Of a DNA stretch of 64,000 nt, positions 1 through 64,000 are shown one piece after another. Under the pieces are notes generated by a model. It had not been told where the DNA came from and did no database searches. It saw nothing but the letters and a program-made list of their open reading frames with translations. The position numbers were made by a program, and so were the translations under genes. This stretch comes from a virus. Each line of letters begins with the position of its first letter. Position 1 is the first letter of the stretch. The stretch covers positions 186,001 through 250,000 of the IMG/VR virus record IMGVR_UViG_3300042868_005134; one strand, 5' to 3'.

Positions 1-87
1 GATATTCCTGTACCGGAGTATTGGAAAAAATATTCTACAATAACCGACACATTCTCCAAGGAAATGCCACCCGAGAACGAGGAGTAA
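1..87 (+). CDS. C-terminal end of an upstream baseplate-region gene (partial)
   Basis: An open frame enters from the left edge and ends with TAA at 85-87, giving a 28-residue acidic tail that ends in PPENEE. The stop lies just downstream of an AGGAG (80-84) that serves the next gene, so the two are closely coupled. In T4-like genomes the gene before gp25 is usually another baseplate component (gp53 or gp5), but this fragment is too short to identify. It is real coding sequence by frame and coupling only. Confidence 0.55.
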   Translation, partial: DIPVPEYWKKYSTITDTFSKEMPPENEE

Positions 88-95
88 ATACTACT

Positions 96-539
96 ATGAC
101 AGCCAATCAGAAATTATTTAACAAGGTAGTACTAAAAGGCCCTGCCGGCAGAGCAACTGTGCCTGGATCTAAAACCTACAAAGGTTTTAGCAGTGTCAGC
201 GGCGACAGCAAGAGCTATAGCCTGTATGATCTAGCCTTAATTAAACAAGATATTATCAATCACTTTCATATTCGTCAAGGCGAACGGTTAGAAAATCCTA
301 CGTTCGGCACTATCATATGGGATGTATTATTTGAACCGTTGACGGAAGATCTAAAACAACTTATTGTAAAAAACGTTGAACAGATTATCAATTACGATCC
401 TCGGGTCAATGCCAACAATGTAATTGTTACAACCTACGAAAGCGGCCTACAAATAGAATGTACGCTGACTTATCTTCCTTATAACATACAAGAATCTCTC
501 CAATTTAAATTTGACCAAGCAAATGGTCTAATCGGCTAA
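96..539 (+). CDS. 25: gp25-like baseplate wedge subunit
   Basis: This 147-residue protein resembles the GPW/gp25 family of contractile-tail baseplate proteins, which carry a lysozyme-like fold without muralytic activity and help start sheath assembly. Visible family features are the segment SLYDLALIKQDIINHF followed by RQGERLENPTFGT and WDVLFEP, the usual gp25 signature of a loop plus NPxFG and an acidic helix. An in-frame ATG exists at position 21, but the start at 96 is preferred. It has AGGAG at 80-84 with an 11-nt spacer, its length fits the family, and the upstream frame is still coding until 87. It lies directly before gp6, as in T4. Family assignment is strong; the exact structural role is inferred. 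Confidence 0.88.
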   Translation: MTANQKLFNKVVLKGPAGRATVPGSKTYKGFSSVSGDSKSYSLYDLALIKQDIINHFHIRQGERLENPTFGTIIWDVLFEPLTEDLKQLIVKNVEQIINYDPRVNANNVIVTTYESGLQIECTLTYLPYNIQESLQFKFDQANGLIG

Positions 540-562
540 TTAAAATAGCATATAATAAAACC

Positions 563-570
563 GATAAATA
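563..570 (+). promoter_or_regulatory. T4-type late promoter box (GATAAATA)
   Basis: GATAAATA differs at one position from the T4 late consensus TATAAATA. It lies in the only gap between gp25 and gp6, 20 nt before the gp6 ATG, and is followed by a GGAAG ribosome binding site. The same octamer recurs in front of other genes in the window (36378, 40677, 41921, 62943), which supports it as a phage promoter element. Confidence 0.6.
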
Positions 571-590
571 TCTGTATATGGGAAGCAGAT

Positions 591-3500
591 ATGTCAGCAA
601 CAGATAGACAAAATAGATTACTAGTAGCAGAAGACTGGAAACGTATATACCAGAGCTTCCGTAATGCCGATTTCCAAAGCTACGACTTTGAAAATCTACG
701 CCGCGTGATGATTAGTTATATCCGCGAGAATTATCCAGAAGATTTCAACGACTATATTGAATCAAGCGAATACCTTGCCCTAATCGACATGATTGCGTTC
801 TTGGGCCAAAGCATAGCTTTCCGTGTTGATTTAAATGCCCGTGAAAACTTCCTAGAGCTAGCAGAACGACGCGAAAGTGTGTTGCGTCTAGCACGTTTAT
901 TAAGTTATAAAACAAAACGTAATATTGCTGCATCGGGCTTGTTGAAATTTAATACTGTAAGTACTACTCAGTCAGTGTATGACAGCAACGGCAGAAATCT
1001 AGCCAATCAGGTTGTTGCGTGGAATGATCCAGCTAACACCAATTGGTACGACCAGTTTATTAAAGTTATCAATGCGGCCTTGCCGGCAACTAGACAGTAT
1101 GGAAATCCAGACGCAAAACAAGAAATTTATGGTATTCCCACTGAACAATATAGATTTCAAACAGTGAGCACTTCTATACCGGTATACTCTTTTAACAAAC
1201 CAGTAGATGGCCGCAGTATGAATTTTGAAATTGTAAGTACAACGTTTGCTGGTAAAACTGAAATATATGAAGAACCTCCTAGCATAGGAAACAGTTTGTC
1301 ATTCTTGTACAGAGACAGCGGCCGCGGCAACGGCAGTAGCAATACAGGATTCTTTTTAAGATTTACTCAAGGTACATTGAATCAAGGCAGCTTTACACTG
1401 AGCCAGCCAGCCACAGACGAATCAGTTGACCTAGACGCAGTTAACATTAACAACAGTGATGTGTGGTTATATAGACTAGATAACAACGGAACGGAAAGTG
1501 AGTATTGGGCACAAGTCCCTAGTTTCGAAGGCAATAATGTTATCTATAATAGTCTTAACAAAAGCATCCGAAACATATATGGTGTAGTAACTAGAGCCAG
1601 TGACAGAGTTAGTTTAGTGTTCAGTGACGGTGTGTTTGGTAATTTACCACAAGGCACATTTAGAACATACTACAGAACCAGCAACGGACTAAACTATACT
1701 GTTAATCCTAAAGATATTAAGAATGTTAGCATAGATATTCCTTATATTAGTCAAGTTGGCCAAGTTGAAACATTGAGTGTGACATTAAGTTTACAATCAA
1801 GCGTGTCTAATAGTGGCCCAACCGAAACTAACGACAGTATTAAGACTAATGCTCCTGCCACGTACTATACACAAAATAGAATGATTACAGGAGAAGATTA
1901 CAATATTAGTCCTCTAAGTGTTAATCAGCAAGTTGTAAAAGTAAAAGCAGTTAACCGCAGTTCAAGCGGTATCAGTCGATATTTTGACCTAGTAGACCCA
2001 ACAGGCAAGTACAGCAAAACTAACTTGTTTGCGGATGACGGTTTAATATATAAACAAGAATTCTCTGACAGTTTTAGATTTAAGTACGCCACTAGAACAG
2101 ACATAGAGGCAATTCTTTATAATGAATTGTCAGACGTTTTAAAATCATCTAATCTTAAAAATTTTTACTACGATAATTTTGAAAAAATTCCTGTAAATTT
2201 ATTAGAAGTTAAATGGTACAACAGAACATTGGATGTTAATCAGAGTACTGGCTACATTGAAGATACTGTATCGGGTACAAAGCAAAAAGTTTCTTCTTAT
2301 ACTGGTACCCTGTTACGATTTTTTACAGTGGGTGCCTTGATAAAATTTACAGCGCCCGCCGGTTATTACTTTGATAAAACAAAAAACAATGAGTTGGTGC
2401 CTGGCTCTGCCACAGTATTGAATTCTGCTACATTCATTTGGACAAAAGCAGTATCAATAGCGGGAGATGGAACAGCCAATGGTACTGGACTGTTGTTTGA
2501 TAAATCAGGACCTATTGTGTTAAATGATATAGTTCCAAATACTGCAGTATTATCTGAAATCATTCCTGCTTGGAGAACCAGCATAGAATCCAGTACTATA
2601 ACTGCCATGGTAGATTTGGTGTTTGGAAATAAAAAATTCGGTCTTCGATATGATATTGAAACAAGATTATGGAAAATTATTACAGAGACAAATCTTAACA
2701 CTAGCGAAGTCTTTAGCCTTGGTAGGCAAGGCGACGCCACTAATTCTAAAACGGACAGTAGTTGGCTAGTGCTATTCACGACAGATACAGAATACTATAC
2801 AGTGACTAGTAGATTAACACGTTACATATTTGAAAGTGCCCAACAGGTAAGATTCTTCTTTGATTCTAGCGATAAAATTTATGATACTCGTAATAATACT
2901 GTTGTTAAAGATGTAATCAAAGTTTTAAATATTAATACCAACCCGTTGTCTCCAGGCGGCACAACTCCATTTACCTATGATAGAGATTGGGAAATTACTG
3001 AAGAGTTTCGAGGTCTAGATGGTTATGTTGATACTAAAAAAATTCAAGTCACATTCAATGACAGCGACGATGATGGCGTAGTTGATGATCCTACATTATT
3101 TGATCAATTAGTAATACCTAACACATATATTGTATTAGAAAAATATGTTGTAGCACAAGGTCAAGAAGATTATCGTTATATTTCTAATGATAGTGACATT
3201 GTTGTTGTTGTTAACACACAAAATGATATAGTAATTTCTCAATACCAAGATGGCCAATATTTTTATATTGTAGATATTGACACTGTTAAAATATATGATA
3301 AAATTGCTTCTAATTTTATTCCCACTCTTGACTATAAAGTGTTTGTGGGTAGAGACAAAATTAAATTTCAATATATACATAACGCTGATTACGAGTCACG
3401 AATTGATCCAGGATTAACTAATCTTATTGACGTATTTGTACTAACCAAGCAATATGACATTGCTTATCGACAATGGTTGTCTGGCGCAGGAACTACTGAA

Positions 3501-4031
3501 CCGTTACCTCCTAGCAGCGATTTCTTGTACAATTTATTAAGTCCTGAACTTAATAAAATTAAATCTATCAGCGATGAAATTGTATATCACCCTTCAAAGT
3601 ACAAGGTTCTTTTTGGATCTAAAGCTACCACAGATTTACAGGCAACATTTAAAGTTGTAAAAAATTCTGAAATAGTAATCAGTGATAATGATATTAAAAC
3701 TAGAGTGCTAGTGGCAATATTAGAATTCTTTGCTTTAGAAAATTGGGAATTTGGAGATAATTTCTATTTTAGTGAATTATCAACCTACGTCATGAATAAA
3801 GTGTCTCCTTATATTGTAAATTTTGTTATAGTGCCTAAACAAAGTACTTTAAGTTTTGGCGGGTTGTACGAAATCCGTAGCGAAAAAGATCAAATTTTTA
3901 TCAACGGCGCCGGCATAGATGACATAGAAATTATTTCTACAATAACCGCAAGCAACATCAAGAGTGCCGTAATTCAAGCGAATCAAACAGCAGTGAGTCA
4001 GCAAACAATAACAAGTTTAGGGAGTAACTGA
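591..4031 (+). CDS. 6: gp6-like baseplate wedge protein
   Basis: This 1146-residue protein is in the gp6 position of a T4-like baseplate cluster. The N-terminal region includes FENLRRVMISYIRENYPEDF, YLALIDMIAFLGQSIAFRVD and then NFLELAERRESVLRLARLL. This pattern is characteristic of gp6/J-like wedge proteins of marine T4-like phages. T4 gp6 is 660 residues, so this version is much longer, with several beta-rich insertions (residues about 200-700). In T4, gp6 forms the inner iris of the baseplate through its C-terminal domain; the C-terminal part here (NDIKTRVLVAILEFFALENW onward) looks like that domain. The start at 591 has GGAAG upstream. The stop overlaps the next start by one base (TGATG). 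Confidence 0.88.
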   Translation: MSATDRQNRLLVAEDWKRIYQSFRNADFQSYDFENLRRVMISYIRENYPEDFNDYIESSEYLALIDMIAFLGQSIAFRVDLNARENFLELAERRESVLRLARLLSYKTKRNIAASGLLKFNTVSTTQSVYDSNGRNLANQVVAWNDPANTNWYDQFIKVINAALPATRQYGNPDAKQEIYGIPTEQYRFQTVSTSIPVYSFNKPVDGRSMNFEIVSTTFAGKTEIYEEPPSIGNSLSFLYRDSGRGNGSSNTGFFLRFTQGTLNQGSFTLSQPATDESVDLDAVNINNSDVWLYRLDNNGTESEYWAQVPSFEGNNVIYNSLNKSIRNIYGVVTRASDRVSLVFSDGVFGNLPQGTFRTYYRTSNGLNYTVNPKDIKNVSIDIPYISQVGQVETLSVTLSLQSSVSNSGPTETNDSIKTNAPATYYTQNRMITGEDYNISPLSVNQQVVKVKAVNRSSSGISRYFDLVDPTGKYSKTNLFADDGLIYKQEFSDSFRFKYATRTDIEAILYNELSDVLKSSNLKNFYYDNFEKIPVNLLEVKWYNRTLDVNQSTGYIEDTVSGTKQKVSSYTGTLLRFFTVGALIKFTAPAGYYFDKTKNNELVPGSATVLNSATFIWTKAVSIAGDGTANGTGLLFDKSGPIVLNDIVPNTAVLSEIIPAWRTSIESSTITAMVDLVFGNKKFGLRYDIETRLWKIITETNLNTSEVFSLGRQGDATNSKTDSSWLVLFTTDTEYYTVTSRLTRYIFESAQQVRFFFDSSDKIYDTRNNTVVKDVIKVLNINTNPLSPGGTTPFTYDRDWEITEEFRGLDGYVDTKKIQVTFNDSDDDGVVDDPTLFDQLVIPNTYIVLEKYVVAQGQEDYRYISNDSDIVVVVNTQNDIVISQYQDGQYFYIVDIDTVKIYDKIASNFIPTLDYKVFVGRDKIKFQYIHNADYESRIDPGLTNLIDVFVLTKQYDIAYRQWLSGAGTTEPLPPSSDFLYNLLSPELNKIKSISDEIVYHPSKYKVLFGSKATTDLQATFKVVKNSEIVISDNDIKTRVLVAILEFFALENWEFGDNFYFSELSTYVMNKVSPYIVNFVIVPKQSTLSFGGLYEIRSEKDQIFINGAGIDDIEIISTITASNIKSAVIQANQTAVSQQTITSLGSN

Positions 4032-7000
4032 TGGCCTATAGCAACGATCAAAACGAGCCAAAGGTACCTATTTCAAATGTAGAAAAGCGTTCGAGCGCTG
4101 ACTTATTACCGAGGTTTTATAGAACACCCGGTAACAAGAAGTTTTTACAAGCAACAGTAGATCAGCTAATTCAACCTGGAACAGTTAAAAAACTTAACGG
4201 TTACGTTGGAAGACAAACTGCCAAGGCTGTTGTTAGTTCAGATACATTTCTCGAAGCTGCTGATCAAACTAGACAAAATTATCAACTAGAACCTGCTGCA
4301 GTCATTCAAGACTATCTTGGAAATACTACATTTTTTAAAGATTACATTGATCATATTAACCATATCAGTGTGTTTGATGGTGTCGTTGACAATCATAGTA
4401 GATTGAATCGTGAAGAATTTTATAGCTGGAATCCAAATATCTGCTGGGACAAATTTGTAAATTACCAACAGTATTACTGGCTTCCTTTTGGTCCTCGTCC
4501 TATTGAAGTGTTGGGTAATGAATTAGAAATTATCAGTACGTACTCTGTTACCGGAGTTGACGAGACTGATAATGTTGCGTATTTGTTTAATCCCGAAGGC
4601 CCGTTAGAGGGGTTGATTAGAAATCCTAAGATACGACTATTTAGAGGTCAAACTTATATTTTTGATATTAACGTTGTTGGACATCCGTTTAGTATTAAAA
4701 CTCAGCGCACTGCAGGCGACCTTTATAGATATACAAAAGGAGTCGATGCCTATGCTGTTGAAAACGGTAAAATTACCTTTACCGTTCCAGTGGATGCACC
4801 TGATGTATTATTTTATGTAAGTGAAAACGCAGTTGATACCGGCGGCGTATTTCACGTATTGGACATTACTGAAAATACTGCAATTAATCTAACAACTGAT
4901 TTTGTTGGAAAAAAGGAATACGTTATTCCTAACGGTACCGCAGAAGGTTTGCGAATCAGTAACGGAATGAAATTAAGTTTTGGAGGACAAGTGACTCCAG
5001 AAGAATATGCCAACGATTTTTGGTATGTAGAAGGCGTTGGAACAGCCATACGATTAGTTAGGGATAAAGATCTAGAAGTTAGAACATCATTTAATGAAGA
5101 AACTAGTATCCTTTTTGATGACAATCCATTCGATCAGTTGCCATTTGGCGACGCTAGTACATTACCTAGCACTAAAGATTATATAACAATCAATAGATCG
5201 AGCTCTGACAAAAACCCCTGGAGTAGATATAATAGATGGTTCCATCAAGATGTTATTATTGCTAGTGCTGCTGCCAATAATGTTCAATCAGGTTTGGATC
5301 AAACACAAAGGGCAATTCGTCCTATTATTGAATTTAATGCAGGCATTAAATTACACAATCATGGTCTTAGCTCTAAACAAAATATTGATGTAATTGATAA
5401 TTTTACAAAGGATGTTTTTAGTACCATCGAAGGTAGTTTAGGTTATAATGTAGATGGAATTGATCTTGCTGACGCTATGCGAGTGATTTTCACAAAAGAT
5501 ACAGATATACTTGTTAGAAACAAAATATACCGAGTAAACTTTATCGATGTAGTTGTCCCTAGTCGACAATTATCTTTTAACGGAACTACATCGGTTAATA
5601 TTACTAATAATACTTTTACCTTTGCTAGCGAACACGGCTTGTCGTCTAGTAACCGTGTCACTTACTTAAACAATGGCTTTGATACATTACCAGGATTAAC
5701 AAACAGACAAGTTTATTATGTGAAAGTTATAGATTCATTCACCATTGAATTACACACAAATACTGCGTTAACAAAACAGGTAGACATATTTTCAGCAGTC
5801 GATGCTGTTTATAAATTTGAAGTCTTTTCAGGAAGTCGTAGGCAAATAACATTAACAGAAGAATCGGACGCTGTTGCCATACTATACGAATCTGTAACAA
5901 TAAATTATGGTACTCAAGAAACACTCACATCTAGTATCAATGGCAATCAAGGTCAGACCTATTGGTTTACAGGCACTACTTGGAAACTAGCTCAAATAAA
6001 AACAAAGGTAAACCAAGCTCCGTTGTTTGATTTATTTGATAAAAATCAAATTAGTTTCACTGACACCTCAGTTTATGACGGCTCTACTTTTGAAGGTAAC
6101 AAGATTTTTAGTTATAAAGTAGGAACAGGTACAGTTGATAGTGAGTTGAACTTTCCGTTAACATATCAGAATATTAATAATATCGGTGATATTGTTTTTG
6201 AATTTAATCTATTAACAGACAAATTTGCCTATAAAGAAATAACCAATGTACTATACAAAGATACTGCAACCGGCTATTTAAAAATATCAAAAGATATCAA
6301 CAGGGCAGCTTACGAAAACGGATGGACTACAAGTTTAATTGAAGATTCACAGCCTGTGGTCAGAGTGTTTAAGGATCATATATATAACGGAACAACTATC
6401 CCTTTTCCGATTGATGTTTTTGATAATAAAAACGATCTAACAGATTTAGAAGTTCGAGTTTATATTAATGGAAATCGATTAGCAAAAGATCAATACACTG
6501 TCACTACTAGTGTAGTTAGGAAACAAGTAGAGTTGACTACAGCAGTGACAACTACAGATGTTGTAACACTACGTTGCTTTGCTAAACAAGCAAAAAATTC
6601 TAATGGTTATTATGAACTTCCAATTAGTTTACAGAACAATCCGTTAAATCACAATGTAGAACAGTTTACTCTAGGTCAAGTAATAGATCATGTAGGATCT
6701 ATTGTTGACAATATTACAACATTTACTGGCACTTATCCAGGTTACGGTAATCTTAGAGATATCGGCAATTTGAGTCCTTACGGCGTCCGCTTTGTACAGC
6801 ATAGCGGACCGATGAATCTTAGTTTATATCATATTGGATCTAAAAGTTCTAACGTAGTAAAAGCCATAGACATGGCAAGGAATGACTACGGCAAATTTAA
6901 ACGAGCATTCATAGTTGCTGCAACCGAAAGCGGAATAGATACAGATCCACGCCGACATGTCGATTTTGTTTTACAGATGATAAACAAGGACAGACCAAAA

Positions 7001-10000
7001 ACAAGCCCATATTACCTGTCAGATATGTTTGGTTACACAGCTTCGAATAGAATAGAATATACTGTTTTAGATTCAAGAATAAAAACATATCCGTTAACTA
7101 GCAAGTTTGGATTATCAACACTATCTAATAAAAGTGTCAACATTTATCTAAACGGAGACCAACTTGTACACGGCCGAGATTACGTATTTGGCGATGACGT
7201 ATTTTTCGAACTGTTAATTGACATCGTACAAGACGACCTTATTGAAGCATACGAGTATGAAACTACTGACGGATGTTTTTGCCCTGCCACTCCTACTAAG
7301 CTAGGGTTATATCCTAAATTTGAACCTAAGATTTATCTAGACGATACTTACGCTGAACCTACTCGAGTAATACAAGGACACGATGGTAGCATCACTATTG
7401 CCTTTGACGATTACAGAGATGACTTAATTTTAGAATTAGAAACTAGAATTTTTAATAACATAAAATGCGAGTATAATTCAGACATTTTTAATATTCACGA
7501 TTATATTCCAGGCTACAGCAGAACAACTCTGTATTCATTTAAAGAATTTAATAGAATACTATCTAAGTATTTCTTCCAGTGGACAACTAACATTCAAGAA
7601 GATTATACAAAACATATTGGGTACGATCAAACTGATAGTTTTACCTATAACTATCGAGGCAACTTCACACCTGACAATCAGGATGTTCCCGCAGCATGGC
7701 GCGGAATTTATACCTGGTTACTAGATACAATTCGCCCGCATAGTCATCCATGGGAATGTTTAGGATTTAGTATTGAACCATCTTGGTGGCAAGATGTATA
7801 TGGTCCAGCGCCATATACAAGTGATAACTTAATTCTATGGGACGACATTAAGGAGGGTATTATTCGACAACCTGGCGTGCCTGTTAGACGGGATGTTAAA
7901 TTTGCTAAGTCCTCGCTAGCTTATGGATTACCAGTCAACGACCAGGGCGTATTAATAAGCCCTAAAGATTCGGGAATGGTATCTGGTACTATACGATCAG
8001 GCGACAGCGGCTATTTTGAATTTGGAGATCAAGCCACAGTTGAATCAGCATGGAGACGCAGTAGCTATTATGCGTTTGCTCTTATTGAAACATGTCTGCT
8101 AATGCAGCCTAACAGTGTGTTAGGTCGATGTTTAGATAGAAGTAGAATTGTAAAAAATTTAAATAACCAATTAGTATATTCTGAAACTGGTTTACGTCTA
8201 CGATTAGAAGATATTGTTATTCCATCAACTAGCAACAGAAATGTAGATACCAGAGCTTATACTTGCGGCCTAATCAATTATCTAGTAGATTACCTATCAG
8301 GCGATAATGTCTTACGACTAGACGAATACCAGTTAGATTTAACATCTCTAACAAATAAAATAACAACACGTATAGGATCGTTTACCAGCCAGCCCAAATA
8401 TAAAATTTTATTAGACAGTAAAACTCCTAGCAGTACAGGCGGTGTGTTTGTGCCAGAAGAAAATTATTATGTAGATTTAAATATTTCTAGTGCCATAACA
8501 AAAGTTGTTTATAGCGGAGTAATAATAACAAAATTTGCTGACGGATTTGAAGTAAAAGGTTATAATTTTGACAATCCGTATTTCACTTATTATCCATCTA
8601 GACAAGATGACAGGGTAATAAATGTTGGAGGCATTAGTGAAGGTTACATTACTTGGAATTCTGGCCAAATTTATGCTGCTGGTAAGATTGTTAAAAATAA
8701 CAATCAGTATTACAGAGTAAAAACTAATCATACAAGTGTTGAAACATTCGACAGTCAATACTATGCTAGACTAGCTGAGTTGCCGGTTGTAGGCGGCAGA
8801 GACGCTATTTTAAGAAAAACTTGGGATTACGATGAGCCGCAAACTGTGGCATACGGTACTAAGATAACAACTATACAAGCTATGGTTGATTTTTTACAAG
8901 GCTATGGAGCCTATCTAGAACAACAAGGTTTTGTTTTCGACGACTTCAACAACGAGCTTGCCGTTATTACCAATTGGGAAACTAGTGTAAAAGAATTTCT
9001 ATTCTGGTCAACTCAAAATTGGGCCGCAGGTGCAGTTATAAGTTTAAGCCCAGCCGCTAACCGATTAATTTTTAAATCTAATATTGCTGCCGTAGATGAC
9101 CTTACAGATCCATTTTACGGATATAGTATTTTTAGAGTTGATGGTCAAAAATTAGATCCTGAGTTTATAACAACTTATAGAAAAGACGGCGAATTTACGT
9201 TACAGCCGCAAGATACAAATCACGGAATATTTGGAGCTACTTTATTTCTTGTACAAAAAGAACATATTGTAGTATTAGATAATACAACGTTATTCAATGA
9301 CACAGTGTATGATCCTGAAGCAGGATACAGACAAGAAAGAGTTAAGGTACTAGGTTACGTTACTAGCAACTGGAATGGCAGTTTTGAAATTCCAGGTTTT
9401 ATCTACGACAGAGCTATTGTTAATGCGTGGACACCTTGGACTGATTTTGCGTTAGGCGACATTGCTAAACACAAAGAGTTTTATTATAGTGCTAAAAGTT
9501 TCTTAGTAGGAACAGAAACATTTAATGATGATAGCTGGGTATTATTAACAGAAAAACCCAAAGCAGAACTATTACCTAACTGGGATTATAAAGCTGAGAC
9601 TTTTGCTGACTTTTATGATTTAGATACTGACAATTTAGATAGCGGACAGCAAAAAATTGCTCAACACTTAATTGGATATCAGAAACGTCAGTACCTTGAA
9701 AACATTATTCAAAATGATGTAAGCCAGTACAAGTTTTATCAAGGCATGATTATTGAAAAAGGCACACAGAATGTTTTAAACAAACTGTTTGATGTGCTAA
9801 GTGCCGATGGCATGGAAAGTTTAACATTCGACGAAGAGTGGGCATTCCGTGTTGGAGAATATGGCGCAGTGGATACATTTGACGAAGTTGAATTTAAATT
9901 AGACGAAAGAGAATTTAAAACTAATCCTCAACCGATTGAGTTAGTAAATTCTATCGATCCGTTGCTAACAGATTTTGTCTATAGACAACGCCCTGTTGAT

Positions 10001-13000
10001 GTTTATGTTAAGCCATATAACTACACTAATGATATTTGGCCAGTTAAAACTACCGGCACATATTTAAGAACTCCGGGATATATACGCTCGGAAGATGTAA
10101 AACTTAGCATAGATAATTTACAAGATTTAATCACTGTTGACATTTCGTCTTTTAAAGAAGGTGATTATGTATGGTGTGCGTTTGAAAATCGAGACTGGAA
10201 TGTTTATAGATTTAGTAAAACACCTTTTAAGATTAACAATATTACATACTCGAACAAAGTAATAACTATTGTTTGTGATAAAGTAATAACGTTAACTGTT
10301 GGAGATGTAGTAGGGATAGAGAATAGTGTCTCTGTTCAAGGATTCCACATAGTTGCTTCAGTTTCTCTTAATACATTTACTGTATCTAAAGAAGTACAAG
10401 GTTGGCAAACTTGGACTGACCAAGATACAGTGTTAAGTTATCAATTTAATTTACATCGAGTTGAAAACATCGATAACGCGAATTCTATTATTCCACGTTA
10501 TATTAAACCTAACGAATTAATTTGGGCAGACAACAACGGACACAGTAAATGGTCAACGTATCAATACGCTCCTGTTTATAGTCAAGGTACAATTTTAAAT
10601 ATCGACGTTAGGACAAATTTAAACTTTGGTTTAGCAACAGCAATTACTGACGACGGAAACGTGGCTGCTGTAACAGATATCGACGGCGTTACAATTTATG
10701 AAAAAAGTTCTTCGGATAATGTATGGTTAAGTAAACAACGCATTTTGACTACCGCTGTATTGTCGCCTGGCGAGTTTGGTTCTCTAATCAAATTTAGTAA
10801 AGACGGTCGCTGGTTGGCAATTTCAGCACCATTGGCAGATATTGGATTTACAAATCAAGGGTGTGTATTCTTATACGAACAAGGCACCGACGGACAATTT
10901 GATTTATCAAATACTATTGTTAGTCCTGTACCTTCAGCTGGCGAAAAATTTGGTATAAATCTTGCTTTTGGAAGAAAACCTAACCCTACTGTTTTGTATA
11001 GCGCACTAACAGGCACATACACTGAAAACGGTAACGGAGCAGTATGGACAGTTACACGTATCGGATCTTCTTATGTATTACTAGTTTCCGACAGAGGCTT
11101 GCGATATAAAGCCGGCGAAACTATTGTCATTCCAGGATCTCAATTGGGCGGCACAAATGTTGACAACGATTTAACCATCATTATCAATACAGTAGATTCT
11201 GTCACTGGATCTATAGAAAACTTTACTTACACTGGTTCGGGCCTAGGCGATGTTTATATCTTGGCAATAACAGCAGAAGGTTATAACAGCAATCAGGGTA
11301 GAGTTTACACTTATAAATTTGACAGTATTACAGTATGGAATCAATTTGTAACATTGTCAACTAGTACGATTTCGGGTGACTACTTTGGATACGATTTAGC
11401 AATTGACACTAATTTAACAATCGTAGCGTCTGCTCCATCAGCAGATACCGAATCTGGTAAAGTATTTGTATATTCTTATACTGGATCTAACTATTCCTTG
11501 GTTAAGACATTAGTAGGTAACATAGTTGACAACGCTGAAAGATTTGGCGAAAGCGTATCGATAACAACAGACGGTGACTATATTGCGGTTGGTAGCACAT
11601 TAATGAATGTCAGCAACAAGAAAGATGTAGGGCAAATCTTAATCTATAAGCAATCAGATTCTACATATACTACGGGCACGCCTTATCAAGTTATTGATAG
11701 TCCCCGTAACGAAGTTAACGAACGTTATGGTACCGACATTGAATTTATGAATAATAAAACACTAGTAGTGTTTTCTAAAAATGGTAACATAGAAAATATC
11801 ACGGTGTTTGATGAATTATCTACTACATTCGATAACAGTAATTTACAACTAATCGATGTAGCAGTGGATGTAGGCCGTATTGATATTTTTGATATGTACA
11901 ACACTAAATTTGTCTACGGCGAGAGTCTAGATAATATCAGTGTTATTAATTCTGGTTACGGTGAAGAAATTGCTGTGGGCAATAATACTGTCTTGGTAAG
12001 TGCTATTAAAGAAACTAGTCAAGGTTTTACAAATTCAGGAAACGTTTATTCTTATATCAAGCCCGGAGAAAAATTTAGCTGGATGCCTATTCACACGCAA
12101 GTTGATAGCGTAGACATAGGAAAAATTAAAAAAGTTTATCTCTATAATACAGTAACTAACGAGCTAGTAAAATATTTAGACGTCATTGATCCTTTACAAG
12201 GTAAGATCCCAGGAGTAGCAGATCAAGAAATCAGATATAAAACTTTCTACGATCCTGCTATCTATTCTGTTGGAACATCGTCAGTTAATGTTGATGACGG
12301 TATGAATTGGACTACGGTACAAGTTGGTCAACTATGGTGGGATCTAACACGAGCTAAATTCTTAGATACTCAAAGCGGCGATGTAATTTACAGAACAAGT
12401 AGCTGGAATACACTGTACGAAACAGCAAGTATAGACGTTTACGAATGGGTAGAAACTTCGTTATTGCCTTCAGCTTGGATTAAGCAATCAAGCACTGATG
12501 CCGGAATAGCCAGAGGTATCAGCGGCACACCAAAATACAGCGACGAAGTTTATAGTGTTAAAAAACGTTACGACTCTGTTAGTAAAACTTTTAAAGAAAC
12601 TTATTTTTATTGGGTAAAAGGAAAAAAAGATGCTCCTAACGTTTCAGGCAGAACGTTGAATAGTTATGATGTAGCACAGTTAATTGCTGATCCTGCTGGA
12701 TATGGATATAGCTTTATTGCTTTCACAGGCACAAATAGTTTCGCATTAGTGAATTGCGAAAAATATTTACAATCTAATAATGTTGCGTTAAGTGTACAGT
12801 ATTGGTTAAGCGATAACAAAACTAGCAACTATCATAGTCAGTGGAAATTATTGAGTACTAATAGAAACACTATTATACCTACAGCTATTGAAGAAAAGTG
12901 GTTTGACAGTTTAATTGGCAAGGACTCCAATGACAGAGTTATACCTGATACTAGCTTGCCGTTAAAGAACCGACACGGTATTGAATTTAAACCTAGACAA

Positions 13001-16000
13001 AGTATGTTTATGAACAGAGTCGAGGCTCTTAAAGTTTTTGTTGAAAGTGTAAATGCTTCTATTAAAAATGAACTTATTGCCGATGATTATGACCTTGCCG
13101 AATTAGATACTTACGAACCTATACCAAGCGCAGTGTCGGGATTGTGGGATATTGCTATAGACACAGATTCAGAATTACGATTTATTCCTACTACACTACT
13201 TCAAACAGCAGTGTTAAAACCTATAATTATCAATGGTAGAATTACGGGTATCACAATCGTTTCATCAGGATACGGATATGGCACACTTAGAGAATACCCT
13301 AAGACTAATACACTAGATCCTGATAGATGGTATGGTCCTAATGTAAAAATTACAGGTAGCGGTATAAACGCTAAAATTAAATCTATAATAGATGCTCAAG
13401 GCAAAATTGTTGACTATGAAATAGAAAATAGCGGTGAGGGATATACAGCGAACACCGCCATTATTGTTCGAGATGTATCGGTACTCGTTAGAAGCGACAG
13501 CGAGTCGTTAGATTTATGGAGCATCTATTCATGGAGTGCTCGCATCGAACAATGGTCTAGAATAAAAAGTCAAAGCTATGATGTTAGAAAATATTGGCAG
13601 TATTTAGATTGGTACGCCGATGAATACAATCAATTTGTAAAGATAGACTATCTTGTAGAGAACACTTACGAATTAACAACTACCTATATGGATGTTGGCA
13701 GCATTGCCAAAGTTAGGAACGTGGGCCGCGGCGGCTGGCTGCTACTACTAAAAGTTGCTGATACACAAACAATAGATTACACACAAAATTTCACAGTTAT
13801 TGGCAGACAGAATGGTACAATAAAATTCTTAGAATCACTGTATCAATTCAAAGCTAGTACACTGGGATTCGATGGTCCGTTGTTTGATGCTGATATTTTT
13901 GATAACAGTCCTACGACAGAATTGCGAATAATTCTTGAAACAATACGAGACAAAATCCTAATCGATGAATATCGCACATCCTACTTAAAAGTATTTTTTG
14001 CCTGTGTTCGATATGCACTAAGCGAACAGACGTTTATCGACTGGGCGTTTAAAACTAGCTTTGTCAAGAGTCAACATAATGTAGGTGAGCTAAAACAAAA
14101 AGTCACTTACAACAGTGACAATTTAGAATTTTTTGAAGAATACATTAAAGAAGTTAAACCCTATAGAACTAAAGTACGTGAGTACGTTAGTAACTACACT
14201 TCACTAGATTATTCTCAAAGTTCAGTATCTGATTTTGATTTACTACCTGTGGTTAACGATAACAGAAGTGTTGCGCCTTTGTTGGTTCAAGTAAATGATA
14301 ACGCTGAAATTGTTACAGATTTTAGTGAAATATTAACATATCCATGGCGCCATTGGCACGATACCGTGGGCTTTGAAATTACTTCTATAGAAATAGTAGA
14401 TGGCGGCTCCGGATATATTACCAAGCCGATAGTAAAAATTTACGAAGAATATCAAGGTATAGTTTATAAATTATCCAATAGTGTGGCAGCAGAAGCAAAA
14501 GCCTACATATCAAACGGACGAGTGAATAGAATAGAATTAGTAAGCAGCGGCACACGCTGGATACGAGCTCCTAGAATTGAAATCATAGGAGGTCTAGCAA
14601 CTACCGGATCTGCTGCCACCGCAGTGGCAATTATAGGCCAGGGTGTGGTTAGAAGTAACTATGTTAAAATTAAATTTGATAGAACTAGCAAAGTTTATGA
14701 AATTACAGAACTTATATCAGTTGAAACGTTCTCTGGTACAGGTTCACGAACTCAATATTTGTTAAAATGGGCACCTGATATAAAGGTAGGTGAAAGTTAT
14801 GTAACTATTGATAATGCTGAAGTACTCAGGGATGATTATACATTAGAAGTTGTCAAATCTGTAACTAAAGGTTATACTAGTTACAGTGGACAAATTACTT
14901 TTAAAAACGCACCTCCTGCCAACAGCGCAACACCAGTTAACATTCGTATTGAGTACAAAAAAGATTTTGTACACTTAAATGCTCCTGATAGGATTAATTT
15001 TTACTATGATCCACAAACGGGACAGCTGGGTAAAGATCTAGCACAGCTAATGACTGGCATTGACTACGGTGGTGTAGAAATCACTGGCCTCGGGTTTGGC
15101 GTTAATGCCGGCTGGGATGCACTGCCGTGGTTTAGTGAACCGTGGGATACTATTGATCCTGAATTTGAAGATTATATTGTAACTGTTAGTTCGATAACAT
15201 ATTCTTATCGTATGCCATATGTTCCAGAGGAAAATCAACAGATCAATATCTATATTAGTCGATATACTGGCACAAGCTATGAACCTTCTATTAGAATAGA
15301 TGATCCTAACTATGCTACAATTTTACAAACAAACAATGACGCATTAATGCTATCCTTTACAGGAGATGGTGAAATTGATATTATCAATTTGCCAATTACA
15401 GTAGCGTTATCTGTAGATGATAGATTGATATTCCGTAAGGATACTAGCGATGGTAGTTACGGAGCACGTCCAGACGAATATGATACAAAATTAAGTGGCG
15501 GCAATTTAGCCTATACCAGTGCTACGGGATTGGCAGCAGACGACATAATTCTAGACGGGGACGACTTAGTAAGCGCAAATACTAGTTACGCTCCTGAAGA
15601 AGTTGTTCCTGGGCAAGTTATGGACACTGTGGCAATCAAAGTCTATCACAGACCAAGCGGCGGCTGTCCGAACATAATGTTTAATCATCATCGTGGCAAC
15701 GCATCTACTACAGATTTTAAAATAGGTCAATATTTTCCTAACGATAGTTCGGTAATAGTAAAAGTTGATAATCTAATTAAAACTTTAAGCGTGGATTACA
15801 CTATTGATTATCAAAACAACAATATTGTTTTTAACACTGCTCCGAGTCAGGGTGTTGCGATTGATATTTTAAGTATCAGTTTCAACTCTGCCAACATATT
15901 AGATTTAGATTATTTTATTTCTGATGGTGTTACCACTGAGTATTTGACAAAAGCCAATTGGTTGCCTACAATAGCATCAACAGTTCTTGTTAATGGCGCA

Positions 16001-17986
16001 GTCGTTGCCTATGAACTATTCAGCACAGACGATCAGTACACTGATGTAGTAGGTCAAACATGGAGGAGTCGAGCAGGGATTAGATTTGAAGCAGTACCTC
16101 CAGCAGGCGCACTAATTAATTACATTATTGATACATCAGTTGCAGACCAAACGTCTAGTGTTGTAAAATTAGAAAATTTAACTTACACAAGTGTTGATAC
16201 ATATCCTCTGGGAAATATCATAGGCTTAAATTCTCCACTGGATCAGAATGTGTTGGTTAAAACTAATCAAACAATATTAAAACCTGCAAGTGCTAATTAT
16301 TTTATTATTGAAAATTCTATGCTTGAATACTCTTTAAGAGATTACAAGTATCTAGGAGTAACTATAAATCCTGGTAACGTTAAAGTCTATAAAGATAATA
16401 CATTACTGGCATATGGCACAGAATATATATTGGATTTTGACTATACTGGAATTGTGTATGGCATTGACTCAACATCTTTAACAATCACCGGCGGCACAGG
16501 CTATGTTGTAGGTGATGTATTGGATGCTGTTGGCGGCACAGTTTCACCTACTGGCAGCTTGGCAAAATTCGAAGTGGTATTTGTAAATGGGTCGGGCAAG
16601 ATTCAACTATTAGAAATTGTTGACGCAGGATCATATGATGTGCCGCCTACTAACCCAATTAACCTATCGGGTGGCTCGGGCATTGGCGCAGCGTTATCTG
16701 CTAATTTTGAAATTATTCAAGACCAGCCAAACATAACTGTTAAATTAAAACCCGATGCTTACACTGACGGATCCGCATTAACAGTGTTGGTAGACTCTAA
16801 CGCAGACTATATTATAAATTCTGATAATTCTATAACATTTAATAATTCATATCCTTCTAATACACCTTTTGAAATCATAAGTTTTTATAACCACAATATT
16901 TTAAAAGTTGAAAGAACTATTGACGAGTTAATCCCTGCTGCTTCTTTAACAAACGGAACTACAGAATATTACGAACTTGTTAGCAAATTGGGCGGCAACT
17001 TTAAATTACGTAACACAGCAGTGTCCGGTGATTTTGTATGGGTAATTAAAAACGGAGAGCTGTTAATGCATGGCATTGATTATTATCTTCAAGATGATTT
17101 TATTACTGTTAAGTTAGCAGACTCATTGTTTAGTTCTGATGTGTTACAGGTAATGGCCTTTACAAATGTAGTAGTCCATGAAAGTTTTGCTTATATGCAA
17201 TTCAAAGATATCTTAAATCGTGTACACTATAAGCGTCTGAACAAATCAAAATCTACACTACTTGCTAGGGATTTGTTCCAGTTTGATAAAGAAATTCATG
17301 TGGATGATGCTAGTACATTAGACAATCCGATGCCTAGCAGAAACGTGCCTGGTATTATAGAAATTAACGGAGAACGCATCGAGTACTTTGTAAAAATTGG
17401 AAATGTGCTAAGTCAGTTACACAGGGGAACGTTGGGTACTGGTATGCCTAATTACCACAGCGCAGACAGTTTAGTTCAAGGCCTTGGCGCAAGCGAAACT
17501 ATTCCGTATAAAGATGAAAGCATCGTTGTAACTCATACTGTTTCTATAGGCGACCTTGGCATAGTAACATTACCTTATATTCCTAGCATAAATGATATGG
17601 AAGTGTTTATAGCAGGGTATAGATTGAAAAAACACCAATATAGTGTTTACTCTAATTTAAATTATCCATATAGCACAGAAGGTGATGTGGTGTTTAATGC
17701 TGAGTTCGAAATTAACGGCACTGTCCAATTACAATTAAATGTGACAGATCTTACAGTCAAAGGGCTATTTGTTCCGGGAGTTAAGATAACTGTGGTAAAA
17801 CGTCAGGGTAGATTATGGAATGATATAGGTCAACGATTGGCAAAATCTAACAATCCTATTGCTAACTTCCTTAAAGAAACTGGCACAAACTGGGTAGAAA
17901 CATACCTAGATAAATATGAAGATAGAGTCTTGGGCGGTGACGGAAACCCACTCTCAGCTGGTGACGGCGAACCTTTGGAATACTAA
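4031..17986 (+). CDS. giant (4651-residue) baseplate/tail structural protein in the gp7/gp8 position
   Basis: One uninterrupted frame of about 14 kb starts by one-base overlap with gp6. T4 has gp7 (1032 residues) and gp8 (334 residues) at this point, so it probably fills their place, but I cannot show homology over its length. The N-terminus (LLPRFYRTPGNKKFLQATVD) matches a type I associate with long virion proteins of aquatic T4-like phages. Visible modules are repeated short beta units of the form VxVYxNGxxLxxxxDY (for example near residues 810, 1037 and 3900-4500), a probable seven-bladed FG-GAP propeller at about residues 2199-2670, and glycine-rich GSGYxxxPxV units near 3080, 3456 and 4149. 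No transmembrane segment or signal peptide is obvious. It could be a wedge protein with host-contact domains. The function beyond virion structure is inference. Confidence 0.8.
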   Translation: MAYSNDQNEPKVPISNVEKRSSADLLPRFYRTPGNKKFLQATVDQLIQPGTVKKLNGYVGRQTAKAVVSSDTFLEAADQTRQNYQLEPAAVIQDYLGNTTFFKDYIDHINHISVFDGVVDNHSRLNREEFYSWNPNICWDKFVNYQQYYWLPFGPRPIEVLGNELEIISTYSVTGVDETDNVAYLFNPEGPLEGLIRNPKIRLFRGQTYIFDINVVGHPFSIKTQRTAGDLYRYTKGVDAYAVENGKITFTVPVDAPDVLFYVSENAVDTGGVFHVLDITENTAINLTTDFVGKKEYVIPNGTAEGLRISNGMKLSFGGQVTPEEYANDFWYVEGVGTAIRLVRDKDLEVRTSFNEETSILFDDNPFDQLPFGDASTLPSTKDYITINRSSSDKNPWSRYNRWFHQDVIIASAAANNVQSGLDQTQRAIRPIIEFNAGIKLHNHGLSSKQNIDVIDNFTKDVFSTIEGSLGYNVDGIDLADAMRVIFTKDTDILVRNKIYRVNFIDVVVPSRQLSFNGTTSVNITNNTFTFASEHGLSSSNRVTYLNNGFDTLPGLTNRQVYYVKVIDSFTIELHTNTALTKQVDIFSAVDAVYKFEVFSGSRRQITLTEESDAVAILYESVTINYGTQETLTSSINGNQGQTYWFTGTTWKLAQIKTKVNQAPLFDLFDKNQISFTDTSVYDGSTFEGNKIFSYKVGTGTVDSELNFPLTYQNINNIGDIVFEFNLLTDKFAYKEITNVLYKDTATGYLKISKDINRAAYENGWTTSLIEDSQPVVRVFKDHIYNGTTIPFPIDVFDNKNDLTDLEVRVYINGNRLAKDQYTVTTSVVRKQVELTTAVTTTDVVTLRCFAKQAKNSNGYYELPISLQNNPLNHNVEQFTLGQVIDHVGSIVDNITTFTGTYPGYGNLRDIGNLSPYGVRFVQHSGPMNLSLYHIGSKSSNVVKAIDMARNDYGKFKRAFIVAATESGIDTDPRRHVDFVLQMINKDRPKTSPYYLSDMFGYTASNRIEYTVLDSRIKTYPLTSKFGLSTLSNKSVNIYLNGDQLVHGRDYVFGDDVFFELLIDIVQDDLIEAYEYETTDGCFCPATPTKLGLYPKFEPKIYLDDTYAEPTRVIQGHDGSITIAFDDYRDDLILELETRIFNNIKCEYNSDIFNIHDYIPGYSRTTLYSFKEFNRILSKYFFQWTTNIQEDYTKHIGYDQTDSFTYNYRGNFTPDNQDVPAAWRGIYTWLLDTIRPHSHPWECLGFSIEPSWWQDVYGPAPYTSDNLILWDDIKEGIIRQPGVPVRRDVKFAKSSLAYGLPVNDQGVLISPKDSGMVSGTIRSGDSGYFEFGDQATVESAWRRSSYYAFALIETCLLMQPNSVLGRCLDRSRIVKNLNNQLVYSETGLRLRLEDIVIPSTSNRNVDTRAYTCGLINYLVDYLSGDNVLRLDEYQLDLTSLTNKITTRIGSFTSQPKYKILLDSKTPSSTGGVFVPEENYYVDLNISSAITKVVYSGVIITKFADGFEVKGYNFDNPYFTYYPSRQDDRVINVGGISEGYITWNSGQIYAAGKIVKNNNQYYRVKTNHTSVETFDSQYYARLAELPVVGGRDAILRKTWDYDEPQTVAYGTKITTIQAMVDFLQGYGAYLEQQGFVFDDFNNELAVITNWETSVKEFLFWSTQNWAAGAVISLSPAANRLIFKSNIAAVDDLTDPFYGYSIFRVDGQKLDPEFITTYRKDGEFTLQPQDTNHGIFGATLFLVQKEHIVVLDNTTLFNDTVYDPEAGYRQERVKVLGYVTSNWNGSFEIPGFIYDRAIVNAWTPWTDFALGDIAKHKEFYYSAKSFLVGTETFNDDSWVLLTEKPKAELLPNWDYKAETFADFYDLDTDNLDSGQQKIAQHLIGYQKRQYLENIIQNDVSQYKFYQGMIIEKGTQNVLNKLFDVLSADGMESLTFDEEWAFRVGEYGAVDTFDEVEFKLDEREFKTNPQPIELVNSIDPLLTDFVYRQRPVDVYVKPYNYTNDIWPVKTTGTYLRTPGYIRSEDVKLSIDNLQDLITVDISSFKEGDYVWCAFENRDWNVYRFSKTPFKINNITYSNKVITIVCDKVITLTVGDVVGIENSVSVQGFHIVASVSLNTFTVSKEVQGWQTWTDQDTVLSYQFNLHRVENIDNANSIIPRYIKPNELIWADNNGHSKWSTYQYAPVYSQGTILNIDVRTNLNFGLATAITDDGNVAAVTDIDGVTIYEKSSSDNVWLSKQRILTTAVLSPGEFGSLIKFSKDGRWLAISAPLADIGFTNQGCVFLYEQGTDGQFDLSNTIVSPVPSAGEKFGINLAFGRKPNPTVLYSALTGTYTENGNGAVWTVTRIGSSYVLLVSDRGLRYKAGETIVIPGSQLGGTNVDNDLTIIINTVDSVTGSIENFTYTGSGLGDVYILAITAEGYNSNQGRVYTYKFDSITVWNQFVTLSTSTISGDYFGYDLAIDTNLTIVASAPSADTESGKVFVYSYTGSNYSLVKTLVGNIVDNAERFGESVSITTDGDYIAVGSTLMNVSNKKDVGQILIYKQSDSTYTTGTPYQVIDSPRNEVNERYGTDIEFMNNKTLVVFSKNGNIENITVFDELSTTFDNSNLQLIDVAVDVGRIDIFDMYNTKFVYGESLDNISVINSGYGEEIAVGNNTVLVSAIKETSQGFTNSGNVYSYIKPGEKFSWMPIHTQVDSVDIGKIKKVYLYNTVTNELVKYLDVIDPLQGKIPGVADQEIRYKTFYDPAIYSVGTSSVNVDDGMNWTTVQVGQLWWDLTRAKFLDTQSGDVIYRTSSWNTLYETASIDVYEWVETSLLPSAWIKQSSTDAGIARGISGTPKYSDEVYSVKKRYDSVSKTFKETYFYWVKGKKDAPNVSGRTLNSYDVAQLIADPAGYGYSFIAFTGTNSFALVNCEKYLQSNNVALSVQYWLSDNKTSNYHSQWKLLSTNRNTIIPTAIEEKWFDSLIGKDSNDRVIPDTSLPLKNRHGIEFKPRQSMFMNRVEALKVFVESVNASIKNELIADDYDLAELDTYEPIPSAVSGLWDIAIDTDSELRFIPTTLLQTAVLKPIIINGRITGITIVSSGYGYGTLREYPKTNTLDPDRWYGPNVKITGSGINAKIKSIIDAQGKIVDYEIENSGEGYTANTAIIVRDVSVLVRSDSESLDLWSIYSWSARIEQWSRIKSQSYDVRKYWQYLDWYADEYNQFVKIDYLVENTYELTTTYMDVGSIAKVRNVGRGGWLLLLKVADTQTIDYTQNFTVIGRQNGTIKFLESLYQFKASTLGFDGPLFDADIFDNSPTTELRIILETIRDKILIDEYRTSYLKVFFACVRYALSEQTFIDWAFKTSFVKSQHNVGELKQKVTYNSDNLEFFEEYIKEVKPYRTKVREYVSNYTSLDYSQSSVSDFDLLPVVNDNRSVAPLLVQVNDNAEIVTDFSEILTYPWRHWHDTVGFEITSIEIVDGGSGYITKPIVKIYEEYQGIVYKLSNSVAAEAKAYISNGRVNRIELVSSGTRWIRAPRIEIIGGLATTGSAATAVAIIGQGVVRSNYVKIKFDRTSKVYEITELISVETFSGTGSRTQYLLKWAPDIKVGESYVTIDNAEVLRDDYTLEVVKSVTKGYTSYSGQITFKNAPPANSATPVNIRIEYKKDFVHLNAPDRINFYYDPQTGQLGKDLAQLMTGIDYGGVEITGLGFGVNAGWDALPWFSEPWDTIDPEFEDYIVTVSSITYSYRMPYVPEENQQINIYISRYTGTSYEPSIRIDDPNYATILQTNNDALMLSFTGDGEIDIINLPITVALSVDDRLIFRKDTSDGSYGARPDEYDTKLSGGNLAYTSATGLAADDIILDGDDLVSANTSYAPEEVVPGQVMDTVAIKVYHRPSGGCPNIMFNHHRGNASTTDFKIGQYFPNDSSVIVKVDNLIKTLSVDYTIDYQNNNIVFNTAPSQGVAIDILSISFNSANILDLDYFISDGVTTEYLTKANWLPTIASTVLVNGAVVAYELFSTDDQYTDVVGQTWRSRAGIRFEAVPPAGALINYIIDTSVADQTSSVVKLENLTYTSVDTYPLGNIIGLNSPLDQNVLVKTNQTILKPASANYFIIENSMLEYSLRDYKYLGVTINPGNVKVYKDNTLLAYGTEYILDFDYTGIVYGIDSTSLTITGGTGYVVGDVLDAVGGTVSPTGSLAKFEVVFVNGSGKIQLLEIVDAGSYDVPPTNPINLSGGSGIGAALSANFEIIQDQPNITVKLKPDAYTDGSALTVLVDSNADYIINSDNSITFNNSYPSNTPFEIISFYNHNILKVERTIDELIPAASLTNGTTEYYELVSKLGGNFKLRNTAVSGDFVWVIKNGELLMHGIDYYLQDDFITVKLADSLFSSDVLQVMAFTNVVVHESFAYMQFKDILNRVHYKRLNKSKSTLLARDLFQFDKEIHVDDASTLDNPMPSRNVPGIIEINGERIEYFVKIGNVLSQLHRGTLGTGMPNYHSADSLVQGLGASETIPYKDESIVVTHTVSIGDLGIVTLPYIPSINDMEVFIAGYRLKKHQYSVYSNLNYPYSTEGDVVFNAEFEINGTVQLQLNVTDLTVKGLFVPGVKITVVKRQGRLWNDIGQRLAKSNNPIANFLKETGTNWVETYLDKYEDRVLGGDGNPLSAGDGEPLEY
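10620..12050 (+). repeat. FG-GAP-like repeats coding a probable seven-bladed beta-propeller
   Basis: Seven protein-level repeats lie inside the giant structural gene. They begin FGLATAITDDGN, FGSLIKFSKDGR, FGINLAFGRK, FGYDLAIDTN, FGESVSITTDGD, YGTDIEFMNN and YGEEIAVGNN at roughly residues 2199, 2250, 2308, 2452, 2505, 2567 and 2643. Most are followed by a hydrophobic strand such as WLAISAP or TIVASAP and then a VFLYE or VFVYSY strand. This is the integrin-type FG-GAP blade pattern. The DNA is not a tandem repeat; only the protein pattern recurs. Confidence 0.7.
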
Positions 17987-17989
17987 AAT

Positions 17990-18826
17990 ATGGCTACAAT
18001 TAACGACTTAAACCCTATATCAGTGCCAGCAGACGACTCTGTAATAGTTGTTACTGATGCTACTTCCAGTAAAAAAATAACGGTGTTAGATTTAAAATCT
18101 AATATTTTTAAACAGGCTAGCAGCACACAGGCAGGCAGTATAAAAGTTGGCTCTGGTCTAAGCATAAACACTGATGGTATACTATCTGTATCTAACTACA
18201 GCGATTATACGCTTCCAAAAGCAACTACATCTAATTTAGGCGGTGTAATTATAGGAGCAGGGTTGGCAATAGATACAGCAGGCGTTCTTACTGTTAGTGC
18301 TACTACTATTCCAAGTGCTAGTACGTTAGTTTCAGGTACAGTTAAAGTTGGCACTGGGCTAGTTATGAATTCAGGAGTATTGTCAATTGCGTTTTCTCAA
18401 TATGAGTTACCCAGCGCAACACAAGTAGTTTTAGGTGGAATTCGGGTAGGTTCAGGATTAATCATGGATAACTCTGTGTTGTCCACACAGGCTGACCCTT
18501 TTCTTACTGAAAGTGATCAAACAGTAACTAACAATTACACTACTGCTGACAATAAAGTAGTTTATAGTATAGGTACAATTACTCTAGATAGAACAGTTAC
18601 ATTTACAGTTGAAAGAAACGCAACTTGGACAATTTACACCCCAGGCGCTGTTTCAGCTACTATTCCTGTAATCCCTCCAGCATCTCCAATTCAAGAACAA
18701 GACACCACAATTATAGCTAATTATAGCATATCCAACAATAAAATTGCTTCAAGTATAGGGCCTGTTGTTGTTGATCGTAACGTTACCGTAGAAGTTGCAC
18801 CATTATCTACGTGGATTATATTTTAA
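17990..18826 (+). CDS. tail-fibre-like structural protein with repeated LGGV/VGxGL units
   Basis: This 278-residue protein begins four bases after the giant gene. The first 165 residues hold about four copies of a unit of the form (LP)xATxxxLGGVxVGxGLxIxxGVLSV, a beta-repeat common in phage fibre shafts, and the unit also occurs in the next gene. The C-terminal 100 residues contain two copies of a segment with NYxxxxNKxxxSIGxxxxDRxVTxxV, ending in TWIIF, which looks like a small beta-sandwich repeat. It is probably a fibre or fibre-associated virion protein. There is no catalytic motif. The exact place in the tail is unknown. Confidence 0.7.
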   Translation: MATINDLNPISVPADDSVIVVTDATSSKKITVLDLKSNIFKQASSTQAGSIKVGSGLSINTDGILSVSNYSDYTLPKATTSNLGGVIIGAGLAIDTAGVLTVSATTIPSASTLVSGTVKVGTGLVMNSGVLSIAFSQYELPSATQVVLGGIRVGSGLIMDNSVLSTQADPFLTESDQTVTNNYTTADNKVVYSIGTITLDRTVTFTVERNATWTIYTPGAVSATIPVIPPASPIQEQDTTIIANYSISNNKIASSIGPVVVDRNVTVEVAPLSTWIIF

Positions 18827-18833
18827 ATAAATA
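18826..18833 (+). promoter_or_regulatory. possible late promoter box (AATAAATA)
   Basis: AATAAATA lies at the 3' end of the preceding gene, 24 nt before the ATG at 18858, and is followed by AGGAG at 18844-18848. The octamer has one mismatch to TATAAATA and its spacing matches the boxes before gp6 and 26126. In AT-rich DNA this could occur by chance. Confidence 0.4.
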
Positions 18834-18857
18834 CATTATCATTAGGAGTATTTCAAC

Positions 18858-19772
18858 ATGGCAAATTTAAAACTTTTGGGGGCATCATCTGGATACACAG
18901 AGCTAGCCGCCGCATCAGTTGCCGTACCTACAACATTTACACTTCCGGCAGCTGACGGCACCGCAGGCCAAATATTGAGTACAAATGGCGGCGGGCAACT
19001 ACAATTTATAACAAACGAAGCAGCTTCTTACAGCTTGCCCACCGCTTCAACTACCGTGCTAGGTGGTGTACGAGTAGACGGAACCACTGTTACCATCAAC
19101 GGTAGCGGCGTTATCAGCTCTGCAAGTGCTTACACATTGACTACTGCTAGCTCAACTGTGTTGGGTGGAGTTAAAGTAGGAACCGGTTTAGCCATCAATG
19201 CTGGTGTACTCAGTGTTGCTAATACAGGCGCCGCAGCACAAGCTGACAGTTTAAAAGTAGGCGCCAATTACAGAACCGCAACGATAGACGAAGCAAGTCA
19301 AGGTACTAGTTTATCTATCGCTTGCCGAGACATTGACGGAAATCTAAATGCTGTGCTTTTCCAAGGAACTGCCACTAGTTCATTGTTTGCTGACTTGGCA
19401 GAAAAATACGTAGCTGATTCTCGCTATGAAGCAGGCACTGTTTTAGAATTTGGCGGCATACATGAAGTTACAATAGCTGAAGATGAAACACGCAGGGTTG
19501 CTGGAGTTGTTTCTACAGATCCAGGTTTTATAATGAACACAGGCCTTGAGTGTAGCGTAAGCAATGGAGAGCACACCGCAGTTTTAGCGTTAACTGGCCG
19601 AGTTCCTTGTAAAGTTCGTGGCAATATCAAGAAAGGTGACATGCTTATTAGTGCTGGCGGCGGCTTCGCCCGTCCTAGTAATAACCCTTCTATGGGAACT
19701 GTTATTGGTAAAGCGCTAGAAGATTTTGATGGAGATGAAGGTCTTATTGAAGTTGTTGTAGGCAGAATGTAA
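18858..19772 (+). CDS. fibre protein with C-terminal peptidase-G2-like maturation domain
   Basis: This 304-residue protein has an N-terminal ILSTNGGGQLQF segment of the type that starts many phage fibre proteins. Two of the LGGVxV repeats shared with the upstream gene follow (residues about 60-125). The C-terminal part (about 150-304) begins LFADLAEKYVAD and includes YEAGTVLEFGG, GFIMNTGL, LTGRVPCKV and KGDMLISA. The same domain ends the 568-residue fibre at 26126. It resembles the peptidase G2 or intramolecular-chaperone type domains that trimerise fibres and may cleave themselves; that is a family-level inference. The start is supported by AGGAG with a 9-nt spacer. Confidence 0.72.
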   Translation: MANLKLLGASSGYTELAAASVAVPTTFTLPAADGTAGQILSTNGGGQLQFITNEAASYSLPTASTTVLGGVRVDGTTVTINGSGVISSASAYTLTTASSTVLGGVKVGTGLAINAGVLSVANTGAAAQADSLKVGANYRTATIDEASQGTSLSIACRDIDGNLNAVLFQGTATSSLFADLAEKYVADSRYEAGTVLEFGGIHEVTIAEDETRRVAGVVSTDPGFIMNTGLECSVSNGEHTAVLALTGRVPCKVRGNIKKGDMLISAGGGFARPSNNPSMGTVIGKALEDFDGDEGLIEVVVGRM

Positions 19773-19792
19773 TTCATAATAAAGAGAACAAT

Positions 19793-20404
19793 ATGCAAGG
19801 TAAAGATCTATCTGGAATTCTAGTTGAAGGCCATATCAAAATTTGGTATCCTGAAACAGGCGAAGTGGCAGTAAACAAACGTAATGCTATTCATTATGAA
19901 AATATGAGTGTTGCCCTTGCCGAGAGTTTAGCCAACGAAGGCCAAGGATTCATTAGTTCAATGGCATTTGGCAATGGCGGTACTAGCGTAGATCCTACAG
20001 GTATCATCACTTATCTTACTCCTAACTCGACTGGTACTAATGCTAGTCTGTACAATGAAACTTATACAAAAGTGGTAAACGATAGACTAAGTTCTAATCT
20101 TGATCCGACTCGTAATAGAATTGAAACACGTCATGTAACTGGTAAAAATTATACTGATGTATTTGTAACCTGTTTACTAGATTATGGTGAGCCTAGCGGT
20201 CAAGAAGCATTTGATAATACCAGTAATAACGATAGTGCTTATGTATTCGATGAACTAGGTTTAGTTTCGTATAGTACAACTAATAATCCACGATTGCTAA
20301 CCCATGTTATTTTTCATCCAGTACAAAAGTCATTAAACAGGCTTATTCAAATCGACTACACTGTTAGAATTCAAAGTCTAACTGGATTAAGTGAGGTTGC
20401 GTAA
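19793..20404 (+). CDS. conserved-type tail structural protein, function unknown
   Basis: This 203-residue protein sits between fibre genes and is expressed from the same strand with small gaps (20 and 2 nt). It has no motif that I recognise. The middle is rich in Asn, Thr and Ser, and the C-terminal third ends in a regular strand (LIQIDYTVRIQ). It lacks a signal peptide, membrane segments or nucleotide-binding motifs. Position suggests a fibre adaptor or a short virion protein. A weak AAAGAGAA lies before the start. Confidence 0.6.
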   Translation: MQGKDLSGILVEGHIKIWYPETGEVAVNKRNAIHYENMSVALAESLANEGQGFISSMAFGNGGTSVDPTGIITYLTPNSTGTNASLYNETYTKVVNDRLSSNLDPTRNRIETRHVTGKNYTDVFVTCLLDYGEPSGQEAFDNTSNNDSAYVFDELGLVSYSTTNNPRLLTHVIFHPVQKSLNRLIQIDYTVRIQSLTGLSEVA

Positions 20405-20406
20405 AG

Positions 20407-23352
20407 ATGACTTACAACATTTATTATAGTGATTCTGGTAATCCTCAAAATCCAATATCAGTGCCAGACGGCATCGGCAGTGTTGACACTAGCACCAGTT
20501 TGACATTTCCTGGAAAGAATTCTACAAGTTATGCATCTGCCATCGGTACTAATTTTTTACGTTTACTAGAAAATTTTGCTAGGAACACTGCTCCTGGCTC
20601 AGTTTTTGGAGAAGGTTCTCCAATCACTGGACAATTATGGTACGACACGTCAGCTTTTCGTCCGCAGTTAAAACTCTACGATGGTACAAAATGGACCGAA
20701 GCTGGAAACATTAAAAAAGGTTCAACACAACCTTCTGCAGAAAATAGTATCATAGGCGATTTATGGGTTGACACTACAAATCAGCAATTATATTTGTTTG
20801 CTGGAACTACTTGGATTTTAGTAGGCCCTCAGTTTAGTGAAGGCAGTGAGTCTGGAATAAAAGCAGAAACATTAGTAGACAGAAATACTAATACTAATAA
20901 AACTGTCTTAATTTTATACGTTAGTGGATTTCCAGTTATTATTGTTAGTAAAGATGAATTTATTCCAAAATTAGCAATTGACGGTTTTGAAGTAATACGT
21001 CAAGGCGTTAATTTATCTACAGCCGACTTTGATCTCGACGGAAGAGTTTTAAATAAATTCTGGGGAACCAGCGAAAAAGCAAATTCGTTAGTTGTAGGTA
21101 CTAGTATAGTTCCGTCCACGAATTTCTTACGCAGCGATACTGTAAGTACAACCAATTATACATTAAACATTAGGAATGGTGGCGGCCTAGTTTTAGGCAG
21201 CTCATTAGAAACATCGCTGTCTATATCTCCAACCGGTGCCCTGTTATATCATAAAACTCCAGGACAGTCTTTAATTTTTAAAACAACTACTTCTGGCGGC
21301 GTTGCCAACGAAGTGTTAGTTGTAACTGGAAATCAACGTGTAGGGGTGAATAAGACACCCACTGAAGCATTGGACGTATCTGGTAATTTATTAGCCAGCG
21401 GCAGCATAAAAACTACAGCAACTACTAGTTCTACAAGTACAACCACTGGCTCTTTAGTGGTTGGCGGCGGCGCAGGCGTGGCTGGCGCCTTATATGTTGG
21501 CGGTGCAGCTAATGTAGTTGGACAAGTTACAGTTGGAAATTCTGCAGCCACAGGTGCGGCCATAGTAACTAGTAACACAACGCCGTTAGTTCCAAAACAC
21601 GACATTGGTACTTCTGGAAATAATTTTAGAAATGTTTATGCTCAGAATTTTTATGGAACTACATTTGTCGGAGATGTAACTGGTAATGTGTCGGGTAATG
21701 TGTCGGGATCAGCAGTATCTCTAGCAAAGACTTCGGCATTCTCTTTAAGAGGCGATATCACTAGCAATGTCATTGCTTTCAACGGAGCATCAGCAGTTCC
21801 TATTAGATATGTATCTACAGTTTCTAAAAATGTTCTTGGGGTAGTCACTGTTACTACCATTGTTCCGCACGAATATATTTCTAGTTATATTGTTAGCTTA
21901 GAATATAATACTGTAAGTCCCGGAGCAATTTTAACTTCTTTTATAACAGCCGGTTCGGTAATCACTGTCACGGGTCTTAACACATTTACATATACCAGTT
22001 CTAACACTGTGTTAATTAGTACAACAGGTACTGTGGGCAGTATTGCTGGAAGTGGACCTTGGACAGGCACTATCACTGGTATGAGTTCGACTACTGGCTT
22101 GGTAATAGGATCAACTGTAACAGCAACTAATGGTTCAGGTAGCCTCGGATCTAGCGGAGTATATACGGTTAGCGGTTCAATTACGGGCTCGTCTGTAGCT
22201 TTTACAGCTACTGGTGGCACAACTCCAGTAGCTGGAGCAATTACTAATATAATTGCTACTGGTTCTATTGCTACAACTTCTATGCCAGTTGGTATAGTTG
22301 GTTCACTAACAGTAAATCCTGGCGGCACATTTAATACAGTACTAGATGACGAAGTTATTTCTGGAAAAATAGAATTATCAAACATAGTAGATAGTGATTT
22401 CTTTTTAGTTTATAGATCTACAGCATCGCCTGCTTTAAGAAAAATTAGCAAAGCTGTATTGTTTTCCACAGCAGGCACAGTGCCTACTGGCAGTATAATG
22501 CCTTTTGCTGGCGATACTGCTCCGGCAGGATACTTATTATGTGACGGCAGTGAACAAAGTCAGGGTCAATATTCCGAACTGTTCACAGTATTAGGCACCA
22601 AGTACGGTTCTGGCACATATAATGCTATATCAAATCCAACTGGCTTGGAAGGTTATCAAACATTTAGAATTCCAGACTTACGTGGACGTTTTGCGCTAGG
22701 CAAAGATGACATGGATAACGGTAACACTATCAATATACAAGTATCGGCCACACTAGGTTCTATGACTGCTATAACAACATTAGGTGCCATCGATGCAACA
22801 TTTACAGTTTTAAATTCAGCTACTATAAACGGACCATGGACAAGGGCATTGGGTAGAACATTAAGCGGTACACCGCTTCAAAATAATTTGTCTCCGGTTA
22901 CGATTACAGCAGTTACAGTTGGAACTACTAACACAACTATAGTTGTAAGTTGTCAAAGTCAAACTGTTGGCTATCCTACTGGTGCCACAGGACTAACGCT
23001 GGAAGCAATTGGTTCAAAAGATGGCGGTGGTGGTGTAGCTGGCAGAGTATCGAGCGCAACAATATTAGGTGTTTCAGGCGGTAATAATCAGAAAACATTA
23101 TCAAGCTCAAACATTCCAGATCACTTACATGATATGAAGGATAGTTTGAATAATCAATATGGAGCTGTTAGCAGCGCCCCTTCTACCGCACCAGAAATTA
23201 TTGCACAAAGCATACACTTTACATCCCCAGCTGGTCAGTTGTTACCAAACAGTGGCGGCATTCAGGGATATACTTCACAAACAGCACTAGACGTTATGAA
23301 TCCGTATCAAACAATCAACTATATTATATTTACTGGCAGGATCTTACCATGA
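20407..23352 (+). CDS. long tail fibre with gp12-type phage tail collar domain
   Basis: This 981-residue fibre has three parts. Residues 1-150 form an attachment module shared with the genes at 23349 and 26126: LLENFARN, then SPITGQLWYDT, LKLYDGTKW, IIGDLWVDT and LYLFAGTTWILVGPQ. The middle (about 150-690) is low-complexity beta shaft, including DVTGNVSGNVSGS near 420. At about 697 the phage tail collar domain begins: IMPFAGDTAPAGYLLCDGS, then FRIPDLRGRFALGKDD and a C-terminal INYIIFTGRILP. T4 gp12 uses this domain at the baseplate end of its short fibres, where it binds lipopolysaccharide core. The gene ends in an ATGA overlap with the next fibre. It is a likely receptor-contact protein. Confidence 0.85.
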   Translation: MTYNIYYSDSGNPQNPISVPDGIGSVDTSTSLTFPGKNSTSYASAIGTNFLRLLENFARNTAPGSVFGEGSPITGQLWYDTSAFRPQLKLYDGTKWTEAGNIKKGSTQPSAENSIIGDLWVDTTNQQLYLFAGTTWILVGPQFSEGSESGIKAETLVDRNTNTNKTVLILYVSGFPVIIVSKDEFIPKLAIDGFEVIRQGVNLSTADFDLDGRVLNKFWGTSEKANSLVVGTSIVPSTNFLRSDTVSTTNYTLNIRNGGGLVLGSSLETSLSISPTGALLYHKTPGQSLIFKTTTSGGVANEVLVVTGNQRVGVNKTPTEALDVSGNLLASGSIKTTATTSSTSTTTGSLVVGGGAGVAGALYVGGAANVVGQVTVGNSAATGAAIVTSNTTPLVPKHDIGTSGNNFRNVYAQNFYGTTFVGDVTGNVSGNVSGSAVSLAKTSAFSLRGDITSNVIAFNGASAVPIRYVSTVSKNVLGVVTVTTIVPHEYISSYIVSLEYNTVSPGAILTSFITAGSVITVTGLNTFTYTSSNTVLISTTGTVGSIAGSGPWTGTITGMSSTTGLVIGSTVTATNGSGSLGSSGVYTVSGSITGSSVAFTATGGTTPVAGAITNIIATGSIATTSMPVGIVGSLTVNPGGTFNTVLDDEVISGKIELSNIVDSDFFLVYRSTASPALRKISKAVLFSTAGTVPTGSIMPFAGDTAPAGYLLCDGSEQSQGQYSELFTVLGTKYGSGTYNAISNPTGLEGYQTFRIPDLRGRFALGKDDMDNGNTINIQVSATLGSMTAITTLGAIDATFTVLNSATINGPWTRALGRTLSGTPLQNNLSPVTITAVTVGTTNTTIVVSCQSQTVGYPTGATGLTLEAIGSKDGGGGVAGRVSSATILGVSGGNNQKTLSSSNIPDHLHDMKDSLNNQYGAVSSAPSTAPEIIAQSIHFTSPAGQLLPNSGGIQGYTSQTALDVMNPYQTINYIIFTGRILP

Positions 23353-26066
23353 CCTATAAGATTAACAAAACAGATGGCAGCTTGCTAACAGAAATTATCG
23401 ATAGTGCTATCGATACCACTGCCACTGACTTGGCCTTAATAGGTAAAAATGTTACGGGCTACGGCGAATATCTTAATGAAAATTTTGTAAAGCTTCTGGA
23501 AAATTTTGCCAGTACAAGTGAACCTAATAATCCTATAACTGGACAAATATGGTTTGACGTTAGTGAAAACAGATTAAAAGTTTATGACGGTAATGGATTT
23601 AGAATTGGAAGTGGTCCGATTGTATCAGGTACAGCACCGCTAAATCCTATTCAAGGTGATTTTTGGATTGACAGCAATGAAAATCAATTGTACTTTTATG
23701 ATGGCACTGATAGACAACTAGCAGGCCCAATTTATAAAGATAGTCAAGGTATTTCTGGTTGGGAAGTTGCCACAATAGCAGACACTGACAGTAATTCGCG
23801 AGTGATTGTAAAGTTATGGGCTGCTCAGACGTTATTAGGAATTTTTAGTAAGTATACAGAATTTACACCTAGTAGTTTAATACCCGGATATGCAGGTTCT
23901 ATCAAACCTGGATTTAATGCTGGTACTGTATCGGGATTCAAACTCAACGCTACAGCATCTAGTGCAGATGCGCTAGTTGATAATCTTGGAAATTTAAAAC
24001 CAGTTAGCAGTTTTATGTTAACTGCTGACGATAACAGTACTACAGGCAGTCTTACAATTATCAATCCAGAACCTTTGATACTGGGCGCAAATCAAAAAAA
24101 TACTATATTGGTATCCGATGATGATATTCGAATTCGTAGTAATTTCGGCGGCAATATCGCACACCCTGACGGTCAAAACTTTATAATAACAACCAAACAA
24201 GGATCAACATTTAGTGATGCAATCACAGTAAAAGCTGCAACTAATAGAGTTGGCATTTTTAATAATGCCCCTACAGGCATGTTACACATTGGAACTACGC
24301 TAGCACCTGGCAATGTTGTCATCGAAGGTAACTTAACAGTTAACGGTACTAGCACAACTATTAATTCCACAGTCGTAGCCATAGATGACATCAATATAAT
24401 ATTAGGTGATACTGCGTCACCAACTGATGTAACAGCCAACGGCGGCGGCCTTACACTTAAAGGCGCCAGCGATAAAACTTTATCATGGATAGATGCTACC
24501 GATTCTTGGACCAGCAATCAGAATTTTGATATTACTTTTGGCAAAACATACAAGATCAACGGCGTTGATGTATTAACCTCTACAACATTAGGATCGAGTA
24601 TTGTTAATTCTAGCTTGACCAGTATTGGAACATTGACTAGTTTACAAGTTGATAACATCAATATTAACAATAATGTAATCTCAACTACTACTACAAATAC
24701 TAATTTAGTATTATCGCCTAATGGCACTGGCGTAGTTGATGTTGCCACTAGTAGAATTACAAGTTTGTCCAATCCAGTTGCTGGCACAGACGCAGTAAAT
24801 TTACAAACATTAACAGCTAGTTTGCCAGCACCTTGGATTAATGTCAATGCCAATTATCAATCTAGTAAAAATGATAGATTATTAGTAAGCACAATTTCAG
24901 GTACACTGACTGTGACATTGCCCAATGTTGTAAGTTCTAGTGACACTATTCGTTTCTTTGACTATGACAGCACATTCGATACTGATAATTTAATCATAAC
25001 TAGATATAGAAGAATAGATCCTGCTACAATTACTGGATTAAGTGCAGGTATAGCAAATACATTTATTGGGTTGGCAACTACTACAACCAGTGTAGCAGGT
25101 AACGGAATCATTGTCACGGTAACAACAACATCCGCAACACCAGCAGGATATAATAACGTAAACACCGCCATCACAGTGACCACTTCAGGTTATGGATATG
25201 TAACAGGAGATGTTATAACAGTGTCTGGTGCTGCCGTCGGCGGCGCAAGTCCTGCTAACGATTTAGTATTTGAGTTAGATGTTATGGATAACATCTTTGG
25301 ACTAGACGAAGATTTAATTGTAAATGACGCCGCAGCATCATTTGGTTTGATATATGCTAATTCTGCTCAAGGTTGGCGCTATATCGAAAGTTTAGAACTT
25401 CCAGCAATAATTTATGTCGATGTAACTGGTAATCTAACAGGCAATGTAACAGGCAATGTAACAGGCAATGTTACAGGCAATGTTACAGGCAATGTTACAG
25501 GGTCAATATTATCTGCATCTCAGCCTAATGTTACCAGTCTTGGAACTTTATCTAATTTATCTGTTAGTTCTGATATATTAGCTAATTTAAAAGGAAACGT
25601 AGTTTCTAGCAATACTAATGTAACTGTGCTTAATACCAGTGCTGCTACTGCAACTTTTTTGGGTAACGTCACTGGCAACATTACTGGTGACGTTACTGGT
25701 GACGTCACAAATACACAATTAGTCTTAGAATCCACTACAAATTCTGTATTAATAAAATCCGGAGCAAACGGAATTAGATTAAGTTCGCTGGACGATACAA
25801 CCGTACAAGAACAATACAATGTACAGATTACACCAGGCGCATCACCAACACAACGTTCGCGTACTTTGTTATACGGCGATGTAGAAGTTGTTAATATTTC
25901 TACAAGCAATATCAACGGAGCATCTTTCAAATTACCGTCTTACTCTAATTTAGAACTTGCATCGAGAACATTGAGCGCACTAAATTATGGTGAACTTATC
26001 TATAATAGCACTGCTAACCAGGTACAAGCCTACATTAGCCCAGGCTCTTGGGTTAGTTTGAATTAA
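23349..26066 (+). CDS. tail fibre, paralogous N-terminal module, GNVT-repeat shaft
   Basis: This 905-residue fibre starts within the stop of the previous fibre (ATGA). The first 150 residues repeat the shared attachment module (LLENFAST, ITGQIWFDV, LKVYDGNGF, IQGDFWIDS, LYFYDGT). The shaft contains a VNGTSTTINSTVVAIDDINI segment, a typical start of phage fibre beta-helix regions, and a SGYGYVTGDVI unit like one in the giant protein. Near residue 695 there is a run of exact four-residue repeats, and a second GNVTGNITGDVTGDV run follows near 772. No catalytic domain is seen. Diversified C-termini on a common N-terminus suggest alternative fibres docking at equivalent sites. Confidence 0.78.
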   Translation: MTYKINKTDGSLLTEIIDSAIDTTATDLALIGKNVTGYGEYLNENFVKLLENFASTSEPNNPITGQIWFDVSENRLKVYDGNGFRIGSGPIVSGTAPLNPIQGDFWIDSNENQLYFYDGTDRQLAGPIYKDSQGISGWEVATIADTDSNSRVIVKLWAAQTLLGIFSKYTEFTPSSLIPGYAGSIKPGFNAGTVSGFKLNATASSADALVDNLGNLKPVSSFMLTADDNSTTGSLTIINPEPLILGANQKNTILVSDDDIRIRSNFGGNIAHPDGQNFIITTKQGSTFSDAITVKAATNRVGIFNNAPTGMLHIGTTLAPGNVVIEGNLTVNGTSTTINSTVVAIDDINIILGDTASPTDVTANGGGLTLKGASDKTLSWIDATDSWTSNQNFDITFGKTYKINGVDVLTSTTLGSSIVNSSLTSIGTLTSLQVDNININNNVISTTTTNTNLVLSPNGTGVVDVATSRITSLSNPVAGTDAVNLQTLTASLPAPWINVNANYQSSKNDRLLVSTISGTLTVTLPNVVSSSDTIRFFDYDSTFDTDNLIITRYRRIDPATITGLSAGIANTFIGLATTTTSVAGNGIIVTVTTTSATPAGYNNVNTAITVTTSGYGYVTGDVITVSGAAVGGASPANDLVFELDVMDNIFGLDEDLIVNDAAASFGLIYANSAQGWRYIESLELPAIIYVDVTGNLTGNVTGNVTGNVTGNVTGNVTGSILSASQPNVTSLGTLSNLSVSSDILANLKGNVVSSNTNVTVLNTSAATATFLGNVTGNITGDVTGDVTNTQLVLESTTNSVLIKSGANGIRLSSLDDTTVQEQYNVQITPGASPTQRSRTLLYGDVEVVNISTSNINGASFKLPSYSNLELASRTLSALNYGELIYNSTANQVQAYISPGSWVSLN
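25437..25501 (+). repeat. 12-bp in-frame tandem repeat coding TGNV units
   Basis: Five near-identical 12-bp units (ACAGGCAATGTW) and a partial sixth lie in frame inside the fibre gene at 23349. The only variation is A or T at the last base of each unit. They encode consecutive Thr-Gly-Asn-Val units. Such near-perfect repeats can gain or lose copies by slippage without breaking the frame. Confidence 0.85.
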
Positions 26067-26093
26067 AAATTGCATAATGAATATGTACATAGA

Positions 26094-26101
26094 GCTAAAT
26101 A
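26094..26101 (+). promoter_or_regulatory. possible late promoter box (GCTAAATA)
   Basis: GCTAAATA lies in the 59-nt gap before the fibre gene at 26126, 24 nt upstream of its ATG, with a G-rich AGGGGG ribosome binding site in between. Spacing matches the boxes before gp6 and 18858, but two positions differ from TATAAATA. Confidence 0.35.
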
Positions 26102-26125
26102 TAATAGATCAGGGGGTTAACAGTT

Positions 26126-27832
26126 ATGCCTTATAGCATTGACAAGTATAATGGAACAACCATTGCGGTAGTCGAAGACGGTACTATAGATAGTACCCTA
26201 GATATTAAATTAATTGGTAAAAATTACGCCGGCTACGGTGAAGTACAAAACGAAAACTTTGTTCATTTGCTAGAGAATTTTGCTGGAGGATCTTCACCTC
26301 CCCGCCCAATTAGCGGACAAATTTGGTACGATACCACTACTAAGAAAATTAAATTTTATGATGCTGCCAGCGCCCGCTGGAGAACAGCAGGAGGCGCAGA
26401 AAGTGCTGCCGGCCCAACTGGCCCAATAGGTCTGGGACAGGGTGATTTCTGGTTTGAAACTATCAACAAGCAGTTATATGTTTACGACGGCACCGCATAC
26501 GTTCTAGTGGGTCCACAAGGTGTTGGCGGCCTTGGCACCACTCAAATGAAATCTGTTTCAGTAACAGACACCGTCGCCGGCACACACGGAATTATACAAG
26601 CATTTGTCGATGGCGACATTGTGTTTGTTGTTTCAACAGATTCGTTTGAGTTGAGTACAGCTAGTGAAGCAACAATGCCAGGGTTTGGCATAATAAAGTC
26701 TGGTATTACGCTGGCAAATACTGATAATACTGATGGTATAACTGACCCAGGTGTTAATGCTACTCCGTTAGATATTGTTTGGGGAACTGTCAGTAACAGT
26801 CTTAAATTAAACGGTTACACATCTGACGATTTTGTTTTAAATGAGGGCACTGTTAATTTCGATGTGCTAGTACATTTTTCAGATCTAGGTTATACTGTTG
26901 GCGATAGCGATGATCTCGAAGTAAAAATTGACACTGACGGCATAACACCAATATTTAAAACTTCAATTAACAATACAATCAAGTTCCAAACTTACAACGC
27001 TCTTACACCGACCATACCAAATACGCCACTTACCTTAGTGGGCGCAAATATTTTACCAGGCGTCGATAATGTAACGAATCTAGGATCTAGTTCTTTTAAA
27101 TTTAAAGATGTGTACGGTACTACTTTTTCTGGAACTGCCGCTCAATCAGACAAGTTAAAAGTTGGCGTAGTTTACGCAGATGCAGCAGTAGCCAGCACCG
27201 CGGACACAGTGGTAGTTAGAACTGCCGCAGGAGCCATAAACGCAACTTCTTTCTTGGGTAATGCGTCTACCGCAACTACCGCAACTACAGCAACGCAGGC
27301 AAATACACTACAAGTTGCCGCTGGCGTGTATAGAACAGCTAGTGTTTCAGCTCCAGATGATGGAGTTGCAGATACTATTGCAGTAAGAGATTCAGCCGGC
27401 GACTTGTGTGCTACAATTTTCCGTGGAACAGCCACAGCCGCATTGTTTGCTGACTTGGCTGAAAAATATTTGGCAGATGACGAATACGAAATTGGCACAG
27501 TGGTAACTGTGGGCGGTGCGCAAGAAGTTACAGCATGTCAAATGGGCACCCGTGCATTTGGTGCAGTAAGTGGAAGTCCAGCTTTTATGATGAATGAAGG
27601 TCTTGTTGGCGGCACATATATCGCACTAAAAGGTCGTGTACCAGTTAAAGTTATTGGAGCAGTGACTAAAGGTGACAAATTAATAGCAGCCAGTAACGGT
27701 TGCGCAGGTCCTGCCCACGTGTTGCTACAGAATTTACCCGTCCGTGCTGGAAATTTTCCAGATACTTTTGCTATTGCATTAGAAAGTAGCGATGACGCAG
27801 GCGTCAAACTAATAGAAGCAATAATTATTTAA
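26126..27832 (+). CDS. tail fibre joining the shared N-terminal module to a peptidase-G2-like C-terminus
   Basis: This 568-residue protein is a mosaic. Residues 1-150 are the attachment module shared with 20407 and 23349 (LLENFAGG, ISGQIWYDT, QGDFWFET, LYVYDGTAYVLVGPQ). The C-terminal 180 residues are the domain found at the end of the gene at 18858 (LFADLAEKYLAD, YEIGTVVTVGG, FMMNEGL, LKGRVPVKV, KGDKLIAA). A segment ITNLGSSSFKFKDVYGTTFSG-like near residue 320 is typical of fibre shafts. The end of the coding strand carries alanine-rich stretches. It is probably trimerised and matured by its C-terminal domain; that is inferred from the family. The start has AGGGGG upstream. Confidence 0.78.
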   Translation: MPYSIDKYNGTTIAVVEDGTIDSTLDIKLIGKNYAGYGEVQNENFVHLLENFAGGSSPPRPISGQIWYDTTTKKIKFYDAASARWRTAGGAESAAGPTGPIGLGQGDFWFETINKQLYVYDGTAYVLVGPQGVGGLGTTQMKSVSVTDTVAGTHGIIQAFVDGDIVFVVSTDSFELSTASEATMPGFGIIKSGITLANTDNTDGITDPGVNATPLDIVWGTVSNSLKLNGYTSDDFVLNEGTVNFDVLVHFSDLGYTVGDSDDLEVKIDTDGITPIFKTSINNTIKFQTYNALTPTIPNTPLTLVGANILPGVDNVTNLGSSSFKFKDVYGTTFSGTAAQSDKLKVGVVYADAAVASTADTVVVRTAAGAINATSFLGNASTATTATTATQANTLQVAAGVYRTASVSAPDDGVADTIAVRDSAGDLCATIFRGTATAALFADLAEKYLADDEYEIGTVVTVGGAQEVTACQMGTRAFGAVSGSPAFMMNEGLVGGTYIALKGRVPVKVIGAVTKGDKLIAASNGCAGPAHVLLQNLPVRAGNFPDTFAIALESSDDAGVKLIEAIII

Positions 27833-27843
27833 GGAATACTACC

Positions 27844-28899
27844 ATGGCAGGAAGAGGAACACGAGCTACGGCGTCGGATTTTAACAACATTCAAGCAACA
27901 GTTAACAGCGTATTAGGCCTTGGTTCGTCTACACAAGGATACGGACAAACAGTTTCCAGTGCGCAAGTAGGTTCTGGAGCAATCATTACAGTTGCTCAAT
28001 GGACTACTCTACGTGCTGACTTGGTCAAATGTAGAACACACCAAACCAATCTAGCAGTTGTAAACGGTGCAGCAAACGTTAGTGCTAATCGCGGCGGCGC
28101 ATGCCAAACGTTGGAAACTATTACTAGTAGCACTGTTATTAGTGAAGACATTCGAGATCAATACAATTTGTTTACCAACGGAAGTCCTGGTACCATTGGT
28201 ATTAATGCTGAACGATCATTGGCAAACGCAGCCCAATTGAGTGCAGCAACAGCACCAAGCGGTGTTACCAACCCTAGTCAGTATGCTGGCGCATGGGGCG
28301 TAAACGCAAGTAGTACTCGTTACCTAAGACAAATTTACACAGTAACTTTTGCCGGCTACACACATGTTGGCGGATTATCAGTTTCAGCTGCCAATCATAT
28401 CAGATGTTTCTTTAACGCAGGCGGCAAAATTCAATTTACCAGCACTAGAAGCGGTACAGCAGACAACACAAAGGATACCGATTGGACCAATATGTTGAGT
28501 GGCATGGGAAATTTCATATTTGCTGCAGCAAATTCAAGCGTTAGCGGAACTACTAACCCAGGAAACGGTGGATCAACTCCTGGATCTAGTATAGGATATC
28601 ATCAAACAACTGGCACTTACCAAACATTAGTAAATGTAGCATCTACTGTGAGCCGGTACACTGAAAATAGATTTACAGTTGAAGTGCAGACATCAGGTAC
28701 TAACGCTTTGTTATTTAGATTGACATGGGCTGACAATGACGTAATTGAAGGCGCCGAAACAGTGGACGAACCGGTTAATGGTAATGGCGGTTCCAGAATG
28801 GAAAGCAGTTGTTTTATCGTTCGTCCAAACGTAGCAATCACAGTAGACGTTCCGGCGCCTACAGCAAGCGTAGGCGCTTTTGCAGCATCGGCTTCTTAA
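27844..28899 (+). CDS. tail-associated structural protein, last gene of the virion block
   Basis: This 351-residue protein follows the last fibre by 11 nt, with AAGGAA before ATG. It is rich in Ser, Thr, Ala, Gly and Asn and has no charged helical regions, as in exposed virion proteins. Repeating-strand segments such as YTVTFAGYTHVGGLSVSAA and FTVEVQTSGTNALLFRLTW suggest beta-sandwich folds. It ends in a loose Ala/Ser tail. I do not recognise a family name, but similar proteins close fibre clusters of aquatic T4-like phages in my recollection. It could be a fibre tip or decoration protein. A hairpin follows about 23 nt after its stop. Confidence 0.65.
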   Translation: MAGRGTRATASDFNNIQATVNSVLGLGSSTQGYGQTVSSAQVGSGAIITVAQWTTLRADLVKCRTHQTNLAVVNGAANVSANRGGACQTLETITSSTVISEDIRDQYNLFTNGSPGTIGINAERSLANAAQLSAATAPSGVTNPSQYAGAWGVNASSTRYLRQIYTVTFAGYTHVGGLSVSAANHIRCFFNAGGKIQFTSTRSGTADNTKDTDWTNMLSGMGNFIFAAANSSVSGTTNPGNGGSTPGSSIGYHQTTGTYQTLVNVASTVSRYTENRFTVEVQTSGTNALLFRLTWADNDVIEGAETVDEPVNGNGGSRMESSCFIVRPNVAITVDVPAPTASVGAFAASAS

Positions 28900-28917
28900 T
28901 CAATAAACTCTAAATCG

Positions 28918-28946
28918 TTGACACTCCTAGGCTAAGATAGTATACT
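28918..28946 (+). promoter_or_regulatory. sigma70-type promoter for the glycosyltransferase operon
   Basis: TTGACA (28918-28923), a 17-bp spacer and TATACT (28941-28946) give a -35 identical to consensus and a -10 with one mismatch. Initiation would be expected near 28952-28955, just before the ribosome binding site of the gene at 28971. It marks an expression switch from late structural genes to a module that unmodified host RNA polymerase could read. Confidence 0.8.
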
Positions 28947-28970
28947 ATACTATAAACCTAGGAGTTTTTT
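28923..28970 (+). terminator. terminator-like hairpin containing the next gene's ribosome binding site
   Basis: A perfect 9-bp inverted repeat, ACTCCTAGG (28923-28931) and CCTAGGAGT (28957-28965), is followed by a run of T to 28970. The 25-nt loop holds a second palindrome, ATAGTATACTAT. The 3' arm contains AGGAG (28960-28964), the ribosome binding site of the GTG start at 28971. Read-through transcripts of the virion operon would form the hairpin; transcripts from the internal promoter lack the 5' arm. Confidence 0.7.
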
Positions 28971-29321
28971 GTGGACGAACGATTTCAAAAAGCCTTTGAA
29001 ACTGCCAATTATATGACAACATTGGCCAGTCAAAAGCAAATTCTTAAAGAAGAATTTTATCAAAATTTAATTCATTATCATAATGGCGGAATCTTTACCG
29101 CATCGCGTGAGCTAATCAATTTTACCAAAACGCTAGTTGATATTGGTAACAATGAATCTACAGTACTGGTAGATAATAACGAATTACCTGTTGACATTGT
29201 TGATCTCTCTAAATTTTTAGAGGAGTTGCTGTCAAAATATCATTTTGCCGTTAACGGGTATTATACAAGATACGATCAGATGAGAAAGAATAGAACTGTG
29301 GAAGGTATTCTCAGTGTATGA
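28971..29321 (+). CDS. small unknown protein, first gene of the early-type operon
   Basis: This 116-residue protein starts with GTG, chosen because AGGAG (28960-28964) sits 6 nt upstream and the next in-frame ATG would remove a regular helical N-terminus. It is predicted to be mostly helical (ERFQKAFETANYMTTLASQKQILKEE reads as a continuous amphipathic stretch) and has no known motif, signal peptide or cysteine. It ends in an ATGA overlap with the first glycosyltransferase-like gene, so the two are translated together. It could be an accessory or regulatory partner. The function is unknown. Confidence 0.65.
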   Translation: MDERFQKAFETANYMTTLASQKQILKEEFYQNLIHYHNGGIFTASRELINFTKTLVDIGNNESTVLVDNNELPVDIVDLSKFLEELLSKYHFAVNGYYTRYDQMRKNRTVEGILSV

Positions 29322-30142
29322 CACAGGGCGTTTTACTTTTCGCAAATAACAACAGCGAAATAGCATACACTGATTTAGCTATTTTTGCTGCACAGCAAAT
29401 AACAAAGTATCTAAATGTGCCAGTTAGTATTGTAACTGATAGCAAACCCAGCATTTCAAAAAACGTATTTGATAAAATTATAGAAATAACTGATAATTCT
29501 TCTTATACTAAAAGATTTCACGACGGCACTGACAGTAACAAAACGTTACATTGGAAAAATACATCCAGGTCTCGGTGCTACGAGCTTACTCCATACGATG
29601 AAACGCTGGTTATTGATGTTGATTATATAGTTAATTCGACAACTTTAAACTATTGTTGGAATCAGCCGCATGATTTTTTAATTTATTCCAAATATTGTGA
29701 TCTAGCACAATGGCGAAGTAGCGCAGAATTTGATCATGTAAGCGAATATTCAGTACCGTTCTATTGGGCCACTGTATTTTTCTTTAGAAAAACTGAACTT
29801 AATAAACAATTTTTTGATTTAATAACACATATTAAATTAAATTGGGTTTATTACAAGTTTGTATATCAAATTCAAAGTACAAATTTTAGAAATGATTATG
29901 CTTATAGCATAGCAATACACATGATGAATGGTTTCACAAATGGTGTATTTGCTAACCAACTACCTAGCAAGATGTTTTATACATTGGATACTGATTTTCT
30001 TATTGATATCGATGGCGACACCATGAAATTTCTTGTTGAAAAACAAAATACACCTGGTGAGTATACCGCTTTAAAAACTTCAGGATTAGACGTTCATGTT
30101 ATGAACAAGTATAGTTTGTTAAGGTGTGTTAACAATGAGTAA
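29318..30142 (+). CDS. GT-A-fold glycosyltransferase-like protein (GT8-like)
   Basis: This 274-residue protein has the layout of small GT-A glycosyltransferases. There is an N-terminal strand (GVLLFANNNSEIAYTDLAIF), a VSIVTDS second strand, and an acidic metal-binding-type motif in ETLVIDVDYIV (D-V-D, about residue 103) preceded by RCYELTPYD. This arrangement resembles GT8-type enzymes with a DxD that binds Mn2+ and a nucleotide sugar. Donor and acceptor cannot be told from sequence. It overlaps both neighbours, and its sister gene follows directly. Alternative: a catalytically inactive relative, since the family is divergent. Confidence 0.6.
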   Translation: MTQGVLLFANNNSEIAYTDLAIFAAQQITKYLNVPVSIVTDSKPSISKNVFDKIIEITDNSSYTKRFHDGTDSNKTLHWKNTSRSRCYELTPYDETLVIDVDYIVNSTTLNYCWNQPHDFLIYSKYCDLAQWRSSAEFDHVSEYSVPFYWATVFFFRKTELNKQFFDLITHIKLNWVYYKFVYQIQSTNFRNDYAYSIAIHMMNGFTNGVFANQLPSKMFYTLDTDFLIDIDGDTMKFLVEKQNTPGEYTALKTSGLDVHVMNKYSLLRCVNNE

Positions 30143-30968
30143 AGGTCATGTATTTTTAGCACAAAATTCCACAGTCGACTATGTTAGACAAGCCTGTGCT
30201 TTAGCTTTAAGTATTAAAAAACATAATAAACAACACAATCAAACTTGTGTTATTACCAATGACGATATTCCTGAAGAATACAAACACGCATTTGATTATA
30301 TAGTTCCTATTCCATGGACTGATATAGCAAAAGATTCTGTATGGAAAATAGAAAATAGATGGAAAATTATTCATGCTACTCCATTCAAGGAGAATATTGT
30401 CTATGATACTGATATGATATTGCTAAACTCCAACGATCATTGGTGGCCACATTTATCCAAGCATGAACTATTGTTTACATCCACAGTTACTGATTATAGA
30501 AACAACATTGTAACAAGTGATTTTTATCGTAAAACTTTTACAGCAAATGCGTTACCTAACTTGTATGTTGGAGCATTTTATTTTAGAAAAACAAATAAAT
30601 CCTATGAGTTTTTTAAATGGCTCGACTTGCTAACTGCCAATTGGAAAACTTTTTATCAAAAATTTTTATCAACACAGCCACAAAAATTTTGTAGCATGGA
30701 TGTAAATGCTGCCCTTGCTGTAAAATTTATGGATTGCGAATCGCAAGTTTTAGTTAACAAAACTTTTATACCCGGCTTTACACACATGAAGCCCGCATTA
30801 CAAGGGTGGAATAATGTACCCGCAAAATGGACAAGTGTGTTACCTAGTTATTTCTCGGATGATTGCCAGTTAAAAGTTGGTAACGTACAACAACAAGGTT
30901 TATTCCATTATGTAGAGGATGAATTTTTAACCGAAGACATACTACATAAGTTGTCTAGACAAACATGA
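30135..30968 (+). CDS. GT-A-fold glycosyltransferase-like protein (sister of 29318)
   Basis: The ATG at 30135 is preferred over an in-frame GTG at 30126, because AAGGTG lies just upstream of it. The encoded 277-residue protein shares the layout of the previous gene: HVFLAQNSTVDYVRQACALA, then TCVITND, WKIIHATPF and a DTD in NIVYDTDMILL (about residue 94), followed by a conserved VGAFYFRKTN that parallels YWATVFFFRKTE in its neighbour. DTD is the usual divalent-metal motif of GT8-like glycosyltransferases. The pair probably arose by duplication. It ends in an ATGA overlap with the following gene. The substrate is unknown. Confidence 0.6.
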   Translation: MSKGHVFLAQNSTVDYVRQACALALSIKKHNKQHNQTCVITNDDIPEEYKHAFDYIVPIPWTDIAKDSVWKIENRWKIIHATPFKENIVYDTDMILLNSNDHWWPHLSKHELLFTSTVTDYRNNIVTSDFYRKTFTANALPNLYVGAFYFRKTNKSYEFFKWLDLLTANWKTFYQKFLSTQPQKFCSMDVNAALAVKFMDCESQVLVNKTFIPGFTHMKPALQGWNNVPAKWTSVLPSYFSDDCQLKVGNVQQQGLFHYVEDEFLTEDILHKLSRQT

Positions 30969-31513
30969 CAGTAATTAACAAAATGTATGTACAATACGAT
31001 GATACAGGTCGAGTACACTACGTTAACAATTTTCAAGATCCTGTACTTAAGAATTTCGAAATTGATCTAGAATTAATTTTAGACTTTTTATCGGATGGCA
31101 ATAAAGACTGTAAGAAATATAAAATTAATTATTTTTTCAATCTAAGTAAGGGTGTTGTTGAACACGAATCCGAACAACAAGATATACAAACTCCGTTTCC
31201 TGTTGTAATGTCTAGGACAACTTCTTATCAAAACGAGATTACATTAGATCATAATCTACTAGAATCTAAATGGACAATTCATGTTAGACCAGACCTAACA
31301 GATCAGTTAGCAATAAGTTCTGATTTTGTATTTTTTATTTGTAAGAAAGATGACCCGCATTATCTGTATTCTACTCTAGTTGTTCAACCAGATAATCTTA
31401 AAACTGGCAAGTTTGATTTGTTTTTTATTCATGATCATGAAAAAGACATAAACAATATAAGTGTTGTGCCGATTCGATCGTTTAAATCGTACGGGCTAAA
31501 GGAAATTAAATGA
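30965..31513 (+). CDS. unknown protein within the glycosyltransferase operon
   Basis: This 182-residue protein overlaps both neighbours by 4 nt (ATGA), so it is clearly a member of the operon. It has beta-rich segments (KMYVQYDDTGRVHYVNNF, SKWTIHVRPDLTDQLAISSD, FDFVFFICKK-type strands) and no cysteine cluster or nucleotide-binding loop. It could be a small beta-sandwich virion-type or carbohydrate-contact protein. I do not recognise the family. Confidence 0.6.
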   Translation: MTVINKMYVQYDDTGRVHYVNNFQDPVLKNFEIDLELILDFLSDGNKDCKKYKINYFFNLSKGVVEHESEQQDIQTPFPVVMSRTTSYQNEITLDHNLLESKWTIHVRPDLTDQLAISSDFVFFICKKDDPHYLYSTLVVQPDNLKTGKFDLFFIHDHEKDINNISVVPIRSFKSYGLKEIK

Positions 31514-32427
31514 GTCAAAAATTTAAAGTTATGGACTGCGATATTGTATATTTGAGCTATGACGAACCAAATGCCGAAGAAAATTACGCAGACTTACTGA
31601 CCAAAGTGCCATGGGCAAAACGTGTACATGGTGTAGAAGGTAGTGATGCCGCACATAAAGCCTGTGCTAGGCTAAGTGAAACAGATCGATTAATAGTTGT
31701 AGATGGCGACAACAAAATTCGTCCCGAGTTTCTTAAACAAGAAGTTGAATTTAAAGATGAAGTTGAACTTGATAAAAGTGTTATTAGTTGGGGAGCACAA
31801 AATGTCATCAATGGATTGATTTACGGTAACGGCGGCATCAAATGTTGGCCTACTCAGTTAGTACTTGACATGAAAACACACGAAGCAGCTGAAAGTGACA
31901 ATTCCAAGACACAAGTAGATTTTTGTTGGGATATCAATTACATACAGATGGAACAATGTATGAGCGATGTATATAACAACGCTAATGCCCAACAGGCCTG
32001 GCGAGCTGGATTCCGTGAAGGTGTTAAAATGGGTTTGCTCGAAGGGTCAAAAGCAGACAATATTGTAAAACAAGTACACTGGAAAAATTTTCAAAGACTG
32101 TTAGTATGGATGCATGTTGGAATGGATGTTAAGAATGGTGAATGGGCAATCTATGGCGCCAGACAAGGTTGCTATATGACCAATTGTACTGACTGGGATT
32201 TCGTCAATGTTAGAGACTTTAAATGGTTAAATTCCTATTGGACAGAACATGACAGTAAAACAACTGACAAGATGTTACCATTTGAAATTATGGGTATCGG
32301 CGAAACACTTAAACATGAACTAGATATGTCTATGGCTGATCCATTCACCAGTGAGCAAAGTACACTATTTAAATCGTTGTATACCAATCCACCACGTATG
32401 AAAAACACATTTATTGTGGGATCATAA
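31510..32427 (+). CDS. glycosyltransferase-like protein with VVDGD motif
   Basis: This 305-residue protein belongs with its neighbour at 32427. Shared signatures are DIVYLSYDEPNAEENY, AKRVHGVEG, an AH element, RLIVVDGDNKI and LIYGNGGIK. The strand-loop-DGD arrangement is that of GT-A type sugar transferases, where the acidic residues hold a metal and a nucleotide sugar. Similar proteins occur in cyanophage genomes as I recall them, usually without assigned function. This copy has an extra 90 residues in the middle and C-terminus compared with its sister. It overlaps both neighbours. The donor sugar is unknown. Confidence 0.55.
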   Translation: MSQKFKVMDCDIVYLSYDEPNAEENYADLLTKVPWAKRVHGVEGSDAAHKACARLSETDRLIVVDGDNKIRPEFLKQEVEFKDEVELDKSVISWGAQNVINGLIYGNGGIKCWPTQLVLDMKTHEAAESDNSKTQVDFCWDINYIQMEQCMSDVYNNANAQQAWRAGFREGVKMGLLEGSKADNIVKQVHWKNFQRLLVWMHVGMDVKNGEWAIYGARQGCYMTNCTDWDFVNVRDFKWLNSYWTEHDSKTTDKMLPFEIMGIGETLKHELDMSMADPFTSEQSTLFKSLYTNPPRMKNTFIVGS

Positions 32428-33101
32428 TGTACGATATTGTATTCATAAGTTATCAAGAACCCAATGCTGACAGCAATTGGAAGTTGCTAAACCGTAGATT
32501 TCCATTTGCTAGACGTGTACACGGAGTAAAAGGTATACATCAAGCGCACATCGCCGCCGCAAAAAAGTGTTTCACTGACATGCTGTGGGTAGTTGACGGC
32601 GACGCAGTGGTGCTTGACTCATTCAACTTTGATTATGTACCACAAGATCCTGAATATGTATTTGTTTGGCGAAGTAAAAATCCCGTAAATGACTTAGAGT
32701 ACGGCAACGGTGGAATAAAATTGTTGCCCAGGCTAATGACATTAAATATGGATACTAGCAAACCTGATATGACAACTAGTATTAGTACTAAATTTAAACC
32801 TGTAAAAATAGTCAGTAACATAACGACATTTAACACCGATCCATTTAACACTTGGAAAAGCGCATTTAGAGAATGCTCTAAATTGTCAAGTACTGTTATC
32901 GACAGGCAAAAGCAAGACGAAACAGCAGACAGATTACATATATGGTGTACGAAAGGTATCGGTAGACCTTACGGTGATTGCGCTATTGCTGGCGCCCTAG
33001 CAGGTAAAGCATATGGTGACGCTAACAAAAATAATTTAGAAGCACTGAAGAAGATTAATGACTTTGAGTGGTTGGATAGAAAATTTAAGGAAACTTTATG
33101 A
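32427..33101 (+). CDS. glycosyltransferase-like protein with VVDGD motif (shorter paralogue)
   Basis: This 224-residue paralogue of the preceding gene has DIVFISYQEPNADSNW, ARRVHGVKGIHQAH, MLWVVDGDAVV, then WRSKNPVNDLEYGNGGIKLL. The segments TSISTKFKP and FNTDPFNTWKSAFRECSKL are a strong conserved block in phage relatives as I remember them. It starts with a TAATG overlap and ends with an ATGA overlap. A GT-A type sugar transfer is likely but not proven. The two paralogues could act successively on one glycan. Confidence 0.55.
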   Translation: MYDIVFISYQEPNADSNWKLLNRRFPFARRVHGVKGIHQAHIAAAKKCFTDMLWVVDGDAVVLDSFNFDYVPQDPEYVFVWRSKNPVNDLEYGNGGIKLLPRLMTLNMDTSKPDMTTSISTKFKPVKIVSNITTFNTDPFNTWKSAFRECSKLSSTVIDRQKQDETADRLHIWCTKGIGRPYGDCAIAGALAGKAYGDANKNNLEALKKINDFEWLDRKFKETL

Positions 33102-34033
33102 GTGAAAAGCAAAGCAGTACTATCGAGTGGTTGTATGGACTAGAAGATTATTTTAATTTTTCTAACAACACAGAAGCTGCGGATTATATTAGAAATATTA
33201 TTACTATATTTTATGCAGACAATCCAGCAGCAGCATTAAAGAAATTATGTGTTAGCGCATTTGAATCTATCGATGACACTGAACAGTTTGCTAAGGTTGT
33301 CAACTTATATTTTACGGCACTAGACAAGAATTTTTCATTGCTAGAGCTTGCAAGTAATGCTAGAATCTTATTTCCTAAAGAAAAAATATTTAATGCTATT
33401 CATATGTACAGTCGTAATAATTCTAATATAGAAACATTAAACGATGCGCTGAGCAAGAGTCAAATTAAAAGTAAAATTTGGTTAGTAGAAGAACTAGCTA
33501 AGATAAAAACTAACTACGATAATGTAGCAGTTATGGCTGGATGGTACGGACAAATAAAATCAATTTATGACAAAAGGTTAACTTATGCTAAAATGAGAAT
33601 TATTGAATTGGATAAATCTGCGTGTGAAACTAGCGATTATATTTTTAATTTAAGCAATTTAGAAAATTATAAAGTTAAGTCAGTTAATGCCGATATCAAC
33701 AATCTTACACTACACAAAAATGGTTATGAGTGGGACGTTGAAAATTTTAAAGAAGGTTCTAAATATACGGAGAAATTTTTACCTGATTTAATCATCAATA
33801 CCAGTGCCGAGCACATGACCGAAGAATGGTTTCATCAAATTAGATTTAAAGAATTGGAAAGCAATCCCGTTGTGGCAATACAAAGTAATAATATGTTTGA
33901 CGGAGAAGGACATGTTAATTGTGTTCATAGTATTGACCATATGAAGAAAAAGTTTCTCATGAAGGAAATTTTGTTTGAAGGTGAGCTACAGCTTAAGGGA
34001 TATAAGCGTGTTATGCTTATAGGACGTCCATGA
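33098..34033 (+). CDS. Rossmann-type, methyltransferase-like protein
   Basis: This 311-residue protein has a helical N-terminal half. Its C-terminal half reads like a class I SAM-dependent methyltransferase: a first strand and glycine loop (NVAVMAGWYGQ, about residue 143), an acidic end of the second strand (MRIIELDKSACETSDYIF), an acidic fourth strand (LPDLIINTSAEHMTEEWF) and a KRVMLIGRP C-terminal strand. The fit to the motif order is moderate and no substrate motif is visible. ATGA overlaps join it to both neighbours. If correct, it could methylate a sugar or protein made by this operon. Alternative: a nucleotide-binding protein without methyltransferase activity. Confidence 0.45.
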   Translation: MSEKQSSTIEWLYGLEDYFNFSNNTEAADYIRNIITIFYADNPAAALKKLCVSAFESIDDTEQFAKVVNLYFTALDKNFSLLELASNARILFPKEKIFNAIHMYSRNNSNIETLNDALSKSQIKSKIWLVEELAKIKTNYDNVAVMAGWYGQIKSIYDKRLTYAKMRIIELDKSACETSDYIFNLSNLENYKVKSVNADINNLTLHKNGYEWDVENFKEGSKYTEKFLPDLIINTSAEHMTEEWFHQIRFKELESNPVVAIQSNNMFDGEGHVNCVHSIDHMKKKFLMKEILFEGELQLKGYKRVMLIGRP

Positions 34034-34257
34034 TAGATTTAGAAACATTCGAATTACGTAAACTACAAACAGAAGCTGCTCGCGCATTGTCTTCGATGGA
34101 AGCAACTAATGACAATATATACAAATTTAACCAAGTTGCTAGACATGACAGTCATTTATGGTATAAAGCTGTAATTAATTGGTATATAGAACAACATGGG
34201 GGCCTCCCAAGCGAGATAGGTCCAGGCTCAACAGTTAAAATGGTAACAACACAATGA
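34030..34257 (+). CDS. small protein directly before the first radical SAM gene
   Basis: This 75-residue protein overlaps both neighbours by 4 nt. It has no cysteine. The sequence is helical up to about residue 55 (LRKLQTEAARALSSMEATND), followed by GGLPSEIGPGSTVKMV. Position right before a radical SAM/SPASM gene is where RiPP precursors are often found, and the tail is Gly/Ser/Thr-rich, but no precursor family is recognised. It could equally be a small accessory protein. The function is unknown. Confidence 0.55.
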   Translation: MIDLETFELRKLQTEAARALSSMEATNDNIYKFNQVARHDSHLWYKAVINWYIEQHGGLPSEIGPGSTVKMVTTQ

Positions 34258-35417
34258 TGTATAATTATGATGATATAAAAACAGTTCACTTAGAAATTAC
34301 TGATAAGTGTAATGCTGCTTGCCCTATGTGTGCAAGAAATATCAATGGTGGTGAAGATAATCCTCAGTTGCCAAATACTGAAATCACACTAGCAGATGCT
34401 GAAATAATTTTTCCAGTAGATTTTGTTAAACAACTTGATCGAATGTATATGTGCGGTAATTTTGGTGATCCTATGGCAGCATCTGACACACTTGAAGTTT
34501 TTCAATATTTTAGGAAACATAATCCTAAAATGTCGTTGTCGTTACACACTAACGGCAGTGCTAAAACAACTGAATGGTGGAAAACTTTAGCAGCAACACT
34601 AAGTCCTAACGGGTATGTGGTATTTGGTATTGACGGATTAGCGGATACTAATCACTTGTATAGGCAAAATACTAATTTTGACAAGATTATGCAAAATGCT
34701 CAGGCTTTCATCGATGCGGGTGGCAGAGCTCGTTGGGATTACATTGTATTTGCACATAATGAGCACCAAGTTGAAGAAGCAGAAAAATTAGCTAACAACA
34801 TGAAGTTTGAAAAATTTCAAATTAAAAAGTCGGCAAGATTTGTTAGTAATGACGGCACTACTAAAGACCAGCACATTGCTCGTAATCGGAAAGGTATGTC
34901 TACTTTATTACAGCCCCCTACTAACCCTAAGTATCGAAATAGTGCATTACAAGAAATAAGTAAGATTGAGAGTAAGTCCAGAGTTGTTAAATTTAATCCT
35001 AGCAAAGTTTCAGAATTAACAATTTTAAAAAAACAAGTATTCAATACTGATCCTGAAAAGAAATCTCCTATTGAAAAATACTGGGATACTACTGAAATTA
35101 CATGTAAAGTTGCAGAAGAAAAAAGCATTTATATCAGCGCAGAAGGCATAGTACAACCTTGTTGTTGGACAGCTGGTCAAATGTATGTGTGGTTTTTACA
35201 ACCTAAGAGTACGCAAATTTGGTCTCTTATAGACGAAATTGGAAAAGACAAATTAAACGCTAAACTCACTTCGCTAAAGAGTATAGTTGACGGATTATTC
35301 TTTCAAGACTTACTACCTGAAAGTTGGAAGAAAACAAGTTGTGCTACTGGAAAACTGGCAATATGTGCTAGGACATGCGGCGGTAAGTATAACGCCTTTG
35401 CTGAACAATTTAAATAA
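34254..35417 (+). CDS. radical SAM enzyme with C-terminal SPASM-like cysteine region
   Basis: This 387-residue protein has CNAACPMC, the CX3CX2C motif (C19, C23, C26) that binds the [4Fe-4S] cluster used to cleave S-adenosylmethionine to a radical. After the core come cysteines at about C284 and C303-C304 (QPCCW) and CARTCG near 373-379. These resemble SPASM/twitch auxiliary-cluster ligands. Family marks shared with the genes at 44172 and 45233 are YMCGNFGDP, LHTNGSAKTTEWW, GIDGLADTNHLYRQ and YIVFAHNEHQ. ATGA overlap with the previous gene makes it the last gene of the early-type operon; a second ATG immediately follows. The substrate is unknown. Confidence 0.85.
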   Translation: MMYNYDDIKTVHLEITDKCNAACPMCARNINGGEDNPQLPNTEITLADAEIIFPVDFVKQLDRMYMCGNFGDPMAASDTLEVFQYFRKHNPKMSLSLHTNGSAKTTEWWKTLAATLSPNGYVVFGIDGLADTNHLYRQNTNFDKIMQNAQAFIDAGGRARWDYIVFAHNEHQVEEAEKLANNMKFEKFQIKKSARFVSNDGTTKDQHIARNRKGMSTLLQPPTNPKYRNSALQEISKIESKSRVVKFNPSKVSELTILKKQVFNTDPEKKSPIEKYWDTTEITCKVAEEKSIYISAEGIVQPCCWTAGQMYVWFLQPKSTQIWSLIDEIGKDKLNAKLTSLKSIVDGLFFQDLLPESWKKTSCATGKLAICARTCGGKYNAFAEQFK

Positions 35418-35436
35418 TTTAAATTATTATTTTTTT
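35413..35436. terminator. possible bidirectional terminator (AT-only palindrome plus T run)
   Basis: The perfect 16-bp palindrome AATAATTTAAATTATT (35413-35428) lies where two convergent radical SAM genes meet and is followed by a T run to 35436. The stop of the upstream gene overlaps its left edge. Because it has no G or C the stem is weak, and AT-rich DNA makes such palindromes frequent. Confidence 0.35.
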
Positions 35437-36369
35437 AGATATATTAGTTTCTAAGGCACAGCTACACCACGCCTGTTTACAAACTACTGGTGTTTTCGAT
35501 AATCCTTTAAAATCTTTTAAAGTTCCTAAATTCTGCCCTTGACTACAACTAGCGCCAGTTATGTCTCCAAAAAAAGAAATATATAAACAATCTGCTCCAA
35601 TATTACAAGTCCAGTTAAAAAACTTGTTTAATCTATTGTTAAGCAAATACTGATCGTCAAGAGGTTCTTCTTGTCCATTATCGTATTTTATAAATGTTTG
35701 TCCAAATCCCCGACCTTGACTTAGATTGAATGGAAACGCTTTATTTACAGGTGTTTCTTTTTCGAACCATGCCAGCTGTTGTTCTGTGTACTCGTAGCTA
35801 GTATCTTGTTCTAATTGATCTTTCTTAAATACTCTAGTAAATCCAGTATGTGCCATACTGTCCATGATTTTAAATTTATTGTATACTTCGACGCACTTAT
35901 CCCATAACGGTGGCCACATTAATACAAATACTCCAGCATTGGTAACTTTGCCAATAGCATCCATTTTTTCAAATATATCTGTATTATCCCATTCTGGATG
36001 ATAGCTCAATGTAACTTTGTACAATTTTGGAGCATATTCTTGCCACCAGGCTAAACTCCGTGTACCGTTTGTGTTAACATGGCAGTGCCAATTATATTCG
36101 TTAAACTTGTCGCACAAGAATTCAAAGTGCGGAGAAATAGTAGGTTCTCCGCCGTTTAAAAATATATGTACTGGTCTATCTTTAACTTCTTCTTTTAGCT
36201 TAGATAAGAAATTTTCTAGTATCGCACGATCTTCTACCTTGTTGATTATAGTGTTAGTGCCTCGATGTAGTAAATCAGGACAATAGGTACAGTGATATGT
36301 ACAAATACTGTTCAAAGTCCAATTAATTACAAGTACATTATTCTTGTCATAGATTTCTATAGGTTTCAT
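35419..36369 (-). CDS. radical SAM enzyme with C-terminal cysteine-rich tail
   Basis: This 316-residue protein has CTYHCTYC (C23, C27, C30), FLNGGEPTIS (the GGE motif that contacts SAM) and a C-terminal set of cysteines: CNIGADCLYISFFGDITG, ASCSQG and CKQAWCSC. These could hold one or two auxiliary Fe-S clusters. The layout NWTLNSICTYHC, then THNG-type VNTNGTRSLAWW and VTLSYHPEW, matches the gene at 50226, so these two form a subfamily. It is transcribed divergently from the gene at 36402, and a GATAAATA box is 8 nt before its ATG. The product and substrate are unknown. Confidence 0.83.
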   Translation of the reverse strand: MKPIEIYDKNNVLVINWTLNSICTYHCTYCPDLLHRGTNTIINKVEDRAILENFLSKLKEEVKDRPVHIFLNGGEPTISPHFEFLCDKFNEYNWHCHVNTNGTRSLAWWQEYAPKLYKVTLSYHPEWDNTDIFEKMDAIGKVTNAGVFVLMWPPLWDKCVEVYNKFKIMDSMAHTGFTRVFKKDQLEQDTSYEYTEQQLAWFEKETPVNKAFPFNLSQGRGFGQTFIKYDNGQEEPLDDQYLLNNRLNKFFNWTCNIGADCLYISFFGDITGASCSQGQNLGTLKDFKGLSKTPVVCKQAWCSCALETNISKKIII

Positions 36370-36377
36370 ATTACGTC

Positions 36378-36385
36378 TATTTATC
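36378..36385 (-). promoter_or_regulatory. late promoter box (GATAAATA), minus strand
   Basis: On the minus strand GATAAATA lies 8 nt before the ATG of the radical SAM gene ending at 35419. It shares a 32-bp divergent region with a CATAAATA box on the other strand. No Shine-Dalgarno sequence lies between the box and the ATG. Confidence 0.6.
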
Positions 36386-36389
36386 TAGC

Positions 36390-36397
36390 CATAAATA
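36390..36397 (+). promoter_or_regulatory. late promoter box (CATAAATA) 4 nt before a start codon
   Basis: CATAAATA is followed by TCTC and then ATG at 36402, with no Shine-Dalgarno sequence. A T4-type box initiates roughly 5-7 nt after its end, so the transcript would begin at or near the A of the ATG. A near-identical string precedes the paralogue at 41916 on the opposite strand. Confidence 0.6.
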
Positions 36398-36401
36398 TCT
36401 C

Positions 36402-37679
36402 ATGACACCAAATACTATATTTCCAATTAAGTCTGAAACTGCCTGTTTATTAAAATGGGCCTGGAGCAGTCTTTTCGTATATCAAGGAACTTCTAGCTCA
36501 TGCCATCGAACAATACATTCTTCGTTTGGTCCAGAGTTAATAGGCACTTTTCACAATACTCCTGAAAAAATCAAAGAACGTGAATTAATGCTTAACGGTA
36601 AATGGCCAGGTCGCGGGTGTGAATATTGCCGAGATATTGAAGCCGCCGGCGGCACAAGTGATCGTATGAGAGAATTGGAAGGGTTGTCGGATCCACTTTA
36701 CCGAGGATTTATCCCGCCAGAATTAAAAGATAATCCCTTTGCTACAGTTGTCACTCCTACTATGTTAGAAGTTTACTTTAGTAATTTGTGTAATATGACA
36801 TGCTTGTATTGCGGCCCAGATTTAAGTACACAATGGGTCGCTGAAAATAATATTCATGCAGGTGATCGTGGTAAACAGCAATTTAAAATACATCAAGAAC
36901 GACAAAATTTATATCCTGAGCGTTTAAAATATTTTTGGGAATGGTTATCAAACAACTATCAAAGTCTCAGGATGTTTAACGTATTAGGTGGCGAGCCATT
37001 TTACCAAGATGAAACAGAACAATGTATTGAATTTTGGAATAACAATCCCAATCCCAAAATGCATTTTAGCATATTTTCTAATTTAAAAGTTAAGCCTGAA
37101 AAATTTAAAAAAATATTAGATAAATTTGATTATCTTATTAAAAATAAAAAAGTAAGTTCTATAGGGATAACAGCTAGTCTTGATTGTTGGGGCGTCGAAC
37201 AAGAATATGTGCGATGGGGCGTAGATTTAAATGAGTGGGAAACTAATTTCAAAACTCTTGTTTACGATTACCCTAGCATAAAGATTTGCGTTAACAGTAC
37301 AATAAATTGCCTTTCTATAAAAACTATGCCCGAATTACTAACTAGAATTAATGATTGTAATTCTTATCGTAAAAGTATTACAGGTAATGATATTATTCAT
37401 AGTTTTAATATGTTAACGGAACCAAACTTCATGAATGCTAAGATTTTCCCGGCAGGGTTCTTCGATGAAGATTTTAAAAAGATTTTAACTGTTATGCCTT
37501 CAGCCACAGCAAGAGAGCAGAGTCTAAAAGAGCATATGGAAGGTATTTGGAAAGCATACAATTCTGCCAAACACGATCCTAGTCAAATTGCTTTGTTAAA
37601 AGAAGTACTCGACGAAGCAGACAAGCGTCACAAAACCAATTGGCAAACAATTTTTCCTTGGTTAACGGACATACATTAA
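36402..37679 (+). CDS. radical SAM enzyme with N-terminal cysteine module (twitch-type)
   Basis: This 425-residue protein has the radical SAM CX3CX2C motif late in the sequence (CNMTCLYCGP, C130, C134, C137). It has extra cysteines before it: C15 (ACLLKWAWSS), C34 (SSCHR), and C73/C76 in GCEYCRDIEAAGGTSDR. VLGGEPFYQDE supplies the GGE motif. The same order with the same spacing occurs in the minus-strand gene at 40660, its closest relative here. The N-terminal cysteines probably bind an auxiliary cluster in the way SPASM/twitch domains do, but on the other side of the core. It ends in FPWLTDIH, a tail shared by the family. The start is fixed by the paralogue and by the box at 36390. Confidence 0.83.
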   Translation: MTPNTIFPIKSETACLLKWAWSSLFVYQGTSSSCHRTIHSSFGPELIGTFHNTPEKIKERELMLNGKWPGRGCEYCRDIEAAGGTSDRMRELEGLSDPLYRGFIPPELKDNPFATVVTPTMLEVYFSNLCNMTCLYCGPDLSTQWVAENNIHAGDRGKQQFKIHQERQNLYPERLKYFWEWLSNNYQSLRMFNVLGGEPFYQDETEQCIEFWNNNPNPKMHFSIFSNLKVKPEKFKKILDKFDYLIKNKKVSSIGITASLDCWGVEQEYVRWGVDLNEWETNFKTLVYDYPSIKICVNSTINCLSIKTMPELLTRINDCNSYRKSITGNDIIHSFNMLTEPNFMNAKIFPAGFFDEDFKKILTVMPSATAREQSLKEHMEGIWKAYNSAKHDPSQIALLKEVLDEADKRHKTNWQTIFPWLTDIH

Positions 37680-37682
37680 ATA
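37675..37682 (+). promoter_or_regulatory. late-promoter-like box (ATTAAATA) 4 nt before a start codon
   Basis: ATTAAATA overlaps the stop of the preceding gene and is followed by CTAG and ATG at 37687, with no Shine-Dalgarno sequence. The 4-nt spacing equals that at 36402, 41916, 41955 and 56515. Two mismatches to TATAAATA make it weaker than the others. Confidence 0.45.
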
Positions 37683-37686
37683 CTAG

Positions 37687-38232
37687 ATGAAAATACTTAT
37701 TACTGGAAATCCAAATTTTGGCTTAGCATCTGAATTGTTTAAGCTATACCCTGACGCAACATTCATATCGAGAGAAAGTGGATATGATTTAACCACCCGA
37801 GAAGGTTATCGTAAACTAGGTGAGATAGTCGCAGAATACGATATTTTTATCAATTCAAGTGCGTTATGGAAATTTAATCAAACGCTAGTACTTGATGCTG
37901 TATATAAAAAATGTGTAGAGATCAAACACAATATGCGAATCATTTGTATAGGTAGCACTACAGATAGAGTTAAGAAAGCAACATCGTGGATTTATAACGC
38001 TGAGAAAAAAGCACTACGTGATTATTCAAATAGTTTAAGTTTAACAGGTGTGTGGGATTCAGGCCCAACAGTCTCGCTAATCAGTTTTGGCAGTTTGTCT
38101 AATGTACAAGAAAAACACCCAGGCCGTGTTTGTTTAGAACTATCACGTGCCGCATCTTATATTAAATGGTTGATTGACCAGCCTTCGGATATATGTATTA
38201 ATGAAATCAGTATTGACCCTTTACAACATTAA
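37687..38232 (+). CDS. short-chain dehydrogenase/reductase-like protein
   Basis: This 181-residue protein starts with a dinucleotide-binding strand-loop (MKILITGNPNFGLASELF), has an NSSA element (56-59) in place of the usual NAG motif, an ICIGS strand and YNAEK (Y103, K107), the YxxxK pair of SDR enzymes, with S90 as the likely third catalytic residue. It is shorter than typical SDRs (about 250), so the C-terminal substrate-binding part is reduced. It lies between two radical SAM genes and its stop overlaps the next ATG (TAATG). It probably carries out NAD(P)-linked oxidation or reduction in the same pathway. The substrate is unknown. Confidence 0.65.
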   Translation: MKILITGNPNFGLASELFKLYPDATFISRESGYDLTTREGYRKLGEIVAEYDIFINSSALWKFNQTLVLDAVYKKCVEIKHNMRIICIGSTTDRVKKATSWIYNAEKKALRDYSNSLSLTGVWDSGPTVSLISFGSLSNVQEKHPGRVCLELSRAASYIKWLIDQPSDICINEISIDPLQH

Positions 38233-39545
38233 TGACTAAAACCTTTTGTCCTATTCCTTGGAATTTCCAAGCAGTCCGTAATAACGGAGATATTCGTGTA
38301 TGTTGTCAAGCCAACGTAACAGAAAATCAAGGTGTGGTTAGACATGCGGACGGTACTCCGTTCAACGCTGGTAAAGATGATATGGAAATTGCTCGAAATG
38401 CCACACTGATGAAAGAAGTTCGTATGAACATGTTGACAGGCGAGTGGAGTAAAGAATGCGGCCGGTGCCAACAAGAAGAAGCAAGTGGCTTAAACAGTCG
38501 TAGACAATACGAACTAGATAACTGGAAATTTAGTATAGATGATGCTCGCAACATTACAGACGTTGATGGCACCATTAAAAATAGACAGTTAGAATATTAT
38601 GATTTACGATTTGGTAACTTATGTAACTTAGCGTGTCGTATGTGTGGTCCAACCGATAGTCATACTTGGTATGAACAATGGACAGAATATCATGGTAGTA
38701 CAGATTACGCAGACACACACGGCATTGTAAAACTAATTAAAAACTCTAAAGGCAGATTAAGTACTGAGGATTATGATTGGCATAACAGTGAAACATTCTG
38801 GCAGCAAATAGAAGCTAATATTCCAAATATCAAACATGTCTATATGGCCGGCGGTGAACCAATGATGATTGAACGTCATTATGAGTTCTTACAAAAGTGT
38901 ATCGATATGGGTCAAAGTAACAAGATGATTATCGAGTACAATACTAACATGAGTAATTTGCCACAACGTGTATTGGATATGTGGACGCAGTTTAAGCAAG
39001 TTCGTGTTGGCGCCAGTATGGATGGTATGGGCGATGTAGTAGAATATCAGCGCTGGCCTCTAAAGTGGAGCCAGGCATATAAGAACTTACAAAAGCTAGA
39101 TGAATATGCACAAAATAATTCCAATATACTTGCTTGGTTAGCGTGTACAGTAACAGCATATAACATTTGGCACATACCTCGTTTTATGAAGTGGAAATTA
39201 CAAAGTAGTGGATTTAAAAAGATTAATAGTACAAAAAAACGTCCTATCATAACACATCATGTGGCACATGGTCCAAAACGTGTTAATGTACGGGTATTGC
39301 CAGCTGACATGAAACAAGAGATAGTTGAATACTATGCTCGTTGGATAGAAGAATTTAAAACAGAATATCCAGAAGATATTGCTAAGAACGCTGAAAATAT
39401 TTTAAACAGCATTACCAAGTATATGTTAGATGCAGATTACAGTGATAAACTTCCTGAGTTTATTAAGTTTACAAAGTATTTAGACAGTGCCAGAGATCAG
39501 CATATTGTTGATATAGCACCAGAATTTAAACGATTATTTGATTAA
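38232..39545 (+). CDS. radical SAM enzyme with N-terminal cysteine module (twitch-type)
   Basis: This 437-residue protein opens with TFCPIPWNFQAV and RVCCQA (C6, C24, C25), then CGRCQQEEASGLNSRR (C76, C79), before the radical SAM motif CNLACRMCGP (C131, C135, C138). MAGGEPMM is the GGE motif. The early FCxxPW, CC and CxxC cysteines suggest an auxiliary Fe-S cluster bound before the core. It is closest to the gene at 41955: both have YxDLRFG before the CX3CX2C and a tail like APEFKRLFD. The last 12 nt overlap the convergent nitroreductase gene. The substrate is unknown. Confidence 0.85.
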   Translation: MTKTFCPIPWNFQAVRNNGDIRVCCQANVTENQGVVRHADGTPFNAGKDDMEIARNATLMKEVRMNMLTGEWSKECGRCQQEEASGLNSRRQYELDNWKFSIDDARNITDVDGTIKNRQLEYYDLRFGNLCNLACRMCGPTDSHTWYEQWTEYHGSTDYADTHGIVKLIKNSKGRLSTEDYDWHNSETFWQQIEANIPNIKHVYMAGGEPMMIERHYEFLQKCIDMGQSNKMIIEYNTNMSNLPQRVLDMWTQFKQVRVGASMDGMGDVVEYQRWPLKWSQAYKNLQKLDEYAQNNSNILAWLACTVTAYNIWHIPRFMKWKLQSSGFKKINSTKKRPIITHHVAHGPKRVNVRVLPADMKQEIVEYYARWIEEFKTEYPEDIAKNAENILNSITKYMLDADYSDKLPEFIKFTKYLDSARDQHIVDIAPEFKRLFD

Positions 39546-40658
39546 GATTTCAGAAGGTCTGTCTTTAGTTCTTCGTTGTCTTATAAAATGGTTACCAGTA
39601 GCATCTACACACAAGTTACTTGGTTTGGCAGCATCTGGCGCACCTATACCTAATATAGCAACAGGGTAATTATCTTCGGTAATGCCATGCTTGCTAGATA
39701 ACCAGTTAGAAATATTGCTCGGATTATAACATCCGCAAAATCCTGTCTTGTATCCTAGTAATTGTGCGGCAAGTGCTACCGCGCCTGCACTAATACCCGT
39801 ATTCAAACTTTGATGTCTTGTTAGTTCTATATCGGTATCGTATTCGAGATCGAACAGTCTATTATAAGTTTCGTCTTTATTAGCAGTCCACATAAAAACA
39901 ACTGGTGCAAGTAACTGTGTGTTATAGTTGTGCTGATTTCTGGAAGTATATGCTGTACCAATCTTTAATACTGGCATCCTTGGCAATCCGTGATTAATAA
40001 CATCGATTATAATATTAGTAAGCTGACCAATGTCGGTAGCTTCTGCTGTAATGTTAGGAATTAAAACTTGAGGTTCAGCAAGCTGAATAGCTGGTATTTT
40101 AACATTAACTAAGATATATTCTGTAATCAATCTTTGAATAAATCTATGTGCTTCAAGTTCGGCAATTTTCCTAACTTGTAAGTTTCCGTAGATATCAAAA
40201 TACTTTGATACTATGTTACGTGTGTACTTATTAGAATCTAGTTTTAGATCTTTAATGTAAGCTTCTACAACAAATCCAATATCTCTGTAACATTTGTGCG
40301 CCTCGTATACAAATCCATCAAACGGCGCACTATTAGTATCTACTTTATGCTTGATCCAAGCAGCACCTTCTCTTTTAATAAATTCTTTATTTTCTTTTAG
40401 TAATCGAACAGCGTTAGGGGCTAAATTCGGCATATTATCCGGAATATAACCTTCACTATGACAAATTTCAAATAATTCTTCTTTTGCGTCTGCGTCAGTA
40501 AATGCGATACATTTAAAGAAGTTAACATTCTGCTTGGTAGGAGTTCCATTAGCTACTTGTAACAGTAAGTTTAAATTTTCTTCAGATACGCTGTCGCTAA
40601 TCCAGTTTCTTTGACAAGCATTAATTGATGTTAGGGCTGATAATAGTTCGGTATTCAT
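39534..40658 (-). CDS. nitroreductase-like flavoprotein split by a virion-type domain
   Basis: Residues 1-75 read as the start of a nitroreductase (ALTSINACQRNW, then ANGTPTKQNVNFFKCIAFTD, the FMN-phosphate region). Residues about 245-345 complete it (RHQSLNTGISAGAVALAAQLLGYKTGFCG, YPVAILGIGAPD). Between them, about residues 80-235, is a segment with LLKENKEFIKREGAAWIKH and CYRDIGFVVEAYIKDLKL. This is like the NKxFI...CxRDxGxxVxAxxxDL modules I know from large structural proteins of aquatic T4-like phages. The joining of an FMN reductase with such a domain is unusual. A GATAAATA box and GAAGGA lie before the start, inside the last codons of the gene behind it. The reaction in vivo is unknown. 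Confidence 0.7.
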   Translation of the reverse strand: MNTELLSALTSINACQRNWISDSVSEENLNLLLQVANGTPTKQNVNFFKCIAFTDADAKEELFEICHSEGYIPDNMPNLAPNAVRLLKENKEFIKREGAAWIKHKVDTNSAPFDGFVYEAHKCYRDIGFVVEAYIKDLKLDSNKYTRNIVSKYFDIYGNLQVRKIAELEAHRFIQRLITEYILVNVKIPAIQLAEPQVLIPNITAEATDIGQLTNIIIDVINHGLPRMPVLKIGTAYTSRNQHNYNTQLLAPVVFMWTANKDETYNRLFDLEYDTDIELTRHQSLNTGISAGAVALAAQLLGYKTGFCGCYNPSNISNWLSSKHGITEDNYPVAILGIGAPDAAKPSNLCVDATGNHFIRQRRTKDRPSEILIK

Positions 40659-40659
40659 G

Positions 40660-41916
40660 TTAGATTCCTTCTTTAATATTTATCATCCACGGAAATACCT
40701 GCCGCCAATTTGTATTTCTGCGTTGGTCCATTTTATCTAAGAATATTTTTAATTCTTTGACTTTTTCATAATTTGTAGGAGTTTCGATAATTTCTTTAAA
40801 AATAGCATTTACATAATTGCTGTATTCTGCGTCATTAAACATCTGCCCATTTAATTCTTGTATTTCTCTTATTTTGTCAATATATATCTCACCTGGAATA
40901 TTATGTGGATCTAAAATTTCAGGAGAAATACATTTATTGTAATTTACACTGATTTTTTTACCCTTACATGTGTTGTTCCAATGAATGACTTTTTTAATTA
41001 ATTCTGGAGTACTATGTATCGATAATGCTGACACTGTCCAGTTCATTGTGGGAATAATTTCAGGACATTCGTATATTAAGTATTCCATATTTTCTGTGAA
41101 TGTCGCAAGATCCAATCCTGTTCTAATATATTCTGATTCTATCCCCCAGCAGTCAATACTAGCAGTTAGCTCAACAGTATTACAAGTTTTTACTAATTGT
41201 TTAATTTTTTCCATCTGTTTTTTAAAAAGAGATGGTTTAATTTGCATGTTAGAAAAGATCTCAACATCGAGATCTGGATTTGGATGTGCAATCATCCAAT
41301 CTATACAATCGAAAGTTTCTTGTTGAATTAATGGTTCGCCACCTAGTATATGAAATTCTCGTAAATCACAATAATGTTTTTCCATCCACACATAAAACTC
41401 AGCTAACCTTGTTTTATAAGTCACATCATCCATTGCGATAGAATTTAAAAAAGAGTTATTACTAGGCCCGTATTGTTCCTCTTCCAACACCCACGAACTA
41501 CTTAAAAATGGCCCACAATATAAGCATTTTAAATTACATTTATTATTGAAATAAATTTCTAACATTGTAGGATTTACTGAAGTTTGTGTTGGGTTAGTGT
41601 ACAATTCTTTAGGTACATATTTCTCGTTATACGGTCTGGACAACCAATTTTTTCTATCACTAAAATTACTATATGTTTCTTGATCCTTACAGCTTTCGCA
41701 CCCGCGTCCTGGCCACTCGTTTTTTAACATTTTTTCTCTATCTATAATTACTTCGGGCGTATTGTGAAAATTTTCAATATTATCTACTTTAACATTTTCT
41801 ACCCTGTGACAAGAACTAGACGTACTAGTCCATAAGTATAAACTACTCCATGCCCATTTTAATAAACAAGCCTGTTCAGATTGGATTGGGAACCATTTTT
41901 TAGCATTTTCAGTCAT
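40660..41916 (-). CDS. radical SAM enzyme with N-terminal cysteine module (paralogue of 36402)
   Basis: This 418-residue protein parallels the gene at 36402: FPIQSEQACLLKWAWSSLYL (C17), SSSCHR (C36), GCESCKDQETYSNFSDR (C73, C76), then the radical SAM motif CNLKCLYCGP (C127, C131, C134) and ILGGEPLIQQE. It ends in RRNTNWRQVFPWMINI, like its sister. The conserved starts MTxN...FPIxSExACLLKW confirm the ATG at 41916, before which a GATAAATA box is separated by only four bases. It lies on the minus strand between plus-strand relatives, so gene order here has been rearranged. The substrate is unknown. Confidence 0.83.
   Translation of the reverse strand: MTENAKKWFPIQSEQACLLKWAWSSLYLWTSTSSSCHRVENVKVDNIENFHNTPEVIIDREKMLKNEWPGRGCESCKDQETYSNFSDRKNWLSRPYNEKYVPKELYTNPTQTSVNPTMLEIYFNNKCNLKCLYCGPFLSSSWVLEEEQYGPSNNSFLNSIAMDDVTYKTRLAEFYVWMEKHYCDLREFHILGGEPLIQQETFDCIDWMIAHPNPDLDVEIFSNMQIKPSLFKKQMEKIKQLVKTCNTVELTASIDCWGIESEYIRTGLDLATFTENMEYLIYECPEIIPTMNWTVSALSIHSTPELIKKVIHWNNTCKGKKISVNYNKCISPEILDPHNIPGEIYIDKIREIQELNGQMFNDAEYSNYVNAIFKEIIETPTNYEKVKELKIFLDKMDQRRNTNWRQVFPWMINIKEGI
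40677..40684 (-). promoter_or_regulatory. late promoter box (GATAAATA) for the nitroreductase gene
   Basis: On the minus strand GATAAATA lies within the last codons of the radical SAM gene, 18 nt before the nitroreductase ATG, with GAAGGA in between. Here the box has a normal leader with a ribosome binding site, unlike the short-leader set. Confidence 0.55.
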
Positions 41917-41920
41917 GAAA

Positions 41921-41928
41921 TATTTATC
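41921..41928 (-). promoter_or_regulatory. late promoter box (GATAAATA) 4 nt before a start codon
   Basis: On the minus strand GATAAATA is followed by TTTC and then ATG at 41916. The string ATAAATATTTCATGAC is almost the same as ATAAATATCTCATGAC before the paralogue at 36402. There is no ribosome binding site. It shares a 38-bp divergent gap with the box at 41943. Confidence 0.6.
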
Positions 41929-41942
41929 GATAAAATACAGCG

Positions 41943-41950
41943 GTTAAATA
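41943..41950 (+). promoter_or_regulatory. late-promoter-like box (GTTAAATA) 4 nt before a start codon
   Basis: GTTAAATA is followed by TAGT and ATG at 41955, with no Shine-Dalgarno sequence. It would drive the eight-gene coupled operon that runs to 51398. Spacing equals that of four other genes in the window. Confidence 0.5.
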
Positions 41951-41954
41951 TAGT

Positions 41955-43358
41955 ATGAATAAAATATCCAAAACATTTTGTATTTTACCCTGGGTACATT
42001 TAAGTACCCGACCTGATGGTAGTATGAGAGTTTGCTGTACAGCCAATGCTAGTAGCGTTGGCCAGACAAACGATAGAGAACACGGCGGCATGGTAGGTGT
42101 TCTTAAGACAGACGCCGGCAAACCTAACAACTTAAATGTTAGCGATTTCAAAAGTGCATGGAACAGTTCCTATATGCGAAATGTTCGCAAACAAATGCTT
42201 AACGGTGAACAGCCTCCTAGTTGTTTAAAATGTTATAAAGAAGAGGCAGCTGGACATAATAGTAAACGTATGTGGGAAACTAAGTATTGGAGTCAACGTG
42301 TAAGTGTTAATAAGTTAATTGAAGATACTGCAGAAGATGGTAGTGTTCCACCGCAACTTGCCTATATCGATTTACGCTTTGGAACTAAATGCCAGCTAGC
42401 GTGTGTAATGTGTAGTCCTCATGATAGTTCTGGCTGGATTAAAGATTATAAAGCCATCTTTTCTGAAGTAGAAAATGCCAGTTTAAAACAAACCATGTTA
42501 TGGACTGACAAAGGCTCTACCAACGGTAGTAGTTATAATTGGCACAAACAAAACCCTGTGTTCTGGCAACAGTTTTATGAACAAATTCCTAATATGCAGC
42601 AAATTTATTTCGCTGGCGGAGAAAGTTTAATTATTGAAGAACACTACGAAATTCTTGAAGAATGTATTCGTCAAGGTCACGCCAAGAACTTAGAGTTACG
42701 TTACAACTCAAACGGCGTTGAATGGCGCGATGATCTATTTGACTTATGGAAACATTTTAAACTAGTGAGATTCCATTACAGTGTAGACAGCATTGGAGAA
42801 ATGAATGCCTATATTCGTTACCCTAGTATATGGGAACGTACTAAGGAAGTATTTCACATTCTTGATAAGCAAACAGGCAATAATGTTGAAGTTACAGTAG
42901 CTTGTGCTGTACAAGCTCTTAATATCTATTACTTGCCTGACTTTTTAAAGTGGAAATTAGAAGAGGGGTTTACAAAAATTAATATGTGGCCGTTTGGTGC
43001 AGGCGGCGTTAATTATCACTTTGTTTATCACCCGCCGCACCTTAATGTTAAAGTACTTCCTAAAGAATTCAAAGAAGCTTGTCGTAAAAAATACGAAGAG
43101 TTTTATTCATGGTGGGAAGCAAATTGGGAAAAAGGCATTCCTAGTTGGCATAAAGGTAAAGTAACATATGAAGATTGGCGTAAAGCAGAATATGGTATTA
43201 GCCGTTTGGAAGGTATGTTAAAATTTATGGAAAGTGAAGATTGGAGTAATCGATTGCCTGAAACTAAAGAATTTTTAGATTTATGCGACAAACAACGAAA
43301 TCTTAACTTTAGTGAAATTTTTCCAGAAATGAAGGATATTTTTAATGGAACAACATAA
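41955..43358 (+). CDS. radical SAM enzyme with N-terminal cysteine module (twitch-type)
   Basis: This 467-residue protein has TFCILPWVHLSTRPDGSMRV and CCTA (C9, C27, C28), CLKCYKEEAAGHNSKR (C90, C93), then CQLACVMCSP (C146, C150, C153). The GGE motif is seen as FAGGESLIIEE, with Glu but Ser after it instead of Pro. FCxxPWxH...PDGxxxxCC is the ligand pattern of SPASM-type auxiliary clusters, here placed before the radical SAM core. It is closest to the gene at 38232. It starts the longest coupled operon, and its stop overlaps the oxygenase start by 14 nt. The substrate is unknown. Confidence 0.85.
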   Translation: MNKISKTFCILPWVHLSTRPDGSMRVCCTANASSVGQTNDREHGGMVGVLKTDAGKPNNLNVSDFKSAWNSSYMRNVRKQMLNGEQPPSCLKCYKEEAAGHNSKRMWETKYWSQRVSVNKLIEDTAEDGSVPPQLAYIDLRFGTKCQLACVMCSPHDSSGWIKDYKAIFSEVENASLKQTMLWTDKGSTNGSSYNWHKQNPVFWQQFYEQIPNMQQIYFAGGESLIIEEHYEILEECIRQGHAKNLELRYNSNGVEWRDDLFDLWKHFKLVRFHYSVDSIGEMNAYIRYPSIWERTKEVFHILDKQTGNNVEVTVACAVQALNIYYLPDFLKWKLEEGFTKINMWPFGAGGVNYHFVYHPPHLNVKVLPKEFKEACRKKYEEFYSWWEANWEKGIPSWHKGKVTYEDWRKAEYGISRLEGMLKFMESEDWSNRLPETKEFLDLCDKQRNLNFSEIFPEMKDIFNGTT

Positions 43359-44172
43359 AAATTTAGAATGGGTCCCTGGCGATCCTATCACAAAAGAAAT
43401 GCTAGAGGTTAAGTCAGAAGATTACGCATTGTGGAAAAAAACGTGGGGCGATAGCTACTGTGTTGAAAATGTATTTGACGATGATGAGTTGACCTGGTTA
43501 GAAGATTTAATGTATAGAAATCATAAAAGTCGACGTGTTAAGAAAAATGGAACGCTTCACTTTAATGTAGATAACAGACTGATACAAGATAAATTTTTTG
43601 ATAAATTAAAATCAGTTATTCCTGAATTGGAAAATACTGAATTATGGGAAGGCAATTTTTTAATAACTGCTACTCCATATAATATACATATCGACACCGG
43701 TAATCACCAAGTGATGAGTAATGCTACCTATGTTCCGGGGAAGCAATTTATTATTCCTCTTTGGTTCTGTCACGGACACAAAGAGACAGATTATCCTGAA
43801 CACGGCACCGCTATTTTTAAAAATCGATTTATCATGTACGGAACAAATTTTGCCAAAGGAGACGCAAAATATGACACAAATGTTTTTTATACAGTACGTG
43901 ACTATAAGGATTTAGTATGCTATAATAAAGATGGCTCCGTGTGGAACGTTGATTGGTCTAAGCGTAGTGTAAGCGATAACGACTATATTAGATACTTTGA
44001 TCACTTTAAAAGAGAATGGCTAGACGGTTTTGAATTAGAAGCAGTCTACCAATGGAAACGTGGAAGTATTATTGTATTTGATAGATCACAAGCGCACACT
44101 GGCATCAATTTTATGAAAAACAAGGTAACACTGAAATGTGGGTTATCTATGATGACAACAGTTAAAAGATAA
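43345..44172 (+). CDS. Fe(II)/2-oxoglutarate-dependent oxygenase-like protein
   Basis: This 275-residue protein has the marks of a double-stranded beta-helix oxygenase: NIHIDTGN supplies HxD (H115, D117), and RGSIIVFDRSQAHTGINF supplies the distal histidine (H251) within a typical strand, followed by a basic residue (LK) for 2-oxoglutarate binding. Such enzymes hydroxylate or desaturate C-H bonds using O2 and 2-oxoglutarate. It starts inside the end of the preceding radical SAM gene, with AAGGAT upstream, and is coupled to the next (TAATG), so it probably acts in the same pathway. Phages of aquatic bacteria often carry oxygenases of this fold. The substrate is unknown. Confidence 0.7.
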   Translation: MEQHKNLEWVPGDPITKEMLEVKSEDYALWKKTWGDSYCVENVFDDDELTWLEDLMYRNHKSRRVKKNGTLHFNVDNRLIQDKFFDKLKSVIPELENTELWEGNFLITATPYNIHIDTGNHQVMSNATYVPGKQFIIPLWFCHGHKETDYPEHGTAIFKNRFIMYGTNFAKGDAKYDTNVFYTVRDYKDLVCYNKDGSVWNVDWSKRSVSDNDYIRYFDHFKREWLDGFELEAVYQWKRGSIIVFDRSQAHTGINFMKNKVTLKCGLSMMTTVKR

Positions 44173-45236
44173 TGAAATATTTGCCGAACCCAAAAAGACT
44201 TCAATTTGAACTTAGCAATGTATGTAATCTACATTGTTTAGGTTGTGTGCGAACTGAAACTACACTTAATTCAGTTAAAGCTGCTATCGGCGATCCTACT
44301 TATCTTTCAGTGGATACTTTTTATAAAATAATAACAGATAGCGCACTTGATAGTATTGTGGATTTAGATTTTTGTGGCAGAATAGATGACCCATTAGCAC
44401 ATCCGGATTTTCTAAAAATATTAGAAATGGCAATCGAACATAAATCTTTTAAAATTTTCATTCACACAAATGGCGGATTGCGTAATCCTGAATATTGGAA
44501 AAAACTCGGAAATTTGTTAAAAGGTACAGACCATGTTGTTATGTTTAATGTAGATGGTCTCGAAGATACTAATCACATTTATAGACAAGGGAGTGTCTGG
44601 AGCAATATTGTAGCTAATGCCAAATCTTATATTTCTACAGGTGCTAATGCTACGTGGCAATATATAGAATTTCCTTGGAACAAACATCAGATTCCGGAAG
44701 CATTGTTATTAAGTAAAGAATTGGGCTTTCAAAGTTTTAACGTTCGTCAGGACCGTAGTCGTATACAACATAAATCACTAGAACAAATAGTAGTTATGAA
44801 ACAACGAACACAAATACCAGAACAAAATAGAGACACTTTTTTATTACATCCAAGATACGATACTAGTTATGAAATCACATGTATGAATAAAGTAGACAAC
44901 ATGTATTTTATAGATCATACTGGTAAGCTATGGCCCTGCTGCTTTATTCCAAACGGTTTTATAGAAGATAATAATAAGTTAGCTCAGAAAGAATATTTAC
45001 AAGACAGAATATATGGCAGCTACTCGGATACTACATGGAATGACTGTAACTTACACGATGTATCTTCTATTATAAATCATAAATTTTATACAGAAGATTT
45101 AGTAGATAGTTGGAATTCAGAACAACACGGCATTGAAACTAAAGACAGAATTTTTAGATGTACTGAAACCTGCTCTTCTCGCGCATCCGCCATTAAGCCA
45201 TCTGCAAATTCTACAACTAAAAAATTTAATCAATGA
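44172..45236 (+). CDS. radical SAM enzyme with C-terminal cysteine region
   Basis: This 354-residue protein has CNLHCLGC (C18, C22, C25). It is one of three close relatives here (with 34254 and 45233), as shown by LDFCGRIDDP, IHTNGGLRNPEYW, NVDGLEDTNHIYRQ and NATWQYIEFPWNKHQ. C-terminal cysteines in YEITCMNKV, LWPCCFIPNG and CTETCSSR look like SPASM-type auxiliary ligands. It is coupled to both neighbours (TAATG at the start, ATGA at the end). The substrate is unknown. Confidence 0.83.
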   Translation: MKYLPNPKRLQFELSNVCNLHCLGCVRTETTLNSVKAAIGDPTYLSVDTFYKIITDSALDSIVDLDFCGRIDDPLAHPDFLKILEMAIEHKSFKIFIHTNGGLRNPEYWKKLGNLLKGTDHVVMFNVDGLEDTNHIYRQGSVWSNIVANAKSYISTGANATWQYIEFPWNKHQIPEALLLSKELGFQSFNVRQDRSRIQHKSLEQIVVMKQRTQIPEQNRDTFLLHPRYDTSYEITCMNKVDNMYFIDHTGKLWPCCFIPNGFIEDNNKLAQKEYLQDRIYGSYSDTTWNDCNLHDVSSIINHKFYTEDLVDSWNSEQHGIETKDRIFRCTETCSSRASAIKPSANSTTKKFNQ

Positions 45237-46300
45237 TAGCAAAAGATCAAATCAAAATAGTTCATGTTGAAGCTAGTAGTAGATGTAACAGCAGATGCCC
45301 TATGTGTAGTAGATTCACTGCTGATGGATTCGTACAGCCTGAATTAAACGAATTGGATCTAACCGGCGAAGTTTTTTATAAGCTATTTACTAAGGATTTT
45401 ACTAGTCAGCTAGAGCATGTCTATTTTAGCGGAGTATACGGCGATCCTTGCTTGAATAAATTGTTGCCTGAATTTGTTAACTACTTAATGGATAACGGCT
45501 GTAAAAGTGTTAGCATAGATACTAACGGCGGATATCGTAGTGAAGAATGGTGGGCTAAACTTGCTAGAAAAGACGTTCTAATCAATTTTGCGTTGGACGG
45601 CACAGATAATGAAACGTTGGATAAGTATCGTATTGGAGTAGTGTACGACAAAGTATATGCTAATATGAAAGCATATATAGAAGCTGGCGGCAATGCTCAG
45701 TGGAACTTTATTGTATTTAAACATAACGAACATCAAGTAGACATAGCAAAGCAATTGGCATTGGATATGGGCGCAAAGTTTAGACTTAAGGTAACACAAA
45801 AGTTCCGTGGTCGAAAAAATCATAAAGTTATGATAGATGGTGAACTACAACATACATTAGAGCCACCAGATCAAGAATCATTCAGACATCCGAATATAGG
45901 AACTATTGATCATATTCCTATTAGTATTTTTAAGTTTAAAGATTATTCAAGATTATCTCATCTTAACGGAAACAAAGTCACATGTAAAATTCAACAACGA
46001 CAGGAAGTTTACTTAACAAGTATTGGCTTGCTATTACCCTGTTGCTATCTTGCTACTTATACACATGATAGTCCAGGATCCGCACAGTTTACTAGTTTGT
46101 ATAATTTAGAAAAGTTCGATTTAAAATTACTCTCCGTTGTTGAAATTTTAGAAAATTTTAAACCAATAAGTAACAAATGGAATGATACCATAGATGATGG
46201 CAATTTAATTATTTGTTTAGGCACTTGTGGCAATAAAGAAAACACTACTCTTTATCATGATAACAATTTGAAAAAAGAAAACATTTTAAAACAGCAATGA
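45233..46300 (+). CDS. radical SAM enzyme with C-terminal cysteine region (sister of 44172)
   Basis: This 355-residue protein has CNSRCPMC (C18, C22, C25), YFSGVYGDP, DTNGGYRSEEWW, ALDGTDNETLDKYR and NAQWNFIVFKHNEHQ, the family pattern shared with 34254 and 44172. C-terminal cysteines occur in VTCKIQQ, LLPCCYLAT and ICLGTCGN. Three copies of this type in a single phage suggest that related residues or substrates are processed in turn. ATGA overlaps link it to both neighbours. The substrate is unknown. Confidence 0.83.
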   Translation: MIAKDQIKIVHVEASSRCNSRCPMCSRFTADGFVQPELNELDLTGEVFYKLFTKDFTSQLEHVYFSGVYGDPCLNKLLPEFVNYLMDNGCKSVSIDTNGGYRSEEWWAKLARKDVLINFALDGTDNETLDKYRIGVVYDKVYANMKAYIEAGGNAQWNFIVFKHNEHQVDIAKQLALDMGAKFRLKVTQKFRGRKNHKVMIDGELQHTLEPPDQESFRHPNIGTIDHIPISIFKFKDYSRLSHLNGNKVTCKIQQRQEVYLTSIGLLLPCCYLATYTHDSPGSAQFTSLYNLEKFDLKLLSVVEILENFKPISNKWNDTIDDGNLIICLGTCGNKENTTLYHDNNLKKENILKQQ

Positions 46301-47658
46301 CAGCAAAATCTAAGACATTTTGTATATTACCTTTTATACATATTCAAGTTAAACCTAACGGTCAAATAAAGCCGTGTTGCCGATTCGATTTTGTACACGA
46401 CGACTACATTGACAAAGACTGGACTGCTAAAAATGGATCAGCGTATCATGTTTTTAACAAGTATAATATCTCTAACGGTTCTACTCTAACCGAAGCCATG
46501 ACTAGCAATTTATGGAACGATGTTAGAAACAATATGCTAAATGGAAAACCAGTTAGTGGATGTAGGAAGTGTTATACCGCAGAAACTTTTAACGGCAGAT
46601 CTATGCGTGTGCATGAAAATTACGCTAGGAATGATCAAATACAGGACAGTTTATCTAGCAGTATTGAACCATTAAAAATAAAATATCTTGAAATGACTTT
46701 CGGTAATTACTGTAATTTAAAGTGTAGGACATGTGCTGGGGATTTATCGAGTACATGGCACGAAGAAGAAGCATTGTTAGCAAAGGTTTACCCTGGACGA
46801 TATAGCTCACCTAAAGTTTTAAACATCCCGTTTAATTGGAAACCCGAAGATTTTGTTAATATAGAAGAAATTAAATTCACAGGCGGCGAGCCTATGATAC
46901 ATCCTGATTTTTTAAAATTAATGGATATGCTAATTGAAATTGATGTTGCTAAAAATATTGCTCTAGATGTTTTTACAAACTGTAGCTGGATTCCCGGCGG
47001 GAAATTTTTTAAGCGGTTAACTAAATTTAAACAAGTAAAAATTAGTCTAAGTATAGATGGCGTTGGAAAAACTAACGATTATATCAGAACGCCTAGTGAC
47101 TGGCGTGTTGTCGATAGTGTAGTTGATAGTTGGCTTGCTCAGGAAGCAGCTGATACTAATAAGATTCAAATAACTTGGAACCCAACTATCAACATTTACA
47201 ATATTTTAGAAATAGATAACATGATAGATTGGTGGGATAACAAACAAAACGGACATTTTCCCAATCGCTCATGGCCTAATCTAACGGAAAAAGATTATAA
47301 AGAAGATCATAACATATCAAGTTTTAGATTGATTTTTAATATACTACAAGATCCTAAGTATTTGTCAATCTCCAATTTGCCACAATCTGCTAAAGAATTA
47401 GCTAATCGTACAATAAAATCTATATATGACAAATACGATTCTTGGGATATGGCAGAAAATCCTCGTAAAGAAATTTTTAATAAAAAAATGGAAGCAATTA
47501 GAGGAGCATTAAATTCCACAGCAAACATAGAAATGTTAAAATTATTTGCTAGTTATACTGAAGATTTAGATAAATTACGTACACAGTCTTTAAAAGATTC
47601 CTTACCATTATTGTATAAAGAATTAGAAGGGCACGTGGACTATACAGGAAAATTGTAA
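46297..47658 (+). CDS. radical SAM enzyme with N-terminal cysteine module (twitch-type)
   Basis: This 453-residue protein has TFCILPFIHIQVKPNGQIKP then CCRF (C9, C27, C28), CRKCYTAETFNGRSMR (C89, C92) and the radical SAM motif CNLKCRTCAG (C139, C143, C146). FTGGEPMIHPD is the GGE motif. The N-terminal set repeats that of the genes at 38232 and 41955. It is coupled to the genes before and after it by ATGA and TAATG overlaps. The C-terminal 100 residues are helical and lack further cysteines. The substrate is unknown. Confidence 0.85.
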   Translation: MTAKSKTFCILPFIHIQVKPNGQIKPCCRFDFVHDDYIDKDWTAKNGSAYHVFNKYNISNGSTLTEAMTSNLWNDVRNNMLNGKPVSGCRKCYTAETFNGRSMRVHENYARNDQIQDSLSSSIEPLKIKYLEMTFGNYCNLKCRTCAGDLSSTWHEEEALLAKVYPGRYSSPKVLNIPFNWKPEDFVNIEEIKFTGGEPMIHPDFLKLMDMLIEIDVAKNIALDVFTNCSWIPGGKFFKRLTKFKQVKISLSIDGVGKTNDYIRTPSDWRVVDSVVDSWLAQEAADTNKIQITWNPTINIYNILEIDNMIDWWDNKQNGHFPNRSWPNLTEKDYKEDHNISSFRLIFNILQDPKYLSISNLPQSAKELANRTIKSIYDKYDSWDMAENPRKEIFNKKMEAIRGALNSTANIEMLKLFASYTEDLDKLRTQSLKDSLPLLYKELEGHVDYTGKL

Positions 47659-48902
47659 TGAGCAAGACTTTTTGTGTTATGCCATTCTGCCATGTCAATA
47701 TTAAACAGGAAGGTAAGGTAAGTGCTTGTTGGAGATATCCTGATAAAATTGGAGATTATACCACACAGAGTATACATGAAGTTTGGAATGGTTCTGAGAT
47801 AAAAGAATTACGTAGACAACTACTCAACGACGAGCGTCCTGTAGGATGCCGTAGTTGTTGGGATATGGAAGATAGCGGAGTTCGTAGTACACGATCACAA
47901 ACAGCAGTCGATTATAAAGACATAATGAATATTGAAAAAGCAAAAGCAGTAATTACTGAAGATTTTGCTATGCCCGACGAAAATTTAAAAAGTATCGAAC
48001 TTAGATTTGATAATATTTGTAATTTAATGTGTAGGCACTGTAGTCCTGACTATAGCAGTAAGTGGGAAGCGGCAGTTAAACGAGATGAAAAACTACAAAG
48101 TAAAATGATTCAGTTTGGCACTTTTAGAAAAAGTGATGAGCATATAAATCTTAACCAGAAAATTATTGATGAAATTGGTGGTACTATTTCTTCAAATTTA
48201 ACAGAGATTATGCTAGCAGGCGGCGAACCTTTATATCACGAACGCCATTATGATTTTATTAAATCGATGTTACCGAATGCTAAAAATATAAAACTTAGTT
48301 ATAATAGTAATTTAACCACATTAGATTACAAGGGTAATTCCATTTTAGATTTATGGAAGCACTTTAAAAAGGTTAATTTGCGTGTTAGTATTGATGGCGA
48401 TCCTAGTTGTTATCAATATGTTAGAGCACATGACGGCTTGACTTTAATTGAAAAAAACATTACACTAGTACATAACGTGCCTAATACTAGAGTTAGTGCA
48501 ACATGTACTACTAGTTTATTGAATATAACAAGATTGATATCGATTATAGAATATTTTTTGTCGTTAGGCGCATATTTTCATGCCAGTATAGTTCAATACC
48601 CACGGGCGTTGAATCCTAAGTTGTTACCACTAGAATTAAAAGAAAAAATAACAACTGATTGGACTAACTGGATTGCCGACATTGACACAAACATTGTAAA
48701 CTGTGTAAAGTTATTGCCAACTACAGACGTTGAATCTCATAAGAAAAACATATTGAAGTTTGGAAATATGATAGTTGATTATATGAATTCGGAAAACTGG
48801 CACGAACACTGGCATGAATTTGTGGATTATTCTGCGGTGCTAGATGACCATTTTAAAACAGACTTGTATAGTGTGTATCCTGAATTTAAATTTGTAAAGT
48901 GA
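47658..48902 (+). CDS. radical SAM enzyme with N-terminal cysteine module (twitch-type)
   Basis: This 414-residue protein has TFCVMPFCHVNIKQEGKVSA then CWRY (C6, C11, C24), CRSCWDMEDSGVRSTR (C64, C67) and CNLMCRHCSPD (C121, C125, C128). LAGGEPLYHE is the GGE motif. In this copy the usual CC pair is CW, so one of the two adjacent cysteines is missing, while C11 is extra. If the cluster ligands are conserved in the family, C11 may compensate. It has a TAATG start and a 4-nt gap to the next gene. It ends in YPEFKFVK, as in relatives. The substrate is unknown. Confidence 0.83.
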   Translation: MSKTFCVMPFCHVNIKQEGKVSACWRYPDKIGDYTTQSIHEVWNGSEIKELRRQLLNDERPVGCRSCWDMEDSGVRSTRSQTAVDYKDIMNIEKAKAVITEDFAMPDENLKSIELRFDNICNLMCRHCSPDYSSKWEAAVKRDEKLQSKMIQFGTFRKSDEHINLNQKIIDEIGGTISSNLTEIMLAGGEPLYHERHYDFIKSMLPNAKNIKLSYNSNLTTLDYKGNSILDLWKHFKKVNLRVSIDGDPSCYQYVRAHDGLTLIEKNITLVHNVPNTRVSATCTTSLLNITRLISIIEYFLSLGAYFHASIVQYPRALNPKLLPLELKEKITTDWTNWIADIDTNIVNCVKLLPTTDVESHKKNILKFGNMIVDYMNSENWHEHWHEFVDYSAVLDDHFKTDLYSVYPEFKFVK

Positions 48903-48906
48903 AAAT

Positions 48907-50226
48907 ATGGAAGATTGGAAAAATACGTATTGTTCTAAATCCTGGACTGATGTTAATGTAGACTTTTCAAGCGAGTTTGTTAAAAATTGCTGTAAATCGA
49001 AGCCTATTAAATTTGTACCTAATTTAGATAAAACTTTCTTTGAGTTCTCTCCAGAGTTACTTAAACGCAAGACTGATAGCTTACAAGGAGTACAAAATGA
49101 AGATTGTCATTTTTGTTGGAAAGAAGAAGGTAAGCGTGTAACTTATAGAGATGTACATAATAAATGGACACCTGAATTTATAGAATTAAATCGTGATAAC
49201 TTATTATCTACTGATAAATCATTTGCGAATTATATTGAAGTTAAGTTCTCCAATACTTGCGATATGGCTTGTTTATATTGCGGCCCTAATTTTAGTAGTA
49301 AAATAGCCATAGAAGAAAAAGTTCGAATTAAAAGTGTGCCGTTAGCATCTGAATTTGAAGCTTTTAAAGAATTTTCAGATCCGCTAATTAAAAATGCAGT
49401 TGAAATTAATAGAGAATCTATTGATAATAGTGTGTGGGATAATACACAATTACGATTTGTATTCTTAGGAGGCGAACCCACGTTGATAGATCAATTTTAT
49501 GATTTTATTGAACATATTGTATCTAGAGTTGAACATCATGCTCAACTAGCAAACTGGAAGCACAAAATGAAAAATATCCGTCTTGAAATTGTCACTAATG
49601 GTAATACTACCCCGGCATTAATGGACAAGTTTTTTAAATTATTATACAGTACAAATTTTGAATGGACAATTGGGATAAGTAACGAATCTTTTGGGCATGA
49701 TGCTGAATTGATCAGACATGGGTTAAATTGGGAACGATTTCAAACTAATTTTAAAAAATATATTTCTGTTCCTAAAAAAATTGACAGCATTAATTTAGCA
49801 CCAACTCTTAATATTTTTAGTTTAAAAACATTTCATCTCTACATGGCATGGGTACATGAGCAATTCGATAATCAGTTAAAATTAACAGGTGTTTGTCCAG
49901 CTTTTACATGGCACGGCAATTTTGTAACAGATCCGGTATTAGACATTAAAGTATTGCCAGTTGAATATAGAAAGTACATTGATCTTGCCATTGAAGTTGC
50001 TGAACGTGAAAATAATCCTAAATTTAAGAATAAAAAAAGTACAATTAAATTTTTAAATCAGATGAAAGATAGGATTGGCACAACTGATCCTGAATCAGAT
50101 GATGCTGTATGGTATAGAGAACGAGCGAGAGATTGGCTTGTGATGAAAGAAAAAAAGAAAGGAGTTAGTAATCTAACACCTTTACTATTGAATATCGAAT
50201 ATCATGATTATAAAAGGTATCTGTAA
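48907..50226 (+). CDS. radical SAM enzyme with N-terminal cysteine module (divergent copy)
   Basis: This 439-residue protein has YCSKSWTDVNVDFSSEF then CCKS (C9, C28, C29), CHFCWKEEGKRVTYRD (C67, C70) and CDMACLYCGPN (C118, C122, C125). FLGGEPTLIDQ is the GGE motif. It is the most divergent of the N-terminal-module group: the linking region is longer and carries FAxxN-type helices. It lies four bases after the previous stop and ends in TAATG with the next gene. The substrate is unknown. Confidence 0.82.
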   Translation: MEDWKNTYCSKSWTDVNVDFSSEFVKNCCKSKPIKFVPNLDKTFFEFSPELLKRKTDSLQGVQNEDCHFCWKEEGKRVTYRDVHNKWTPEFIELNRDNLLSTDKSFANYIEVKFSNTCDMACLYCGPNFSSKIAIEEKVRIKSVPLASEFEAFKEFSDPLIKNAVEINRESIDNSVWDNTQLRFVFLGGEPTLIDQFYDFIEHIVSRVEHHAQLANWKHKMKNIRLEIVTNGNTTPALMDKFFKLLYSTNFEWTIGISNESFGHDAELIRHGLNWERFQTNFKKYISVPKKIDSINLAPTLNIFSLKTFHLYMAWVHEQFDNQLKLTGVCPAFTWHGNFVTDPVLDIKVLPVEYRKYIDLAIEVAERENNPKFKNKKSTIKFLNQMKDRIGTTDPESDDAVWYRERARDWLVMKEKKKGVSNLTPLLLNIEYHDYKRYL

Positions 50227-51398
50227 TGAGCGATGATTTATCTTGGTCAGCCTACGACTTTACAAAAATTCCATACAATGATATTCAACGTGTGGGTCAA
50301 CGCACAATGTTATATCGTGACTTGTTTACAGTAAGTTGGCTGTTAGGCCGGTTCTGTAATTATCGATGTAGCTACTGCTGGCCCTATGCTCGCAGTGATA
50401 AAAAAGATCATAGACCTACAGAGTTATGTCTGCTTACGGTAGATGAGATTAAACGTCAAGCTAGAGAGCGAGGATTTAATAGTTTTCACTTTAGTCTAAG
50501 TGGCGGCGAACCAACATTTCATCCAGGCTATATTGATATCCTAAATCATCTTAATAACGACGCAGGGAATACAAACTATACCAGTGTACACATGACAACA
50601 AATATGAGTCGCAGTTTACGTTGGTTTGAAGATGAGTATTGTCCTGCTGTAAGTAAGTTTCACAGAGCTAGTATCACTGCCAGTCTACATACCGAACATG
50701 TAGACACACCAGAGAAAATGCAAGACTTTGCTGACAAATTAATATTGTGTCAAAAACACGATGTTCAAATAACTATCAATATGGTTATGGTTCCTGAATG
50801 GTTCGAACGTGACTTTGAAAATGCATTGTTCTTTCACAATCAGGGAATTAATGTAACACTAAAACCTCAGAGTGATCCTACTGCTAGCCGTGTAGTAGAT
50901 GGGTATACTCCTGAAATGTTAAAACGATTACACAATGGAATGCCACAACGTGCCTTCACAGAGAATAAAGCAGATGAAGCTAAATTAGTCAAACGCCCAA
51001 CTCCTACATTTAGAAAAGTTCCTGATCCATTGTACAAAGAAGAAAACGCAAAAATTCCACAACATTTCCAAGTAGAATTTGTTGATAGCAATAAAAAAAT
51101 CTGGTATATGGATCAAGCTGAACGATTCAATGCGTTCAACTTTAATAAGTTTAAAGGCTGGGAATGTTCCAGTGGATATCGTAGTATTATTATACGTGAA
51201 CCAGATGGCAGCATAAAACGCAGTTATAGCTGTAGTGATGTTCCGTTAGGTAATGTAGAAACTGGCTTTAAATTGTTTGACGGTCCAACGCCGTGTATAA
51301 GTGATAGCTGTGTTAGCAGTGCTGACAGTAAGATTCCAAAAAGATCGCCTGGAACTCATTTACCATTGTGGCCAGGCGATACTACTTATCTTGCTTGA
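50226..51398 (+). CDS. radical SAM enzyme (sister of 35419)
   Basis: This 390-residue protein has SWLLGRFCNYRCSYCWPYAR (C44, C48, C51), SLSGGEPTFHPG and MTTNMSRSLRWFEDEYC. Its layout matches the minus-strand gene at 35419, which has ITNGTRSLAWW-like and FLNGGEPTISP elements. Cysteines beyond the core are at SYSCSDVPLG and PCISDSCVSSAD, fewer than in the sister. It is the last gene of the coupled operon and overlaps the convergent glycosyltransferase-like gene by 13 nt. The substrate is unknown. Confidence 0.82.
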   Translation: MSDDLSWSAYDFTKIPYNDIQRVGQRTMLYRDLFTVSWLLGRFCNYRCSYCWPYARSDKKDHRPTELCLLTVDEIKRQARERGFNSFHFSLSGGEPTFHPGYIDILNHLNNDAGNTNYTSVHMTTNMSRSLRWFEDEYCPAVSKFHRASITASLHTEHVDTPEKMQDFADKLILCQKHDVQITINMVMVPEWFERDFENALFFHNQGINVTLKPQSDPTASRVVDGYTPEMLKRLHNGMPQRAFTENKADEAKLVKRPTPTFRKVPDPLYKEENAKIPQHFQVEFVDSNKKIWYMDQAERFNAFNFNKFKGWECSSGYRSIIIREPDGSIKRSYSCSDVPLGNVETGFKLFDGPTPCISDSCVSSADSKIPKRSPGTHLPLWPGDTTYLA

Positions 51399-52726
51399 TG
51401 TAGACATTCTAAATATAATTTTTTTGTGTCTAGCATAAGATATCTGTTGTAATTATACATTATAATTTCTTTCCAAGAATCATATAACTTTTGCTTTTCC
51501 TCCAATGGAAGATTAGCGATTGCCTTTACTTTGTCAATTACGTATTCTAATTCGTCAAAATAATGCCTTTCATTATTGCTCGGTAATTCGAGACCAGGAT
51601 ATTCTTTAAATCCTAGTGATTTTAAAATATTTTTAATTTTATGACCGCCCAAGGTAATGAAAGGTACTCCTGACAAGATTGCCATTGAAGTTTTTTCTGT
51701 CAACATTGACGGAGTGCAATCAAAATCTTCACCGCTAATAATGGAACAAGTTTCTAGCACTATATGAAACATTGAATTTATTTCAAATGGTATCCCTGCT
51801 ATATCTTTTCTTAAATGATCTTTAGAACCGTGATCTATAAATTTTAAGGTATTTAAATTTTCTAGCTTGGTGTGTATAAAACTTAATTGTTTTTGATACT
51901 TGTGAATAATTCCTGTATTTTTACAGTCTTCTACAAACGAATCTTTTGCAGGCAATAATCTACTGTATTGACCAAAATCAGTTATCTTTTCTTTGTCTGC
52001 CCACAATTGGAATAATGTCCTAGTTAGTCTCGGTGTCCTGCAAAACGATTGCCATACTAATGTATCTTGTGTTAGTACTCTATTTCTAATTTCTTCAAAT
52101 AATGCTTCTTTTTTAGATTTCGCATTCGAATATAAATCAGAATCAATATATGCTTTATGAAAAAACGCTCCTGGAAACATGCAGTGATCTACCTGTATGT
52201 TTCTTGACCTATTAGACATATAGTTATTAACAAGTTCGCCACCTACAACATAAAATTTAAGATTTTTAATTCCTCTAAAGAAATGATTTTTAGCAGTTAA
52301 GTAATTAACATACTCGGTTTCAAATAATTTGTAAGATCTAATATAGACATTATCCATTTCGGCAGAGCCGTCGATTATTATAGGAATTTTATTTTCAACT
52401 AAGAAATCTGTCACATCTGGATCTACAGCAAAAAAATCTGTTAAATGAAAAGTCTTAACATGTAACCAAGCTGAAATAAAATAAAATACATCGACATTTT
52501 TATCAATTGTACCGTTATTCTTTACCTCAGCAATAAATTCACCAGCTTTTCTAAAAGTAATAAAATCTGAAGAGCAATTATACAATGTCCTAGGAGTTTC
52601 TGAAATCCAGCCAAATTGGTAGCCTTCTGTAACTAACTTGGCAATCAATTTTTCGTATACTCTTTCTAGTAAAGTTACAACTTTTCCATCTACGATATCG
52701 TCAACTAAAAATATTGCTTTTTTCAT
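51386..52726 (-). CDS. putative glycosyltransferase (GT-B-like C-terminal signature)
   Basis: This 446-residue protein ends the nucleotide-sugar operon. The N-terminal half has alternating strands and helices with VFYFISAWLHV and KIPIIIDGSAEM. The C-terminal half has FHIVLETCSIISGEDF, LTEKTSMAILSGVPFITLGG and KNILKSLGFKEYPG. That is the TEKxxxAIxxGxPFIxxG pattern of GT-B type glycosyltransferases (fucosyltransferase-like), in which the Glu side contacts the donor. Together with GDP-sugar genes upstream it probably transfers a deoxysugar, but this is inference. It starts with ATGA overlap with gmd. Its 3' end overlaps a radical SAM gene on the other strand. Confidence 0.55.
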   Translation of the reverse strand: MKKAIFLVDDIVDGKVVTLLERVYEKLIAKLVTEGYQFGWISETPRTLYNCSSDFITFRKAGEFIAEVKNNGTIDKNVDVFYFISAWLHVKTFHLTDFFAVDPDVTDFLVENKIPIIIDGSAEMDNVYIRSYKLFETEYVNYLTAKNHFFRGIKNLKFYVVGGELVNNYMSNRSRNIQVDHCMFPGAFFHKAYIDSDLYSNAKSKKEALFEEIRNRVLTQDTLVWQSFCRTPRLTRTLFQLWADKEKITDFGQYSRLLPAKDSFVEDCKNTGIIHKYQKQLSFIHTKLENLNTLKFIDHGSKDHLRKDIAGIPFEINSMFHIVLETCSIISGEDFDCTPSMLTEKTSMAILSGVPFITLGGHKIKNILKSLGFKEYPGLELPSNNERHYFDELEYVIDKVKAIANLPLEEKQKLYDSWKEIIMYNYNRYLMLDTKKLYLECLHQAR

Positions 52727-53721
52727 CTTGCGTTAGGATTTGTCTTATAAAAATCCATCCAGTAATCTACCATCTCATCTAACATAGATTCAAAGGTATA
52801 TGTTGGTACCCACCCAAGTGTTGTTCTAGCTTTGGATGAATCACCTTTTAAATAATGTAACTCTTCGGGTCGTTTAAATTTTTCATCGGAAAATACGTAT
52901 TTTGTTCGATCCAGTTCTAATTTTTCAAATACATAGTTAACTAAGTCATTAACTGTTTTTGTCACACCAGTCGCAATTACATAATCATCACTTTTTTCTT
53001 GTTGTAGCATTAACCACATAGATTCTACAAAATCTTTAGAATGACCCCAATCCCTTGCTGCTTCAAAATTACCTAAAATTAATTTTTTAGATTTACCTAA
53101 TTTAATTTTGACAGCCTCTAATACAACTTTGTTGGTTACAAAATTAATACCACGTCTTGGGCTTTCGTGATTAAACAAAATTCCAGAACATATAAACATG
53201 TTGTACGCATTTCTATAATTATGACATAGACTATGTGCGTATAGCTTGCTACAACCATATGGCGATACAGGTATTAATGGAGTGGTTTCTCGTTGAAACC
53301 CGTCAGAGTCACACGAGTTTCCAAACATTTCCGATGTTGCTGCATGGTAAACTTTTGAATGATTGGAAAATTTTCTAACAGCTTCAAGTACTGACAATGT
53401 TCCGCCAGCATTCACATCGAGTGTATACTTTGGTAATTCAAAGCTAATCTGTACATGACTTTGTGCGCCAATGTGATAAATTTCATCTGCCTGTACATTG
53501 CTTATTACACTTTCTACACTTAGCGGATCGGTAAGATCCATGTATTTCAACTGAATACGGTTGTCCTTGAACAAATGCTCTATGCGAGTAGTTTGAGATT
53601 CAGGCACAGAGTTACGTCTTACTGTGCCTGCCACTTTGTAATTTTTAGAGACTAATAGTTCGGCAAGGTAAGAGGCATCTTGTCCATTTGCTCCAATAAT
53701 TAATGCTGTTTTTTGAGTCAT
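52723..53721 (-). CDS. gmd: GDP-mannose 4,6-dehydratase
   Basis: This 332-residue protein has IIGANGQDASYLAE (the GxxGQDxxYL dinucleotide loop of GDP-mannose dehydratases), TVRRNS, YHIGAQSHV, HAATSEMFGN with catalytic T129 and E131, and PVSPYGCSK with Y155 and K159. GDP-mannose is converted to GDP-4-keto-6-deoxymannose, the branch point to GDP-fucose, GDP-rhamnose, GDP-perosamine or GDP-colitose. HESPRRG and GNFEAARDWGHSKDF are also typical. It is slightly shorter than many (345-370), with no key residue missing. Its neighbours supply a histidine-type PLP enzyme and a fucose-synthase-like reductase. Identification is firm. Confidence 0.92.
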   Translation of the reverse strand: MTQKTALIIGANGQDASYLAELLVSKNYKVAGTVRRNSVPESQTTRIEHLFKDNRIQLKYMDLTDPLSVESVISNVQADEIYHIGAQSHVQISFELPKYTLDVNAGGTLSVLEAVRKFSNHSKVYHAATSEMFGNSCDSDGFQRETTPLIPVSPYGCSKLYAHSLCHNYRNAYNMFICSGILFNHESPRRGINFVTNKVVLEAVKIKLGKSKKLILGNFEAARDWGHSKDFVESMWLMLQQEKSDDYVIATGVTKTVNDLVNYVFEKLELDRTKYVFSDEKFKRPEELHYLKGDSSKARTTLGWVPTYTFESMLDEMVDYWMDFYKTNPNAR

Positions 53722-53722
53722 A

Positions 53723-54877
53723 TTATTCCTGATTTATAATCGAAGCAATAACTTCGATGTCTTCCTTAACTAGTCCTTGATGATTAGGAACATAAAAACC
53801 TTGTTTATCAATAATATCGGCATTTGGTAAATCTGTCAAACGTCCGTATCGTTTGATCCAGAAAGGTTTGTTTGCCATATTGCCAGCAATTAAGGGACGA
53901 GTTTCAATATTGTTTTGTTTAAGTTTTTCTATAATTTTATTTCTATTGGGCAATACAACAGGGTATGCGAAATTTGAAACAAAGTCGTTATCTCGTTGCG
54001 CAAGTAATAATTTGTTATTGTTAATTAGTTCTTTATAAATTAAAAAGTTTTTGTTACGTATCCGACTGTACTTATCCAACTTGTCAACTGCTCCAAGTCC
54101 AATGAACGCCTGTAAATCTGTTGATCTAACATTGAGTCCCGGTACGTAAAATGTATATAATGCTTCAAAGTCAGTTACATTGGCTTGCTTTCTTAATTCT
54201 TGTTGTTTACTTGTTGGCAAATCTCTATCCCATCCATGACTACGCATCATTAGTAATCCGTGATAAAATTCTTCATTATCAGTATTAATAAACCCGCCTT
54301 CGATGGTGCTTAAATGATGACCAAAGTAAGTGGAGAACAGCGACGCAATACCAAATGATCCTAAATACTTTCCTTGATATTTAGAACCCATTGATTCGCA
54401 ATTATCTTCTACTAATAGAACTCCGTATTCTTCGCACAAGTGTACTATTCTTTGTATATCTGGTACTAATCCTAATGGAGTTACCAAAATGAATACAGAT
54501 GGTTCAAACTCTTTAAAAATAGTTTCTAAGTGGGCAAGGTCGCACGATAGGTCAACTAAATTACAGTCACATAGACGTGTTTCAAAATTTAACAGCATAG
54601 GGGAACTTACATCGGTAGACCAACTCAGTGCCGGAGCAACTAATCGATTATTCTTTAAGAAACCAAACTCTTTTAATACTGCTAACGAAAGTAAAATAGC
54701 TGACGAGCCTGAGTTGACAAATACAGAATATTTTGTTCCTATCTTCTTTGCCCATTTGCGTTCTAACTCAATTGTTAATTCGCCTTTGGTTAATCGAGGA
54801 ATCGTATCCTGCGATAGCCATTCTACAAGTTTAGCAATGTCAGATTTATCAATAGTATCACTGACCAAATTTATCAT
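53723..54877 (-). CDS. PLP-dependent GDP-4-keto-6-deoxymannose 3-dehydratase-like (ColD-type)
   Basis: This 384-residue protein is in the DegT/DnrJ/EryC1/StrS aminotransferase fold family. Its PLP-binding segment is STYFGHHLSTIEGGF: where aminotransferases have lysine this has H188. The change of Lys to His defines the ColD/RfbH dehydratases, which remove the C3 hydroxyl of a 4-keto-6-deoxyhexose. E. coli ColD is 388 residues with its histidine at the same number as I recall. Other PLP contacts are NSGSSAILLSL, VAPALSWSTDVSS and VEDNCESMGSKYQG. It follows gmd in the pathway by one gap base. An aminotransferase reading is less likely because of the missing lysine. Confidence 0.82.
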   Translation of the reverse strand: MINLVSDTIDKSDIAKLVEWLSQDTIPRLTKGELTIELERKWAKKIGTKYSVFVNSGSSAILLSLAVLKEFGFLKNNRLVAPALSWSTDVSSPMLLNFETRLCDCNLVDLSCDLAHLETIFKEFEPSVFILVTPLGLVPDIQRIVHLCEEYGVLLVEDNCESMGSKYQGKYLGSFGIASLFSTYFGHHLSTIEGGFINTDNEEFYHGLLMMRSHGWDRDLPTSKQQELRKQANVTDFEALYTFYVPGLNVRSTDLQAFIGLGAVDKLDKYSRIRNKNFLIYKELINNNKLLLAQRDNDFVSNFAYPVVLPNRNKIIEKLKQNNIETRPLIAGNMANKPFWIKRYGRLTDLPNADIIDKQGFYVPNHQGLVKEDIEVIASIINQE

Positions 54878-55754
54878 ACGTTTTCCTTATGCCATCTCGT
54901 AAGGTAGTTAAACCAAACTCTGGAAATATTTTTGTTAACTTACTTATACTAACATCTTTTCGAAGTTGTCCATTAGGCATAGTTGTATCCCAGTTTATTG
55001 ATAGATGAGTAGCATCACATACATCTAACGCAATTTCAGCAATTTCTTTTATAGTTAATGTTTCGTTTGTGGCAACATTAAAACTTTCAGTAATATTATT
55101 ATCTATTACAAATTTAATAACATTACAAAAATCATCAACATGCATAAATTGTCTTAACGGTGTACCATCTCCGAATAAAGTAATAGAGTTATCATTATTT
55201 TGTTTAGCTTGCCATATCTTTTTAATTAAGGCTGTTACAAAATGACTGTTATTGCCATGCTTGTCTCCTTCTCCAAAAAGATTACACGGAATAAGATAGC
55301 TATATTGTGTGTTGTATTGTGTATTGTACGCATCAATTTGTACTCCTAAACATCGCTTTGCATAACCGTATGAAAAATTAGTAGGAGTAGGCGGCCCTAA
55401 ATGTAGCATGTTTTCGTCGAGTGGGTATGTCTCAACTACATCCGGATAAATGCAAGTGCTTAATACTCCAATGAATTTCTTTACATTATACGCATGGGCG
55501 TATTTTACTAATAATGTATTCATCAGTATATTTTCAGTAAAGTACGGTGCTGGATTATTAATGTTATCAATGATTCCGCCAACTTTAGCGGCAAGGTGAA
55601 TAATACAATCTGGTTCTAATTCTTTATACATGTTGATTACATGTTGTTCGCAAGTTAAGTCATAATCTGCCGATGACAAATATATTGCGTCTGAAATATA
55701 TTTTTTTAAATTGGCACCGACTAATCCACTTCCGCCAGTTACAACTATTTTCAT
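54858..55754 (-). CDS. NAD(P)-dependent epimerase/reductase (GDP-L-fucose synthase or ColC type)
   Basis: A 298-residue protein from the ATG at 55754, which overlaps the stop of the gene before it (ATGA); a longer frame upstream would extend into that gene. Features are VVTGGSGLVGANL, HLAAKVGGI, STCIYP and YGYAK (Y129, K133), with FGDGTPLRQFMHVDDF. These belong to the GDP-L-fucose synthase family, which performs 3,5-epimerisation and 4-reduction. ColC of the colitose pathway is a relative that does a 5-epimerisation and 4-reduction. With the ColD-like enzyme next door the ColC role is preferred, but a fucose synthase is possible. It overlaps the next gene by 20 nt. Confidence 0.82.
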   Translation of the reverse strand: MKIVVTGGSGLVGANLKKYISDAIYLSSADYDLTCEQHVINMYKELEPDCIIHLAAKVGGIIDNINNPAPYFTENILMNTLLVKYAHAYNVKKFIGVLSTCIYPDVVETYPLDENMLHLGPPTPTNFSYGYAKRCLGVQIDAYNTQYNTQYSYLIPCNLFGEGDKHGNNSHFVTALIKKIWQAKQNNDNSITLFGDGTPLRQFMHVDDFCNVIKFVIDNNITESFNVATNETLTIKEIAEIALDVCDATHLSINWDTTMPNGQLRKDVSISKLTKIFPEFGLTTLRDGIRKTYDKFGQ

Positions 55755-56515
55755 TGTTTTCTCTCTATATCTTCTTCTATACATTCTGTACCGTATTGTA
55801 TTTCCACAATACGACAAACCGCTTCGAACGGATTATGTATTTTATGCCAATTGCCCAAAGGTATTACTACCTGAGAATGTTGTGTTAATGTTAGCATAGG
55901 CAATGCGTAGCCGCTCGTCAACTGCTGTTCTAATACGCATTGTCCTTCAGCAACGTGCCAAAATTCGTGACGTTTTAAATGCCGTTGCATGCTTAATGAT
56001 TGTCCCGGTTCTATAGTAAGCTCTTTTACTTTACAACCGTTTACATCATATAGTACTTGATAGTAACCCCATGTACGTGATGTTTTAATAGATTTCCATT
56101 CTTCCAATATCCAACTACTTGAATTTTTCTTTGTGTTTCCGCCAACTCCAAATACAAACTCTAGTTTATCGTCTACTAAGTCCATTTCATGTATATTTTC
56201 TTTTGTACGGTCTCCACCGTTGGCAAAAATAATAGTAGCATCGGGGTACATAGCTCTAACACCTGTGATAGTGTTTTTACTACTACCGTCGGCATCAGGG
56301 TAACAAACCACTTTATCTACAACTTTAAGAGATTCAATGATGCGGCAACGTTCGTATTCTTCCATAAAGGCCTGACCCTTTTTACGAACTAACCAATCAT
56401 CTGTATTAATACCAACAATCAGCATGTCACCTAGTTTACTAGCTGCTTCAAAGTACTCAATATGCCCAGAATGAAGGGGGTCGAAACCCCCTGTTACAAG
56501 TACGATTCTTTTCAT
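55751..56515 (-). CDS. fusion of an RfaE2-like nucleotidyltransferase with a mannose-isomerase-type cupin
   Basis: This 254-residue protein has two parts. Residues 1-140 have VLVTGGFDPLHSGHIEYF with the HxGH nucleotidyl-transfer motif (H15, H18), then GDMLIVGINTDDWL, IIESLKVVDKVV and the IIFANGGDR strand: an RfaE2/cytidylyltransferase-like domain. Residues about 150-245 are a cupin (KVKELTIEPGQSLSMQRHLK, then HEFWHVAEGQC, VVIPLGNWHKIHNP) matching the C-terminal isomerase part of ManC/AlgA-type bifunctional enzymes. It is the first gene of the sugar operon and is transcribed from a perfect TATAAATA box. It may make the sugar precursor, but the guanylyltransferase domain of ManC is absent. Confidence 0.75.
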   Translation of the reverse strand: MKRIVLVTGGFDPLHSGHIEYFEAASKLGDMLIVGINTDDWLVRKKGQAFMEEYERCRIIESLKVVDKVVCYPDADGSSKNTITGVRAMYPDATIIFANGGDRTKENIHEMDLVDDKLEFVFGVGGNTKKNSSSWILEEWKSIKTSRTWGYYQVLYDVNGCKVKELTIEPGQSLSMQRHLKRHEFWHVAEGQCVLEQQLTSGYALPMLTLTQHSQVVIPLGNWHKIHNPFEAVCRIVEIQYGTECIEEDIERKQ

Positions 56516-56531
56516 ACACTATTTATAGTGT
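56516..56531 (-). promoter_or_regulatory. late promoter TATAAATA within a perfect palindrome
   Basis: On the minus strand ACACTATAAATAGTGT is a 16-bp inverted repeat with arms ACACTAT and ATAGTGT. It holds the exact T4 late consensus TATAAATA (56520-56527), 4 nt before the ATG at 56515. The stop codon of thyX (56523-56525) lies inside the box. No ribosome binding site lies between box and ATG. Confidence 0.7.
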
Positions 56532-57203
56532 ATTTGCCATAGGAAAAATTTCAGCAATTACTTTAGCACAAGCAAGAGCGATATGTTGATGTTCTTTTTG
56601 AGTACCGTTTTCTTTGCGGAGATCAATGTAGTGAATCCAACTACGCAATGTACCATTCATATACATACGGCTGATAGTAAGCCCTTCAGGCAGCACTGCT
56701 CTAGCTTGTTCTTTAGCAATGCCGTTCTTGATAGCCCACGCATACTCTTGTTTGACCGAAAAAAGCACTCGTTTTTGGGCCCGCTCCCATTCAATGGCAA
56801 TTAATTTTTGTGCTTCGTCACTCATATCTGCTTCTACACTATTCTGACGATTTTTTGTATCTTGGAATCTAGCTTCACGCAATACAAACGCTTCGTCTAG
56901 TTCTGCTGTTGGATCAGCATAACGCTGACTAAATTCTTGAAAGCTAAAACTGCGATGACGTAGAATTTGTCTAGCAATATCACGTGTGGTTTCAATTTCA
57001 ATACAGGCACTTACCATTTCAAGAGGACTCCAGTGTTGATGCTTAATCAAATATTTGATTAATTTCTCACTTGTCTCTGTGTTAAATTGGTTGGCAGGAT
57101 TACTGACTCTCGCACAATACGCAACAAGATCTAATGCGTCTTTGATATTTTGTTGACGAAATTCTTCTGTTGGCTGACTATTCGATACTAATTTAACTTT
57201 CAT
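56523..57203 (-). CDS. thyX: flavin-dependent thymidylate synthase
   Basis: This 226-residue protein has the exact ThyX signature RHRx7S: RHRSFSFQEFS with R82, H83, R84 and S92, followed by QRY. SPLEMVSACIEIETTRDIARQ and GLTISRMYMNGTLRSWIHYI are further family segments, the last bearing the dUMP-side residues. ThyX methylates dUMP using methylenetetrahydrofolate and FADH2 and supports phage DNA synthesis. It overlaps the previous gene by 4 nt. Its stop codon lies within the late promoter of the sugar operon. All expected residues are present. Confidence 0.95.
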   Translation of the reverse strand: MKVKLVSNSQPTEEFRQQNIKDALDLVAYCARVSNPANQFNTETSEKLIKYLIKHQHWSPLEMVSACIEIETTRDIARQILRHRSFSFQEFSQRYADPTAELDEAFVLREARFQDTKNRQNSVEADMSDEAQKLIAIEWERAQKRVLFSVKQEYAWAIKNGIAKEQARAVLPEGLTISRMYMNGTLRSWIHYIDLRKENGTQKEHQHIALACAKVIAEIFPMANTL

Positions 57204-57520
57204 TTTAATTTCTTGTTATTTAAAAATTTGTTGGTGTGTTTGGTTATATCTTTTTTAATTCGATTAGTATCTAATTTAAAATCGACATTTTCGATAGTAT
57301 CTTCATATTCTAATACAATCTCTTTCATCTGCCGTTCAAAGTTACCCCAACTTCCTTCATTAAGTTCTTTTTCTAATTCTATTTCCCAAATCTTTTTATT
57401 TTTGAATGTAATTGTAACCGAATGAAGATATCGGAGAGGAACTACATTAAGTGTTATCTCTCCGAATACTTCGGGCCAGCGATCTATTACGTCTTTGGGA
57501 AGTGTTTTCCCACGTGTCAC
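57200..57520 (-). CDS. small conserved-type phage protein, unknown
   Basis: This 106-residue protein overlaps thyX and the gene before it by 4 nt each (ATGA type). It has a short beta part (HSVTITFKNKKIWEIELEKE) and a lysine-rich helical C-terminus ending in KFLNNKKLK. There are no cysteines and no known motif. Proteins with this general look sit beside the next two genes in aquatic T4-like phages as I remember. The function is unknown. Confidence 0.6.
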   Translation of the reverse strand: MTRGKTLPKDVIDRWPEVFGEITLNVVPLRYLHSVTITFKNKKIWEIELEKELNEGSWGNFERQMKEIVLEYEDTIENVDFKLDTNRIKKDITKHTNKFLNNKKLK

Positions 57521-58137
57521 TTTACTTTCTTCGTAGGCACAAGTTCTTCAGCTTTACGTCTAAAATCAGCAGCCTGTTTTGCTAACTTGTCTGCGTCACT
57601 TCTAAACTTTTTAGCCTGAGCTTCAGGGCTAAGATTTTCTACCATGGGTTGAATATCTTCGTTTACACTTTGTGATGTGGTTTTTGCCGAAGGGCTAATG
57701 TCTTTGACAGTGGCCACATCGACAACTTCAACGTTAGTAGGAATTTTTACTACGTCTTTAACAGCTAAATCATCCACTGCAATTCCACGTTGCTCTGCAA
57801 TTAACTGATTAAGTTCATCTAGGCTAATGCGTGTTGTAAAATTTGGAATCATTTCAACTTCACTAGTAGATACTTTTGTTAACATACCCTTAGTGTGTAA
57901 ACTAGGCAGCATTGTACTACCATCTGGAAACTTTGCTCTGGCTAGTACTTCAGAAAATTCAAATGCTTCCTGTGCTGAATTATTTTCTACAAGCTGTATT
58001 AGAGCATCGTGGTAACTATCGGACAAATTTTCTGTTGGGATGATTAGACAACTGTAAGAATCGCCGGGCAATGTCCTGTACGCTACTAATACTTTACGGC
58101 CAGTTTTTTTCATTCGGCCTACGTGTTTAATATCCAT
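57517..58137 (-). CDS. conserved-type phage protein with helical tail
   Basis: This 206-residue protein has a folded N-terminal part (GRKVLVAYRTLPGDSYSCLIIP, then SYHDALIQLVENNSAQEAFE and ARAKFPDGSTMLPSLH). The C-terminal part (about 150-206) is a charged coil with KKFRSDADKLAKQAADFRRK, likely a coiled coil. I recall this YRTLPGD...P pattern from aquatic T4-like phages as a conserved protein without a known function. AAGGAG lies before the start. It overlaps its neighbour by 4 nt. Confidence 0.6.
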   Translation of the reverse strand: MDIKHVGRMKKTGRKVLVAYRTLPGDSYSCLIIPTENLSDSYHDALIQLVENNSAQEAFEFSEVLARAKFPDGSTMLPSLHTKGMLTKVSTSEVEMIPNFTTRISLDELNQLIAEQRGIAVDDLAVKDVVKIPTNVEVVDVATVKDISPSAKTTSQSVNEDIQPMVENLSPEAQAKKFRSDADKLAKQAADFRRKAEELVPTKKVK

Positions 58138-58138
58138 A

Positions 58139-58384
58139 TTATTCTCCTTGAGCAGGCGCTGCAGGTTGTGCTTTCTGCGCCGCTTCTAAGAAGCTATTTA
58201 ATTTATCAAACAATACACCAACGCTTGATAATTCGATAGCTTTGAATGCGCCGCGTGTAGTTACTACGTCGATTAGATTACGCATAGCAATTAAATCATT
58301 AATGTTAAGTTCTGGCGCTGCAGCGGGTGCGGCCTCTACCGGCGTTTCGACGCCATTTTGTTCTGTTACAACTTGTTCAATCAT
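58139..58384 (-). CDS. small paired protein (A), unknown
   Basis: This 81-residue protein has an Ala/Pro-rich N-terminus and end around a central block, LNINDLIAMRNLIDVVTTRG then AFKAIELSSVGVLFDKLNSFLE. The same block is found in the next gene (58381), so the pair arose by tandem duplication. Its ATG is within the end of that gene. A protein of this type is common in aquatic T4-like phages beside the MoxR/VWA genes, in my recollection. The function is unknown. Confidence 0.65.
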   Translation of the reverse strand: MIEQVVTEQNGVETPVEAAPAAAPELNINDLIAMRNLIDVVTTRGAFKAIELSSVGVLFDKLNSFLEAAQKAQPAAPAQGE

Positions 58385-58590
58385 TTTGTTTCTCCTTGGT
58401 TTTGTTTAACACCTTCTAAAAAGGTTGTTAGTTTGTTATAAGTTTGCCCGACAATCATCATTTCGTTCGGTTTAAACGTACCTCTAGCACTTGCGATATC
58501 GATAATGCTTTTCATTGCCGCTAAATCGGTAAGTGTTAATTGAGCAGGATCCTGTTGAGGAACCTCTTGGTTATTAGTTTCTTCAGTCAT
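58381..58590 (-). CDS. small paired protein (B), unknown
   Basis: This 69-residue protein has LTLTDLAAMKSIIDIASARG then TFKPNEMMIVGQTYNKLTTFLE, aligned over about 42 residues with the neighbouring gene at 58139. It has GAGGAG upstream of the ATG. A GATAAATT variant of the late box lies at 58621-58628 on the minus strand, about 30 nt before its start. The function is unknown; being duplicated next to its sister it could form a heteromer. Confidence 0.65.
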   Translation of the reverse strand: MTEETNNQEVPQQDPAQLTLTDLAAMKSIIDIASARGTFKPNEMMIVGQTYNKLTTFLEGVKQNQGETK

Positions 58591-58630
58591 ATAAACTCCT
58601 CGTAAATTATATATGCTTATAATTTATCTA

Positions 58631-58909
58631 TTAGGCTAAATGTGGACAAGCAAGTCTGAAAAAACTAAGTTCTTTTTCAGATTCGAATCCTATACGTGTA
58701 GTATAAATTATGGTATTGTCGATAATGCCTATGTATTGCCCTACATAATATCGACTATTAAGATTGGCATAGATCCAGCGATCTATATGATTAGACAATA
58801 CAGGATTGTACTTGGGTACATCTGTATAGTGAAAATGATGCGCTGGAAACGAGACTTTTCTCAGATCCAGCGCATTAAGCGGATTTATTTTACCGTTTTT
58901 TAACGCCAT
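58631..58909 (-). CDS. small unknown protein after the VWA gene
   Basis: This 92-residue protein starts in the stop of the VWA gene (TAATG). The sequence is a single regular domain rich in aromatic residues (HHFHYTDVPKYNP, RWIYANLNSRYYVGQYIGI, ELSFFRLACPHLA). It could bind a partner of the VWA protein, given coupling. There is no known motif. Confidence 0.55.
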   Translation of the reverse strand: MALKNGKINPLNALDLRKVSFPAHHFHYTDVPKYNPVLSNHIDRWIYANLNSRYYVGQYIGIIDNTIIYTTRIGFESEKELSFFRLACPHLA

Positions 58910-60120
58910 TAACTACTTGCTTCTTCTTCGTAATAAGCATGGGCGCCCCAAGGTGGCACAATGCTGGTAGTACCGTGAATAATAAACACTGTATCGCAGT
59001 AGTTTTCATCACCCCATGAATCCCACGGATAACCGTCTGTGAACATGATAAACTTCTTAGGGTTAATGTCATGTTGCTTCATGTATTCCCAGTTAGCCAT
59101 AAAGTCAGTACCACCACCGCCCATTGGTTCGTACTCGGTAATATCGTTGCCGCCGTAACCGTCGAAGTCTTGTTCGTTATAGACTTTAGTATCGAAACAC
59201 CAAACTTTAATACTGTAGTCCTTGTACTCGTCCATAATGCCTTTAATTTCAGTTAAGAAATCTTTAGCTTGCTCATCGCTAATAGAACCTGACATGTCAA
59301 TACTAATACAAATGTCGATAGTTTCATCAAAATTCATACCTGGCAAAATAGCACCAGTGTGCCATGCCTTACGACTAGGACGACTAAAGGTATAGTCATG
59401 CTTGATAGTGCTTTGAATTTGCTGACGCAAAATTTGACGCCAGTTCATTTTAGGTTCTGTCAACTCACGGATTATACGCTGAATTTCAGCAGGAGTGTTA
59501 CCTGCTCCAGCAGTCTGCGCCGCGGTGATAGTAGCTTCGCGAATTTCGTCACGAATCTTTTTCAATTCTTCTTTACTATATTGTGGCCGACCTTTACCGG
59601 ATCCGGGTTGATTACCACTACCATCGCCATCACCTTTTTGCCAATCGATATGTTCGTCGAGCAATTGACCAAGAGCAGACAAACTTTGTTCGTCCATGTC
59701 TTCGTAAATTTCGTCGTACACTTGTTCAGCACTTTTGCCGTAATGCTTAGGATCGTGGAAAATTTTAATACCTTTTGGCTGATCTCCAATACGGTCTCGA
59801 ACCAATTGCCCATTTACACAATAGTCGATTGCGGCATTCCAAATGCCTCGATCTCTGCCTTCTGTGCGGGCAATGTGGTCAAATACATTGTGTAGGATTT
59901 CGTGTGCCACCACAAACTCAACTTCTTTAGCACTGAGTTTTTCAAAGAACGGTCGGCTGTAGTACAGGCTGCGCCCATCTGTAGCCGCAGTATTACACCA
60001 TTCGCTGGCATCGACAATTTTCAATCGCGTTGCCATGTTGCCAAAGAAAGGATGGCGGAGTAGCAAACCAATCCGTGCTACAATAATTTTATCAACAATT
60101 GGGTCTAAATCATGCGACAT
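58909..60120 (-). CDS. VWA-domain protein with metallopeptidase-like N-terminus
   Basis: This 403-residue protein has HEILH (H73-H77) with FDHIART after it, in the layout of DUF2201-type putative metallopeptidase domains. After a Gly/Asp-rich linker (GDGDGSGNQPGSGKG, about 163-177) comes a von Willebrand A domain with DMSGS (275-279), the metal-binding MIDAS start, and KFIMFTDGYP. It pairs with the MoxR ATPase at 60196, as MoxR and VWA proteins pair in bacteria to remodel or activate other proteins. A perfect consensus sigma70-type promoter precedes it. Its targets are not evident. Both the HExxH and the MIDAS residues are present, so activity is plausible. Confidence 0.82.
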   Translation of the reverse strand: MSHDLDPIVDKIIVARIGLLLRHPFFGNMATRLKIVDASEWCNTAATDGRSLYYSRPFFEKLSAKEVEFVVAHEILHNVFDHIARTEGRDRGIWNAAIDYCVNGQLVRDRIGDQPKGIKIFHDPKHYGKSAEQVYDEIYEDMDEQSLSALGQLLDEHIDWQKGDGDGSGNQPGSGKGRPQYSKEELKKIRDEIREATITAAQTAGAGNTPAEIQRIIRELTEPKMNWRQILRQQIQSTIKHDYTFSRPSRKAWHTGAILPGMNFDETIDICISIDMSGSISDEQAKDFLTEIKGIMDEYKDYSIKVWCFDTKVYNEQDFDGYGGNDITEYEPMGGGGTDFMANWEYMKQHDINPKKFIMFTDGYPWDSWGDENYCDTVFIIHGTTSIVPPWGAHAYYEEEASS

Positions 60121-60149
60121 ACTTGCTCCTGTTATTTGCTATAGTATAT

Positions 60150-60178
60150 ATTATAACACCGCCCGCAGGCGGTGTCAA
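60150..60178 (-). promoter_or_regulatory. perfect consensus sigma70-type promoter
   Basis: On the minus strand TTGACA (60173-60178), a 17-bp spacer and TATAAT (60150-60155) match the bacterial consensus at every position. It drives the VWA gene group. The spacer holds an 8-bp GC-rich inverted repeat. Confidence 0.85.
60156..60175. terminator. GC-rich hairpin inside the promoter spacer
   Basis: ACACCGCC (60156-60163), loop CGCA and GGCGGTGT (60168-60175) form a perfect 8-bp stem that is unusual in this AT-rich DNA. It starts about 20 nt after the stop of moxR on the minus strand, so it may end or pause that transcript, although no T run follows. It also spans the -35/-10 spacer of the next promoter. 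Confidence 0.6.
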
Positions 60179-60195
60179 TTGGATTTGGCTACTAA

Positions 60196-61287
60196 TCAAC
60201 GCTTTTCTGTGGCCGCCGCAATGTACTTACCGAACTTAGCATGGAATGCGTCAAAACACTCAATCTCATCTGGATCCAAAGGCAGTTGATATTGTGTCAA
60301 CGCAAGTTTAGTACCCATAACAACCAATTCAGTTTCGAAATTGTCCATCATGAATTGGAAGAAACAGTTAACTTTATCGTTAAAGCCTTTGTCGTTTTTA
60401 TCAGACGCATCTTTCAATTCATAGCACAGGGACACAGTCAAAGAGTACATGGCACTAATTTCTTTAGTATCCATTTTCTTAACCTTGCCCTTGAGAATCT
60501 CTGTAGGGTTAGGCAGTTTAGAGGCAATCTTACGATGAGCCATAAACTTAATGGCAAGACCTTCACCAACCGCACCCGACACTAAATCTGTCAAAGTGTT
60601 TTCGTCTTCGTCGTCATCAAACAACAGTTCACTAACAAATGCCCAGCTACGTGGAGTGGCAAATGCCTTTGAGCTAGAACGAGGATCAAAATCGTACAAG
60701 TCTTTCTTGCTAAAAGTCAAAAAGCCCACAACGTCTTTGTGTTGGCGATTTTCAGTAGCCCAGCTAAAGTAGTCGTCCCAATCAACACGCATCTCCATGT
60801 GAACAAAACGGTTAGCCAACGGAGCAGGCATACGATAAGTAACGCCCTTGTCAGCTTCACGGTTACCTGCTGCCACAATGAACACATTGTCAGGCAGTTT
60901 ATAAGTACCTACGCGGCGATTCAAAACCAACTGATAAGCCGCTGCCTGTACAGCAGGAGCCGCACTGTTCATTTCGTCCATGAACAGGATAATGTTTTTA
61001 TGCTTGGACGCTTCGACTTCGTTAGGCAACTCAATTGGAGGAGCCCATGCCATGCGGCTAGTGTTAGCATCAAAGTAAGGGATACCTTTAATGTCAGTAG
61101 GTTCCCACAAGCTCAAACGAATATCAATAACATGAGCTTCTAATTCTTCGCCCAATTGCTTGACAATATCTGACTTACCAATTCCGGGAGGACCCCAAAG
61201 GAACACAGGACGTTGTGCCTTAAAAGCACGACGAAGGGACTTTTTAGCGGCTTTAGGGCCAACGGTGCGTGAAACAATCTCGCTCAT
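60196..61287 (-). CDS. MoxR-family AAA+ ATPase
   Basis: This 363-residue protein has Walker A GPPGIGKS (32-39), FMDE as Walker B (102-105), SA following it, and an ANRFVHMEM-type sensor and arginine region. The NAAGNREAD-like segment IVAAGNREADKG fits the AAA+ sensor 1. MoxR proteins act with VWA partners as chaperones for inserting cofactors or activating complexes. Its partner, the VWA gene at 58909, is next on the same strand. A strong sigma70-type promoter lies upstream, with a 50-nt leader and GGAG before the ATG. Identification is firm; the client is unknown. Confidence 0.88.
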   Translation of the reverse strand: MSEIVSRTVGPKAAKKSLRRAFKAQRPVFLWGPPGIGKSDIVKQLGEELEAHVIDIRLSLWEPTDIKGIPYFDANTSRMAWAPPIELPNEVEASKHKNIILFMDEMNSAAPAVQAAAYQLVLNRRVGTYKLPDNVFIVAAGNREADKGVTYRMPAPLANRFVHMEMRVDWDDYFSWATENRQHKDVVGFLTFSKKDLYDFDPRSSSKAFATPRSWAFVSELLFDDDEDENTLTDLVSGAVGEGLAIKFMAHRKIASKLPNPTEILKGKVKKMDTKEISAMYSLTVSLCYELKDASDKNDKGFNDKVNCFFQFMMDNFETELVVMGTKLALTQYQLPLDPDEIECFDAFHAKFGKYIAAATEKR

Positions 61288-61336
61288 ATATACTCCAGGG
61301 TTAAAAAAACGTTGTAAACTAAGTGTCTATGTATGT

Positions 61337-61365
61337 ATTATAAACGATATCTGTGCCCACGTCAA
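61337..61365 (-). promoter_or_regulatory. sigma70-type promoter for moxR
   Basis: On the minus strand TTGACG (61360-61365), a 17-bp spacer and TATAAT (61337-61342) stand 50 nt before the MoxR ATG, giving a leader of roughly 40 nt that contains GGAG. One mismatch in the -35 element. Confidence 0.82.
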
Positions 61366-61372
61366 CTGTTTT

Positions 61373-61780
61373 TTAACTTTTTTCTTCGTTTTGAGCATCC
61401 TTTTTTCGAGCATTCATAGCTTTGACTAGTCCATATTTTCGAATATCATCCGAAAACATGTATAGCTCAAAAGCCTTTTTTTCCGAAAAAACGGTTAAAC
61501 TTTGTCCTGTTAAGAAATAAGGGCAGTCCAAATAGTTGTCAAAAAATATGATTGTTTGGGGACTAAGTTCAATTTTATCTGTGAAAGGAACTTCAAATTC
61601 TTCCAATTTAAGTTCGCCAATTAAAAATTCATATCCTTCTAGACTCAGTCGCAGTGCTCCGGATTCTTTGGTACGTTTACTTTGCCACCATTTGTGTAAG
61701 TGTAGTTTGACATTGGCTTCATCCGTACTACGTTCCATTGATTTAAGGAAAATTCTAGTGTAAAGTTCTCGACTAATCAT
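61373..61780 (-). CDS. small unknown protein
   Basis: This 135-residue protein overlaps the SGNH hydrolase gene by 4 nt (ATGA). It has a regular alpha/beta pattern (RLSLEGYEFLIGELKLEEFE, ELSPQTIIFFDNYLDCPYFL) and a basic C-terminus. The SLEG...L pattern and YFLTGQSLTVFSE segment recall small conserved proteins of T4-like phages, but I cannot name a family. The start codon is ATG, with no strong ribosome binding site. Confidence 0.55.
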   Translation of the reverse strand: MISRELYTRIFLKSMERSTDEANVKLHLHKWWQSKRTKESGALRLSLEGYEFLIGELKLEEFEVPFTDKIELSPQTIIFFDNYLDCPYFLTGQSLTVFSEKKAFELYMFSDDIRKYGLVKAMNARKKDAQNEEKS

Positions 61781-62637
61781 AATTGATCTTTTATTTTTTT
61801 AAACACATTTTCAGCAAATCTTCTATGTGACATTTTACCAAGGTGCATGCCATCTCTTGCCACGTCTTGATGATTAAAAGTTATATCTAAATTATTAAAA
61901 TTTGATAATCTATCACATATTGTTTGTATTATATTACAATCTGGATTATTGGACCATGTGTTTTCTTGATTTTCTATTCCGATATGGTAGTGTATTTTAG
62001 ATTCTTTAAATCTAGCAAGAGTGTTGATTAACATCAAATTTTTATAACTTTCAAAAGCGGCATAGCCCTCGTCCATAAATGTTGGATCTGCTTTAGTTAA
62101 CTTTCTCTGTAGACTGTCAGAATATTCCGCATACTCCTGCCAATTTGGAACATAGTCTACTACTGCATCTTCTAATATAATCTCACGTCTGTACATACCA
62201 GGAACTGAAAAAAATATTAATTTTGGATTAAGTTTGTGTATATGTTTTTCTAATAGCATTGCCTGTCTATCTATACTCGATCCAGCTGTTGCCAAGTTCC
62301 AAAACGGAATTTTTTTACCTGTATAGTCTTTAATTTTGTTTAACAGTACGTTTGACCATACATCTTGAATTTCTAAACCAACTCCTGATGTATGACTACA
62401 CCCTAAAAATACTATAGGTAGTTCACTGGTAGTTGTAAATTCGTCGCATCTAAATCTTTGACTATTGTACTTATAACTGTATGTTTTTGATCGTTCCAAT
62501 GCCAAGTTGGGGTGTTCTTTTAAATCATGATTTGACCAAAATCGTGGTTCGTCAGTCGCACAAAAAATATGTTCTGAACCACCTTCGTAAAAGCAAACAG
62601 TACTGGCGTGATCTAGAAGATGATTTATGCGACTCAT
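61777..62637 (-). CDS. SGNH/GDSL-fold hydrolase-like protein
   Basis: This 286-residue protein has FLGCSHTSGVGL (block I, catalytic S81 as GCSH in place of GDS), FWNLATAGSSIDRQ (block III glycine or asparagine region) and DGMHLGKMSH near the end (D262, H265), the Asp-His part of the triad. Such enzymes remove acyl groups from sugars, lipids or glycans. It is coupled to the genes on both sides by 4-nt overlaps. A link to the glycan genes elsewhere in the window is possible but not shown. An acyltransferase role is also possible. Confidence 0.7.
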   Translation of the reverse strand: MSRINHLLDHASTVCFYEGGSEHIFCATDEPRFWSNHDLKEHPNLALERSKTYSYKYNSQRFRCDEFTTTSELPIVFLGCSHTSGVGLEIQDVWSNVLLNKIKDYTGKKIPFWNLATAGSSIDRQAMLLEKHIHKLNPKLIFFSVPGMYRREIILEDAVVDYVPNWQEYAEYSDSLQRKLTKADPTFMDEGYAAFESYKNLMLINTLARFKESKIHYHIGIENQENTWSNNPDCNIIQTICDRLSNFNNLDITFNHQDVARDGMHLGKMSHRRFAENVFKKIKDQL

Positions 62638-62918
62638 TTAACGATTTCTCCAGCAGTTAATCTAACCACCTGAAAATCACCACAATCGAACATCTGATTT
62701 AATTTTTTTGCTAGATTGATAGCATGTCCAGGGTTGCTAAATGATACTTTCTTATATTTAGGACCTGGGTAGGATGTAAGGCTGTTAAAGCTCTTTAAAT
62801 TGAAAGGTTCGTTTTTGTAAAATACTGCCCAAATAGCATCGGACTCTAAAACTTGTTCGGTTTTATAGTTCTTTTTATTGGTGTATTCTAAAAGTACCTT
62901 AGGCTTGGGTCTACTCAT
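62634..62918 (-). CDS. small unknown protein downstream of a late promoter
   Basis: This 94-residue basic protein (SRPKPKVLLEYTNKKNYKTE) has a strand-helix layout with ESDAIWAVFYKNEPFNLKS and PGHAINLAKKLNQMFDCG. No named domain is seen. The start lies after a GATAAATA box, with AAGG in the loop of a short inverted repeat. It overlaps the SGNH gene by 4 nt. The function is unknown. Confidence 0.6.
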   Translation of the reverse strand: MSRPKPKVLLEYTNKKNYKTEQVLESDAIWAVFYKNEPFNLKSFNSLTSYPGPKYKKVSFSNPGHAINLAKKLNQMFDCGDFQVVRLTAGEIVK

Positions 62919-62950
62919 ATATGCGTCCTTAATATACGCATATATTTATC
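62919..62950 (-). promoter_or_regulatory. late promoter box and leader inverted repeat
   Basis: On the minus strand GATAAATA (62943-62950) is followed by an 8-bp inverted repeat, ATATGCGT (62936-62943) and ACGCATAT (62919-62926), with a 9-nt loop carrying AAGG, then ATG at 62918. A transcript starting 5-7 nt after the box would lack most of the 5' arm, so the hairpin would form mainly on read-through RNA. Confidence 0.5.
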
Positions 62951-62952
62951 AT

Positions 62953-63195
62953 CTAGGTAGTGGAAAATCCCCCACCATCCATTTTGATAGTAACTTCGCT
63001 GCCTTGCGCCTGTGCCAATTTGCTTAACAATTCGTCTTGATCTTCTAGCAATTTGGCAGTTATTTCACCTAGACTATAAGCCAGCATCTTTGCTGACTTA
63101 ATGTCTATTTTTACTTCTTTTTGCTGTGCCAATTCAGCACTTTTTACCTGCTGAATAAACTGCTGAATAGGCAGTGTGTTAATTGGATTTGACAT
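62953..63195 (-). CDS. small helical unknown protein
   Basis: This 80-residue protein is predicted helical (QQFIQQVKSAELAQQKEVKI, YSLGEITAKLLEDQDELLSK) with a glycine-rich tail (DGGGFSTT). Its start lies inside the 3' end of the neighbouring gene (17-nt overlap). No known motif. Coil-forming heptads suggest oligomerisation or partner binding. The function is unknown. Confidence 0.55.
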   Translation of the reverse strand: MSNPINTLPIQQFIQQVKSAELAQQKEVKIDIKSAKMLAYSLGEITAKLLEDQDELLSKLAQAQGSEVTIKMDGGGFSTT

Positions 63196-63658
63196 TACTT
63201 AGTACCTGTTTCATTTCAAATTCTGTTTTAAAAGGTCCACGGTTCTCGTAGCGTTCAATTGTAATTAGTTTAGGGCAGAAACTTTTAACCCAACCTTTGT
63301 CAAATCGAATAATATAATAACCTGCGCAATACAAACTTTTGCTAGCTTCACTTTTTGTAAACAGGGGCAATTTCTTTTGTACATTATACATGGGATTACA
63401 TGGAGTACAGCTTGTTGGATACCCGTGTACATCTTTGCTTTCATCTTGACTAATAGTAGTTGTAATTTTACCACTAAAAAAATCCTTCCCGAATGCTTTA
63501 ATAAGCTCTTCTTTTTTGCCAAAGAAACTACTGCCGTCTTTGCCACTTAACATATATTTGTTATTTTCTTTCTTGTGTAATGTACCAATCTTTTCTCCGT
63601 CTTGTTCTACAATCCAAAACTTGCCATCTACGATGGGCTTGGCGTGAATTTCTGTCAT
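63179..63658 (-). CDS. unknown protein with several cysteines
   Basis: A 159-residue protein if started at the ATG at 63658, preferred because AGGAAA precedes it and because the segment ending in HAKPIVDGKFWIVEQDGEKI reads as a protein start. An in-frame ATG at 63721 overlaps the previous stop (ATGA) and would add 21 residues with two or three cysteines, so that start is possible too. A SCTPCNPMYNVQKKLP segment and YCAGYY hold cysteines. I recall this VDGKFWIVE...IGTL pattern from aquatic T4-like phages without known function. Confidence 0.6.
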   Translation of the reverse strand: MTEIHAKPIVDGKFWIVEQDGEKIGTLHKKENNKYMLSGKDGSSFFGKKEELIKAFGKDFFSGKITTTISQDESKDVHGYPTSCTPCNPMYNVQKKLPLFTKSEASKSLYCAGYYIIRFDKGWVKSFCPKLITIERYENRGPFKTEFEMKQVLSNVKSN

Positions 63659-63717
63659 AATATTTTCCTCACAATCTTGTGTTTCATTTGGACATGTATT
63701 TTTATATAAACATATTG

Positions 63718-64000
63718 TCATTTGTATTTTGCCTGAAATGGTTCAGCATACTGCTGAATGCTGTCAATCATACGTTTCATATCGTATAGTTGACAAAATT
63801 TTAATAGTCTAATGCCCACTTGATCAACAGTCTTGGGTACAGCATTAGTTGTAATTGTTTCTTTAATAAAAGACTTAATGTCTTCAGGCTGTGCTTTAAG
63901 GTCGATCAGCTGACGATTACGGTGGTAGTCATCTAGCACCCTGTGTTCACCGCCATTGTGATCAACCCACCTCTGCAACATGAGATTGTTCCACGCGAAG
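63718..64000 (-). CDS. 5'-truncated gene at the right edge, unknown
   Basis: The frame remains open from the ATG at 63981 to the window edge (FAWNNL before it), so the real start probably lies beyond 64000. The visible protein includes WVDHNGGEHRVLDDYHRNRQ and a helical segment DMKRMIDSIQQY. No family is recognised. It overlaps the next gene's upstream start by 4 nt. Confidence 0.55.
   Translation of the reverse strand, partial: FAWNNLMLQRWVDHNGGEHRVLDDYHRNRQLIDLKAQPEDIKSFIKETITTNAVPKTVDQVGIRLLKFCQLYDMKRMIDSIQQYAEPFQAKYK

Follow-up and report, generated by a model that had tools for sequence, protein, structure and literature searches.

The DNA analysed here, referred to below as the window, is a stretch of 64,000 nucleotides that corresponds to positions 186001-250000 of a 383,411-base virus record from IMG/VR. 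In this window, a co-directional gene that terminates a run of tail-fibre and virion genes (stop at 28899) is followed by an operon whose first gene encodes a 116-aa protein and whose second gene encodes a glycosyltransferase-like protein. A promoter, a hairpin and the Shine-Dalgarno (SD) sequence of the operon's first gene occupy the same short segment between the two gene groups, and the features of the locus are as follows.

18827-18833 (+): late-type element ATAAATA before gene 18858, with no exact copy closer to the segment upstream on this strand
27844-28899 (+): upstream gene, last of the tail-fibre/virion genes; its neighbours belong to PHROGs tail and structural families
28918-28946 (+): sigma70-type (early-class) promoter TTGACA-17-TATACT, matching 11/12 consensus positions and the top promoter match in 20 kb
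28923-28931 (+): left (anti-SD) arm ACTCCTAGG, from the inverted repeat and the fold
28937-28953 (+): inner stem of 7 bp (28937-28943/28947-28953) that encloses the -10 box, from the fold
28953 (+): predicted transcription start of the internal promoter, placed by geometry 7 nt past the -10 box
28957-28965 (+): right arm CCTAGGAGT with the SD sequence AGGAG (28960-28964), from the fold
28966-28970 (+): T run 3' of the stem (T6 when T28965 is included), possibly a weak terminator tail, from the sequence and its relatives
28971-29321 (+): gene for the 116-aa protein, first of the operon, with 67 IMG/VR relatives
29318-30142 (+): gene for a GT-A-fold glycosyltransferase-like protein, second of the operon, from its alignment and structural model

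The genes upstream of the segment match PHROGs baseplate and tail families, while the product of 27844-28899 itself has no family match; a single ORF of 4651 aa (4031-17986) lies within this baseplate/tail-fibre run. The first genes of the operon have no family in Pfam or PHROGs, and tblastn searches with the 116-aa protein, the glycosyltransferase-like protein and the product of gene 31510 against 50,697 phage records returned nothing; a DNA search likewise gave no match among phage records. The structural model of the 116-aa protein (pLDDT 91) consists of a long coiled-coil and β-hairpins and gave a weak prefoldin-like fold match. That of the second protein (pLDDT 90) has a glycogenin-like Foldseek match (E 2e-7), and the alignment of this protein contains a conserved DxD motif (DSD) in the consensus VIDSDYI. 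Since a GT-A fold is predicted for the second gene, the designation "glycosyltransferase operon" used in the preliminary description of this DNA is fair for that gene. Further downstream in the window (34254-45236), this phage genome has a cluster made up of a nitroreductase-like gene and at least six genes of the radical SAM-like type, of which one has a SPASM domain.

The promoter, the 9-bp repeat, the AGGAG motif in its right arm and the T run had all been reported before, and direct reading of the sequence bears each of them out. TTGACA (28918-28923) and TATACT (28941-28946) are separated by a 17-nt spacer, the arms ACTCCTAGG and CCTAGGAGT form a perfect 9-bp inverted repeat (28923-28931/28957-28965), and TTTTT (28966-28970) stands directly 5' of the GTG start codon at 28971. 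Outside these arms, pairing is predicted to continue between 28921-28922 and GU in the GTG start codon, and between 28915-28919 and 28974-28978. The minimum free energy of the 91-nt RNA is -25.6 kcal/mol (z -5.2), a value as low as which was reached by none of 200 shuffled sequences; hence, the hairpin of the window is far beyond chance. In a comparison of leaders, the energy is -18.7 kcal/mol here versus -2.6 to -9.8 for control genes of the window. The site escaped a simple terminator scan because the loop measures 25 nt and the scan was limited to loops of 3-8 nt. The left arm is predicted to be present in RNA that reads through from upstream and missing from RNA that starts at the internal promoter, and the calculated probability that the SD sequence is unpaired rises accordingly from 0.001 in the read-through RNA to 0.32 in the internal RNA.

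The same arrangement recurs among the relatives. The 116-aa protein is encoded at 67 IMG/VR loci, with the same gene order wherever it was read, and the hairpin covers the SD zone in all 41 distinct leaders; 40 of these have a folding z-score below -2 (median -3.6). In 37 of the 41, a sigma70 promoter (at least 9/12 matches, spacer of 17 or 18 nt) has its predicted start inside the hairpin, 11-18 nt 5' of the start codon in every case, and the 5' partner of the SD-zone pairs always lies upstream of that predicted start (37/37). Under a stricter threshold of at least 10/12, 58 of the 66 leaders of the first set have a promoter within 75 nt of the start codon, whereas the background in the more distant upstream sequence is 0.11 per kb. 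In 33 of 35 comparisons, the SD sequence is predicted to be more accessible in the internal RNA than in the read-through RNA. Part of the GGAG motif sits in an internal loop in several leaders of the main clade, so the occlusion of the SD sequence may be partial there. A covariance model built from the main clade detects one copy per record with significant scores, always at the gene for the 116-aa protein.

In a tree of 89 leaders, calculated from the two joined proteins, the window falls within a supported clade of 54 leaders, 48 of which carry the hairpin by a strict rule. The anti-SD arm varies widely within this clade (CTCCTAGG, CTCTTGAC, GCCCCAA, GACCCCTTGA, ACCTCTTGA and AATTACTGTAG) while pairing is kept, which indicates that the sequence of the stem has been replaced several times as pairing with the SD sequence persisted. 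In an alignment of 25 sequences of the main clade, 98% of the cells are paired, versus 28-56% when one side is slid along the other, and the number of cells changed on both sides exceeds that in all 500 shuffles. A pattern search of viral contigs with CTCCTAGG-N-CCTAGGAG returned at least 119 stretches; because a palindrome of this kind may arise by chance, these were kept out of the evidence.

The inverted repeat might instead be an operator that overlaps the promoter, and the position of the -10 box at the centre of the dyad would suit a binding site for a repressor or activator acting on the DNA. The kinds of mismatch in the stem speak strongly against this possibility. G-U pairs occupy 54 cells and A-C mismatches only four, an A-C count reached by 0.05% of column shuffles, although these counts take sequences rather than independent events as their unit. 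In a DNA dyad, A-C would be as likely as G-U, and the large excess of G-U thus points to an element that acts as RNA and not to an operator in the DNA. The relatives do not share symmetric half-sites of conserved sequence: the half-site sequence is replaced between lineages, and bulges and asymmetric loops are common. On the strength of the G-U/A-C count we reject the operator, which we regard as extremely improbable.

Another possibility is that the hairpin serves as an intrinsic terminator, or as a protector of the 3'-end of the upstream virion transcript, and that the next promoter and SD sequence merely happen to lie in the same DNA. The stability of the stem and the T6 that follows it in the clade of the window fit such a role. 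Across the first set, however, the T run amounts to T6 in the window and T5 in one relative (L004) and is missing from the others, in which the stem usually ends right at the start codon. A terminator or protector would, moreover, have no need to include the SD sequence in every lineage or to track its changes. Since the T run is limited to the window's own clade, termination is not the general function of the element, and we reject it as such in view of the missing conserved U run; a role in termination would be local at most, and a terminator or protector that shares this DNA only by coincidence seems improbable to us. Of the preliminary view that promoter, terminator-like hairpin and hidden ribosome binding site form one unit, the combination of promoter, hairpin and hidden SD sequence stands at the sequence level and is conserved in relatives, whereas termination is not supported as a general function, the T run being present but confined to one clade.

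The transcripts that would reach this segment come from promoters of two putative classes, which are assigned here, in uncultured phages, from their consensus sequences. The virus record encodes a gp55-like late sigma factor (E 8e-25). Its gene lies outside the window (G000:C1:179899-180237, minus strand), in an open reading frame that is, at about 284 aa, longer than T4 gp55 (185 aa). A search of the record for an Rpb1-like RNA polymerase subunit encoded by the phage found none. Late-type NATAAATA promoters precede the tail genes, and of the nine ATAAATA elements in the window eight are located no more than 80 nt upstream of a gene, in zones that make up 2.75% of the sequence. Three ATAAATA elements, at 36402 (+), 41916 (-) and 56515 (-), stand only 4 nt before a start codon and would, judged from this spacing, yield late mRNAs with little or no leader.

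TTGACA-N16-18-TATNNT, in turn, occurs 48 times in the record versus six times for the reversed control. About 20 promoters of the TTGACA class are concentrated within 11 kb (G000:C1:87000-98000, locus L326), with one before nearly each small ORF (47-145 aa) at a distance of 26-60 nt, and no ATAAATA is present on the same strand of this cluster. By analogy with T4-like phages, we infer that it is an early-gene region. It also provides a control from the same genome: the median hairpin z-score of 18 scored leaders is -0.76, with only 2 of the 18 below -2, so that leaders of the cluster mostly lack a hairpin and the promoter class alone does not bring one along. The gp55-like sigma factor, the late-type upstream promoters and the TTGACA early-type cluster together lend support to the proposed separation of early expression from late read-through.

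The distance over which late transcripts would have to travel needs to be considered as well. The nearest exact late promoter is situated about 10 kb upstream of the element in the window, and this counts against an explanation based on the silencing of read-through RNA. Among the relatives, 56 of 58 ATAAATA elements precede an ORF by no more than 60 nt; many are situated about 1 kb upstream of the hairpin element, and the ORF is often the gene that just precedes it.

We consider it likely that the segment is a leader that is silenced in read-through RNA and carries its own bypass promoter, so that the operon products would be made early and not in the late phase. RNA reading through from the upstream tail and virion genes would contain both arms and fold, thereby burying the SD sequence, and partly the GTG start codon, of the gene for the 116-aa protein; the operon message on such RNA would be poorly translated. 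Host-type sigma70 RNA polymerase would start at about 28953, inside the hairpin, and the resulting RNA, devoid of the left arm, could not form the fold and would be translated from a free SD sequence. The operon for the 116-aa protein and the glycosyltransferase-like protein would consequently be expressed only from its own early-class promoter. Because the upstream genes are of the late class and the inner promoter is of the early class, the operon is likely to be early and off during late transcription.

The hiding of an SD sequence in read-through RNA by a hairpin is known from T4 gene e, soc, 49, I-TevI, segB and Aeh1 mobE; in these T4-type leaders a promoter inside the hairpin region yields RNA without the 5' arm, and this inner promoter is a late one (TATAAATA), so that early and middle read-through RNA is silenced (PMC3014915, PMC2988022). 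When processed by the same pipeline, the T4 gene e leader gave a z-score of -3.8 and the same layout. As in gene e, the longer RNA of the phages studied here pairs the SD sequence and/or the start codon, as judged from structure prediction and conservation, and the promoter-derived RNA is predicted to lack the 5' arm in all 37 promoter-bearing leaders. Unlike in gene e, the inner promoter is TTGACA-17-TATACT rather than the late TATAAATA, and no ATAAATA is present in the window's element. With late-class genes upstream and a sigma70/early-class promoter inside the hairpin, both assigned by consensus, the timing would be reversed relative to T4, and neither the gene family nor the stem sequences are related to those of the T4 leaders. 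The gene e mechanism is thus known, and what appears to be new is its reversed timing in an unrelated group of phages and genes.

A comparable arrangement protects certain insertion sequences. In IS10 and IS50, RNA that enters from outside folds back on itself, and the element's own sigma70-type promoter starts inside the structure. For the protection of IS10 and IS200 from outside transcription, PMC2965389 cites Davis, Simons and Kleckner (1985) and Beuzon (1999), and outside read-through RNA of IS200 folds and hides the ribosome binding site (PMC3196728). The ribosome binding site of the phage gene would likewise be hidden by the folding of outside read-through RNA. In contrast to these mobile elements, the phage leader keeps a fixed position in the operon, its stem does not derive its sequence from a mobile-element end, and no transposase or mobile ends are present; downstream of the leader lie the genes for the 116-aa and GT-A-like proteins in conserved order, not a transposase.

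Hairpin and promoter do not always occur together. Ten of the 54 leaders of the window's clade (e.g., L028, L030, L031 and L043) carry the hairpin without a recognizable sigma70 promoter, and these four have no match of at least 10/12 within 600 nt upstream; such leaders speak against a simple version of the bypass-promoter explanation. Either these ten leaders use an unrecognized type of promoter or their hairpin has been turned to a different control. Many leaders outside the clade carry the promoter without the hairpin, and the two are thus separable. An analysis of independent pairs, of which there were too few for a firm conclusion, gave no correlation of hairpin and promoter on the tree. 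Among the relatives, a contig binned as a Gammaproteobacteria metagenome-assembled genome (L244, NZGL01000008.1), probably a phage contig, carries the gene for the 116-aa protein behind a sigma70 promoter with ACATAAATA in its spacer and no hairpin.

Hairpins that lack a recognizable sigma70 promoter, in L028, L030, L031, L043, L287, L293 and others, could also be taken to mean that the element is a stand-alone translational switch, opened on read-through RNA by a protein, a small RNA or temperature, with the promoter being incidental. We judge this unlikely, as neither a loop sequence nor a binding site is conserved among the leaders, whole stems are replaced, and promoters of at least 10/12 are present in 58 of the 66 first-set leaders; a search of Rfam, moreover, gave no match above the gathering score.

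The silenced leader with its bypass promoter may be part of a broader picture, which we put forward tentatively and with somewhat less than even confidence. Here, the element would be a temporal insulator, from which the phage would presumably benefit: an early operon is placed directly behind a late virion operon, late read-through RNA is rendered untranslatable, and the leader has long been maintained by selection that acts on pairing and not on sequence, with the stem rebuilt again and again from new sequence and the promoter lost in some lineages to leave a stand-alone translational control. If this is true, the trick of T4 gene e extends beyond genes for lysis and homing endonucleases and beyond the silencing of early RNA, and unrelated large environmental phages use it in reverse at a fixed operon boundary. 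The dozens of natural versions of the stem constitute ready compensatory variants for testing, and a simple search rule follows from the layout, namely to look for promoters with the -10 box at the apex of a hairpin in which the next SD sequence is buried.

The window contains a second element in which a hairpin and a promoter coincide, TTGACACCGCCTGCGGGCGGTGTTATAAT at 60178-60150 (-), located before the gene at 60120-58909 and found also in L214, L215, L217, L220, L223, L224, L227, L231, L232 and L234. Its 17-nt spacer is filled by a GC-rich stem that does not cover the SD sequence, and in the relatives this stem is changed on both sides (CCACC/GGTGG, CCTCC/GGAGG, GGACC/GGTCC, CCGCC/GGCGG); it is perhaps a terminator merged with a promoter.
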